Shown here: one piece after another, positions 1-64,000 of the stretch | Position numbering within the stretch: position 1 is the stretch's first letter | Layout: every line of letters starts with the position of its first letter | Source: Sipunculus nudus | Taxonomy: Eukaryota; Annelida; Sipuncula; Golfingiida; Sipunculidae | Assembly: GCA_026874595.1 (NCBI GenBank) | Contig: CM049307.1 | Span: forward strand, 27,502,362-27,566,361 | Length of the DNA: 64,000 nt | Direction of reading: 5' to 3' | Program-made: the position numbers and the translations under genes | Notes under the pieces: generated by a model | What the model was told of the DNA's origin: nothing | Database searches by the model: none | Seen by the model: only the letters and a program-made list of their open reading frames with translations

Positions 1-46
<46 letters not shown>
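1..46. repeat. (GA)n microsatellite at window edge
   Basis: Uninterrupted GA dinucleotide run from the first base to about position 46. It is cut by the window edge, so its full length is unknown. Confidence 0.95.
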
Positions 47-49
<3 letters not shown>

Positions 50-263
50 GTTTAAATTATGCCTATTTACGACCACACTAGTCATTGCAACGGAAACGAT
101 CCACAAATGTGCACGAGTGACCAGCCGGCCCGCATGTATGTGCCAAGTGCCACAAGGCCCACAAAACAGCTGTAGGCTAAGTTTACGCGTTATGTAACAA
201 TAACACAGACTTCCAATCACGTGAATGCATTAACTATATATCTTCCTCAAACGACTCTGTTTA

Positions 264-511
264 CAGGGGCGGATCCAGGATTTGGGAAAAGGAGGGTCCA
301 ACCCAGGAGAATTAATGCCTAAGGCTAAAACGATCCCTAGGTTCAGAAAACTGGAGGGGTTAAGGGGGGGGGGGAGTGGGGGGGGGGGGTTCCAGGCCGA
401 AAAAATGGCCAGAAACCCTTAATTAAATAAGATTGTGGCGGCTGAAAAAATGGGTCCGCCCCCCCCCCCCCCCCACCCCACCCCCCCACCCCCACCCCCG
501 ATCCGCTTCTG
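264..511. mobile_element. Small inverted-repeat MITE, GGATCC-type TIRs
   Basis: The element starts with CAGGGGCGGATCC and ends with GATCCGCTTCTG, which are near-perfect inverted repeats. The interior is dominated by long G and C runs (about 365-390 and 457-500) and has no coding capacity. Related copies occur at 42519-42642, 43051-43130, 43935-44130 and a half copy near 20281. Target duplication is unclear here. The superfamily is not recognised. Confidence 0.65.
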
Positions 512-923
512 ATATAGGGCCTACACGCACAAAGCCCACCCAAAACGTGAAATAGTCTGTCATCGTTTATAATATTGACAAACACGCGTCTGTTTATGGA
601 TAAATGCCAAGCATATTATATGAAATATATGCCTATTTATTGATTTTAGTTTATATATAGATAAATTCGCACAAAAATATACGAAATATGGATCGAATAT
701 GGATCGAATGGCTCATTTTATATTTTTTATCAGCTATATACATGCACTCTCATAAATTGTGTTTCACATTGTATTTCCCTTTATCATATGATACAATTTA
801 CGTAATTCAAAATAATAATTTAATTTATTATTGCAAACAATAAATATGTATTGTAGTAAAGTACAGGTCATGGAATATCTGTCATTTATCAATACTGTTA
901 TGCTATACAGGACGCAATATAGC

Positions 924-928
<5 letters not shown>

Positions 929-979
<51 letters not shown>
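929..979. repeat. (AT)n microsatellite
   Basis: About 25 AT dinucleotides in an otherwise AT-rich stretch. The flanks, 512-928 and 980-1300, show no gene or recognisable element. Confidence 0.95.
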
Positions 980-983
<4 letters not shown>

Positions 984-1299
984 CTGAGCTCCCTTCTGCA
1001 CGATGAATTATTCTCTTGTAGGCCTATGACAGGCTATACATCATACTTTAAAATGACTGGGCTGAGAAAAAAATAAGCAGACCTACAACAACAAAAACTT
1101 CAGAGCGCACGTAAATTATATAGGCTTATTATTATGGCTCCCCATTCAATATTTAAAACAATGACAACAGTAAATTAAATGTTTATGGGATAATAAAAAA
1201 TTGAACAACGCTTTGTCTGGTATTATATAACCAACCAAAGCCGTTACCACTAAGCCTAGTAGCCCGCCTTCTGTGCTCTGATTTCAATCATTCATAAGG

Positions 1300-1508
1300 C
1301 TGACCCAATGAGCGCTCGAGATTTCTCTGTTTATACTGCTACCACGCCATCTGGCGAACAACCCACAAGTAGGGCAAATTATTGTTGATCTAGCACCTGA
1401 TTGGCACATACGTATCACGTGACCTATACGTCGGCGTACGTTTGACCTCTATTTGGCGGTTTATGTTAGCGTCAGTTTCCGAACTGGAGTAACCGAGGAA
1501 GATCAACC
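1300..1508 (+). promoter_or_regulatory. Putative H2A.Z promoter and 5' UTR
   Basis: The 200 bases before the start codon hold a CCAAT pentamer at 1305-1309, an inverted CCAAT (ATTGG) at 1400-1404, an E-box CACGTG at 1416-1421 and an E2F-like TTTGGCGG at 1452-1459. There is no clear TATA box at a suitable place. CCAAT boxes are common in histone-variant promoters in other animals. The transcription start site cannot be placed, so the promoter/UTR boundary is inferred. Confidence 0.5.
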
Positions 1509-4500
1509 ATGGTAAATATATCCGAAAAATCTACCGAAATTTCGAGCCATCCACGGCTGATTTTGATGGAATTTTACAAAATTACATCTGCGGTATTATC
1601 TCAACATATTATTATCTACGTTGAATCGATGGATCAACTACAATATTTACTTGTATTTACAGGCCGGTGGAAAAGCAGGTAAAGATTCAGGAAAAGCAAA
1701 GGCGAAGGCCGTTTCCAGGTCAGCAAGAGCAGGACTTCAGGTAAATATCTACAATTTAGCCTCTTTTCTTATGCATCGATTTGAAAATATGTTTTGTGAT
1801 CACAGAAGTCTCAATATATGTGTGTATTAGTTCGTAAATTGAAAATTCTTCTAATGTCGCCCGCACCCTTTTGTCTGAGTGCCCGTAGTTTGGCCTTTGG
1901 GAACGATCTGTTTGTGCTGGGGCCTTGATCTATCATTACTTGTACTGGATCTTAATTCTAATCCGAAATTGTGGTTTGTTTTCAGTTTCCCGTCGGTCGT
2001 ATCCACAGGCATTTGAAAACAAGAACAACGAGCCATGGCCGAGTGGGAGCCACTGCGGCCGTGTACAGTGCAGCTATTCTCGAATACCTCACTGCTGAAG
2101 TAAGTGCAGTCAAAATAGTGTTTTAGATTTCCGGTTCATAACCCGATCAGTGATACTGAATTCTTGAATTATCCGCCAGCATATTATGGTAGACTCGAGA
2201 TATGTTGTTAATGGAGGAGATCTTGTGTGATCGTGAAGTTAATTTTATGTCTTCGTAATTTGGCGGGAAATTCCCAGCGTACCTCTGACATCACGGTCAC
2301 TGGGGTTGTGTTTTGAAAGCATGAATGGGGCCTCCCTCATCTGAATTTCACTTGGATTAATAAGAATACATCGATAAATTGTTAAATGAAGTTTGTGTTC
2401 AAGTCTGGCCTTTGTTCATAAGGTGCCAGATTTTAATGTTGTTGTATAGGGTTTCATTTTCAGTAAGATATTTGTATATCTGTGATGCTGATAATCATTA
2501 ATGGCATTATAATTGCTCAAGACAGGTTGTGGTACCCTTGCATGCCTAGATACCCTTGAAACTTTTTGTAACCAGATCCAAAGATAACAGGCCCATGCAA
2601 GCAAGCTACAGTTATATTGGTGCCCTTAGTTTGGTTTATACTTTTCAAGATAATAAACCTTTAAAACATTCAATATTCACATTTGTGATTTTAGATGAAT
2701 GACCATTTGTGATTCTGAGGGATATAAGCCAATATTGTAAATAACAATGATGATTTTGTGGCATATGTATGTTGACCAATTATAATCATGTTTTGTTATC
2801 AGATCTGACATATTTATATGCATTTAAAACTGAAGCATATACAAAACATTTCTAATCCCGCAGTGGTTAGTATTTGATACATTCCAGAGGATGCATTTAT
2901 GATGAAACATGTATCGTTTAGCAATAGTCAAGGTGTCTCTCTTTACCTTGTTAACCAGTATGTTAGTAATACTTGTTCATAATACATGGTCTTAATGATG
3001 AAAAGTAATTGGCCATCATCAAGTTAAAAGAAAGTCAGTTGTGTTTTTGTTTCAAAAGTGCAGTAACCAAAGGCAATATTGATTACATTATAATAAGGTG
3101 TGAATAGGATGTTTTTGAAAAACGATCTTGTTTGGGAAAAAAAATTATTGCCCATTTTTTAGCTCAGCTGACTATAAGTCATCTGAGCTATAGTCGTGGT
3201 CCATTGTCCGTCGTCTGTCCGTCCGTAGATGTGGCACGTTTTAAAACCGTAAGACCTAGGAATCCAAAATTCACCATAATGTTAGATGTCCCCAAGATCT
3301 CCTACCAAGCCGAAAACTGGGTCTTTGCGACTTCGTTCCTTTGAGAAATTAAGGAAAAACCTCAATTTTTTATTAAAATCCTATTTTCACACTTACTGCC
3401 TCATATCAAAACCACTCATCTGTTTTTCCTCATATTTACCATAAATATTCCTCTATATAGTTCCTATGTACATGCCAGAAATTAAGTCTGTAAAGTATAA
3501 ATTCCTTAAGTTGTGGGCCCAAACATATTGGACTTTGTAAAAAATCAGGAAAAATAATAACTCACTTAACATGAAAAATTTTGAAACTAGAGTCTATTTT
3601 TTCAAGTATATAACTATGTTTAATTAAGATTCAATTGTTTACCCAAAATTAGATCTGAATTTTGTAAATTTTTTAAGTTATTAGCATAAAAAAAAAATCA
3701 GTACCTTAAATTTTGCCCAACTTTGACCATGGCACGTTTTTTTCCTGTAAGCACCATTGATTTAATTTTCACAGCATGTTAACATAAATATTTAGTTTGT
3801 CTAAATCTGAAATTTGGAAATAAAAGCTTGAAAATTTAGATAGTTATTGATTTTTAGCTCAGCTGACTTTAAGTCATCTGAGCTATAGTCGTGGTCCATT
3901 GTCCGTCGTCCGTCCGTCTGTCCGTCCGTCCGTCCGTAGATGTGGCACGTTTTGAAACCGTAAGACCTAGGAATCCAAAATTCGGCATAATGTTAGATGT
4001 CCCCAAGATCTCCTACCAAGCCGAAAACTGGGTCTTTGCAACTTCGTTCCTTTGAGAAATTAAGGAAAAACCTCAATTTTTTATTAAAAACCTATTTTCA
4101 CACTTCAGGACTGCCTAATATCAAAACCACTCATCTGTTTTTCCTCATATTTACCATAAATATTCCTCTATATAGTTCCTATGTACATGCCAGAAATTAT
4201 GTCTGTATTATTTAATTTAAAAAAGTTATGGGCCCAAACATAATGCATTTTGTAAAAAATCAGGAAAGATATTTGATCACTTAACACAAAAAATGTTAAA
4301 GCTATCGACCTTTTTTCCAGTAATATAACTTTAATTAATCAAAATTAAATTGTATACCCAAAATTAGATGAAAATCTTTTAAATTTTCTAAAATATTAAT
4401 AAAAATAAAAAATTGGTACCTTAAATTTTGCCCAACTTTGACCATGGCACGTTTTTTTCCTGTAAGTACTGTGGATTTAATTTTCACAGCATGTTTTTGT

Positions 4501-7500
4501 TAGCATTTCAACTGTTAACACCAAAAATTTGAAACCAGTTGATCAAAAACTGTAGATTTTAATAAGTTTTCAAGCACCATGTAACATATTGTTTACATCA
4601 AGCTAGTGTTATGCAGTTTGCAAGAGCTCAGCTCCCCAGCTTCAGCTCTTAGTTCCTTAAATTCGGCATACAGTTAGATGTCTCCAAAATCCCCTACCAT
4701 GCCAAGAATTTGGTCACTAGGACTTAATACCTTCGAGATATTAATGAAAAACTTCATTTTTCCTTTAAAAACCCATTGTTACACTTCAAGACTGCCTAAT
4801 ATCAAAACCACTGATCTGACTTTAATCATAAATAATATACATATTTTTCATTCTCTATGCACATGCCAGAATGATGTCAGTATTGCGTAATTGTTTTAAG
4901 TTATGGGCCCAAACATAATGCACTTTGTAAAAAATCAAGAAATATATTTACTCCCTTAACAAGGGCATTGCTGAAGCTAGAGATTTTTTTGTCAGGGATG
5001 TAACATTATTTAATCAAGATTCAATTGAATACCCAAAATTAGTTCTGAATTTTTCAAATTTTATAAGTTATTAGTATAAATATAAAATTAATACCTTAAA
5101 TTTTGCCCAACTGTGACCATGGCACGTTTGTGTTCTGTGAGCACTGTTGATATAATTTTCATATCATGCACACATTAGGATTTCAGCTTTTTAGTTTAGA
5201 AAGCTGAAAGAAATTGGCCAAAAATTGTAGCTTTTATTAATGTTTTTATGAGACCCTGTCAGACTTTGGCTCTCTCCAGCCCCTCTTTAGTCACCTGTAT
5301 GTTGAACTTGTTGACCTTTCATCAAATTATGCACGCTTGAGGCGAGGCATACAGGAATTCAGGCAGCTTATGGCCAGCCACAGTTGATCCAGGTGTCCAA
5401 CCCAACTCATCTAGTAGTTTTAACCAGCAACATAACAATAAACAATAAATTAATAAATTTTAATTGGTTTTTAATAACAAATTAAAGAAAAATAGAAAAG
5501 GAATTTGTTAGTTTAGAATAACAGGAAATTAACTTGCAGTTACTGATGATATAAGAATCTTGTATCGATGGGTAGAATGTCACATATTCCAAATAACACC
5601 ATGCAGTCACCTATGGCATTTTTCAGTTAAATTTTAATGATAAAGAAGTAAATCATATTATTCATTACTAATCATTAGGGATCATATGAAGGAAATTAAT
5701 GATAGACAAAGATGCAGTTGATAATATTAATCTAGATTCCTACTGTGTCTAGTGTGTACATTGATGTGAAATTAGTCCAAAATGAATTTTTTACAGTTAT
5801 TTTTTAATATAAATAAAAGCCATAAAACCAGGTACTTATGATCATTATTTAAATGTGTGAATTTTGTATATTCTGGATTCTCAACATCATTGGTTGGTGA
5901 AACTGAATAAATACCAGACATGGTGCGAATACTTTGTAATTGTATTTAAATATGAATATGATTATGTACTCCATTATAAAATTTCTTGCATAAAGAATAG
6001 GAATTCAGGTAAAAATGAAAGTATATGAATACTCGTGCAAATACTTTCAAAATGTATTCATGAATGCATTCATGAATATATTCTTTAATATTATTTTAAT
6101 AATCATATCAGTTATATTTAATTTAAAAAAATCATGATTCTCTTATTATTTTTTATAAAAATTATATTTGGGACAATATTTGTAATTTTTTTTAATAAAT
6201 AGTTAAACTCTTATATTATATGTTCTGCTTATAAGTTATATGGCCAAGTCAAAATCTGTGTGACAATAGTACTCCATTTGTTAATAAAATAAATGAAATC
6301 AATCCTCTTCCCTGTCTCCAAAGGTACTATCAAAATCATACATAAGCTAAACAACAACAACTCATAATACAGCTTATATTTATTACCACACAAAACCAGC
6401 ATGTGCCTCATTTCTAAATTATATTTTTTTATCATATATAACAGCTGAGCGTCGTGACCCATAGGTCCCTTGTTTTTCTAACTGCATTTTCTTAGATTTT
6501 ATAGGGAAAAAAGCTAAAAAGGCTTTAAAAATCTTCTTCTCCGAAACTGTCCAGCCAAATTGTCCAATATTGCACAGAAATGATCCCTGGAACAATCTTC
6601 CTCAAGTTTGTTCGAATGGTCCTAATTTCAGGAGGTGGAACTTTAATAAAAAAAACTGTGCAAAAAAGCATATTAAAATTTAAATCTCAGAAACGGCTGG
6701 AGCTATCATCACCAACTTTTATGCCAATGTTAGTCACATAGGTCATATCTGAAATTGAGGTATTGGTGGCGCCACCTGCATCGGCTGTTTTTGTATGGGG
6801 TCATCAGTGCTTGTATCACACTGAGGGCTACAAAATCTTCTTCTCTGAAACCATATGGCCAAAATGTTTAATATCGCACAGAAATGATCATAGGGTAGTG
6901 AATTCTGAAGTTTTTAGCTCAGCTGACTATAAGTCATCTGAGCTATAGTCATGTCCTTTGTCCGTCGTCCGTCCGGCCGGCCGTCCGTTAACAGGGCACG
7001 TTTTAAATCGTTGGACCTACAAATCCAAAATTCTGCAAACCATTAGATGTCCCCAAAATCTCCTACCATACCGAAAATTGGGTCATTAGTACTTTGTTCC
7101 TTCGAGATATTAAGGAAAAACCTCCGTTTTCCATAAAAAAGCAATTGTTACACTTCAAGTCTGCCTAATATCAAAACCACTGATCTGTTTTTGATCATAT
7201 TTAGTATTCATATTCTTCCATACATTTTCTGTGCACATACCAAAAATTAGGTGAGTATTGGGTATTATTTTGAAGTTATAGGCCCAAATATAATGCAATT
7301 TTTTAGCTCAGCTGACTATATGTCATCTGAGCTATAGTCATGGTCCATTGTCCGTCCGTCCGTCCGTAGATGTGGAACGTTTTGAAACCGTAAGACCTAG
7401 GAATTCAAAATTCCGCATAATGTTAGATGTCCCCAAGATCTCCTACCAAGCTGAAAACTGGGTCTTTGCGACTTCGTTCCTTTGAGAAATTAAGGAAAAA

Positions 7501-10500
7501 CATCAATTTTTTATTAAAATCCTATTTTCACACTTCAGGACTGCCTAATATCAAAACCACTCATCTGTTTTTCCTCATATTTACCATAAATATTCTTCTA
7601 TATAGTCCCTGTGTACATGCCAGAAATTAAGTCTGTTAAGTATAAATTCTTTAAGTTATTGGCCCAAACATAATGCATTTTGTAAAATATCAGGAAAGAT
7701 ATTTGATCAGTTAACACAAAACATGTTAAAGCTATGGACCTTTTTTTCCAGTAATATAACTTTAATTTATCAAAATTAAATTGTTTACCCAAAATTAGAT
7801 GAAAATCTTTTAAATTTTTTAAAATATTAATAAAAATAAAAAATTGGTACCTTAAATTTTGGCCAACTTTGACCATGGCACGTTTTTTTCCTGTAAGTAC
7901 TGTGGATTTAATTTTCACAGCATGTTTTTGTTAGCTTTTCAACTGTTAACACCAAAAATTTGAAACCAGTTAATCAAATACTGTAGATTTTATTCAAGTT
8001 TTCAAGCACCATGTAACATTGTTTACATCAAGCTAGTGTTATGCAGTTTGCAAGAGCTCAGCTCCCCAGCTTCAGCTCTTAGTTCCTTAAATTCGGCATA
8101 CAGTTAGATGTCTCCAAAATCCCCTACCATGCCAAGAATTTGGTTACTAGGACTTAATACCTTCAAGATATTAATGAAAAACTTCATTTTTCATTAAAAA
8201 CCCATTGTTACACTTCAAGACTGCCTAATATCAAAACCACTGATCTGACTTTAGTCTCACAACTTTGACCATGGCACGTTTGTTTCCTGTGAGCACTGTT
8301 GATATAATTTTCATATCATGCACACATACAAACCACTCATCTGTTTTTCCTCATATTTACCATAAATATTCTTCTATATTGTCCCTGTGTACATGCCAGA
8401 AATTAAGTCTGTTAAGTATAAATTCTTTAAGTTATTGGCCCAAACATAATGCAATTTTTTAAAATATTAATAAAAATAAAAAATTGGTACCTTAAATTTT
8501 GGCCAACTTTGACCATGGCACGTTTTTTTTCCTGTAAGTACTGTGGATTTAATTTTCACAGCATGTTTTTGTTAGCTTTTCAACTGTTAACACCAAAAAT
8601 TTGAAACCAGTTAATCAAATACTGTAGATTTTATTCAAGTTTTCAAGCACCATGTAACATTGTTTACATCAAGCTAGTGTTATGCAGTTTGCAAGAGCTC
8701 AGCTCCCCAGCTTCAGCTCTTAGTTCCTTAAATTCGGCATACAGTTAGATGTCTCCAAAATCCCCTACCATGCCAAGAATTTGGTTACTAGGACTTAATA
8801 CCTTCAAGATATTAATGAAAAACTTCATTTTTCATTAAAAACCCATTGTTACACTTCAAGACTGCCTAATATCAAAACCACTGATCTGACTTTAGTCTCA
8901 CAACTTTGACCATGGCACGTTTGTTTCCTGTGAGCACTGTTGATATAATTTTCATATCATGCACACATACAAACCACTCATCTGTTTTTCCTCATATTTA
9001 CCATAAATATTCTTCTATATTGTCCCTGTGTACATGCCAGAAATTAAGTCTGTTAAGTATAAATTCTTTAAGTTATTGGCCCAAACATAATGCAATTTTT
9101 TAAAATATTAATAAAAATAAAAAATTGGTACCTTAAATTTTGGCCAACTTTGACCATGGCACGTTTTTTTCCTGTAAGTACTGTGGATTTAATTTTCACA
9201 GCATGTTTTTGTTAGCTTTTCAACTGTTAACACCAAAAATTTGAAACCAGTTAATCAAATACTGTAGATTTTATTCAAGTTTTCAAGCACCATGTAACAT
9301 TGTTTACATCAAGCTAGTGTTATGCAGTTTGCAAGAGCTCAGCTCCCCAGCTTCAGCTCTTAGTTCCTTAAATTCGGCATACAGTTAGATGTCTCCAAAA
9401 TCCCCTACCATGCCAAGAATTTGGTCACTAGGACTTAATACCTTCAAGATATTAATGAAAAACTTCATTTTTCATTAAAAACCCATTGTTACACTTCAAG
9501 ACTGCCTAATATCAAAACCACTGATCTGACTTTAGTCTCACAACTTTGACCATGGCACGTTTGTTTCCTGTGAGCACTGTTGATATAATTTTCATATCAT
9601 GCACACATACAAACCACTCATCTGTTTTTCCTCATATTTACCATAAATATTCTTCTATATTGTCCCTGTGTACATGCCAGAAATTAAGTCTGTTAAGTAT
9701 AAATTCTTTAAGTTATTGGCCCAAACATAATGCAATTTTTTAAAATATTAATAAAAATAAAAAATTGGTACCTTAAATTTTGGCCAACTTTGACCATGGC
9801 ACGTTTTTTTCCTGTAAGTACTGTGGATTTAATTTTCACAGCATGTTTTTGTTAGCTTTTCAACTGTTAACACCAAAAATTTGAAACCAGTTAATCAAAT
9901 ACTGTAGATTTTATTCAAGTTTTCAAGCACCATGTAACATTGTTTACATCAAGCTAGTGTTATGCAGTTTGCAAGAGCTCAGCTCCCCAGCTTCAGCTCT
10001 TAGTTCCTTAAATTCGGCATACAGTTAGATGTCTCCAAAATCCCCTACCATGCCAAGAATTTGGTTACTAGGACTTAATACCTTCAAGATATTAATGAAA
10101 AACTTCATTTTTCATTAAAAACCCATTGTTACACTTCAAGACTGCCTAATATCAAAACCACTGATCTGACTTTAGTCTCACAACTTTGACCATGGCACGT
10201 TTGTTTCCTGTGAGCACTGTTGATATAATTTTCATATCATGCACACATACAAACCACTCATCTGTTTTTCCTCATATTTACCATAAATATTCTTCTATAT
10301 TGTCCCTGTGTACATGCCAGAAATTAAGTCTGTTAAGTATAAATTCTTTAAGTTATTGGCCCAAACATAATGCAATTTTTTAAAATATTAATAAAAATAA
10401 AAAATTGGTACCTTAAATTTTGGCCAACTTTGACCATGGCACGTTTTTTTCCTGTAAGTACTGTGGATTTAATTTTCACAGCATGTTTTTGTTAGCTTTT

Positions 10501-13500
10501 CAACTGTTAACACCAAAAATTTGAAACCAGTTAATCAAATACTGTAGATTTTATTCAAGTTTTCAAGCACCATGTAACATTGTTTACATCAAGCTAGTGT
10601 TATGCAGTTTGCAAGAGCTCAGCTCCCCAGCTTCAGCTCTTAGTTCCTTAAATTCGGCATACAGTTAGATGTCTCCAAAATCCCCTACCATGCCAAGAAT
10701 TTGGTCACTAGGACTTAATACCTTCAAGATATTAATGAAAAACTTCATTTTTCATTAAAAACCCATTGTTACACTTCAAGACTGCCTAATATCAAAACCA
10801 CTGATCTGACTTTAGTCTCACAACTTTGACCATGGCACGTTTGTTTCCTGTGAGCACTGTTGATATAATTTTCATATCATGCACACATAAGGATTTCAGC
10901 TTTTAAGTTTAGAAAGCTGAAAGAAATTGGCCAAAAATTGTAGCTAATGTTTTTATGAGACCCTGTCAGACTTTGGCTCTCTCCAGCCCCTCTTGAGTCA
11001 CCTGTATATTGACCTTGTTGAACTTTCAGCAATTTATGCATGCTTGAGGCGAGGCATACACGGGAATCCAGGCAGCTTATGGCCAGCCACAGTTGATCCA
11101 GGTGTCCAACCCAACTCATCTAGTAGTTTTAACCAACAACATAACAATAAACAATAAATTAATAAATTTTTATTGGTTTTTAATAAAAAATTAAAGAAAA
11201 ATAGAAAAGGAATTTGTTAGTTTATAATAACAGGAAATTTACTTGCAGTTACTGATGATATAAGAATCTTGTATCGATGGATAGAATGTCACGTATTCCA
11301 AATAACACCATGCAGTCACCTATGGTATTTTTCAGTTCAATTTTAATGATAAAGAAGTAAATCATATCATTCATTACTAATCATTAGGGATCATATGAAG
11401 GAAATTAATGATAGACAAAGATGCAGTTGATAATATTAATCTAGATTCCTACTGTGTCTAGTGTGTACATTGATGTGAAATTAGTCAAAAATGAATTTAT
11501 TACAGTTATTTTTTAATATAAATAAAAGCCATAAAACCAGGTACTTATGATCATTATTTAAATGTGTGAATTTTGTATATTCTGGATTCTCAACATCATT
11601 GTTTAGTGAAAACTGAATAAACACCAGACATGGTGCGAATACTTTGTAATTGTATTTAAATACGAATATGATTATGTACTCCATTATAAAATTTCTTGCA
11701 TAAAGAATGGGAATTCAGGTAAAAATGAAAGTATATGAATACCAGTGCAAATACTTTTAAAATGTATTCATGAATGCATTCATGAATATATTCTATAATA
11801 GTATTTTAATAATCATTTCAGTTATATTTCATTTTAAAAAATCACATGATTCTCTTATTATTTTTAATAAAAATTATATTTGGGACAATATTTATTATTA
11901 TTTTTTAATTAATAGTTAAACCCTTATATTATATATTCTGCTTATAAGTTATATGGCCAAGTCAAAATCTGTGTGACAATAGTACTCCATTTGTTAATAA
12001 AATAAATGAAATCAATCCTCTTCCCTGTCTCCAACGGTACTATCAAAATCATACATAAGCTAAACAACAACATCTCATAATACAGCTTATACTTATTACC
12101 ATACAAACCAGCATGTGCCTCATTTCTAAATAATATTTTTTTATCATATATAACAGCTGAGCGTCGTGACCCATAGGTCCCTTGTTTCGCAATTCCTGCA
12201 GATATTGGCCTGATTTTTAGTGTGTAGGCAGATAATGACCAGTTACAGATCAAGTTCACGTTTTGTCCCAGTTGACCTACTTTTGACTGTTTTACGGCTC
12301 CTAAACTTAGAAAATATCATGAAAAATAGAAATTTTCATGACAAATGTACACATGTACAGACTTTTTTTCGCAATGCCTGCAGATATTGGCCTGATTTTT
12401 GGTGTGTGGGCAGATAATGACCAGTTACAGATTGAGTTCGCGTTTCGTCCTGGTTGACCTACTTTTGAACGTTTTACGCCTCCTTAACTTAGAAAATTTC
12501 ATGAAAAATAGAAATATTCATGACAGATACACATGTACAGACTTTTTTTCGCAATGCCTGCAGATATTGGCCTGATTTTTTGTGTGTTGGCAGATAATGA
12601 CCAGTTACAGATCGAGTTCACGTTTTGTCCCAGTTGACCCACTTTTGACCATTTGACGGTGCTCTAACATAGAAAATTTCATAAAAAAGTGCACATGTAT
12701 GGACTTTTTTTCGCAGTGCCTGCAGATACGGGTCTGATTTTTGGTGTGTAGGCAGAAAATGACCAGTTACAGATCGAATTCTTGTTTTGTCCCAGTTGAC
12801 CTACTTTTGACCATTTGACTACTCCTGAACATAGAAAGTTTCATGAAAAATAGAAATTTTCATAACAAATGCATATGTACTGACTTTTTTTCCTCAATGC
12901 CTGCAGATACCACCCTGATTTTTTATGTGTGGGCAGATAATGACAGTTACAGATAGAGTTCGATTTTGTCCTGGTTGACCTACTTTTGATTGTTTTACGG
13001 CTCCTAAACATAAAAAATTTCATGAAAGACAGAAATTTTTATGGAAAATGCACATGTATGGACTTTTTTTCACAATGCCTGCATATACTGGCATGATTTT
13101 TGGTGTGTTGCTTGATAATGACCCGTTACAGATCGAGTTTGCATTTTGCCCTTGTTGACCTACTTTTGACCATACGACATCTCCTGAACTTAAAAAATTT
13201 TTCAAAATTTTACAAATGTTTCTAATTTGCCCCAGGCGGGGGCATTCGTGTCGTTCCGACACATTTAGTTTTATCAAATTTACTGAATCTTTTATTTCAG
13301 TGAATAAAATTAAGCAAGAAATGAAAACTCCAATCTGCAAAACTTTTTAATAATGATTCAAGGAATATTGTGGCATTATTTTCTTTTAAATTCAGTTTAA
13401 ACATTTGTGAATTAAAGATAATAAAATATACATGTGTGCATAATATGACCCGATATGAGCTACACTCTGGATATATAATGATTGTATCTTAGAATACTGA

Positions 13501-16500
13501 TATTTTAACTTATATTTTCATATTTTTTTTATTACAAATTTATAAAACATGTAAATAAAAAAAAAAGAATTATAAAACTATTAATGGAGAAAGAGGGTAT
13601 GCTAAAAAATAGGCTTTTATATAAACTTAAATTCATTAGTCCCTTGAAAGTGAAATAAAGGTATTAGTCCCTTCTGTCAACTTGCCTGTCTGGCTGTAAA
13701 TTTTTCATATGCATCACAGTATCTCAAAACTTTTACTGTTTTTCTTCAGGATAGTCTTGTCAGAGTGTTAGTTTTGCAATCATATATTTAGAATTTTACT
13801 ATAACCAAGTAAAAGGACCTATTTCCTCTTAGCTTCTCATATGCTGATATAAATGAAAAATTTTACATTAGAATATTTTGCATATTTTGCATTTGCAAAA
13901 ATTTCAAACTTCAGCTGAGCGCTGTGACCCATGGGTCCCTTGTTTTTCTGTAGTCACTTGCTTTGATTACAGATGCAGGGTCCCACTCCAGGTCACTGGA
14001 AGTCAGCTATGCCAGGGTTTCTGATTTGTTACAGTCACTGGGGGAGATCCCCTGCTGTGCTGTTACAGGTGTACAGTTATTCTCATATCACCACCCCAAT
14101 CACCACCCCCCCCCCCCCCCCCCCCCCCCCCCCCGCAAACCCAACCCACCAAGTGTTATGCAGTAATTGTTATTGTTTTCACTGTATCTCCTTAATTGTA
14201 ATGCTGTTTCCACTCCGATATGCAAAAACTTTCCTTGAAAAAATAATTCAAGGTGTAATCCAGAAGAAGCAATGTTGTGTAATGTAGCATTTTTAAAGAA
14301 ATCAATTTTCTTTTAAATGATTTTAACAAATATAAAGGAACCCATCAGTATGCTTAAAATATTATAAAATATGAAGTACATTATGGATAAATAAAGACAC
14401 AATTAAAAATTGTGAAATCTAAATCAAGTATTATTAGCTCAGCTGACTATAAGTCATCTGAGCTATAGTCGTGGTCCTTTGTCCGTCGTCCGTCTGTCCG
14501 TCCGTCCGTCCGTCCGTCCGTCCGTAGATGTGGCACGTTTTGAAACCGTAAGACCTAGGAATCCAAAATTCAGCATAATGTTAGATGTCCCCAAGATCTC
14601 CTACCAAGCCGAAAACTGGGTCTTTGCGACTTCGTTCCTTTGAGAAATTAAGGAAAAACCTCAATTTTTTATTAAAAACCTATTTTCACACTTCAGGACT
14701 GCCTAATATCCAAACCACTCATCTGTTTTCCCTCATATTTACCATAAATATTCTTCTATATAGTTCCTATGTACATGCCAGAAATTATGTCTGTATTATA
14801 TAATTTAAAAAAGTTATGGCCCCAAACATAATGCATTTTGTAAAAAATCAGGAAAGATATTTGATCACTTAACACAAAACTTGTTAAAGCTATGGACCTT
14901 TTTTCCAGTAATATAACTTTAGTTTATCAAAATTAAATTGTATACCCAAAATTAGATCAAAATCTTTTAAATTTTTTAAAATATTAACAAAAATAAAAAA
15001 TTGGTACCTTAAATTTTGCCCAACTTTGACCATGGCACGTTTTTTTACTGTAAGTACTGTGGATTTAATTTTCTCAGCATGTTTTTGTTAGCATTTTGTC
15101 TGTTAACACCAAAAATTTGAAACCAGTTGATCAAAAACTGTAGATTTTATTCAAGTTTTCAAGCACCATGTAACAAATTGTTTACATCAAGCTAGTGTTA
15201 TGCAGTTTGCAAGAGCTCAGCTCCCCAGCTTCAGCTCTCAGTTCCTAAAATTTGGCATACAATTAGATGTCTCCAAAATTCCCTACCATGCCAAGAATTT
15301 GGTCACTAGGACTTAATACCTTTGAGATATTAATGAAAAACTTCATTTTTCCATTAAAAACCCATTGTTACACTTCAAGACTGCCTAATATCAAAACCAC
15401 TGATGTGACTCTAATCATATATAATATACATATTTTTCTATACATTCTCTATGCATATGCCAGAAATGATGTCAGTATTGCGTAATTGTTTTAAGTTATG
15501 GGCCCAAACATAATGCACTATGTAAAAAATCAAGAAATATATTTACTCCCTTAACAAGGGGATTGCTGAAGCTAGAGTTTTTTTGCCAGGGATGTAACAT
15601 TATTTAATCAAGATTCAATTGAATACCCCAAATTAGTCCTGAATTTTTCAAATTTTATATGTTATTAGTATAAATATAAAATAAGTACCTTAAATTTTGC
15701 CCAACTTTGACCATGGCACATTTGTTTCCTGTGAGCACGGTTGATATAATTTTCATATCATGCACACAAGGATTTCAGCTTTTTAGTTTAGAAAGCTGAA
15801 AGAAATTGGCCAAAAATTGTAGCTTTTATTAATGTTTTTATGAGACCATGTCAGACCTTAACTCTCTCCAGCCCCTCTTGAGTCACCTGTATGTTGACCT
15901 TGTTGAACTTTCAGCAAATTATGCATGCTTGAGGCGAGCCATACACTGTTGCAGATAGGCAGCTTATGGCCAGCCACAGTTGATCTAGGTGTCCAACCCA
16001 ACTCATCTAGTAGTTTTAACCAACAACATAACAATTAACAATAAATTAATAAATTTTAATGTTTTTAGCTCAGCTGACTATAAGTCATCTGAGCTATAGT
16101 CGTGGTCCATTGTCCGTCGTCCGTCTGTCTGTCCGTCCGTCCGTCCGTCCGTCCGTCCGTAGATGTGGCACGTTTTGAAACCGTAAGACCTAGGAATCCA
16201 AAATTCAGCATAATGTTAGATGTCCCCAAGATCTCCTACCAAGCCGAAAACTGGGTCTTTGCGACTTCGTTCCTTTGAGAAATTAAGGAAAAACCTCAAT
16301 TTTTTATTAAAATCCTATTTTCACACTTCAGGACTGCCTAATATCAAAACCACTCATCTGTTTTTCCTCATATTTACCATAAATATTCTTCTATATAGTT
16401 CCTATGTACATGCCAGAAATTAAGTCTGTTAAGTATAAATTCTTTAAGTTATGGGCCCAAACATAATGGACTTTGTAAAAAATCAGGAAAAATATTTACT

Positions 16501-19500
16501 CACTTATCATGAAAAATTTTGAAACTAGAGTCTGTTTTCCCAAGTATATAACTATGTTTAATTAAGATTCAATTGTTTACCCAAAATTAGATCTGAATTT
16601 TGTAAATTTTTAAAGTAATTAGCATAAAAATAAAATCAGTACCTTAAATTTTGCCCAACTTTGACCATGGCACGTTTTTTTCCTGTAAGTACCATTGATT
16701 TAATTTTCACAGCATGTAAACATAAATATTTAATTTGTTTAAATCTGAAATTTGGAAGTAAAAGCTTGAAAATTAAGCTAGTTATTGATTTTTTTCTTGA
16801 GGCTCTATTGTAGTCATTTGGTTTGTTTACAGATTACAGATGCAGGGTCCCACTCCAGGTCACTGGAAGTCAGCTATGCCAGGGTTTCTGATTTGTTACA
16901 GTCACTCGGGGAGATCCCCTGCTGTGACAGGTGTACAGTTATTCTCATATCACCACCCCAATGACCCCCCCCCCCCCCCCCCCAAACACAACCCACCAAG
17001 TGTTATGCAGTATTGTTATTGTTTTCACTGTATCTCCTTAATTGTAATGCTGCTTCCACTCTGATATGCAAAAACTTTCCTTGAAAAAGTAATTCAAGGT
17101 GTAATCCAGAAGATGCAATGTTGTGTAATGTAGCATTTTTAAAGAAATCATTTTTCTTTTAAATGATTTTACCAATCATAATGGAACCCATCAGTATGCT
17201 TAAATTATGATAAAATATGAAGCACATTATGGATAAATAAAGACACGATTAAAAATTGTAAAATCTAAATCAAGTATTTTTTTTAGATATTTATTGTTTT
17301 GCAGATTTAAAAGATATTTTTTTGTGGTGAAAAATAAATAAACATTTGTATGCATGATGTGGTGTTATCTGACAAGATTGAGATTTATGATGATGCAATT
17401 GAGAATTATGAATCAACTTTTATATTCAGATATATATGTTATATTGAAAATGTATAGAAATATAAACTTAAATTTTAAAAAAAATTGATGTGATAAAAAA
17501 ATGAGGATTTATTACAAACATTTGTTCATTATTTTCCTGCATCAGCAGAATTTGAGATCAGGCTTTGTTTGCCATGTTTTATGTTGTTAATTAGTTATAT
17601 TTCAACTGTATACATTTCATTAAAAAAAACATATATTTAATAATATATATTATACAAAAAAAAAAAGATTCGATTGAACAAATGTGTAAACTACTGAAAT
17701 GTCAACAGTTAATCGAAAAGCCAACTAATGATCATGGTAATTGTACAGATCATTTTTTCACAAACTGCTCACATGCTTCAGTTTCAACATTAGGAAACAC
17801 ATGGTCAGGTCACAAAATATTATTTGCAACAATTTCTTGCTCATCAGTACAAACCAATCATATAAACCAACCATGGCCTTTATAACCTCTTCCTCTTACA
17901 CTTTATCTCCATTTGATATTATTTTAGATTTTTACCTTCAAGGTTAACTTCAGCTGAGCACAGTGACCCATAGGTCCCTTGTTTTAATAACAAATTAAAG
18001 AAAAATAAAAAAGAATTTGTTAGTTTATAATAACAAGAAATCAACTTGCAGTTACTGATGATAAAAGAATCTTGTATCGATGGATAGAATGTCACGTACT
18101 CCAAATAACACCATGCAGTCACCTATGGTATTTTTCAGTTCAATTTTAATGATAAAAAAGTAAATCATATTCATTACTAATCATTAGGGATCATATGAAG
18201 GAAATTAATGATAGACAAAGATGCAGTTGATATTATTAATCTAGATTCCTACTGTGTCTAGTGTGTACATTGATGTGAAATTAGTCCAAAATGAATATAT
18301 TACATTTTTTTTTAAATATAAATAAAAGCCATAAAACCAGGTCTTTTGATCATAATTTAAATGTGTGAATTTTGTATATTCTGGATTCTCAACATAATTG
18401 TTTAGTGAAAACTGAATAAATGCCAGTAATGGTGGGAAAACTTTGCAATTGTATTTAAATACGAATATTAATATGTACTCCATTATAAAATGTCTTGCAT
18501 AAAGAATTGGAATTCAGGTAAAAATGAAAGTATATGAATACCAGTGCAAATACTTTCAAAATGTATTCATGAATGCATTCATGAATATATTCTTTAATAT
18601 TATTTTAATAATCATTTCAGTTATATTTCATTTTAAAAAATCATAAGATTCTCTTGTTATTTTTAACAAAAAATTATATTTGGGACAATATTTGTAATTT
18701 TTTTAATAAATAGTTAAACTCTTATATCATATGTTCTGCTTATAAGTTATATGGCCAAGTCAAAATCTGTGTGACAATAGTACTCCATTTGTTAATAAAA
18801 TAAATGAAATCAATCCTCTTACCCGTCTCCAAAGATAATATCATAATCATACATAAGCTAAACACCAACAACTCATAATAAAGCTTATATTTATTACCAC
18901 ACCAAACCAGCATATGCCTCATTCCTAAATCATATTTTTTAATCATATATAACAGCTGAGCGCCGTGACCCATAGGTCCCTTGTTTTTAGATATTTATTG
19001 TTTTGCAGATTTAAAAGATATATTTTTGTGGTAAAAAATAAATAAACATTTGTATGCATGATGTGGTGTTATCTGACAAGATTGAGATTTATGATGATGC
19101 AATTGAGTATTATGAATCAACTTTTATATTCAGATATATATGTTAAATTGGAAATGTATAGAAATATAAACCTAAATTAGAAAATAATTGATGTGATAAA
19201 AAAATTAGGATTTAATACAAACATTTCTTCATTATTTTCCTGCCTCAGCAGAATTTGAGATCAGGCTTTGTTTGCCCCGTTTTATGTTGTTAATTAGCTA
19301 TATTTCAACTGTATACATTTCATAAATAAAATACATATATATTCAATAATATATATTATACAAAAAAATAGATTCAATTGAACAAATGTGTAAACTACTG
19401 AAATGTCAACAGTTAATCGAAAAACCAACTAATGATCATGGTAATAGTACAGGTCATTTGTTCACAAACTGCTCACATGCTTTAGTTTCAACATTAGGAA

Positions 19501-22500
19501 ACACATGGTCAGGTCACAAAATATTTTTTGCAACAATTTCTTGCTCATCAATACAAACCAATCATATAAACCAACCATGGCCTTTATTACCTCTTCCTCT
19601 TACACTTAATCTCCATAAGATATTATTTTAGATTTTCACCTTCAAGGTTAACGTCAGCTGAGCACAGTGACCCATAGGTCCCTTGTTTATATTCTGCCGA
19701 AAACTCTTTTGAGTAGTAAACTTGATAAAAAGCTTGAAAATTTCAGAGGTTTAGGTGGAATTTAAATTGAAAATATGGAGGGTTCAGCTCTAAAATTTTT
19801 AATAACAATCCACATGCATATTATTTTGTCATTGATCAGAAATAAAATGTCTCTGTTCTTTTATGAACATGCAACACAGACAGTTGTCACATCTTTTGCA
19901 AAAAAAAAACTATAATCAGGGAGTTCCAGCCTTTATTAAATAGCTAAGTGTAATGTGTGCATCACCAAACAACATTGGCTATTGTTCAAAATATAGAAAA
20001 CTTTTTAAAGCAAGCGTTAGGATCCCTGCATCCTCTCTGTCATGTTGTAAAAAATGATCTTAGTTTCACAGTGCCAATTATATTTTGCCATTATAAAATT
20101 GCTCCATGGTTCATTAATGGTCAGTAAAACAGCATATGGGTTTTCTCCACTGCATTTTAATTTGGTTGCCATAATTATTTCATACAGTTATCTTAATAAT
20201 CCTTTCAACCCGAAAATTTACTAGACACTTGGCTAAGGCTTATTACTGATATGACTGAGTAACAAATGTTATTTTATCACAAGCGGATCCAGGATTATGA
20301 AAAGGAGGGGTCCAACCCAGGAGGACGAATGATAAAACCTAAAAAAGGTCCCCAGGTCTAAGATAAGGGGGGGGGTCCGGGCCTCCTGGTTGGCTTCTGT
20401 TTAATATTGTTGATTATTGTATTCTGTGTGCCCTGCATAACAGTGATGGCATGTGGCACGTCATAATTTTTAGCTCAGCTGACTATAAGTCATCTGAGCT
20501 ATAGTCGTGGTCCATTGTCCGTCGTCCGTCCGTCCGTAGATGTGGCACGTTTTGAAACCGTAAGACCTAGGAATCCAAAATTCAGCATAATGTTAGATGT
20601 CCCCAAGATCTCCTACCAAGCCGAAAACTGGGTCTTTGCAACTTCGTTCCTTTGAGAAATTAAGGAAAAACCTCAATTTTTTATTAAAAACCTATTTTCA
20701 CACTTCAGGACTGCCTTATATCAAAACCACTCATCTGTTTTTCCTCATATTTACCATAAATATTCCTCTATATAGTTCCTATGTACATGCCAGAAATTAT
20801 GTCTGTATTATTTAATTTAAAAAAGTTATGGGCCAAAACATAATGCATTTTGTAAAAAATCAGGAAAGATATTTGATCACTTAACACAAAAAATGTAAAA
20901 GCTATGGACCTTTTTTCCAGTAATATAACTTTAATTAATCAAAATTAAATTGTATACCCAAAATTAGATGTAAATCTTTTAAATTTTTTAAAATATTAAT
21001 AAAAATAAAAAATTTGTACCTTAAATTTTGCCCAACTTTGACCATGGCACGTTTTTTTCCTGTAAGTACTGTGGATTTAATTTTCACAGCATGTTTTTGT
21101 TAGCATTTCAACTGTTAACACCAAAAATTTGAAACCAGTTGATCAAAAACTGTAGATTTTAATCAAGTTTTCAAGCACCATGTAACATATTGTTTACATC
21201 AAGCTAGTGTTATGCAGTTTGCAAGAGCTCAGCTCCCCAGCTTCAGCTCTAAGTTCCTTAAATTCGGCATACAGTTAGATGTCTCCAAAATCCCCTACCA
21301 TGCCAAGAATTTGGTCACTAGGACTTAATACCTTCGAGGTATCAATGAAAAACTTCATTTTTCCATTAAAAACCCATTGTTACACTTCAAGACTGCCTAA
21401 TATCAAAACCACTGATCTGACTTTAATCATAAATAATATACATATTTTTCATTCTCTATGCACATGCCAGAATGATGTCAGTATTGCGTAATTGTTTTAA
21501 GTTATGGGCCCAAACATAATGCACTTTGTAAAAAATCAAGAAATATATTTACTCCCTTAACAAGGGCATTGCTGAAGCTAGAGATTTTTTTGTCAGGGAT
21601 GTAACATTATTTAATCAAGATTCAATTGAATACCCAAAATTAGTTCTGAATTTTTCAAATTTTATAAGTTATTAGTATAAATATAAAATTAGTACCTTAA
21701 AGTTTGCCCAACTGTGACCATGGCACGTTTGTTTCCTGTGAGCACTGTTGATATAATTTTCATATCATGCACACATAAGGATTTCAGCTTTTTAGTTTAG
21801 AAAGCTGAAAAAAATTGGCCATTATTGTAGCTTTTATTAATGTTTTTTATGAGACCCTGTCAGACTTTGGCTCTCTCCAGCCCTTCTTGAGTCACCTGTA
21901 TGTTGACCTTGTTGACCTTTCATCAAATTATGCACACTTGAGGAGAAGCATTCAGGAATCCAGGCAGCTCATGGCCAGCCACAGTTGATCCAGGTGTCCA
22001 ACCCAACTCATCTAGTAGTTTTAACCAACATCATAACAATAAACAATAAATTAATAAATTTTTATTGGTTTTTAATAAACAAATTAAAGAAAAATAGAAA
22101 AGGAATTTGTTACTTTATAATAACAGGAAATTAACTTGCAGTTACTGATGATATAAGAATCTTGTATCGATGGGTAGAATGTCACATATTCCAAATAACA
22201 CCATGCAGTCACCTATGGCATTTTCCAGTTCAATTTAAATGATAAAGAAGTAAATCATATTATTCATTACTAATCATTAGGGATCATATGAAGGAAATTA
22301 ATGATAGACAAAGATGCAGTTGATAATATTAATCTAGATTCCTACTGTGTCTAGTGTGTACATTGATGTGAAATTAGTCAAAAATGAATTTTTTACAGTT
22401 ATTTTTTAATATAAATAAAAACCATAAAACCAGGTACTTATGATCATTATTTAAATGTGTGAATTTTGTATATTCTGGATTCTCATCATCATTGTTTGGT

Positions 22501-25500
22501 GAAAACTGAATAAATACCAGACGTGTTGCGAATACTTTGTAATTGTATTTAAATACAAATATGATTATGTACTCCATTATAAAATTTCTTGCATAAAGAA
22601 TGGGAATTCAGGTAAAAATGAAAGTATATGAATACTCGTGCAAATACTTTCAAAATGTATTCATGAATGCATTCATGAATATATTCTTTAATATTATTTT
22701 AATAATCATATCAGTTATATTTCATTTTAAAAAAATCATATGATTCTCTTATTATTATTTATAAAAATTATATTTGGGACAATATTTGTAATTTTTTTTT
22801 ATAAAAGTTAAACTCTTATATAAAATGTTCTGCTTATAAGTTATATGGCCAAGTCAAAATATGTGTGACAATAGTACTCCATTTGTTAATAAAATAAATG
22901 AAATCAATCCTCTTCCCTGTCTCCAAAGGTACTATCAAAATCATACATAAGCTAAACAACAACAACTCATAATACAGCTTATACTTATTACCACACAAAA
23001 CCAGCATGTGCCTCATTTCTAAATAATATTTTTTTATCATATATAACAGCTGAGCGTCGTGACCCATAGGTCCCTTGTTGTTGCTTATTAAGCATGAAAG
23101 ACAAAAAGAGCCCAAAGCAGGGGTAATTAATTCCACAAATTTGCTTGTTTATTTTGAAACAGCAAGGGTTACTCATTAGCTCATTCGTGATATTGGATTT
23201 TTACTGTTAGAGGTAGGAGATAATCAAAAAACTAATTACTAGCATAACCTGAAAGTGCATGTGTTATACAATTTAGTCTGGAAAGGTAAGGGGGGGACTG
23301 ACAAAACTCTGAACCATTAAATACCAGTTGGCTGTGTCCAGCTAGTAATTGTGCAGTTTGACAAAATCATTAAAGGCAAAAATGAGTTGAAAGCTCATAA
23401 CTTCATTGGATTTCATATATATAAGATAGACTGAAAAAATGTAATTATGTTCAGGAAATTTACATCAGTGGCCCAATTTAAAAAGTAGTCAATCTGTTTA
23501 GTTTTACAAACTCTGTCCCCCATGATTGGGTTTGTTGGCTCTTTTGGCTGGCAGGCCGTGTCTCAGTTTTGTCATGGCCACTGCTATTTGCTACATTTGG
23601 ATGTATCATTCCAGAAAAGTGCCTTGAAATTGTCATGGAATTTTGAAAATGGACCATGGAAAATCAGGAATTTTGTTTTTACAGCAGGTCATTGGAAGGG
23701 AGTATTATGGTATACCAATAGTCCAGTGGTTAACTTTTAGTGTCGCTGCAGTAATGTACCAGGGCTTTTGGTTGATTTTTGCAAAAACTCGCCATAATTA
23801 CTAACCAATAGATTATCTCATCCGGCTTCAATTAAAATGGGCAACATCCACACATATTCAATATCATGGGTCAAAAGGCTTTGTGGTGTCGCAGCAAAAA
23901 CTTATGAAGAATATGAAGGATCTTAATAAAACTCATCAGAAATGTAAATCAATAAAATATCTCACCTGAGTTTGATTTCCAGCAAAATCCATGCATATTT
24001 AATGAGGTCAAAGGTCACTGCACTTTGGAGGCACCTTGGTGATTTACCAAAAATCCTATGGGTTTCATTAAACTCCTTAACATATTTACAAATAGTTTCC
24101 CACCAGAATTACTTTCTCATAAAATTTATGCATATTTAATGAGGTCAGAGGTGCACAACGGGTGTATTATGGACATTTGCAGTGCTCTTGTTGTGGAATG
24201 TGGGGACTTTTTACCACCAACATATCTAAGATACTTTCTTCTTTTTATTTACATAGGAAACTTACTATCAACACCATTATTTGCATTTAAGAAACTCTAG
24301 ATTAAGTAGTTGTGCAAACTTAGTATGTACATTCCCACAGTGCCCCTGCTGAGGGTAGGCCAACAGGAGCTCACAGTGCTCAGAAACGATGGAGAGCCAT
24401 TGGATACTGTATAAATTGTTTTGGCTTTTAAGGATCTCTCATCTAAACAAAAAACAAAGACCTGTGGGCAGTGGTCTTTTTTGGCTCTTACAGGAGGGTG
24501 CTCCTGCTATTGATGTCTTCATACTTGAGGTTTCATAGATGTTATTCTTCTCTAGAGACAAAAGTACGGGGAGTGGGCTTCCTTCTTTAAAAAAATTCTT
24601 GCATTAGACAAAGTTTTGTATCCTATTTTCACTTTGTGATCTGTTGGTAATGTTTTCTAGTCTTTGTGAAGTGAATATATGTGCTTTGAGCTTGATTGAT
24701 TAATGGTAGAAGCATATGGCGTATAATTCCAGACTGTAAGGAAAAGTAGGGGGAAATAAGCTACAAAAATGTAGTTGTCCAAACCGTTACCATGTTACTT
24801 GAGTTAAGACTGGAAAAGTTCTTGAACCCCAATCAAGAGCTGTGAGTGACAGATCCTTTTGGAATCAATGTTTAAATCGTGGGTAACATATGGGATTATT
24901 TAGATGAACATGTATCAGACTTGGCGGTATTGATACATCATTTGCATGTGGTTAACTTAGGTCATTTGTTTTATATGATTGGGCTGGGTACAGGCTTTAA
25001 AGTGTCTACACAGAAATTAAAAATTTGTTAATTAATAATTATACAAACATTTGTGAAAAGAAAAAAAAAATTCCTAAATTTAATTTGGATCTGTTTTATC
25101 TGATAGGGCTAGGTATAGGCATAAGGGTATCAACAGTGTATTTGAAATTCTTTAATTATGAGAATTTATGTGTACTTGAATCACAAGAAAAAAATTGCTT
25201 CTACTTTTTTTGTGATCAGTTCTGTTTTATCTAATTGGACTTATAACTGCCTCTTTATGTTTACACAGAATTTTCAACATGCAGGTGGGACCACCTTATA
25301 TACCAACTTCCGTGATGGGAGTTTATTTTTAATGCACATGAAGATTTCATATTTTTATATATTTTGGGGTTTACAGATTGGTATTACATCATTCACATTC
25401 TTTTGATGGCATTATGCTCTGTTGCAGGTTCTGGAGTTGGCAGGTAATGCCAGTAAAGATCTGAAAGTGAAGAGAATAACACCTCGTCACTTGCAGCTTG

Positions 25501-26507
25501 CCATCAGAGGAGATGAAGAATTGGACTCTCTCATCAAGGCTACCATTGCAGGAGGAGGTCAGTATCTTATCATTCATTATCATGATTGACATATTGTGTA
25601 TTTATTCAGTCAGAGCACTTTGTGAGTTTACACATCTGATTTTAAGAAACTGCGGTATGTTCAGTATTGTCACCTTAAATTAACTGTATTATCCTGAAAT
25701 ATGTGCATCTATTAAAAATGTCAGATTTTTAGGATACACCTATTAAGTGGTATTGCAATTCATAACAAATCTTATGTGACAACAGGTAACATGGTGAATT
25801 TGTCGAAATTATTGTTTTAATGATTATCACAGATTAATATTATTTTTTAACTGGCTTATCCTAACCATTAATTTTTTTGCACCAGTTAATTTCAGCCCAG
25901 ATGTGACATGGTACATGAAAACTAGCTGAACCCAACGTGCCATATTATATAATAGAATCAAATTGTATTTGTTGATGGTCGAGAAAAACATTGTTGAAGT
26001 CAGATAGTGCATCTAAGATAGATGTTGCAGCAATATCTGTGTACATGTTTTGTTTTGTTATTGAAATAAGCATTACCCTTACTTTATTATCAACAAATTG
26101 GGAAACTTCATCTGGAACTTAGTCTACGCTAGCTTCTCACACCACTTGTGGCTGGACAAAATAGCAGCGTTAAATACGGTCAAAATATGGGCCAGATTGG
26201 GAAACAATTTTAGTTGCCAACACATTGCATTGTTCTCAACAGTTCCATACGTAAAATTTGAAAATCAGGGCCATGATCACAGAGGAGTTCAGTGACAAGA
26301 ATTAAAGTGATCACTGTCAATTATGATTTGAGTTTACTTTTGAAAGAAACATGCCAGAGATAATTACTTAATTGAACTGTTTCAGTATAAAAGGATTTGT
26401 AATCATTTGACTAATCATGTTTTTGGTTCTCTTTTTTCCCTGCAGGTGTCATCCCTCACATCCACAAGTCTCTGATTGGCAAGAAGGGCTCACAGAAGGC
26501 AGCATGA
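1509..26507 (+). CDS. H2AZ: Histone H2A.Z (H2A.Z/H2A.V variant), five exons
   Basis: Exons are 1509-1511 (ATG only), 1663-1740, 1986-2099, 25428-25557 and 26446-26507, totalling 387 bases for 128 residues plus stop, the same length as vertebrate H2A.Z. Introns 1-3 are phase 0 and intron 4 is phase 1; all are GT-AG (donors gtaaat, gtaaat, gtaagt, gtcagt). The protein begins [20 protein letters not shown], has the histone-fold stretch [20 protein letters not shown], and carries the H2A.Z-diagnostic segment [20 protein letters not shown] followed by [16 protein letters not shown]. The residue pattern is nearer vertebrate H2A.V/H2A.Z.2 (Ala14, Thr38). It replaces H2A in nucleosomes in a replication-independent way and acts at promoters and in DNA repair. 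As expected for such a variant it is intron-containing and polyadenylated. Oddities are a start exon holding only the Met codon and a roughly 23.3-kb third intron filled with transposons. The C terminus lacks the SQ(E/D)-hydrophobic tail of Drosophila H2Av. Confidence 0.97.
2100..3157. other. Start of H2A.Z intron 3, no feature recognised
   Basis: Unique-looking AT-rich intron sequence between the exon 3 donor and the first transposon. No reading frame, RNA gene or repeat was recognised. Confidence 0.6.
3855..6474 (+). mobile_element. Helentron-like family 1, subfamily A copy (A1), full length
   Basis: A 2.6-kb element with head AGCTCAGCTGAC at 3856, a TCCG microsatellite at about 3900-3940, two diverged internal units of about 680 bp (around 3990-4660 and 4670-5270), and a tail with CAGCTGAGC, GACCCATAGGTC and CCCTTG ending near 6474. 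It sits in a T run inside B1. Its length and order match the copy at 20471-23078. No transposition protein is encoded. Confidence 0.85.
6475..6915 (+). mobile_element. Family 2 Helentron-like fragment
   Basis: This stretch matches the interior of the family 2 element at about 32184-32640, sharing the CTAACTGCATTTTCTTAG opening and the GGTGGCGCCACC palindrome (6765-6776). It lacks both family 2 ends and lies between A1 and the next family 1 head. How it came to lie there is unclear. Confidence 0.65.
7304..12185 (+). mobile_element. Family 1 subfamily A copy (A2), enlarged by tandem array
   Basis: The head is at 7305 and the tail ends near 12185 (CAGCTGAGCG, GACCCATAGGTC, CCCTTG). It follows subfamily A order but is about 4.9 kb instead of 2.6 kb because of a 640-bp tandem array at 7815-10887. 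Its second internal unit is shortened relative to A1. It interrupts the C copy. Confidence 0.8.
7815..10887 (+). repeat. Tandem array, about 4.8 copies of a 640-bp unit
   Basis: Units start near 7815, 8455, 9096, 9736 and 10376 (periods 640, 641, 640, 640); the last is partial and ends at 10887 before the normal subfamily A sequence resumes. Copies are nearly identical: one T-run length change near 8521, and a T/C difference in the phrase TTTGGTTACTAG that reads T, T, C, T, C across the five copies. The junction joins CATGCACACATA of internal unit 2 to CAAACCACTCATCTG of unit 1, which points to unequal exchange between the two internal units. Four short frames of 65 codons recur only because the DNA repeats. 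Confidence 0.95.
12186..13275 (+). mobile_element. Family 4 Helentron-like 3' portion with ~180-bp tandem units
   Basis: About six imperfect copies of a unit of 165-180 bp, each opening with TTTTTTCGCAATGCCTGCAG (near 12186, 12366, 12546, 12710, 12890, 13067). The block closes with GCGGGGGCAT and a GTGTCG-TTC-CGACAC hairpin at about 13246-13262. GCGGGGGCAT is the exact reverse complement of ATGCCCCCGC at 39320, the likely head of this family. The 5' end is missing here. Confidence 0.65.
13945..14434 (+). repeat. B1 middle piece with C tract
   Basis: This segment is duplicated at 16809-17284 inside copy B2. Both carry TTACAGATGCAGGGTCCCAC, then a pure C run (about 14107-14134 here), then a shared AT-rich stretch. 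It is part of the subfamily B consensus rather than a separate insertion. Short open frames across it are low-complexity artefacts. Confidence 0.8.
14435..18984 (+). mobile_element. Family 1 subfamily A copy (A3), split by nested B2
   Basis: Head at 14436 with a long TCCG run; left part to about 16062, right part 17984-18984 ending in CAGCTGAGCG, GACCCATAGGTC, CCCTTG. Joining the flanks of the B2 insertion gives the AATTTTAA..TTTTTAATAACAAATT sequence seen uninterrupted in A1 near 5455-5485. A3 in turn interrupts B1 in the phrase AATCAAGTATT, which B2 has whole at about 17271-17290. Confidence 0.85.
16066..17983 (+). mobile_element. Family 1 subfamily B copy (B2), full length, youngest of nest
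   Basis: Uninterrupted 1.9-kb element: head AGCTCAGCTGAC at 16067, TCCG microsatellite about 16110-16160, C tract about 16966-16982, tail CTTCAGCTGAGCACAGTG and CCCTTG ending near 17983. It lies within A3, which lies within B1, so it is the most recent insertion of this chain. It serves as the local reference for the broken copy B1. Confidence 0.88.
19687..20470. other. Intron sequence between nested elements
   Basis: AT-rich intron sequence after B1. The only recognisable item is the half MITE at about 20281-20385, listed separately. No coding potential was seen. Confidence 0.5.
20281..20385. mobile_element. Half copy of GGATCC-type MITE
   Basis: It begins AAGCGGATCCAGGATTATG and continues with GGGGTCCAACCCAGGAG, as in the elements at 264 and 43935, then ends in a G run with no matching right terminal repeat. 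Confidence 0.55.
20471..23078 (+). mobile_element. Family 1 subfamily A copy (A4), full length
   Basis: A 2.6-kb uninterrupted element with head at 20472, TCCG microsatellite, two internal units (about 20590-21240 and 21270-21850) and tail CAGCTGAGCG, GACCCATAGGTC, CCCTTG ending at about 23078. It is collinear with A1 and is the cleanest reference for subfamily A in the window. It is non-coding. Confidence 0.88.
23079..25427. other. End of H2A.Z intron 3, mostly unannotated
   Basis: AT-rich intron sequence up to the exon 4 acceptor. A phrase ATGCATATTTAATGAGGTCA occurs twice (about 23992 and 24128) and suggests an old degenerate repeat. About 24960-25280 has imperfect repeats of a TCTGTTTTATCTGATAGGGC-like phrase. 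No gene was recognised. Confidence 0.5.
25558..26445. other. H2A.Z intron 4, no feature recognised
   Basis: An 888-base intron with donor GTCAGT and acceptor CCCTGCAG. No recognisable repeat or gene was seen in it. Confidence 0.8.
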
Positions 26508-27010
26508 GGTGGAAATCAACACTCATTATGAACTGAATATCACGCAGCATTCACCACTACCCTACTTGGCACAGGGGGGAGGGTGGGAAACTTGACAATG
26601 AAAAGGGTCGGGGTGGGGGGAAGCTGACTACAGGCCTACATTCCCTGGAGGGTAACACAAGTAGTGCTTCAAGTATGATCAGTTTTGAGTGGGCCAGGAG
26701 AGGTCCTCGTTTCTAGGTGTTGGGTTTGTGGTAGTAGAAAGTGTCAAGTTCTGAACGACATCAGTTTATATCTTGAAAGTAATGTATGGGTCTTGAATGT
26801 GTGTCCATTGGAGACAGGATGCGTCAAACCGGCCTGTGTTCATTATTATTTTTTATGCCAGAAATCTGTCCTTGTAGTAGATGTCCACGAATCAAGTTTG
26901 ATGTCATTTCTTAGATTTTATAAACATCTTCATTTTATTCCCAGCCTTTGTTAATATAAAGGCTAGTATCATTGTACCAAAAATAAACTGTACTATTTGT
27001 CTTTATATTT
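26508..27010 (+). terminator. H2A.Z 3' UTR and poly(A) signal
   Basis: A canonical AATAAA lies at 26982-26987, about 475 bases after the stop codon, followed by a T/G-rich stretch suited to cleavage and polyadenylation. I saw no histone-type stem-loop near the stop, which fits a polyadenylated replacement variant. The exact cleavage site is inferred. Confidence 0.75.
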
Positions 27011-27071
27011 TGTGTTTATGCGTTGTGCATGAGTGAGTTTAGTGAATGCTTTCAGTTTAGAATATTATTGT

Positions 27072-28483
27072 ATCGCCAGACTTAGTCTGGAGATACTATG
27101 GTTTAGGCACGGTCGCGTCGCCGCCGCAGAGATTTCTTTTGGACACAATAACTCAAAAAATATTTCACAGATCTTTACCAAACTTGGTATATGTATAGAT
27201 ATGGGTGAGAGGACGACGCCTATTTAAAATGAGGTCATGACCTCAACTAGGAGAGTGACCTTGACCTTGAATAGGTTCAATTTTGGGGAAAATCACACAA
27301 ATTCTTTAATATCTCAAGAAAACTTGCATGGATTGATCCCAAAATCAAGTTGATCGAAGATCATGGATAGGGTTGTCATGTTCCAGAAACTGGTGGCGCC
27401 ACCTATTATTCTTTGTTTTCATGCTGATTAATATCCCCAAAATTGCTACTTGACAGTACTGTGAGCATTATAAGTCAAAAACTAATGGACAGATTTCTTT
27501 CATATTATGCAAATACATAGATATGGGTTATGGGATGATGTTTATTTAAATTGGGGTCATGACCTTTCCTATGAGAGTGGCCTTGACCTTGAATATTGCC
27601 ATATATGGTGAAAATCACAAAAAATCATTAATTTCTCAATAAGGGATGCATGCATTGGTCCAAAAATCAACTTTACCAAAGATCTTTGATAGTAATGTCA
27701 TGTACCGGAAACAGGTGGCGCCACCTGTTATTCTTTTACTTGTTTGTGCCATTTAATACCCCATCATTGCCACTTAACAGTACATTTATAACCTGTGAGC
27801 ATTATAAGTCAAAAACTAATGGACAGATTTCTTTCATATTATGCATTTACATAGACATGGGTTATGGGATGATGTATATATAAATTGGGGTCATGACCTT
27901 TCCTATTAGAGTGGCCTTGACCTTGAATATTGCCATATATGGTGAAAATTACACAAAATCATTAATATCTCAATAAGGGATGCATGAATTGGTCCAAAAA
28001 TCAACATGTTCGAAGATCTTGGAAAGTATTGTCATTTACCGGAAACAGGTGGCGCCACCTGTTATTCTTTTACTTGTTTTGTGCCGTTTAATACCCCATT
28101 ATTGCCATTTATCAGTACTGTGAGCATTATGAGTCAAAAACTAATGGACAAATTTCTTTCATATTATGCATATACATGGATATGGGTTATAGGATAATGT
28201 TTATTTGAATAGGGGTCATGACCTTTCCAATGAGTGGCCTTGACCTTGAATATTGTCATATATGGTAAAAATCACACAAAATCATTAATTTCTCAAAAAG
28301 GGATTTGATTGGTCCAAAAATCAACTTGAACGAAGATCTTGGATAGTGTTGTCATGTACGGGAAACAGTGTGGTCTGATATTAATTGTTGCTGAAGATGG
28401 GGGGCCTATTCTTAAAGGGGGGGAGGGGATTAATTGTCTGGGGATACTATGGCACCTGCGGTGCCAAGAAATATCTAGTTAAT
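27072..28483 (+). mobile_element. Family 3 Helentron-like element
   Basis: The 5' end TATCGCCAGAC pairs with GTCTGGGGATA near 28436, an inverted repeat with one mismatch, and the 3' end has a GGCACC-TGC-GGTGCC hairpin (28451-28465). A 5' hairpin CCAGACTTAGTCTGG is also present. The interior is about three tandem units of roughly 330 bp, each with ATTATGCA..ATGGGTTATGGGATGA-type text and a GGTGGCGCCACC palindrome (27392, 27714, 28048). It lies just downstream of the H2A.Z poly(A) signal. No protein is encoded. Confidence 0.7.
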
Positions 28484-29360
28484 TATGGCAGCAGAATCAT
28501 AAGCACTTAACATGAATTTGACTCAGAACGCCAGCACATATATCTAATGGTAATTTAATTGCCACTATAATTTCCTTCAAAGTATGAAGTTTCCAAAATG
28601 TATGCTTACAGACCTTGCTCACAAGCAAAATAAACAAAGAGTTTGTTTTTTGCGACTCCTCCCATTGGTAATCCCCAGATTTGAGGAAAATATGAATTGT
28701 TTAAAAAGTAATTAGCTAATTTACTAACTGGCTTTTTTAAAACCATGCCATGTTTCATAATTATTAGCTTGGCTGAGCTATAGCATTCAGTCTGTCCGTT
28801 AACAAGTTCCAACTCTAACCATTGGACCCAGAAACGTCTAACTGAATATACAGGAAAGTCCACCAAAAAATCATGGAAAAAAAATTCGGCCTCTGCTACC
28901 TAAACCTCTGAGCTATGGGGCACAGAAATAACCCCCCCCCCCCAAAGAATAATTAAAAGATTGATACATCAGCTCCAGTCTCTGAACAACTATTGCATTG
29001 ATCACAAGATTCTTTGCGTGCTATTCATCATTGAGTGTTAGCAGTTCCTGCAGACTGGTGGCTCCACCTGGATATTTTCGAATTTTTACGCAATTTTAGC
29101 TCAGCTGACTATAAGTCGTCTGAGCTATAGTCGTGGACCATTGTCTGTCGTCCGTCTGTTCGTAGATGTGGCACGTTTTGAGTAAGACCTAGGAATCAAA
29201 ATTTAGCATTATGTTAGATGTCGCCAAGATCTCCTACCAAGCCGAGAACTGGGTCTTTGCGACTTCGTTCCTTTGAGAAATTAAGGAAAAACCTCAATTT
29301 TTAATTAAAAACACTTCAGAACTGCCTATTATCAAAACCACTCATCTATTTTTGCTCATA

Positions 29361-30859
29361 CCGTATGAATAGACGCCCGGGCGTTTATTTTTTTCAAACC
29401 CTGCTTTGACCCGGCGTCTAAACAAGGCCGGCTTCTATTTAAGGCCGGCGTTTATTAAAAAATATATTATCAGGCTCATCCGACAAACTAAAAAATAGAA
29501 CACGCCGAAACAATAAACCCACCGGTAACAACTTAGGGTCACAATTGAAAACATTGCCGGTACACGGATTGTGTTTACGAAATTTCCTTAGATGTAATAG
29601 GGATATGGGAAACGCGCAATCTCCACAATTACGCACCATAATAAGAATTAACGGAGAATCACAGCAAGAGATTGCAGTTGTCCACAAGAATCTGTCCACG
29701 CTGGCCTCAGGTGTTTCATGTGGCTGTTCCATTTTTTTTACACCGCGTGTTTTTTCCCTCTGAACACGGGTGGCTCTTCCATGAACTGTTCTCCGCGTAC
29801 AACTGGTAACAGTGGTTCCATCGAAATACGGGGGGTCGGTACGGCACAGCGTAATTCATTTTCATCACACTTTCCTCCCGTCAACTATTCAACTGATTCA
29901 GATCGACACAGCGTTATCAAGTGTTTCTGACTTGGTTTATACTTAACACGGTTGGCTCTCCCATTAACTGTGCACCGTGGAGAACTGTTAATATTGGTTC
30001 CATCGAAAAACGGGGGGGCTGGTACATATAACGGCACTGCGTAATTCGTTTTCATGACACCTTCCGTCCGACTTTTAACTGATTCAGCTTGACACAGCGT
30101 GTTGAAGCGTTTCCGACCTGGTATATACTTGTATGTGACATTTACTGCCGGGAATATTTCTGAATATAGAGTAATACTATTTTCAACTTTAAAGTTTATC
30201 TCAGAAGCCTGGCTTAATAACAATGGGGACGCACTTAAAGCGCTTAAAAATGAACGCAAGGAGCGTAAATTGGCTTGACAGTAGCTACAAATTGTACCGC
30301 TTGACACCATCATTTGGTTCTTCATGCTACACAAGAAATATGTGCTCAAACGTATTTTAACAGTTCTGTTCAACCATCCGTTAGGTATACTTTTACCGTA
30401 CCAAGATTAACCGCTTGTATCAGGCGGTACTATTGTTATCTAGCTTGACAGCAGTGATAGTGTAAGCTTCTCACTGCTGACGTATTTGTGGAGCGTTTAA
30501 TTGGATCGGTGATCGGCTTTAATCATAAGGACGGATCGGGAATATTTGGTGTCCCCCGTGCATTGAAACAGGCATTCACGTAAGATAAAAACATATTTAC
30601 AGAAGAATTAAATATCAATAAAACACAAATCGAAATTCATACAACAATCTATGGTCAATTTGACTGGTAAATACACCAATTATAGTTAAGGGATAAGACA
30701 TCTGGCGCCAAACATGGAAACTACTCTGACACCAGGCCTGTGAACAAGACCGGCGTCTATTTAAGGCCGGCGTTTATTTTTCTGGGACACTGTTTTACCC
30801 CGGCGACTAAACAAGGCAGGCGACTATTAAAGGCCCGGCGTCTGATCAAGGAAATACGG
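29361..30859. mobile_element. TA-flanked TIR DNA transposon, 1.5 kb
   Basis: It begins CCGTATGAATAGACGCCCGG and ends GGCGTCTGATCAAGGAAATACGG, with inverted outer ends CCGTAT/ATACGG and a TA on both sides (29359-29360 and 30860-30861). Near each end the phrase AAGGCCGGCGTTTATT occurs (about 29441 and 30762), so the subterminal regions also repeat. The precise empty site CTCATATTTACCAT is seen in copies A1 and A4. A 162-codon minus-strand frame (29885-30373) exists but is not recognised as a transposase. The superfamily is not assigned. Confidence 0.75.
29765..30115. repeat. Two-copy imperfect tandem repeat, ~175 bp
   Basis: Within the TIR element, about 29765-29938 and 29945-30115 share GGTTCCATCGAAA, CGGGGG, GGCAC.GCGTAATTC, TTTTCATCACAC-like and GATTCAG phrases in the same order. 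The minus-strand frame across it consequently repeats a motif (KRFNTLCQAESV and KHLITLCRSESV). It is probably a remnant of transposase-region or regulatory DNA; its function is unknown. Confidence 0.65.
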
Positions 30860-33800
30860 TATTTACCATAAATAATCCTCCATATAGTTCCTATGTACAT
30901 GCCAGAAATTAAGTCTGTATTATATAATTTTAAAAAGTTATGGGCCTAAACATAATGTATTTTGTAAATAATTAGGAAAGAAATTTGATCACTTAACACA
31001 AAGCATGTTAAAGCTAAGCACTTTTTTTTTAGTAATATAACTTTCATTAATCACAATTAACTTGTATACCCAAAATTAGATCAAAATCTTTTAAATTTTT
31101 AAAAAATTTTAGCAAAAATAAAAAATTGGTACCTTAAATTTTGACCATGGCACGTTTTTTTCCTGTAACTGCTGTGGATTTAATTTTCAAAGCATGTTTT
31201 TGTTAGCATTTCATCTGTTAACACCAAAAAATTGAAACCACTTGATCAAAAACTGTAGATTTTATTCAAGTTTTCAAGCACCATGTCACATATTGTTTAC
31301 ATCAAGCTAGTGTTATGCAGATGGCTAGAGCTCAGCTCCCCAGCTTCAGCTCTAAGTTCCTTAAATTTGGCATACACTAAGATGTCTCAAAAATCCCTAT
31401 CCATGCCAAGAATTTGGTCACTAGGACTTAATTCCTTCGAGATATCAATGAAAAACTTCATTTTTCCATTAAAAACCCATTGTTACACTTTAAGACTGCC
31501 TAATATTAAAACCACTGATTTAGCAAATTATGCACGCTTGAGGCGAGGCATACACTGGGGTAGCCAGGCAGCTATAATGGCCAGCCACAGTTGATCCAGG
31601 TGTCCAACCCAACTCATCAAGTAGTTGTTTTGAAAAACAACATAACAATAAACAATAAATTAATAAATTTTTATCGGTTTTAATAACAAATTAAGGAAAA
31701 ATTAATAGAAAAGGAATTTGTTAGTTGATGAGTAACAGGAAATTAACTTGCAGTTACTGATGATGTAAGAATCATGTATGGATGGATAGAATGTCAATGT
31801 CAATGTTATTCCAAATAACACCGTGCAGTCACCTATGGTATTTTTCAGTTCAATTTTAATGGTGAAAAAATAAAATATATTTTTCATTACTAATCATTAG
31901 GGATCATATGAAGGTAATTAATGATAGACAAAGAGGCAGTTGATAAAATATTAATCTAGATTCTTACTGTGTCTAGTGTGTAGATTGATTTGTAAGTAGT
32001 CCAAAGTGAATACATTACATTTATTTTTTTAGCGAACCTGTGAGCTTATGCGATGGTGTGGCGTCGTCCGTTATCTGTACGTTAACCCATACTATCTTGA
32101 AAACGGCACGAATTAGCATCATGAAATTTTATGCATAAAATTAGTCATCTAAAAAACTCTATCGGATTTTGCTTATTTTTTGGCTAACTGCATTTTCTTA
32201 GATTTTATAGGGAAAAAGCTAAAAAAGCTTAAAAAAATCTTCTTCTCCGAATCTGTTCAGCCAAATTGTCCAATATTTTACAGAAATGATTCCTGGAACA
32301 ATCTCTTTCAAGTTTGTTCGAATGGTTTAAGTTCGGTGATTTTTGGCCGAGTTACAGGAAGTTGAACTTAGTCATCTGTCCAAAAAAGCATACTAAAATT
32401 ACAATCTCAGAAATGGCTTGAGCTGTCATCACCAAATTTTATGCCAATGTTGGTCACATGAGTCTTATCTGAAATTGAGGTATTTGGTGGCGCCACCTGC
32501 ATCGGCCTTTTTTGTACGGGGGTCATCAATGACCGTATCATACTGACAGCTACAAATAACTTCTTCTCTGAAACGAAATGGCCAAATTGTTTAATATCGC
32601 ACAGAAATGATCCTAGGGTAGTGCTTTCTGAAATTTGTTCAAATGGTCTCAGTTCAGTGACTTTTCGCTAAGTTATGGGAAGCTGAATTTAGTCATATGC
32701 CATAAAAGCCCATTTTAGCTCAGTGGCTACAAAAATCTTCTTCTCAAAAACCACTGGGCCAAATTCTTAAATCTCACACATAAATTATCCTTAGATGTTG
32801 ATAATTCAAGTTTGTTCAAATGGTCTCAGTTCTGTGACTTGGCTGAGTTATGGGAAGCTGAATTTAGTCATATGCCATAACAGCCCATGTAAGCTAAGTG
32901 GCTACAAAAATCTTCTCAACAAAAACCACTGGGCCAAATTCTGAAATCTCACACATAAATTATCTTTAGATGTTGATAATTCAAGTTTGTTCAAATGGTC
33001 TCAGTTCAGTGACTTTTGGCTGAGTTATTGGAAGCTGAATTTAGTCATATGCCATAACAGCCCATGTTAGCTAAGTGGCTACAAAAATCTTCTTCTCAGA
33101 AACCACTGGGCCAAATTCTTAAATCTCACACAATAATTATCCTTAGAAGTTGATAATTCAAGTTTGTTCAAATGGTTTTGGTTCAATGATTTTTGGCTGA
33201 GTTATGGGAAGCTGAACTTTGCCATTTTGCTGTATTTTCCCATATGAGTTATAAACCTACAAAATGTTTTTCTACTGATGATACTGAGGCCAGTTTGTTT
33301 AATATTTTGCAAGAATAATTCCCTGAATCATTCTAATAATAATTGTCTTTTATGGTTCCAAAAAATAAATTTTGGCTGAATTAAAAAGATTGAATTGAGT
33401 CATTTTACCATATATGTTAGCTGTGTGAAGCAGATACATCTAGCCTAGCACCAGTTTATAAGCATCCATTACATCATGCCTCTAGACATTTAGATTTCAG
33501 GTTATCTATGGAAAATATTGACAAGAATGTTTTTAAAAGCTTTTAAAAAATGTAGATTTATGATATTACATATCATCTGTACACTAACTCATAATTTCTC
33601 AGGAATAGCAGGCGCTACCATCCCCAAATTTTATGCAATTATCAGTCACATATCAAATGATGGATTCAGCTTATTTTTGCTATCTGCTTTTACTAAGATT
33701 TTACAGGGAAAAAGCTGGGGAAAAAACTTTAAAAGTCTTCTTCTTGTAAACAGTCCAGCCAAATTGTTCAATATTTTACAGAAATGATCCCAGAGGCGAG

Positions 33801-33924
33801 TCTTCTCATGTTTGTTCAAATGGTTTGTGTTGGATAAATTTTAGCAGAGTTACATAACAGGCCAAGATTGTGTATGTTTCTTGAATAGGTTGAGAAACTG
33901 CCAACTGTTTCAGATTTGGCAACA

Positions 33925-34320
33925 GATCAAGAGTTCATTCAGTGCAGCCAAATATAGGTCAACAGTTCAATCAGTGCAGCCAAGCACAAGGCATGTGATC
34001 ACCTCATGGGCAGCATGTGATCATCTCATGGGTAATATGTGATCACCTCATGAGTATCATGTGATCACCTCATGGGTGTCATGCCCCTCAGGGCTGCATA
34101 TGGAGCCAATCTGTGAGCTTATGCAATTGTGTGGCTACTATTTCAGATCTGGCAATAGGCAAAAGGTCAGCCTGGATTTATTTATAGCTTTCGCAGACTG
34201 CCAACTATGTCAGATTATGCAACAGGTCAAGAGTTTACTCAGTGCAGCCAGGTACAGGTCAAAAGTTCACTCAGTCTAGCCAGGTGCAGGTCAAGAGTTC
34301 ACTCAGTGCAGTAGCCTGAG
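33925..34320 (+). repeat. Short tandem repeats inside family 2 element
   Basis: About four copies of a roughly 23-bp unit with ATGTGATCACCTCATGGG (33992-34082), flanked by several copies of a unit containing CAGTGCAGCCA and AGGTCAA.AGTTCA (33937-33985 and 34235-34312). They are absent from the family 2 fragment at 6475-6915, which covers another part. Confidence 0.75.
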
Positions 34321-34700
34321 CCAGTAATTTGTCACAGTACACTCGAGGCAACAGTCTTTCTCACCTAAGCCTGGTCAGCCCAATGCATCAGACTCAAGGT
34401 AAGTTTGATGTATTGGCCTGATATTCTGACCTGTCTATGTGTCTTTAATGGCTTTCTCGTTCACAAGACAGGTGTCGCCATCTACAATGACTTTTGCAAA
34501 GTGTATGTGCCTGCTTAATTCTACAGAGGAATTTGATATATCAGCCTGTTTATTAGGCATATTTATACATGTCAAATAGCTTTGTCGTATACAAGACTGG
34601 TGGTGCCACCTACAATAATTTTTGTGTTGTGTGCACCCATGCCAGAATTTCAGCAGTGATGATTGTGTATTGTTTCTTGTTCAAAATGTTTAGTACTTGC

Positions 34701-34766
34701 ATTGTTCATATATATGAAAAGTAGTGGTTCAGCATTGTTCATATATATGAAAAGTAGTGGTTCAGC
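34701..34766. repeat. 33-bp perfect direct repeat
   Basis: Two adjacent identical 33-bp copies beginning ATTGTTCATATATATGAAAA, close to the 3' end of the family 2 element. Confidence 0.9.
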
Positions 34767-34907
34767 ATTGAAGTGTTATACCTGGTGTATATCCATATGC
34801 ACAGATTCGCATTAGGCCTGTAGGCCTTGTTTTTAATATAAACAAAAGCCATAAAACCAGGTACTTATGATCATTATTTAAATTTTAAGAATTTTGTGTA
34901 TTCTGGA

Positions 34908-36108
34908 CTAGCTGATAGACCAGGTATACCGGGCTTATTACCGGGGTTGGGGAGATTTATTATCTGAGATGTGAAATGTTGGCTAGTATTTTTTACTCTA
35001 AAAGTTAACAGAAAATATAGGTTTTCAGTATGAAAATGTCTATAAGATATGTATAAACATCATGGCACGTCTGCAGATAACTCACGCACCTCTCTGAGGC
35101 ACAACACTTCTGTGAACAGAAAACGTTTTCATGTCCAGCTGCTTGTATCTTGATTTTGCAACTTACTTTTAAATTACATGAATCCTAAACATACCGTCCG
35201 TCCGTATTAACTGATAACTTGGAGAGATAACACTGGAGACAGTGCGTGAGTGATCCTGCAGTCGCTCCAATATTTTTAACATTTATTTTGCGGGGCCGTC
35301 CTCGCGTCAAGAAATTTATCCCCCGGTATGGTTACCTTGAAGACCTGGTCAGTGATAGTGTTTACACGCGGGGGCATTCAGCTTTTCGATGATATTTGAC
35401 TGGATTCTATCATTGGACGTATAAAAAGTATTAAAGATTTATTTATTGGAAGGAAACTGTTCCTGAAGAAAGAAACGGAAATATGCATACCTCGTAAGTA
35501 GCAGAAGCGGACCCAACGGGACTCCATGCTGACGGTACGTTTTCATTTTCAACCGCCGCAACTTTTTTTCATCGTATCAGACATATTCTGAGGCCTGAAA
35601 CCCCAGACACCACTCTGCCCACCCCAACCCCCCACACCCCAACCTGTTCGTGAAATTGGGACCTTGAATAAGGTTTTGTCATTTTTCCTCCTGGGTAGAA
35701 CTCTCCATTTCATAAAGCGAGAAACATGTGTTTTTCTCTTTCACCGACCACGCACGTGGGTGAGAGCCTCGTTCATATGAAAGGGCCGACAGGCTCAAAT
35801 CCCTCACTGAAAGCAAGCGTTAATTATATGAAGAATAGAAGTGTTTGAGGTTAAAAGACCACGATGAATGCGTTCTGGTCATTGCCGAAGGCAGTTCGGC
35901 TGTGCTCGGTCTTCCCTTTGTGCAAGTCAGTAAAAACGGAAAAATCACTCAAAATTATATGTACATTAAAAATTATTTATTCTCATATCGCCTATGTCAC
36001 TGCGGGCATAATAACCTTTAACATGATGTAAGGCACACTATTGTACACAACGCGGTTTTAGAGAACATTGCGAACAGACGTGAACCGAATTCCTTTTATA
36101 AGTATTAG
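34908..36108. mobile_element. Unassigned 1.2-kb insertion in A5
   Basis: It interrupts the A sequence TTCTGGATTCTCAAC, which other A copies have whole. The left edge begins CTAGCTGATAGACCAGGTAT. About 430 bases in, CCGGTATGGTTACC and AGACCTGGTCAGTGATAG form an imperfect inverted repeat with the left edge. GC content is higher than in the surrounding element. No reading frame or transposase was recognised. It could be one or two elements. Confidence 0.5.
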
Positions 36109-38167
36109 ATTCTCAACATCATTGTTTGGCCAAAACTTAATAAATACAAGACATGGTGCGAATGCTTTGCAAATGTATTTGAATACGAATATGAATATGT
36201 ACTGTATTAAAAAATTTCTTGCATAAGAATGTGAATTCAGGTAAAAATGATGGTATTTGAATACCAGTGCAGATACTTTCAAAATGTATTCATGAATGCA
36301 TTATTTTAATAATCATTTCAGTTATATTTTATTTAATAAATCATATGATTTTCTTCTTATTTTTTTAAATAAAAATGATATTGGCACAATATTTGTTATT
36401 AAATTTTAATAAATAATTAAACTGTTTTATTATATGTGCTGCTTATAAGTTATATGGCCAAGTCAAAATCTGTGTGACAATAGCACTCCATTTGTTAATA
36501 AAATAAATGAAATCAATCCTCTTCCCTGTTTTCAAAGGTACTATCAAAATCATACATAAGGTAAACACCAACAACTCATAATACAGCTTATATTTATTAC
36601 CACACAAAACCAGCATGTGCCTCATTCCCAAATCTATTTTTTTATCATTTATAACAGCTGAGCGCCGTGACCCATGGGTCCCTTGTTTACGAATTGTTTT
36701 CTCTATTTTTGAAACCTTTAAAAATGTAAACATCTGTAAACAGGGCACAAATCGTAAAGACTGGACCTAGAATCTTCATTCTTGACACAGTGAGAGACCT
36801 ATGAAAAGTCTCCATGGAAACCTGATATAAGGTTTTTGAGCTGTGGGGCTCCCAATTACCCCCAAGAATAATGGAAAATTTGAAAAAAAACTGCAACATC
36901 TCAATAACTACAACACTGATGGTCATGATTTTTGGCATACATATTGATCAAAAGAGGTGTTCCATCAGTTCCTGCAGACTGATGGTGCCACCTGTATTTT
37001 TTCAAATTTTTTTTCTCTATTTTTGAGACCTTTAAGGATGTAGTTATCTGTCAACAGGGTACAAATCGTAACGACTGGACCTATAGACTCTTCATTCTTG
37101 ACACACAGGGAGACCCATGAAAAGTCTCCATGGATACCTGAAATTAGGTCTCTGTGACCCATATCCTTCAAGCTGTATGGCATTCCAAAGTACAGCTCAG
37201 AATAATGGAAAATCTGATACAAAAGCTGAACTATCTGAACATCCAATGCAGCGATCACCATAATTGTTTGCATGGATTTTGATCATGGAGTGTTTCATCA
37301 GTTTCTGCAGACTGGTGGCACTACCTGTATTTGTTCGTTTTTTTAACGAATTTTTTCTCTATTTTTGAGACCTTTAAAGATATGAACATCTGTTAACAGG
37401 GCACAAATCGTAACAACTGGACCTAGAATCTTCATTCTTGTCATGCAAGGAGGCCCATGAAAAGTGTCTGTGGAAACCTGAAATTAGGCCTCTGTTTCCC
37501 ATATCCTTCAAGCTATAGGACTCCAAAGTATCCCTCAGAATAATGGACAATTTGACACAAAAGCTAAAGTATCTGAACAACTAATGCAGAGATCACCATG
37601 GTTCTTTGCATGGATATTGATTATGGAGTGTTCCTCAGTTTCTGCAGACTGGTGGTGCCACCTATATTTTATTCATTTTTTTTTTTCTCATTTTTTTTCT
37701 CTATTTTTGAGACCTTTAAGGATGCTGTCATCTGTTAACGTGGCACAAATTATAACAACTGGACCTAGAATCTTCATTCTTGTCATGCAAGGAGGCCCAT
37801 GAAAAGTGTCTGTGGAAACCTGAAATTAGGTCTCTGAAGTATCCCTCAGAATAATGGAAAATTTGATACAATGGCTGAAGTATCTGAACAACTAATGCAG
37901 AGATCACCATGATTCTTTGCATGGATATTCATAATTAGGTGTTTTTATTAGTTTCTGCAGACTAGTGAAGCTACCTGTATTTTTTTTAAAGTTTACGCAT
38001 TATTTCTCTATTTTTGAGATATATAAATACAGACACAATCTTGGCCTGTTGGTTAATCTGTTTAATGCTGCAGTTGAATGGGTATATACTTCCATTCAGA
38101 TGATAAAATTTACTTTTGCGAATCTCTTCCCAGTCAGCTGAGCGTCATGACCCATGGGTCACTTGTT

Positions 38168-38704
38168 ATCTCTATTTTTGATACCTTCAAAGATGTGGTC
38201 ATCTGTTAACAGGGCACAGATCGTTACAATTAGACCTAGAAACTTTTAACTTGACATCCAGGGAGATCCTTGAAAATCTCCATACCAACCTGAATTTAGG
38301 TCTCTGTTACCCAAATCCTCCGAGCTATGAGGCAAAATAACCTACAGAAAAATTTAAAAAATTGTTACAGAAGCTCCACTATCTGAACAACTAATGCATT
38401 GAATACCATGATGTTTTGTATGCCTATTGTTTCATCACTTCCTGCAGACTGGAAGCTCCACCTTTTTTTTTTATTATTATTATTATTTTTTCTCTTTTTT
38501 TTTTAGTCCTTCAAAGATGAGGTCGTCCGTTAATAGGGCACAAATCGTAACCATTGGATCTGGTATCTTCTTACTTGACATCCAGTAAGGTCCATGAAAA
38601 ATGTCCTTGGAAACCTGAAATTAGTTCTCTGTTACCCACATCCTCCAGCTATACTTCGGTTGAATGGGGATACCACCTACAAAATTTGGCATTCATATGT
38701 TTAA
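38168..38704 (+). mobile_element. Subfamily D fragment
   Basis: Two partial D units (CTCTATTTTTGATACC, ACAGGGCACA, CTGCAGACTGG) continue past the tail at 38167. They have no head of their own, so they are the remnant of another D copy. Confidence 0.5.
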
Positions 38705-40074
38705 AATAATTTTGTGTCTAAAAGTCAAACGAGATATAGGTATGGCGCTTTGTCCGTCAGGGCGTCCGGTCGTCCATTAGCAGGGCACAGATTGTAACCG
38801 CTGGACCTAGAAACTTCTAAGCGTACAAACAGGGAAGTCAATAAAAAACCTCCTGGGAAACCTGAAATTAGGTCACTGTAACCTATATCCTCCGAGCTAT
38901 GGGGCTTGTTAGTATCCCCCCGAATAATTGAAAATTTAATACAAAACCTTCAGTATCTTGATATCATAAATAATGCCTTGGAATTTGACCATGACTAGTT
39001 TTATCAGTGACTGAAAACTGGTGGCGCCTCTAGTATTTTTTTTTCTAACATGATTTCATGTTTTTGTTTTTGAGACCGTTAAATTACAGCAATTATGTCA
39101 GTTTCTTAGCTGTGGTTTCATCCAGTGTCCTGAAACCTGCTGCGTTTATTTTAATGATTGGTTTCTTCAGTTCCTGAAGTCTGGTGGCGACACCTGTATT
39201 TTTTTTTCATTTTTGATGCATTTTTTCTTTCATTTTGAGACTGCCAAATCATATTGACACCATCAGATATACAACTGTGGATTCACCTGTGTCCTGAAAC
39301 CTATTGTGTGTTTATTATGCCCCCGCTTGAATAATTGGATGCCCTGTATTAATCACCCTGTCTGTCTGTTTGTTTTTGGTTATGTCCTTCAAATTTGTTT
39401 CCTGGTGATAACTTCAGTTTGGATTGACATAGGGATTACGTACTTGACTTATATATGGCCCACCTCTAATGCAAGTACTCTACTGATTTTTGGGTCTTGA
39501 GATCAAAGGTCATGGTCACAGGACCGACATATTTTGAAAGAATGTGGATGCATTTTAAGCCGAACTTTTCATCCCAAACCTTCCATCTTGCCTGAAAGCT
39601 GACCTGCTAATAGTGGAAGAACCTGATTGCTTTGGGGATCTTAGGTCAAGGTCATAGCGGCCATCTGTCAACATTTTTGTTTCCAAATGATAACTCCAGT
39701 TTTGGTTGACATATTGGTTTGAAACTTTACTTAGATATGACCCACCAATAATGCACCCTGTTGATTTGTCAAAGGTCACAGGACCACTTCTTTAAAAAGA
39801 TTTAGGACGCATTTTAAGCAAAACATTTCATCCAAAACCATCCGTCTTCTACATAGCACACTTTCCAACTGGGGAAGTTTCGTTTTGATTTTGTGGTCAC
39901 TAGGTCAAAGGTCACAAATTCCATCCATACACAAATTAGTTTATGGATGATAATTTTAGTTAGGGTAGACAGGTTGGCTTCAAATTGACCACTTGGCCCA
40001 TATTTTGACAAAGCTCATAAACATATTCTGAAAGACAAATTCAGCTGAACGTCAACACCCATGGGTCACTAGTT
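38705..40074 (+). mobile_element. Subfamily D copy with family 4-like head inside
   Basis: A degenerate head region near 38720-38790 (GAGATATAGGTATGGCGC, TTTGTCCGTC, GCGTCCGGTCGTCC) leads into D units and ends at about 40036-40074 with TTCAGCTGAACG, ACCCATGGGT and CACTAG. At 39317-39375 lies TATGCCCCCGCTTGAATAAT followed by TGTCTGTCTG, which looks like a family 4 head. The minus-strand element at 46726-48842 has the same middle and the same CTAG-type tail. Confidence 0.55.
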
Positions 40075-42518
40075 TATAGGTTATCACAAATGTGGCAGTG
40101 TTGCTGCAGCTGATCTATGTACTTTTAATTCCAGTATGTAATTTTAGTCTCTTGTGAGTTTCAGTTTGTAGTATGAATGTTCTTAGGTGGAAGGGTGGCC
40201 AAAGCCTATTTTTTGTTAGGCAAGGTAGATAACCTGCGGGGAAATGTCCAAAATTTTGTTTCTAGTCCCCCTCCCCCCACCAGCAAGGTTTCAGATTTGT
40301 CGGTTTAGTTTATATATTTTGTTTACAAACTGGATGTATATTTTGAACGACATATGTTATTAAAATTACAACAAGTCAGTTTAAAAGCCGAGAGTGAAAG
40401 CCAATGAAGGGAGCCAGTGGCTCATGCTACATAAATATCTAGTATCAAACGTTTCGTAACAAAGACAGGGTTGACAGGGTGTAAAACTGGGATCTTAAAA
40501 GAGCAGATATCTGCATTTTTAACAGACTGCTTCCAGCCCCTACCAATGATTTACTGTTTTATCAGGCTTACCTATTTCGTCAATTTCTTGGGTATTCGGA
40601 TAGATTGATTTTTAAGTCCACCCTTTTTCCCATTCTTACAGATATCTGTTTCACATTAATACCTTATTGAAGAATCTAGCCCTGGTTTAGTCCTTACACA
40701 AAACCTTCACACCGATGAACTGTTTATGAGAAAAAATTCTAATGGTATACAATCAAATTTTTGTATCGATGAATGATATTTTATTGTTCAGATCATCACG
40801 TATTTTAGGAAATATCTCATGGCTAAATCGGTACCCTTCTCCAAGTATCACATGCAGTATCCAACGTTATTTAATCACGCAGGGTATATTTGATAAGAAT
40901 AATAGTACATTTGAAATTTCAACTGCCCTAATAGTGTACAAAGCATGGTGAATTTATAAAAGGGGAAACATTTAAGACAAATGGAGGGGGATGATTAGCA
41001 TATGGGTATAGTAAAATGCACACGTACGTGACTGGTTATTTTGGTATACAGGACGCATTCTTGTTAACACTAACCTTGAAACATGACTTAAATCTGCTTA
41101 AAATCTGTTCACTGAAATGCGTTTTAATTTGTCCTGATACTCTCGTCATTTTCGGCAAATTATGATATTTTCCTAAACCTTTGTCGTTCTTATATCACCT
41201 CACAAGCTGGTTTATCAACTTCTTTTATAAAACTATTATTTAATAAAGTAAAATATTACAGCAGTCCATACCACACGAGAGACTGGTGTACAAAACTTCC
41301 CGATTAGTGCTGCCATCTATTGACAAGTGAGCGACTTTTCTTTTCAGAACTAATAATAAAAATGATTTTAATTGAAAGGAAAGGGCGACCATCTTAATGA
41401 ATCAGTTCGCATGCCTTGGAGACTATTTTAATTTAAATCTTATGGTTATTTCCTTCAAATATATTGTTTTCACTTGTATTTGTGTGTCTTTGAGCTTGGT
41501 AGCGCAAACTTCCATTACAGGCTTCTACAAAACAATGGGAGATTTAAGGAATATGAGAAAGTACTTCGCTTTAAATAAAATCCGAAGAAAAATTTCTATG
41601 ATATATAGGTGAAAATTTTAACGAGACTTACCTGTAAACTGAAGTATAAGTAGGTAGAATTGTATGTGCATTATGTTGAGAGTTTTCAAAATGGCGATCC
41701 CGCAGGCTTGAGAAGTGCATTGGATTTTTTTCTGAAAATTATTAAATCGGCTCATAATTGCCAATGAAAACTAGCGACTGCTACTTTTTTTCGTTACGAG
41801 TTTAAATTGAACAAAAATAGTTAGACTGGAAATATTTTACCAACACATGGAAATAAAATTTCACTTTAAATTACTGCATGTATTCGCTTTAAATTCAGGG
41901 CATGGTACAGCGCAGGGCTTGTCGCTTAAATTGCAAATGGTCCTCAATAAAACAAAATTCACAAAGGTGAAAACATAACACATTTACCTGCACATGTAGT
42001 ATTCAATTTTATTCGCTTTCCAACCCGATAAAACGCCAAGGCATTTCTGACACTTAAAGAACACGTATCTGCTAGATATGCACTTTTCCCGCTGATAATG
42101 TTGATTAGAATAAAAATCATTTTTACCAATGGATCTCCATTATTGATTTTCAGCTATGAGCATTTTCCACTGCACTTGGAAACCATGAGTGAGAAGTAAT
42201 TGCTCAAGATATTTATTCTAATAATAACAGCCTATCAAAACTGATCTCCTTTTTTTGTGTCAGAGTTCCATGCAAAGTCGCTTTTATGCAGTTCATTAAA
42301 CTGTCTTAACACTTAGTCTTCTCTTCCAGAAATTCGGAAACTATTTTATATTACGTGTATGTGATAACTGAGACATGAGCAGTCGACAAACGACTAAACT
42401 TATTTCTGCTGAATCACAGGGGCTTGGACTAAGTTAGGCATGGAATGTCTCCTGACATGAGATCTCATTAAATTCGTGGCATCAGAGAAACCCAAGGCCA
42501 TTTAAATAAGTATTATCT
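40075..42518. other. Intergenic, no gene recognised
   Basis: AT-rich sequence with no convincing repeat or gene. Two small items were noted: a C-rich tract near 40270 and AAAATGGCGATCC near 41689, which resembles a YY1-type site but stands alone. Frames of 69-71 codons show no recognisable domain. Confidence 0.5.
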
Positions 42519-42642
42519 CAGAAGCGGATCGGGGGGGGGGGGGGGGGGACCGCGCCTCCCTTTTTTAGGTCGTCGCAACCTCTTAGTCCTCTATAGTTGG
42601 ACCCCCCTCCCCTTTTTTTCCTAATTCCTGGATCCGCTCCTG
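42519..42642. mobile_element. GGATCC-type MITE, 124 bp
   Basis: Begins CAGAAGCGGATC and ends GGATCCGCTCCTG in inverted orientation, with G and C/T tracts between. TATCT stands on both sides (42514-42518 and 42643-42647) and may be a 5-bp target duplication. Confidence 0.75.
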
Positions 42643-42654
42643 TATCTTGTGAGC

Positions 42655-43600
42655 ACTACTTATTAGTATCCTACATAGATGGCGCCACAAGCAATGTTCA
42701 CTGGGTACGGCGGGGTAACCAAATTGATTGAGAATGAGATAAATGTGACTTTCATTCTAAATTAAGCTGAATAAAGCTTTCCAAGATTGACGCTACGAAA
42801 AAAAAACGATTGAATTATCGGTGGTGCCGAAGGCATGTTTACCAAACAAAGCTGGCATAAGTAAAATTTATCGGAAGTAGAAGCAAGGTCATGGACAACC
42901 CACACAATATTGTATGTGGCGCCTTTGGGCTTGTGTATATCATGAAGCTGTTTATGATCTATGGACATACACAATTTTAGGCCAATACCTCAAATGATTC
43001 TTATGTGCACGGAAAGTCGCCAAGCGAAAACAATCGCATATAGCGGTACCCAGAAGCGGATGCAGGGGAGAGGCAGAGGAGTCCTCTGGGGTTGGACCCC
43101 TTCTTTTCTTTAATCCTGGATCCGCTTCTGTTACTGGTTTAATGTACAAGTTAAAGCTGTCCAAGGTTTATGGACATGCAATATTTTTTAGGCCAATGTA
43201 TTACACCACAGGTCCTTGAAATCATACCTCTGTAAAAGAACCCTAATCCTAGTCTTTACTTCTAGTATAACAGTGGTATTATCTGTAATTATAGAAATTG
43301 AAGGGACTGTGATTAAGTCACTCCTTAATTATGTTCATGGGTGAAAGCTATCGTACATAACGCCACCGGTCTAATTATAATGTACAAGTACAGTGTACGG
43401 TATGCAAAAACGATTGCAGGTGGCGCCGCAAGCCTTTTGTCCGAGAAAGCCACCCAAGGTCAAAGATGCAAAATTTCTGGCCAATATATCAATTAAATCA
43501 TTCCTGAGATAAGCATGTAAGATATAAACATACGCCATGCAGAGACAAAGATTGCACGGAATCGAATAGGGCACCAGTTTATATGTAACCCGGTTATGTT
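42655..43600 (-). mobile_element. Degenerate minus-strand Helentron-like remnant
   Basis: Several loosely repeated phrases (GGCCAATA.., ATGGACATACA/ATGGACATGCA, and GATGGCGCCAC, GGTGGTGCC, GGTGGCGCCGC variants) recur about every 250-400 bp. They resemble tandem units of families 3 and 5 read on the minus strand. No ends were found, and the assignment is tentative. Confidence 0.35.
43051..43130. mobile_element. GGATCC-type MITE, 80 bp
   Basis: CAGAAGCGGATGCAGG at the left and CCTGGATCCGCTTCTG at the right are inverted repeats around a very short centre. It is inserted in the degenerate remnant around 42.7-43.6 kb. Confidence 0.75.
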
Positions 43601-43934
43601 ATAGTTTCTTAAAATTATCTCCAGCGGTTCTCAAGTGATTCTCCATGAACAAATGCGGCCCCTGGAGAAACCGGTTAAAAAAATACCATCAGCGAAACTT
43701 TATTTCAATAGATACAAGCCCTTTAATTTTTTGTGTGGCGCAAATCGGAGTAGTATCTGGTGAAGGAATCAAGGTACAAACTTCGTCTTTTGATAAGTTT
43801 ATTACGTATAATTGTTTTTGCGGGCGCTTAGAGCCCGAAGGATATTCTTCTTTATAATTGTTGAGTTAACGAGGCACTGATTTTTTTCTTTGGAAGATGT
43901 AGTCTGAATTCACCCGACGGGGCGGGTAAATTTA

Positions 43935-44130
43935 TTTACCCGACGGGGCGGATCCAGGAGTTTGGAAAGGGAAGGGTCCAACCCAGTATTTAAGACTAAT
44001 TAGAAAACCTAAAATGTTTTCTCTGATCCAGAAAGGGGAGGGGGTCTTGGACACAGCTTTGGTTCAAATCTCTCAAAAGAGTTGTTGCGGTTAAGGGACC
44101 TGGACCACAAACCCCCTGGACCCGCCACTG
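43935..44130. mobile_element. Degenerate GGATCC-type MITE
   Basis: Left end GGGGCGGATCCAGGAGTTTG, then GGGTCCAACCCAG; right end CTGGACCCGCCACTG. The ends still pair imperfectly. It is more diverged than the copies at 42519 and 43051. Confidence 0.6.
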
Positions 44131-44238
44131 CCAAATGTTCGCTAGTGTCTGCCCAATGTCTTCGAGTGCCGCTGTGTATTCGACGAAAGAATAAAAACAG
44201 ATTATTTATAGCTTATTCGTGTCACCCTCTCCCTTTTA

Positions 44239-45373
44239 TTAGCTCAGCTGACTGATAATCATCTGAGCTATAGCGATCACTCTTTGTCCGTCGTCCGTCC
44301 GGTCGTCTGGCCGTGCGTCCGTTAACAGGGCACAAATTGTAACCGCTGGACCTGAAATCTTCCAACTTAACATCCTGGAGGATCCATGAAAACTCCCCTT
44401 TGAAACCTGAAATTAGGTCTCTGTTACCAATATTCTTCGAGCTATGGGTCTCCTAAGTACCCCCCCAGAATAATAAAAAATTTGATACAAAAGCTCAAGC
44501 TCACCATGATTCTCTGCATGAACATTGATCATGGAGTGTTTCATCAGTTCCTGCAAACTGGTGGCAACACCTGTATTTTTTTCCAATTTTTTATGATTAT
44601 TTTTTTATTTTCGAGACTTTTAAAGAAACTGTCATCTGTTAACAGGGCACAAATAGTAACCACTGGACCTGGAATCTTCTTACTTGACATCAAGGTAGGT
44701 CCATGAAAAGTCTCCTTTGAAACCTGAAATTAGGTCTCTGTTACCCATATGCTCTGAGCTATGGGGCTCGTATAAGTACCCTTCAGAATAATTAAAAATA
44801 TGAGACAAAAGCTCCAGTATCTGAAAAACTTATGCATTGATCACTATGCTTCTATGCATGAATGTTGATCATGGAGTGTTCCATTAGTTCCTGCAAACAG
44901 ATGGCACCACTTGTATTTTTTTTTTTTAGAATTTTTACGATATTTTTCTTTATTTTTTTAGACCTTCAAAGAAGCTGTCATCTGTTCAGGGCACAAAATC
45001 ATAACTGCTGGACCTGGAATCTTCAAACTTGACATCCTGGGAGGTCCATGAAAAGTCTCCTTGGAAACCAGAAATTAGGTCTCTGTTACCCATATTCTTC
45101 AAGCTATGGGTTTCGTAAGTAACCCCCCCCCCCCAGAATAATAAAAAAAAAAATTGATACAAAAACTCAAGTAACTGAATAAACTACTGCATTGATAACC
45201 ATGATTCTCTGTATGAACATTTATCATGGAGTGTTCCATCAGTTCCTGCTAACTGGTGGTGCCACCTGCATTTTTCCAATTTTTACAAATTATTTTTTTA
45301 GACATTCAAAGAAGCTGTCATCTGTGAACAGGACACAAATAGTAACCTCTGGACCTGGAATCTTCTAACTTGA
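44239..45373 (+). mobile_element. Family 1 subfamily D copy, 3' truncated
   Basis: Clear head AGCTCAGCTGACTGATAATC at 44241 with TCCGTCGTCCGTCC, then about three and a half D units of roughly 320 bp with GGACCTGGAATCTTC, TGATCATGGAGTGTT and GCAAACTGGTGGC phrases. It stops mid-unit near 45373 without a tail. Confidence 0.75.
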
Positions 45374-46199
45374 TTCCAGGAACAGTTTTGTAACGAAAAC
45401 TTACACCACTCTAGCTCTATCCATATTCAACAAAAATATATATCTACACACATAAATGACAGTCCAATTCAAATTTTTACTGTACACAAAAGTGGCGGAA
45501 CATCAGCACGTGTTTAAGGACAAACGTTATTTTTTAAGAATATTCTTAAAATAGTTACCTCGAAAAAAAGGCCCTGTTACGGAATAAATACGTCAATCAA
45601 TGTTTGTTGCTAGGATTGATTTTAGTACAAGTTATATAAAATTTGTTCTCACATTCCGTCGGTATATTACCACTACAAAATCAAGTAAAATAAATTTATT
45701 ATGTATAGATCTAATTTACTTTGACTAAAAATGGAAATATAAAATTATTGTCGGTCCAGTCTCTGTGCATCCTTTAATCAACGTTTCTTTCAGTTCTTTC
45801 AGTGTAATTCCTAGAATTCCTGACAGACCTGTGAAATTTCTAGAATTAAATATACCATTTCGCCATCTGGTGATTAGAAAGGGCACTGAATGAAACCGCG
45901 TGACCGTTGCTTGCCAACTGGTCACATGACTCAACTCGTAAATGACCCGAGGTCACGCACATATGTTTACCTCCAATGAGCGGAGAAGCAGTGCTGGAGA
46001 GCGCAGGCTATTCAAATACCCAAACATGCTTTTAGTAAGCGCGTATGTCAAACAAGTACCACTGGTGACTATTATGACCAGTTTATACATATCATTAATA
46101 GATGCCACCTTGTAAATAAGCAGCACTGATCGAATGCACAGTGTGATTTGGCCGTGCGCTGTGGTTTTCACATGCTTGGAGGAGTTTACTGAGCAGCAA

Positions 46200-46333
46200 C
46201 TGCCCAGACTGTTTCAGGGATTCTGGTTCAGGTGATTTCCGCTACCTCTGACGTGACGGCATCTGATGTAACGTTAGTGGTGCTATAGTACAGGTTCAGG
46301 AATATTTGAGAGTCTCACAGGAAATCTGACGTC
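46200..46333 (+). promoter_or_regulatory. Putative 5' UTR/promoter of the PP1-like gene
   Basis: A perfect CRE palindrome TGACGTCA lies at 46327-46334 and touches the start codon; a related CTGACGTGACGG lies near 46248. GC content is higher than in the flanking DNA. Whether the CRE acts as a promoter element or is simply transcribed leader cannot be told; the start site is unknown. Confidence 0.35.
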
Positions 46334-46411
46334 ATGTCTTCGGGACACACGCTGGACGTGGATTCTATTATCAACCAGCTCCTCGCTGTCAAAGATTCTC
46401 CAGGGAAACAG
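46334..46411 (+). CDS. First coding exon of a PP1-like phosphatase catalytic subunit
   Basis: ATG at 46334 opens 26 codons ending in CAG just before a good donor (GTAATC, phase 0). The peptide includes LDVDSIINQLLAVKDSPGKQ, which resembles the N-terminal LN(L/V)DSIIxRLLEVxGxxPGK of the Ser/Thr phosphatase PP1 catalytic subunit, whose first exon ends near this point. It lacks one residue relative to PP1 in the VKDS-PGK turn, so it may be a divergent PP1-type paralogue. The metal-binding motifs (GDxHG, GDxVDRG, GNHE) would lie in later exons; none was found before 64000, implying a first intron of at least 17.5 kb. The call rests on 20 or so residues only. Confidence 0.6.
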
Positions 46412-46725
46412 GTAATCACCAAATAAGTACTCCATCTCCCTCCTCCTGCTCTCTTTCTCTCACTCTCTCTCTCTCTGCATGAGTAAAATAAAAGTATTTT
46501 TTAAAGCGATTTTCTTTGCATATTTGACATGTATTAATGAAACGGTGATATTAAATTATTGTTCATTTTCATTTTAAAATTTTATAATTTGAGTTTTAAA
46601 TTGTATTATATTTCTATTTATTTATTTATTTATTGGTCCCACGTGTTTCCAACTTATATGTTATAAATCGGTAATTTACAATTTATTGAATTTCGCAAAC
46701 CTCATGTGATTTGAAGCTTTCCATA

Positions 46726-48842
46726 ACTAGGGACCCATGGGTCTTGACGCTTAGCTGAATAGGTTTATAATCTTTTTAAAAATATCAGGGTTTGTGGCCA
46801 GGTACTTGTACCTGTACCAGTACCTAAGTACACAATTCAGAGTACCAGTACCAGTACCTGCCGGTCATGAGTAGGAAGTACCATGCACCTGTACCTGGAA
46901 CTAAAGTACCTGTACCTGGTACAAGGTACTCCAGGTGCATTTTCATATTTTCAGTTATTTAAAGTTTTTTTCTGTCTAGTATTTAATTTGGTTACCTGTG
47001 GAGTAATATAATCAGCAAGCCTTCGGTGTGATAAACTGCTCATGAATTGAATTGTTATCACAACTCGAGAATGGTCTGTGAAATCAGCTGTAACCACTAA
47101 TTGAGCATGGACTTTCAGTAGACTTGAAAATCATGTTTGTGAATGTATGGTGTCATACTCCACTTGGTGCACTTAATGGACTTTTGATACACTTGCATAT
47201 CATGTTTTTGAATGTATGGTGGCATACAGATAACAGGTTCTAATAAAATATAATTAAGCAAATGACTTCAATATTGTTTGACAGGAAAAAGGCATGTTAA
47301 CTTGCAATAATATATGTGAATCTATGCCACTATTATTATCCATATCATTATCTATATATTATCCAAAAATGTCTTTGAAGTGATCCTAGAGTAAATGTAC
47401 CTGTACCTGTACCTAGGTACTTTCTAAAGTACCTGTACCTAGGTACTCTGTGAAAATCTAGGACCTGTACCTGTTCCTGGCCAATTCACAAGTACCTGTA
47501 CCTGTACCTAGTTACTTGAATTCACTTGTACCTGGCCCCAATCCTGCAAAATATGGGTCCTGTAATCAGTTTGAAACAATTACTCCACTTACTTTTCTCA
47601 AACTGGAGTTATCATCCATAAACTAATTTGTGAAAGGATGGGACCGGTGACCTTGACCTTTGACCCAGTGACCCCAAAGTAAAAAGGAACTTTCCCCTTC
47701 AGGCAGTGGCACCACTTGGAAGATGAAAGTTTTGGCTTTAATGCATACACTATCTTTTTAGTGAAGTGGTTCCTGTGACCTTGACCTTTGATCTCATGAC
47801 CCCTAAATCAATAGAGTTCTGGTTTTAGTAGTAGGCCATATGTAAGTAAAGTTTGAAACCGATATTTCAATCCAAATTAGAGTTATCATCTGAAAACTAA
47901 TATTTTGACAGATAGCCTGGTGACCTTGACCTTTGACCTTGTGAATGTCTTAATATTATATCAGATTCTTCCCTTAATGGCAGGTCAGCTATATGGACAA
48001 GATCGAAGGTTTGGGATGAAAAGTTTGGCTTAATTGGATCCACATCCTTTCTAAATAAGTGGGTCCTGTGACCTTGACCTTTGACCTTATGACCCAAAAA
48101 TCAATTTTTTTTGCATTAGGGGTGGACCATATATAAGTCAGGTTTGAAATCCATATGTCAATTCAAACTGGAGTTATCATCAGGAAACCAATTTGACGGA
48201 CATGTGCATGCAGAAAGACAAACAGACAGACGGATAGACAGGATGTTTATTTGGGCATCCGCTTATTCAAGCAAGACCCAAATAAACAACTCATGGTTTC
48301 AGGACACCGAAAAAACCACAGGTGTGAATCTGATAGTATCAATATAATTTGGTAGTCTCAAATAAAGGAAAATATGCATCAAAAATAGAAAATATACAGG
48401 TGGCACCACCAGTCTTCAGGCACTGAAGAAACTATAACATAATTGCTGTCATTTGACATCAAAAACAGAAAAAAAATTCAGAAAAAAAATACAGGTGGTG
48501 CCACCAGTTTTCCAAAACTGGTCATGGTCAATATTCAAGGCAAGAATCATAGCAATCCTTGCATAAATTATCAAGGTACTAATGAAGAAAGTGGAAGTTT
48601 TGTATCAAATTTTTAATTATTCCGGGTGGGGGGGGGGGGGTACTTACAAGCCCCATAGCCCAAAGAATATAGGTCGCACTGACCTGATTTCATGTTTCAG
48701 AGGAGATTTCTTATTGATCTCCCTGGATGTTCACTTACAAGTTTTTAGGTCTAGCAGTTAAGATTTGTGCTCTGCTAACAGACAGAAGACAAATTGCCTT
48801 TCCTATACCTCAGTTGACTTTCAGGCATCTCAGCTGAGCTAA
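46726..48842 (-). mobile_element. Minus-strand family 1 subfamily D copy
   Basis: Read on the minus strand the head is AGCTCAGCTGAGATGCCTGA at 48841 and the tail TTCAGCTAAGCG with GACCCATGGGTC ends near 46726. The subterminal repeats and palindrome are those of family 1. The middle carries D units (about 48350-48780) and the GCTTGAATAAGCGGATGCCC segment shared with 39325-39355. A hAT-like element interrupts it at 46786-47546. Confidence 0.75.
46786..47546. mobile_element. hAT-like non-autonomous element with GGTAC-rich TIRs
   Basis: Starts CAGGGTTTGTGGCCAGGTAC and ends with the complement of CAGGATTGGGGCCAGGTACA. Both subterminal regions are crowded with GTACCTGTACC repeats in opposite orientation. 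The flanking 8-mers AAAAATAT and CAAAATAT differ at one base, fitting the 8-bp target duplication of the hAT superfamily. At 761 bp it encodes no transposase. Confidence 0.7.
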
Positions 48843-50776
48843 AAAAACACTACGTTTTAGCCCAATTAAGCAATTTAGGAAATAATTTGTATTAATTCAT
48901 TATAGGGAGGGAAATCTAATTAAAAAAAGTAAATGTTAGCTGTGATTAGCTTTAAAGAGGACAATCAAAATTATAATGATTGTATGAAAGTAATAAAATA
49001 AATCTAATAAATTCGATTGCAGACTAATTAAACTTAGGAATCTCTGAAAATATGATAATTTGTCATCTGGAAAAACTGTTGCAAATCACAGGTCCACATT
49101 GACAAAAAGCTTGACCTCCATAATATACTTCAGTCAGGTTTTGGGCCCTATAACTGTAAAGCTATGCATAGCCCGTAAATTGAACATACCTCTTGGATGG
49201 GCTTGAAGGTTACATGATAGCAGCCTATAGAATGTTTTAAAAATGAATAATAGACAAGAAAAATGTGAGAGAAGAAACACAGAAGAAACAGCATCTTGAA
49301 GCTTGACAAATTTCAATTGGTGAAGTTGAGGGGTGCAGCCACCAGTTGGCATACATGTGCACTATGTGAATTTTGCCACCTGTCATGCCTGATGCAAGCT
49401 AATTTCCTTTTGTGTGCACAGGAGGAAGAAAACAGTTTTAAGACACAATTTTGAAAGATACTGTAATATTTTAAGAAAAAACAATATATTTAATGTATAT
49501 TTAACATACTTTGTATGTGAATAGGTCCCTTTTAAACTTGCTGGTGTGTTTGTAGGGGTGTAGATATATTTAACATTTGTTTACCCCTTGGACATAATCT
49601 GTTTAAACTAACAGTTAAACACTATCATTACAGGGGCATAGCGTTGTCTTGGCACAGGGTGGTACGTTCCTGTAGACATCGGACTGATCACCAAAACTGT
49701 TTTTTTTTTTTTTTCAAAATGAATATACATACACACACACATACATATATATATATGTGTGTGTGTGTGTGTCTTAGGTTGTATATAATATAATATAATT
49801 TTTTTGGTGTATTTTATAATATAAGTAGAAAAGTATAAAGAATATCCCACATCAGGTTCTTTTTTTTATATTTGGTACAGACTGTATAGTTATAGCATTA
49901 GTATATTGGCACATTCTGAGTCCATGGGCGGGGGGTTTAAATGCACTCACTGTGCCCTTGAATTATACATTTGTTTCTCGATACATTTGTGTCCCGTAAC
50001 TTCTCCATTCCACCCTCAGTTTCCTGTCTGTCTCAATGATAGATTATAATTAAGAATTATTCTTGGCACATGCCAGTTCAATGCTTCAGCTAATAATATG
50101 GTGTTGTGACAAAGTGTGTAGGAGTTCATTTGTCAGTGAAATATAATGAGACCCCAAGAGAACTCATTAATACCTGGCATGAGGAAGTCTCTGCTGAATT
50201 GGTGAAAGGTAGTGCTATTCTTCTGGGTGGCTACCGAGGCTTTTCTAATTATTGTAATCTGGAGTTGTAGTACAGTGACCACTACTTGTAAATATTTCTA
50301 ATTACAAGTAGTAAAGAAAAACCTTGTGTCCATCTGTTCAGTTTTGTACAGTTTTCAGCATAGTTAACAGTCCTTTTCTTATCCAGAAATATTGGTTGTC
50401 TTGTGATATCAAGGACATTCTGCATCATGACTAAAAACATATTTTCCTTTTACAAGAAGGCCTGATTTGACCTCTGTACAGTTATACATTGGCTTGCAGA
50501 AAAGCAGCACAGTATCAGACAGATGCTCACTGACACTCGCTCATTCATCATACAGTAAATTTATGTCTGCTTCACTTCTTGTGTATTTTAAGTTTCATTC
50601 AGTTCTTCAAATGAAATATCCTTAGAAATTACAAGTTGCAAATATACACACCCAATCACACACATGTATGCACACATACAGTGGAACCTGATAATTATAG
50701 ACAATGCCTGTAATAGAAAGGTACATGCCTGTCATAGAGAGGTACATGTGTTTAGACAGGTTGTGTTTGAATATCA
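48843..50776. other. PP1-like intron sequence
   Basis: AT-rich intron sequence. Apart from the microsatellite at 49729-49772 no repeat or gene was recognised. Confidence 0.5.
49729..49772. repeat. Self-complementary (AC)n(AT)n(GT)n microsatellite
   Basis: An ACACAC run, an ATATAT run and a GTGTGT run follow each other, so the whole tract can fold into one hairpin or cruciform of about 20 bp per arm. Confidence 0.85.
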
Positions 50777-51548
50777 TATATATATGTCGAGGGAAGAAAG
50801 AGAATCCGGGGAGATCCAGAATCCTCCCAGGAAAAAGAGGATTCTGATTTTTCCCAGGAAAAATGAGAAATCTGATTTTTCCCAGGAATAATGGGAATTC
50901 CCATTCTTCCAGGAGTGAATGAGAATCATTTCATACTATGATTTGATTCTCATTTTTCCCGGGAAGAATGAGAATTCTGATTTTTCCGGGGAAAAACCAG
51001 AATTCTTATTTTTCTAGCCAGCTCCAATTTGTTAAATGATATCCCTTAATAGTTAAGGTAGGTTAAGTTTGCATATTTAATAACGGTATTATAACCAAAC
51101 TTTAATGTTATTAACTGACCATTGCTAAAAGGTCATTTCAGAATCCTGACCTAGCTATTATAATATATATATATATAGATATATATATATATATAAAACA
51201 CTTTTTGTCAGATTCATATTTTATTCACATATTTCTATTTTGTGTGAGTGTACTATTTATTTCTTTTTTATCACTTGAACAGTTCAGAATTAATGTGAAA
51301 AAAAGATGATAAAAGTTTCTTTCTGAAAAAGAGAAAAAAGTATGAAAAAATTAAGAGTTAAGTTGTCATCAATAATTCCAATTCTTCCTAGTAAGAATGG
51401 GAATTCTCATTCTTCCCAGGAAGAATGGGAATCCCTTCATACCATCTCTGGATTCTCATTTTTCCTCGGGGGAAAAATCAGAATTCTAATTTTTCCTGGG
51501 AGGATTCCAGAACTTCCGAGATTCTCATTTTTCCCTTGACATATATAT
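50777..51548. mobile_element. Long-TIR element with iterated TTTTTCCCAGGAA motifs
   Basis: The left end ATATATATGTCGAGGGAAGA and the complement of the right end, ATATATATGTCAAGGGAAAA, match, and the similarity continues for roughly 80-150 bp on each side through AGAATCCTCCCAGGAAAAA. Within the arms GATTTTTCCCAGGAAAAAT is iterated every 30-35 bp, partly palindromic. The centre is unrelated AT-rich DNA with its own AT run (51161-51196). The superfamily is unknown; a TA target is possible. Confidence 0.7.
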
Positions 51549-54500
51549 TGTCATGTGTCCATAAGTAACATACAGATGTAGATCCCCTCTTAAGGGATAA
51601 TGTCTGGTAAATGCATCATTTGTAAACAGTACACAGTTATGCAGCACTAATACAGTACATGTAAATACTAAACAGTACTTTACACAAATTGACACAGTGC
51701 AGGGTCAGGTCTCAGTATATTGACTCATACTGAGTTGACAATAAATTTTGTTAAAGGTATAAAACTAGTATTTAAACCAGGCAATATCATTTCTGCCATA
51801 AAAATATCCAATATGCCACACACAGCAGCCAGCTTGCAGATGCTGGTTTCTCATTCTGCAGGGCTGTTTAGCTCACCTTCTACAGTGGTTACATCTGCTC
51901 CCATGTTTTATGGTGACTGTAGATTGAGCTTGGGACATATAACTTTTAAAAGGTAGAGAAACCAAACCATCAATATTTTTTAAAACTTTCCCTGCTTTAA
52001 AACATTCTTGCAGATGTGCTCATGTGTCAGATGAATGATGTATCATTTATTGGTAATCACAATGGTCAAGGAGGTTATGTTTTCACTTGTGTTTGTTTGC
52101 TTGTTAGCAGAATTACACAACTTTTGGAGAGATGATATGCCAGTAGGTAGGGAAGAAATCATTTAACCTTCTTGCAGATCTGAATAAAGGAATCAAAGGA
52201 ATACAAACAAATTTTTGTTCTATGACATGGAAAATAGACTAAATTTTATGGTGATCATAAATACCATTTCAAGAACAGAAGCAAAATAAAGTATTTTATA
52301 AGCAAACTGCCAAAATTCCTTGTGTTGTGTCTCAACTGGTAAAAAAGAGAGAAAAAATTAGCTTTCTTGCAATTTTTTTTGTTGCCCAAGTCAATTGAAC
52401 AAAAATTGCTTTTGGTGTGGTCTTTATTTAGGCCATTCATAATTGAAATGTGATTTAGCTTTAGTAAGGTTGAATAGTTATGCAAAAAGAAAAAGTTATA
52501 TTTCCCAGGCACTTTTTTTCAGAAATCAGTGCAGGCAGGCAACTTTTTTTTTACCTTTTTTGTATGTTTTGATAAAAATTTAATATAACCAGGGAAAAAC
52601 ATGATAATTACAGGTTTTTTTTGCTAAACAGATCAAAGCACTACATAACAAAGGAAATCTTATAAAAATTGTGTTATTTTATCTTTTTGAAAGAGGAAAA
52701 TCAAAATAAAAAATTTTAATGGGGGGGGGGGGTCAAATTTATGTGGGCGTTGCCTGAGAACCATACCTTGTTTTTGGTCTTAGGCCGAATGTGGCACAAA
52801 TAACTAAAGTACAGTCACTGATCCAGTGTAATTAACACACTGCTCAGTTCTGATAAGTGGCATCATATTGGACATGTTTTAGTTGTACACAGAATTTCTT
52901 ATAACCTTGCAGACACCTGCCATTTTCATGTACGTTATTCTAAAGGGTAATCCTTGGCCACATTCACACTACTCCTGTAGTATACACTGGATTCAGTATC
53001 AAGTACCATTTCACTGCTTCACAATGTACATTATGATGTTAACACTGCACTTGTATTCACTTGCATTTTGATCCATATTTGTGAGACTGTTGAATATATG
53101 AATATGATTCTCACTCTAGATAAGTCAAAACCAAATCATGTTGAATGCTGTTTCAGCAAGCATGTTGAGATATTTGATAACTGGTCAGTTGGTCAACGTG
53201 CCATACCTCCATAGAAACAGCTCTAAATTTGAAACATGTTTGTGTGCCCACTTCAAGTGAATTGAAATCCCTATCAAGTACTGTACTTAATAGATCTCAA
53301 CAATGTATTGCCAATGCTAAACTATAGTTAGCTAGGGTGTGCTTATATTGAAGTTACATACATAGTAAGTGACACCACTGTCACACAGGTTGAGTGAAAA
53401 TTTAATATTGGTTTAAAGTGGCAAGTATGATGCTCAGGTAAAACGGAAGTTACCAGTAATAAATTTAAGCATTGAAGCAGTAAATATATGAAATACCATG
53501 AACAACACAAACTGGTTAACTATAGAAATATAATAAATTTCTGGTTACATAATTGCTTCTTACAACTCGAGAATTATTTGTTCAGTCAGATTGACCAAAG
53601 AAGATTAAAACTGTGGAATTTGATAAACTAAATGCTTTCCATCATATTGATCATAACAAGGGTGAAAATCAAATAGTTAGCTTATACTGATGCTAAAATC
53701 CCTTTGATATACAATACACCTGTATGTATGAATAAACGACTCATCTGGCAGTAATGAAAGGTTAAGCTTACCTTACTGTGACCAAGCTGATATACTTCCT
53801 TGTGATCATGATGCTATACCTGCTGGTTATTGTTAGGGATTCCAATATGAGGTACCGTTATAGTCATTAAGACAGTGTTCCAGTGTTTTAAGCTGGACCT
53901 GCCTAAAGGCTTTGAAGCAAACCTGAGGTCAGTGTTAGAACTGCTGAAGTTGTTGTTAATCAAGAGCCATGAATACATGACTCAGTAGGCATTTACATTG
54001 ATCGGACTGGTAAGCCTACTTGAGAAATGCACTGCAATGGCAATCCATCTTGTTGTGTCAATATCATGGAAAAAAAAGCTGATAAATATAATGTTAGGCT
54101 AGTAGTGATGAATTAATAAAAAGAAATACATTTGAACTCACAAACCAAAGTGTAAATCTGAGTCTTTATTTTAACATGTTGCATACAAGTTGGCTATTGT
54201 CCAGTAATCTGTGTGAGCCATGCTTATATTCATGCAGTCAGGAATTTAACAAACATGCAGGGGCTTTGCCAATATGCTGAGTTACAACAGGATTTTTCTC
54301 ACTCATGCTTGATAGAAAGTATATAGACAGTGAAAAATTGGTATTCTTTATGTTAACTGTCTGCATACCTGTAGGCAGTGAGGTATTTTATAACAAAAAT
54401 ATTTGCTTCCTCAATGAGCCTTATTATGACATTTTGGTTTACCATAGTAAAGCACTCTGATTTAGAATAGACTCATTTATGTCAAAAGGCTGGAATCGCA

Positions 54501-55967
54501 CTAATCTCTGCTAAACTCAGCAATATAATTACAGATTTAAAATTTGATTAATTAAATTTTGCATTTATTTTCTGTGGAAAATTACTTTCAAACTTTCACA
54601 ACCTTGATATACATGTAAACATTTGTGGGTTGGTTAGTGCCTTAGTGGTTATAGTTTTGAGGTGTTTGTCATGTGGCTTTCATTGTACATTGTTGGATAT
54701 ATGGTAGGCTTCTTTAAATTTAATTATGTTTTTCCCCCCTTTTTGTTTTTATTTGTTTTGTCTAGAGATCCACTATAACAAAGGACAGCTGACAGAGACT
54801 GCTGTTTATTTGCAGACTGACTAAGCCTTATGTTAGTCATTGATACTGGATCTAATTTTATCATAAGAGGATAACAGTCAGTTGGTATTATTCCTGTCAG
54901 ATAATTTTCTCACTGAACTAGAAAACTAGAAAGATTTCGGAAACTATTCTTTTGTCACCACAGTTAATTTGTCACCAGAACAGGGTGTGAAATAGAGGGT
55001 GCATACCTACACGCTTGCATGCACATTTTCTTTCGTGCAGGTAGAAATTGTTACAAGGATGCACTCTGTGCACGTATTATATACAAATGAAGAAAATGTT
55101 GGTGCAGTATCTTATTTTTTTTTACTATTCATAAACATCACAGTCATAAATTTGCATTTCTATTCTTTGAGCAACAGAAACTCCCTAACAAGCAAATTTT
55201 CTCACTAGTTTTACAAGGTGCATGTTGAAATCTTAAAGTGCATGTAGGTTTTGATTTCAAGTGAGCACCTGGGGCATGTAAATTTTTTAGCCTATATCAT
55301 ACCCTGCCAGAATTTCACCCCTTATTTTCAAGTTCCCATGAAACATTAAAAATATCCTGAAGTTTGATAGCTTCAGCTGAAAAGTACTTACACCAAGTTA
55401 TGTGACTGTGTGTTGGATAAACAAATCTGACTGTTCTCTACAAATAGGAAATCGCTGTTCCACCAGTATTAAGTAGTCAGTATGTGTCTAATGACTTGAG
55501 AGAGTGGGTACATATCTGACCAAGGCAGGCTTTGGCTCATACTGGGTTCACCCCCAAAATGAGTCTTCAATTATGGCAAATATTACTGGATATGGTAGTC
55601 ATGCTTTCAGTGAGATTTAGGAGTTGGATAGGTTACTATGTCACTGGATGTCTACAGTTGGCAAACTTCGTCGCGAACCTGTTGCTGTCAGAGCTATCCG
55701 AACCAGTGTTAGCTGGCCCAGGTTGGCACTTTGGATACTTGCATTCTGCTAACACTATACAGTCAGCACAATGTAGCTCAATTGGCAAAGGTAACTGCAT
55801 AAAAACTTTGTAGACCTGTAAAGGTAAGTAAGATATATTTCATAAAAAAGAAATGATCACATTAACTTTTTTCTTTATATATTAGAAAGTCTCTTGTTCC
55901 TTTGGTTTCATTGACTGGCAATAGTTTTAATGGTGTTTAAAAAATCTGATCTTTACATTGTACTTTT
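51549..55967. other. PP1-like intron sequence, no gene recognised
   Basis: AT-rich, mostly unique-looking intron. A G tract lies near 52720 and a T/C-rich tract near 54730. A frame of 93 codons at 55532-55813 has no recognisable domain or coding signature. No exon matching PP1 was found. Confidence 0.5.
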
Positions 55968-56282
55968 GGTAAACAAACAAATGGGTAAACTACTGAACTG
56001 TCAACAATTTATAAAAAAAACAACCAATGATCATGGTAATAATATACATCTTATGGTCACAAACTGCTCACATGCTTCTATTTTAAAATTAGGAAATGCA
56101 TGGTTTGGTCACAAAATATTATTTGCAACAATTTCTTTCTCGTCAATACAAACCAATCATTTCAACCAACCATGGCCTATATTACCTTTTCCTCTTGGAC
56201 TTTATCTCCATTTGATATTATTTTAGATTTTTACCTTCAGGGTCAACTTCAGCTGAGCACAGTGACCCGTGGGTCCCTTGTT
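55968..56282 (+). mobile_element. 3' fragment of family 1 subfamily B
   Basis: The last 310 bp of subfamily B, matching 17670-17983 and 19370-19686 (GTAAACTACTGAA.TGTCAAC, CACAAACTGCTCACATGCTT, tail TTCAGCTGAGCACAGTG, GACCCGTGGGTC, CCCTTG). The 5' remainder is absent. Confidence 0.85.
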
Positions 56283-57259
56283 CTTTTAAAAGATGTGACA
56301 AGTTCAGTCTCAGTTAGGATATGGATCTCCTAGTCTTTGCCCTATGCAATATATTTACAAGATAGGAATGGCTTGTCTATGTCCTTAGGTGCTAATAGCC
56401 CTTGGCAGGGCGTGAATGAACAGTGGTGTCTCCGTGGACCAGGCATGGAGTAATAATTCAAAGCTTACAGACAGACCTGCTTGGAAGACAACCATTTCAT
56501 AATGGTCACAAAAAGTTCACCTGCACTAAGTACTCCATCAGGTAACATATGCAGTTAAGAGAAGGTCTATATGGATGACAGTTAATCTGCCCATTTCAAC
56601 TCGATTCATTATACTGCCACTTAGTGCTTCATTTTTGTGCTTGTCTACATTTGATGCATTTTATACATAAATATGTCATACAGTAATTACTTGCTTCACA
56701 GGAGCGATCTTCAAGATGGAAGTTTACACTCTTCACACATATATTTGATCATGTAAAGAGATATATATATAAGAGGTATATATACTATCAGCATAAGTGT
56801 ATGTATTATGTGCAATATAGGCTCATGCAAGCTCATTCACTAATCAGTTACAGAAAGACAGAAATATACAAAACTCCTCACATCATGGCAGATACCTGAA
56901 CTTGATTGTAAGGTAACCTTGATTAAATTTCGTGCATTTTGGCTACATTTTTTTATAATTTTAACCAAAGTGACTTCCCCCATAAAATTTAGTGGCATCC
57001 TCAGTTTTGGTATATAGGTACAACTGAATTTGATATAGCCTTCTGAGTTGTTTGGAAGGACGTGGGATGCAGACAGGCTAAGAATATCTTTTAAAATCTG
57101 TGGAAAAATTTTGGGAATTCTTTGGAAAATTTTAAACCAGCAAAGATAAGACCATATGTACTTGGTTATCTGTCTGATTGGTTGTCTGATCAGTGCTTCT
57201 GTTTGTTACATGCCCTTCTTTCTGGAACCTGGGAGGCCTCACATATCAGGGTAATTGTA
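56283..57259. other. PP1-like intron sequence
   Basis: AT-rich intron sequence with a short ATATAT tract near 56760. No repeat or gene was recognised. Confidence 0.5.
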
Positions 57260-58270
57260 TCCGCCAAAACAGAGTTTTGCGGATACTATGTTTTCAGCCC
57301 CCTGCCGCCACCGCTGTCGTGTAGGAGAACTCCTCCATAACCACTGGGCGGAATTTTAAGAAACCTGGGATAATGTTCTGGTCATATGTGAACTGCTGCG
57401 CTCCGATTTTGTTTTGACTTTTGACCTTTCCTCTGCGCTCTGCGTCCATCTGTGCATCTGTGTTCACACATAAACCCCCATATCTCTGGACATGTTTGAC
57501 CGATCTGAAATTTTGCATGTTTATACATCTTGGATAGGTTTTCGATTTTTTTTGACAGGTGGTGCCACCTACCTCCCCACTTACACTCCAGACATTCATG
57601 CTAATATCTTAGGATTGGTTTGACGGATCAGCCTGAAATTTTGCATACGTATCGGTCTAACTAAGCTCTTTAACACACACAAAACTGGTGGCACCACCTG
57701 CAACCATTTTTGCAGATCAGCCATCTGTTTATCTGCCTTTGGATAAAATCATGCATATTTCTGCAGTGGTTAGACTTATTCACCTGAAATTTTGCACATT
57801 TATACATCTTGGATAGAGTTATCATTGATATAACAGGTGGCACCACCTACCTATGCTTTTGCATTGCAGAAATCCATGCTGATATTTCAGGACTCGTTTG
57901 ACAGATTGGGCTGAAATTTTACATGTTTATTCATCTTGGATAGTTTTTTTCATTTTTGTGACAGGTGGTGCTACCTACCTCCCCGGTTATGCTCCAGACA
58001 ACCATGCTAAAATCTCAGGACTGGTTTGACATATCAGCCTGAAATTTTGCATACATATCGGTCTAACTAAGCTCTTTAACATACCCAAAACTGGTGGCCG
58101 CACCTGCATCTGTTTTTGCACAGTGTCCATCTGTTTGTCTGCCTTGGGATAAAATCATGCATATCTCTGCAGTGGTTGGACTTATTCACATAAAATTTTG
58201 CAGGTGTATACATCTTGGATAGAATTTTTTGTTGATATCACAGGTGGCGCCACCTATCTCCCTCCCTCCA
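57260..58270 (+). mobile_element. Family 5 Helentron-like element, 3' end missing
   Basis: It opens with a strong hairpin GTATCCGCCAAAAC..GTTTTGCGGATAC followed by ACTATG, the same plan as the family 3 head. The interior repeats with a period of about 405 bp (ATCAGCCTGAAATTTTGCAT at about 57626 and 58033) and carries GGTGGTGCCACC, GGTGGCACCACC and GGTGGCGCCACC (58243-58254). No matching tail was found. Confidence 0.65.
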
Positions 58271-58814
58271 GGTAATTCAGCCTTTACATAATAACAATAC
58301 CATGCCAGCTAACCTATATCTTTCATGTAATATGTAATCTACCACACAAGGTTCTCCCATTACCTCTATATCCTATCACCACTTCACCGTATCTCTCTGA
58401 TTTAGGTGGATAAACTTGGTCTCTTGTCGACTACCTGTATTCTAGTTTGATCTTCAAAGTTGGCTTTCTGCAAGGGCTGCTCAAGCCAGAGAGTTTGTCT
58501 CTGTGTCATAATTGCCATTGATGTTTTGTTGTTCTGTTTTGAATGGAATCAAAGAAGTGTCATAACTGGGAAACAAAGTGATTACTTTTCTTATACTCAA
58601 TAAATTAAAATTCTCTTATCAAATTCAGAACCTCAAACTAAGTCTCTAATCTATTAATTCTCAGTTGATATGTAAAGTAGAAATTTGATATTAAACAATT
58701 TTCTTTTAGGAGCAAGAGTAGGGTTTAAGACATCTGTGGAGTGTTAAACTGCAGGCTGAGGTGTCATATTTCTGGATCAAGCATTGATTAATCATCTTGT
58801 TCATTACTGCCAAC

Positions 58815-60545
58815 ACAGGCTGAAGAGGATAACTGCTGCTCTGAGAGGCTGAGCAGGATCCTCAAGATAACTGTTGCCCTAAGAAGCTGAGCAGGATCCT
58901 CACAATTACTGCTGCTCTGAGAGGCTGAGCAGGATCCTCAGAATTAATGCTGCCCTGGGAGGCAGAGTAGGATCCTCATTACTACTGCTGCTCTAGTAGG
59001 CTGAGCAGGATCCTTATAATTAACTGGTGCTCTGAAGGGCTGAGCAGGATCCTCAGGTTTACAAAGTACTGCTTTGAGAGACTAATCAGGATCCTTAAGA
59101 TTACTCCTTCTCTGAGAGGCTGAGCAGGAACCTCATGATTACTGCTGCTCTGAGAGGCTGAGCAGGATTACTAAATGCTGCTCTGGGAGGCTCAGCAGAA
59201 TCCTCAAGATTAATGCTGCTCTGAGAGGCTGAGCAGGATCTTCATGATTACTGATGCTGTGAGACGCTGAGCAGGATTCTCAGGATAACTGCTGCTCTGA
59301 GAGGCTGAGCAGGATCCTCATGAGTACAGAAGCTCTAGGAGGCTGAGCAGGATCCTCATGAGTACAGAAGCTCTAGGAGGCTGAGCAGGATCCTCAGAAT
59401 TAATGCTGCTCTGTGAGGCTGATCAGGATCCTCATGATTACTGCTGCTCTGAGAGGCTGAGCAGGATCCTCATGAGTACGGAAGCTCTAGGAGGCTGAGC
59501 AGGATTCTCAGAATTAATGCTGCCCTGGGAGGCAGAGTAGGATCCTCATTACTACTGCTGCTCTGAGAGGCTGAGCAGGATCCTTTTAATTAACTGCTGC
59601 TCTGAAAGGCTGAGCAGGATCCTCAGGTTTACAAAGTACTGCTTTGATAGACTAATCAGGATCCTTAAGATTGCTGCTTCTCTGAGAGGCTGAGCAAGAA
59701 CCTCATGATCACTGCTGCTCTGAGAGGCTGAGCAGGATTACTAAATACTGCTCTGGGAGGCTCAGCAGAATCCTCAAGATTAATGCTGCTCTGAGAGGAT
59801 GAGCAGGATCTTCATGATTACTGATGCTGTGAGAGGCTGAGTAGGATTCTCGGGATAACTGCTGCTCTGAGAGGCTGAGCAGGATCCTCATGAGTACAGA
59901 AGCTCTAGAAGGCTGAGAAGGATCCTCAGAATTAATGCTGCTCTGACAGGCTGAGCAGGATCTTCATGATTACTGCTGCTCTGGGAGGCTGAGCAGGATC
60001 TTCATGATTACTGCTGCTCTAAGAGGCTGTGCAGGATCTTCATGATTACTGCTGCTCTAAGAGGCTGAGCAGGATCTTCATGATTACTGATGCTGTGAGA
60101 GGCTGAGCAGGATTCTCAGGATAACTGGTGCTCTGAAAGGCTGAGCAGGATCCTCATGAGTACGGAAGCTCTAGGAGGCTGAGCAGGATCCTCAGAATTA
60201 ATGCTGCTCTGGGAGGCTGATCAGGATTCTCAGGATAACTGCTGATCTGAGAGGCTGAGCAGGATCCTCATGAGTACGGAAGCTCTGGAAGGCTGAGCTG
60301 GATCCTCAGAATTAATGCTGCTCAGGGAGGCTGAGCATGATCCTCATGATTACTGCTGCTCTGGGAGGCTGAGCATGATCCTCATGATTACTGCTGCTCT
60401 GAGAGGCTGAGTAGGATCTTCATGATTACTGTTGCTCTGGGAGGCTGAGCAGGATCGTTATGATTCCTGCTGCTCTAAGAGGCTGAACAGGATCCTTTAC
60501 ACTTCTTCTGCTCTGAGAGGCAGAGCAGGAGCATCAGGATCACTT
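58815..60545. repeat. Minisatellite, ~37-bp unit, 1.7 kb
   Basis: Roughly 45 copies of a unit like CTGCTCTGAGAGGCTGAGCA followed by GGATCCTCATGATTA, with many unit variants (CTCATGAGTACGGAAGCTCT, CAGGTTTACAAAGTACTGCT, AGGATTACTAAA). The variant order of about 58940-59340 recurs at 59510-59910, an offset of 570 bp, showing higher-order duplication. Stops occur in all frames over its length, so it is not coding. It lies in the PP1-like first intron. Confidence 0.95.
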
Positions 60546-62205
60546 AGGTTACTATTGTCTTGAAAAACAAGCAAGATGTCATGGGGTAGTTGAACTGCTG
60601 CAGATGTGCATTTGTTTGTTATTTTCTAAAAGATAATTAGGGCTTACATTATCAAATGTCATAAACCATGGATCACTTTTTCCCTCAGAATATTTCATTG
60701 CCCATTTGATGGGGGTTCACATTCAACATGATTTATCAGAGACTCCTGTGTTATGTGACAAGTTCAAGGTCAGCTTCTCCAGGTGGCAGCGGTCACAGTG
60801 GTCATCAAGGAATGAATTACATTGATCCTTTGGAATATCCTTCAGGGCTAGCCACATCGCTGGCAGCTTGGTGTTCAGGTGATGGTTCTATAAGGTTGTG
60901 ATGACTCAGCAATTTGGACTTCCTGACTCTGATTGAAGGATGATGTTATCAGTCTCTGGCAATATTAACCAGTTCTAAATATACATATATATCAGAATCA
61001 ACTAATAACAAACCAGTTGAAATTGCTGAAATACGGATGGGTCTAAATATAATTGTCAAAATATACCATTTTATTGTCTGTATGACCCATTCAAATGTAT
61101 ATATATATATTGAATCACACTTCAAATATATAACAATTGAAGTTTTAGAAAATAAGGTATTATGTTTCCAGTATAAGTTTATTCTAAACCAGGTTTGGAT
61201 AAATATTTGTAGTAAACTCATATATGGAACAAAAGTCTATATACATCTATTTATTAATATATTTCATTTGCAATATATGAATATTATTCTCTGAACAGTG
61301 GAGGGGGATGATTGCATTGACCATCCCCCCTCTCCAAAAAGTCTGGGGGGATATATACCCCCATCCCCCCTATATTGATGCCCCTGTATACATGCATTTA
61401 TAGACCATACATTTTATGTAATATTGCATGACCCTAGCTGTGACTTTGGCCCCATATTTATCTCTTATAACAGCAGGGGTCAAAATAATGCCTTTCTGCC
61501 TGTCTCAGACAGGCACAGAAAGGCTTTTATTCATTTTGTACCAGTCTGTTTGAATTATGTCACACCTAAATGTGATCCATATTAGTAGCTGATAAGTAGT
61601 AACAAACATGACAAAACAAAATATATTTACAGGTGGTCTTCCACTAACACCCTACATTTCCTATATATTCCTGTAAAAATGGTATGTAATTTCTTCTACT
61701 TTCCTTCATTTAGGTTCTCATCTCCTATATTTTCCTGTGCAATCATGTTTCTGATATAACAATGTTACAATTGGAACTTTCAGTTGTTTTTGCATGCAAG
61801 TGTATATGCAGGATGCATGTGAGATGACAGAATCAGGTTTACACTGTGCAAAGTGTGACTGAAAGTTTAATATGATGGTAGGATGCATCTTTAGTGTGGA
61901 AAGCAAATTTTTCTGCGGAAAAGTAAACCTGTTTGAATGCCTTTTTTGCTCGAAAGGTGACAATTTTAAAGTATTATGACTCCTGAACCGGATGAAAAAT
62001 TTTATACAAGGGAACTGAGTGACTTTGTGACATATAATCTTAAAATAAAATGAACCCTTACCAACTTGTATTCTGCTCACACTGCCTTAAATCAAACTTT
62101 TACTCAATAGACTTTCTGTAAAAAAAGTAGTGATAATCAAAAATCCATCTCAACTGCCTCTTCCACCTATGTGATGACAGAGTTATTGAATTAACAGCTT
62201 CTTAG
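60546..62205. other. PP1-like intron sequence
   Basis: Mostly AT-rich intron. At 61302-61388 a GGGGGATG and CCATCCCCCC stretch with GGGGGGATATATACCCCC forms strong imperfect inverted repeats and may be the end of an unidentified element. No gene was recognised. Confidence 0.45.
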
Positions 62206-62370
62206 TGAACCTGTGAGCTTATGCGATGGTGTGGAGTCATTGTGTCGTGCATTGTCTGTACGTTAACTGTAGCTTACTCAATAACCGCAGCAGCTAGCAT
62301 CACCAATTTTTTTTTGCAAATAATCAGTATTCTGAAAACTCTATCAGATTTTGTTTATTTTTTTCTACCT
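62204..62370 (+). mobile_element. 5' fragment of family 2
   Basis: GTGAACCTGTGAGCTTATGC and about 150 further bases match the family 2 head at 32032-32180 (GCGATGGTGTGG, GTACGTTAAC, ACTCTATC.GATTTTG). The rest of the element is absent. Confidence 0.75.
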
Positions 62371-63695
62371 TAGAATTAATGTGATCATTTGACAATTCAC
62401 CAGTATACACACCTGATTTATGAAGATTATAACATAAAGTAGAATTTATTTTAAAGAGAAGAAAAAAATGATGGAATTTAGTAAAAAATAAGAATCCTGA
62501 AACAAATTCATCAGTTTATATTACTGGTATGTAAATTGTTATTGTACTAATAATTTGGAAACATACAGTGCCAATGAATTCAGTCTCTTAACCCAATAAT
62601 TATAGCTGCAAATACAACTAGTATGACAAGGCGTGATGTTTATGTCATATACCTTTGCATAATTATGTGAAGTTAAGTATGAATGTACATCATGTCTTAA
62701 ACTTATATCAGTTAAACATTTTCAGATACTGTAGTTTTGTAATTTGAAGGGTTTTATATTTTAATGTGTGTGAACTGAGTGCAAATACTCTATCCAGAGC
62801 TTACATGATCAGATCGATCCAGTGTCCCTGCATTGCGTCCCCAGCCAGTGTTTATCTTTACTGTTACAATACCAACCTATGTTAAAATTTCATTAGCAGT
62901 GAACACTTTTAGCCATCCATGGCTCCGTATAATAGAAGGGATAAGTTCAACATGATAGATGAAACTGCACGGGGACTTCAGGCTGGGAGCTTTTAGTGTT
63001 ATTGCCATGATAAGAAATCTTCTGTCTCACATACATGAATTAACACTACCAGAACCTACAAGGTTTTCCTTTTTCTGTGTGTTTGTGTCTGCTGTCATAG
63101 CCTGCTGGGTAATGGTATCAGTGTCAGTGTTCTCGGATTAGAAACCATTCACTTATTGATGAATGCCTTCCCTAGCATTGTGTGCTGGAAGAAGTTGTCT
63201 GTTTTGTAAATGTTATGAACCTAACATACTTTATTTAACAGTGCTCTGTATAAATGGGAAGTTCAGTAAGGGGGAGTGAAATGCTTGGGGTAAATTAACA
63301 CATCTGTGTGGCATGTCAGGATAAATTCTTTTATATAATGCCAGATCATGCATGGCTAGACATTAATGGTTAACCACTTGCCACTGGCAAATAAAAATGG
63401 TGATGGGGAAACCAACAGTGGGTTCCTGCTTGCCCAACATGGCAAGTGGGTGCAACATAAACCTTTACACAAAGGCCTGAATCTTGACCAATCTTAAGTT
63501 GGCCACATTTTCAGGAGAAGTGAAATCATGTTTTAATAGCTTTAATTACTTGCATGTTTTAATCTAATTTTTGTAGGGCTTATTCATGTAGGGCTAGTAA
63601 AAGCTAGTTGTCACTTTTCCTTCTTGGCATATACTTGCAGAAGTTATTGTCAACCCTGTCATGGATTGGATATACAATTCTGTATATTAAAAACT
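62371..63695. other. PP1-like intron sequence
   Basis: No repeat, RNA gene or exon was recognised. A 60-codon frame at 62959 has no recognisable domain. Confidence 0.5.
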
Positions 63696-63990
63696 TTGCT
63701 TCTGTGGTCAAAGGGTAAAGCATAGGTTGCAGAGCTGGGAGATCACAAGTTCAAATCTCACCTGAGGGTTTGATTTTTCACTGTTTGCTCCAACCTATAG
63801 TGAGTGTTCTGCAGGCTTAATGGGAAGGTAATTCCCTACAGCCATGTATCAGCCACAAATGGGCAGAACGTTGGGGCTCCTCTGAGTTTGTATTATGACC
63901 TAACAATGAGGCCCAACAGATAGTGCCACAGATGAGATGATTTATACTTGCACTTTGTGACATTAGGACATTATAGAGAGAAGGCAATGG
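63696..63990 (+). mobile_element. tRNA-derived SINE-like element
   Basis: The first 75 bases resemble a diverged tRNA: an A-box-like GTGGTCAAAGGGTAAAG (about 63704) and a B-box-like AAGTTCAAATCTC (63747-63759), 44 bases apart, with no acceptor stem closure. The roughly 220 bases that follow, including GGCAGAACGTTGGGGCTCCT and ACAATGAGGCCCAACAGATA, would be the tRNA-unrelated body. The 3' end was not determined and may run past the window. Confidence 0.55.
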
Positions 63991-64000
63991 CTACAAACCT

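Follow-up and report, generated by a model that had tools for sequence, protein, structure and literature searches.

A Nest of Non-Autonomous Helentrons in the H2A.Z Gene of Sipunculus nudus, Part of Which May Have Arrived as One Block

The Host Gene and Its Third Intron

The DNA analysed here is one stretch of 64,000 nucleotides from Sipunculus nudus (assembly GCA_026874595.1, contig CM049307.1, positions 27,502,362 to 27,566,361), referred to as the window, and all coordinates below are positions in it. It includes an H2A.Z gene of five exons with a spliced product of 128 residues, and intron 3 of this gene is packed with non-coding rolling-circle elements, one inside another. The nest is real and lies, as the original prediction placed it, within a single histone intron. 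A search of the nest for Rep/helicase coding was negative, as all eight stop-to-stop ORFs of at least 90 aa were without a Pfam match at E 0.01.

1509-1511, 1663-1740, 1986-2099, 25428-25557 and 26446-26507, + strand: exons of the H2A.Z gene, from the spliced frame
2100..25427, + strand: intron 3, which carries the nest; 23,328 bp from the exon positions

Ends and Anatomy of the Family 1 Copies

The seven heads (3161, 3856, 6916, 7305, 14436, 16067, and 20472) and seven tails (6474, 12185, 13944, 17983, 18984, 19686, and 23078) that had been assigned to family 1 were all found again by motif, the tail positions being 1-2 bases past the CTTG end. The window holds eight matches to the head motif, the extra one at 29098, and nine to the tail motif, with extras at 36655-36688 and 56250-56283; each motif gave 0 matches in 100 shuffles. 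The head motif was also without matches in the viral contig collection and the genome contig collection searched, and the tail motif in the viral contig collection. The two papers whose text matched these motifs were, judged by title, not on transposons.

The ends of all seven nest copies are those of non-autonomous Helentrons (HINEs), which bears out their description as Helentron-like. Each head contains the 5' subTIR AGCTCAGCTGAC with an inverted repeat beside it (12-mer, 1 mismatch, offset 17), and each tail contains the complementary 3' subTIR CAGCTGAGC 22 nt ahead of the CTTG end. A GTCC-rich microsatellite stretch is visible by eye after all seven heads and is scored by Tandem Repeats Finder at three of them (3901, 14481, and 16112). 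A 3' stem-loop with a 4-bp stem was found in all eight family 1 tails folded, its stability not exceeding that of shuffles: 23-55 of 200 shuffles folded as well as the real tail for the seven nest tails, and 162 of 200 for the tail of A5, a copy discussed below.

All head and tail motif matches are on the + strand. Richness in T runs was considered as a cause of this one-sided orientation and is unsupported, since T and A runs of at least 5 are nearly equal in number (18 versus 19 in A4, 11 versus 13 in B2, and 18 versus 17 in A1).

Pairing and Order of the B1, A3, B2, and A4 Copies

The heads and tails had been paired as B1( A1() C( A2() ) A3( B2() ) ) A4(), and comparison of interior sequence upholds the pairings of the A and B copies; the part of the diagram that did not stand is the presentation of A1 and C as separate inserts.

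3158..3852, + strand: B1 first piece with the head, 92% identical to B2 1-732
13946..14432, + strand: B1 second piece, 90% to B2 748-1220
14433..16064, + strand: A3 first piece, 93% to A4
16064..17983, + strand: B2, whole HINE copy within A3, with an empty site
17984..18985, + strand: A3 second piece, 93% to A4
18986..19687, + strand: B1 third piece with the tail, 94% to B2 1216-1923
20469..23079, + strand: A4, whole unbroken HINE copy with head and tail motifs, the reference copy for comparisons

Three junctions had been proposed as checkable by removal of the insert. Two of them, B2 in A3 and A3 in B1, give an empty site within 1-2 bases, partly depending on the cut chosen, while for the third, concerning A1 and C within B1, the site reappears only on removal of 3853-13945 as a whole. 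At B2 in A3 and A3 in B1, as well as at the insertion of D' into A5 described below, a T run is restored, indicating insertion into TT or T runs without target duplication and backing the claim that T runs were repeatedly used as targets. The empty sites also support the proposed order, B1 before A3 before B2, and the divergences do not contradict it. In the comparison of B1 with B2, derived sites number 17 versus 10 (p=0.25); the divergence points the same way as the nesting, but this comparison lacks the power to prove the order. The further expectation that B2 would be the youngest copy is not demonstrated, as the B1/B2 polarisation is not significant and the fewest private changes belong to A1 (15 of 2035 columns, lowest among the five A copies, a measure that depends on the copies sampled). 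The A copies are mutually 94-98% identical.

The 10.1-kb Block Within B1

Between the first and second pieces of B1 lies a block bounded by a family 1 head on the left and a family 1 tail on the right.

3853..13945, + strand: the whole block of 10,093 bp (A1, the D piece, and C with A2), its B1 flanks collinear with B2
3853..6474, + strand: A1, whole HINE copy, 97% to A4; left flank B1, right flank D
6475..6912, + strand: D piece, from the interior of an element of a second HINE-like family; identity to 32172-32636 is 83.3% over 467 columns
6913..7301, + strand: C head with the exact head motif, left flank D, 77-80% to the A and B heads
7302..12186, + strand: A2, HINE copy enclosing a tandem array, its two parts outside the array 94.6% and 95.0% identical to A4
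8330..10890, + strand: four 640-bp tandem units built from A2's own sequence, 0-2 differences per 640 bp
12187..13268, + strand: E, a 180-bp satellite in about 5.6 copies, then a hairpin end; left end not seen
13269..13945, + strand: 3' part carrying a family 1 tail (one mismatch to the motif) that belongs either to C or to another element
32030..34829, + strand: D', second-family HINE-like element within A5, with subTIR, hairpin and empty site, containing the relative of the D piece

Across 3852/13946 the flanks of B1 are collinear with B2 except for about 13-15 nt, which are present in B2 and missing in B1. The stretch of about 440 bp between A1 and C is foreign to B and matches the inside of D', so A1 has B1 on its left and D on its right, and for C the flanks are D on the left and B1 on the right. 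The D piece begins at the A1 tail and ends at the C head. To either side of the matching segment, D' resembles nothing in the nest apart from matches to the D piece itself and short 23-bp hits to A copies (E=0.094). D' itself carries an 11-bp subTIR with 1 mismatch, a hairpin, and a T-run empty site in A5, and its head TTTTTTAGC and tail CTTGTTTTT resemble family 1 ends. Flanks are concordant at the other nestings of the window, that of D' in A5 and, roughly, that of A5 in F. A second copy of the A1-D-C block, or its donor, was not found within the window.

Since a piece of another family lies between them, which the bracket notation hides, A1 and C are most likely not independent insertions into B1. 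The model of the original prediction, in which they are independent and the intervening stretch is B1 sequence lost by B2, draws on the balance of heads and tails but is very improbable, because the stretch matches the interior of D', which is otherwise unlike B, and at each end it abuts the end of an insert.

The right flank of A2 is also mismatched, and the sequence next to it inside C resembles the right-hand portion of some further element; for the interior of 13269-13945 the window yielded nothing more than short hits of a chance-like kind, and the pairing of the C head (6916) with the tail at 13944 has no second copy within the window for comparison. The end motif of E had no matches in the viral contig collection searched, and of the 13 papers whose text matched the E motif, none of the 10 listed was, by title, on transposons.

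Proposed History and Its Rivals

On balance we lean towards the reading that A1, D, and C moved as a single unit through bypass of A1's terminator, so that the pile would partly have arrived as one 10-kb block. The HINEs would be mobilised in trans, the Rep/helicase being absent from what was found here. B1 entered the intron, A3 was inserted into a T run within B1, and B2 into one within A3, as the empty sites show. Elsewhere, and earlier, A1 and C may have been inserted into two T runs of a D element, some 440 bp from each other, to judge from their D flanks. A rolling-circle event beginning at the A1 head would then have overrun the A1 tail, picked up the D stretch together with C and A2, and come to a stop at 13945, where a family 1 tail lies; its 10.1-kb product would have entered one T run of B1. 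A4 was inserted separately. Such terminator bypass has been measured in Helraiser, at about 11.7% for the intact element (PMC4778049), and composite transposition or end bypass has been suggested for HINEs and Helentrons as explaining clusters and carried host DNA (PMC4067079).

An unusually weak hairpin was considered as the cause of tail bypass and is unsupported, because the A3 and A4 tails fold as weakly as those of A1 and A2 (-2.6 to -2.7 kcal/mol for all four), and those of B1 and B2 (-4.1) about as well as that of C (-4.2).

The strongest rival, which we regard as unlikely, is that a whole D entered B1, that A1 and C entered D in place, and that two later end-to-end deletions removed what lay outside A1 and C in D. 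Short homology offers a route, D head with A1 head and C tail with D tail, as the heads share TTTTTAGC and the tails share CTTGTTTT; the D' ends resemble those of family 1, and the resulting structure would have the same letters as a composite move. The 13-15 nt present in B2 but missing from B1 at the block site also count against the composite move. Against the deletion scenario, two deletions are required, each exact at element ends, and the nest retains no remnant of the left part (about 150 bp in D') or right part (about 2.2 kb in D') of D.

Less likely still is that exchange between A copies at different loci, by gene conversion or unequal crossing over, or an assembly misjoin produced the mismatched flanks. 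The similarity of the A copies makes them good substrates, the A2 array, with units 99.7-100% identical, is hard to assemble, and the A1-A4 divergence climbs along the element from 13/1165 to 45/1439 (permutation p=0.011, one of 6 uncorrected tests), a step that could mean an exchange inside A1. However, 19 of the 23 informative sites, distributed along the element, group A1 with A4 (the 4 dissenting sites all fall in the last 1,050 columns), the A3-A4 divergence climbs likewise (p=0.005, same 6 uncorrected tests), and a splice within A1 is thus not clearly supported; moreover, the switch on the right-hand side would be confined to the roughly 33-39 bp of tail common to A1 and C.

Relation to Known Systems and Significance

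A close likeness is to Cg_HINE of Crassostrea gigas (Vojvoda Zeljko et al. 2020, PMC7492417), which has, as in the nest, a 5' subTIR, a complementary inverted repeat, a GTCC-type microsatellite, a 3' subTIR, and a TT preference, and whose 3' palindrome may correspond to the 4-bp stem of the nest tails; the likeness lies in the anatomy. Some Cg_HINE copies have 160-180 bp central repeats, whereas A1, A3, A4, and B2 are without such an array and the 640-bp array of A2 is self-derived. Two routes to HINE repeats are discussed in the same source, one being an array from the element's own sequence, and the A2 array exemplifies this route. Insertion in both orientations is reported there, while the nest is on the + strand throughout.

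The account of DINE-1 and HINE elements by Thomas et al. (2014, PMC4067079) includes the same anatomy, a T-rich target, and paralogous empty sites without target modification. It offers composite movement as a possibility, and here one candidate locus with mismatched flanks is added. The Helraiser/Helibat work (PMC4778049) resembles our proposal in that transposition overruns the 3' end to a downstream stop and carries flanking DNA; however, Helraiser is a Helitron that ends in CTAG and its bypass is proved by experiment, and the present case is of Helentron type and inferred from sequence alone. In the composite FoHelis of Fusarium (PMC5148889), self-insertion gives units with several 5' ends, to which the short C head next to A2 is similar, but the model unit ends at the first 3' end, whereas the unit proposed here overruns one. 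Finally, the review PMC12628747 describes shuffled Helitron/satellite loci of C. gigas with truncated or tandemised Helitron parts within other elements, as here; a junction-by-junction reconstruction is given for the present locus, and none was found in the cited portion of the review's account.

It is conceivable, although rather doubtful, that HINE nests in general grow largely by composite transposition, a cluster put together at one locus being carried as a unit past several terminators into the next nest. If this is true, the bracket diagram mixes joint moves with single insertions, and such joint moves would have left their scars in three inner flanks, those of A1, C, and A2. Where elements move jointly, the nesting diagram cannot serve as a clock. 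The window also contains a relative of the carried fragment, so that long reads or relatives can be used to check the locus, which provides a checkable case of the composite or end-bypass movement suggested for Helentrons.

Elements in the H2A.Z Intron

An H2A.Z gene lies at the start of the window. Its introns are bounded by GT and AG in all four cases, and its spliced protein gives the Pfam matches Histone and Histone_H2A_C and is also matched by H2A.V/H2A.Z chains in PDB.

1509-1511, 1663-1740, 1986-2099, 25428-25557, 26446-26507: H2A.Z exons, spliced product of 128 residues

Intron 3 is 23,328 bp long, and about 82% of it (19,141 bp) is occupied by the B1 block (3158-19687; 16,530 bp) and A4 (2,611 bp), which form a nest of family 1 HINEs (non-autonomous Helentrons; copies A1-A4, B1, B2, and C). 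The seven heads and seven tails of the original prediction were recovered: the 33-base head motif, at no more than 3 mismatches, has eight matches in the window, seven of them at the predicted positions, while the tail motif has nine, seven within the nest; all are on the plus strand, and neither motif was met in 100 shuffles. AGCTCAGCTGAC is present in all seven nest heads, where its inversion, with 1 mismatch, lies at offset 17. In every one of the seven tails, CAGCTGAGC stands 22 nt upstream of CTTG, which is followed by T's. After the heads a GTCC-rich stretch is visible by eye, and Tandem Repeats Finder scored three of these stretches. This anatomy corresponds to the HINE plan reported for Cg_HINE (PMC7492417) and DINE-1/HINE (PMC4067079). 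None of the eight nest ORFs of at least 90 aa had a Pfam match, and other sequence collections scanned with motifs from the nest gave no matches.

Besides the inverted repeats of plus-strand heads, the only minus-strand ends seen were a degenerate related head (48842) and a tail (46757-46723). By hand count, the eight nested insertions with a nameable host element (3158-38167; not all independent) share the host orientation, despite T and A runs being about equally common in the elements; a strand bias in insertion could be the cause, or the loss of pairs in inverted orientation.

Insertion Order and Divergence

When B2 is taken out, A3 continues like A1, A2, A4, and A5 (an older A copy outside the nest), and when A3 is taken out, B1 continues like B2, in both cases within one or two bases. 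The proposed relative order B1, A3, B2 therefore follows from these empty sites.

In 2035 shared columns the private changes number 15 in A1, 25 in A4, 39 in A2, 53 in A3, and 119 in A5, counts which depend on sampling, as A1 and A4 have 12 further sites in common; six pairs of A copies polarised by A5 showed no significant difference (p 0.08-0.85). Between B1 and B2 there are 81 differences across 1860 sites. The expectation that B1 is older by divergence was borne out in direction (17 derived sites against 10) but not in significance (p=0.25), where the head was polarised by A1-A4 (9 versus 5; 5 sites unpolarised) and the tail by a B fragment at 55976 (8 versus 5). The terminal branches of the head tree are 0.027 for B1 and 0.011 for B2. 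The divergence order fits the nesting, without being a clock proof of it.

The Segment between A1 and C

A1 and C had been regarded as separate insertions into B1, which is most likely wrong because the approximately 440 bp between them (the D piece, 6475-6912) match not B but D', a HINE-like element of a second family.

32030-34829: D', with head, 11-base subTIR (1 mismatch), hairpin, and CTTG-T end, in a T run of A5

In BLAST, 6469-6913 aligned with 32172-32636 at 83.3% over 467 columns, and no match to B was found for this stretch in the window; global alignment of the D piece with its counterpart gave 66 differences at 437 sites. The D' hairpin is equalled in folding by 8 of 200 shuffles, and the subTIR alone is weak evidence: of 2000 pairs of stretches drawn at random from the window, 129 pass the 10-base form of that test. 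The matching part is internal to D', whose left and right parts have no nest counterpart except for internal repeats of the D piece and three A-copy hits of 23 bp (E=0.094). The D piece starts in the T run at the A1 end and stops at the T's beginning C. Since it matches the inside of D' and abuts both elements, A1 is flanked by B1 and D, and C by D and B1. Of the junctions described as checkable, B2 in A3 and A3 in B1 are near-clean, but A1 and C in B1 are restored relative to B2 only by excising 3853-13945 (10,093 bp) as a single block, after which B2 is still about 13-15 nt longer at this point (B2 733-747 has no blastn match).

The best reading of this sequence arrangement is that A1-D-C moved as one unit by end bypass. 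A1 and C would each have inserted into D at another locus, and a single rolling-circle event would have started at the A1 head, run past the A1 tail, and stopped at 13945. Bypass at the 3' end is established for Helraiser, with an estimated 11.7% or so of intact-element events capturing an adjacent cassette (PMC4778049), composite transposition has been suggested for HINEs by Thomas et al. (PMC4067079), and self-insertion is the explanation given for Fusarium Helitrons with several 5' ends (PMC5148889).

The main rival to joint movement is that a complete D inserted and was then cut down by two end-to-end deletions, which would result in identical letters. Next comes exchange between copies, or misassembly: the A1-A4 divergence shows a step along the element (p=0.011; six pairs tested, uncorrected) and the four dissenting A1 sites are all confined to the final 1,050 columns. 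Of the 23 informative sites, however, 19 group A1 with A4, and the A3-A4 divergence steps up likewise (p=0.005; six pairs tested, uncorrected).

The A2 Array and Neighbouring Repeats

A2 (7302-12186) is flanked on the left by the C head, with which it possibly forms a Fusarium-style two-headed unit; the window holds no second C copy. On its right is a T run belonging to a satellite (5.6 copies of a 180-bp unit) that ends in a hairpin of -5.8 kcal/mol, a fold equalled by 3 of 200 shuffles. Satellite and hairpin resemble the right portion of a further HINE that lacks its left part, as D does, and this segment (E, 12187-13268) is provisionally assigned as a HINE right flank by resemblance to the LF-array-RF plan. 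As exact words, neither CCCCCGCC nor CCCCGCCT, which a head matching E would be expected to carry, occurs on the plus strand of the window.

Within A2, four 640-bp units (8330-10890) differ at 0-2 sites and are built of A-element stretches (A4 coordinates 258-405, 516-962, and 1243-1311), the first block being 98.4% identical over 128 bp to 7554-7681 of A2 itself, so the array arose out of A2 itself and would be a satellite-like array caught at birth, unless it is an assembly expansion. The units contain internal deletions. An older internal duplication is also present in the A elements (A4 positions 112-627 versus 794-1303, about 77.5% identical).

Elsewhere, 28764-38167 is an older three-level nest, where F (degenerate, family 1-like, with repeats of about 342 bp) holds A5, and A5 contains D' and two other inserts, 29361-30859 (ACCGTAT...ATACGGT ends) and 34908-36107. 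A 38-bp tandem repeat of about 45 copies occupies 58828-60544. A short stretch at 20275-20352 is similar, in either orientation, to 263-306, 35658-35715, 43081-43133, and 43945-44014, perhaps constituting another repeat family.

Relation to Known Loci

A review (PMC12628747) describes complex loci in C. gigas where Helitron parts occur truncated, tandemised, and inserted, and therefore the general sort of nest is already known. What the H2A.Z-intron locus adds is a mismatched-flank case.
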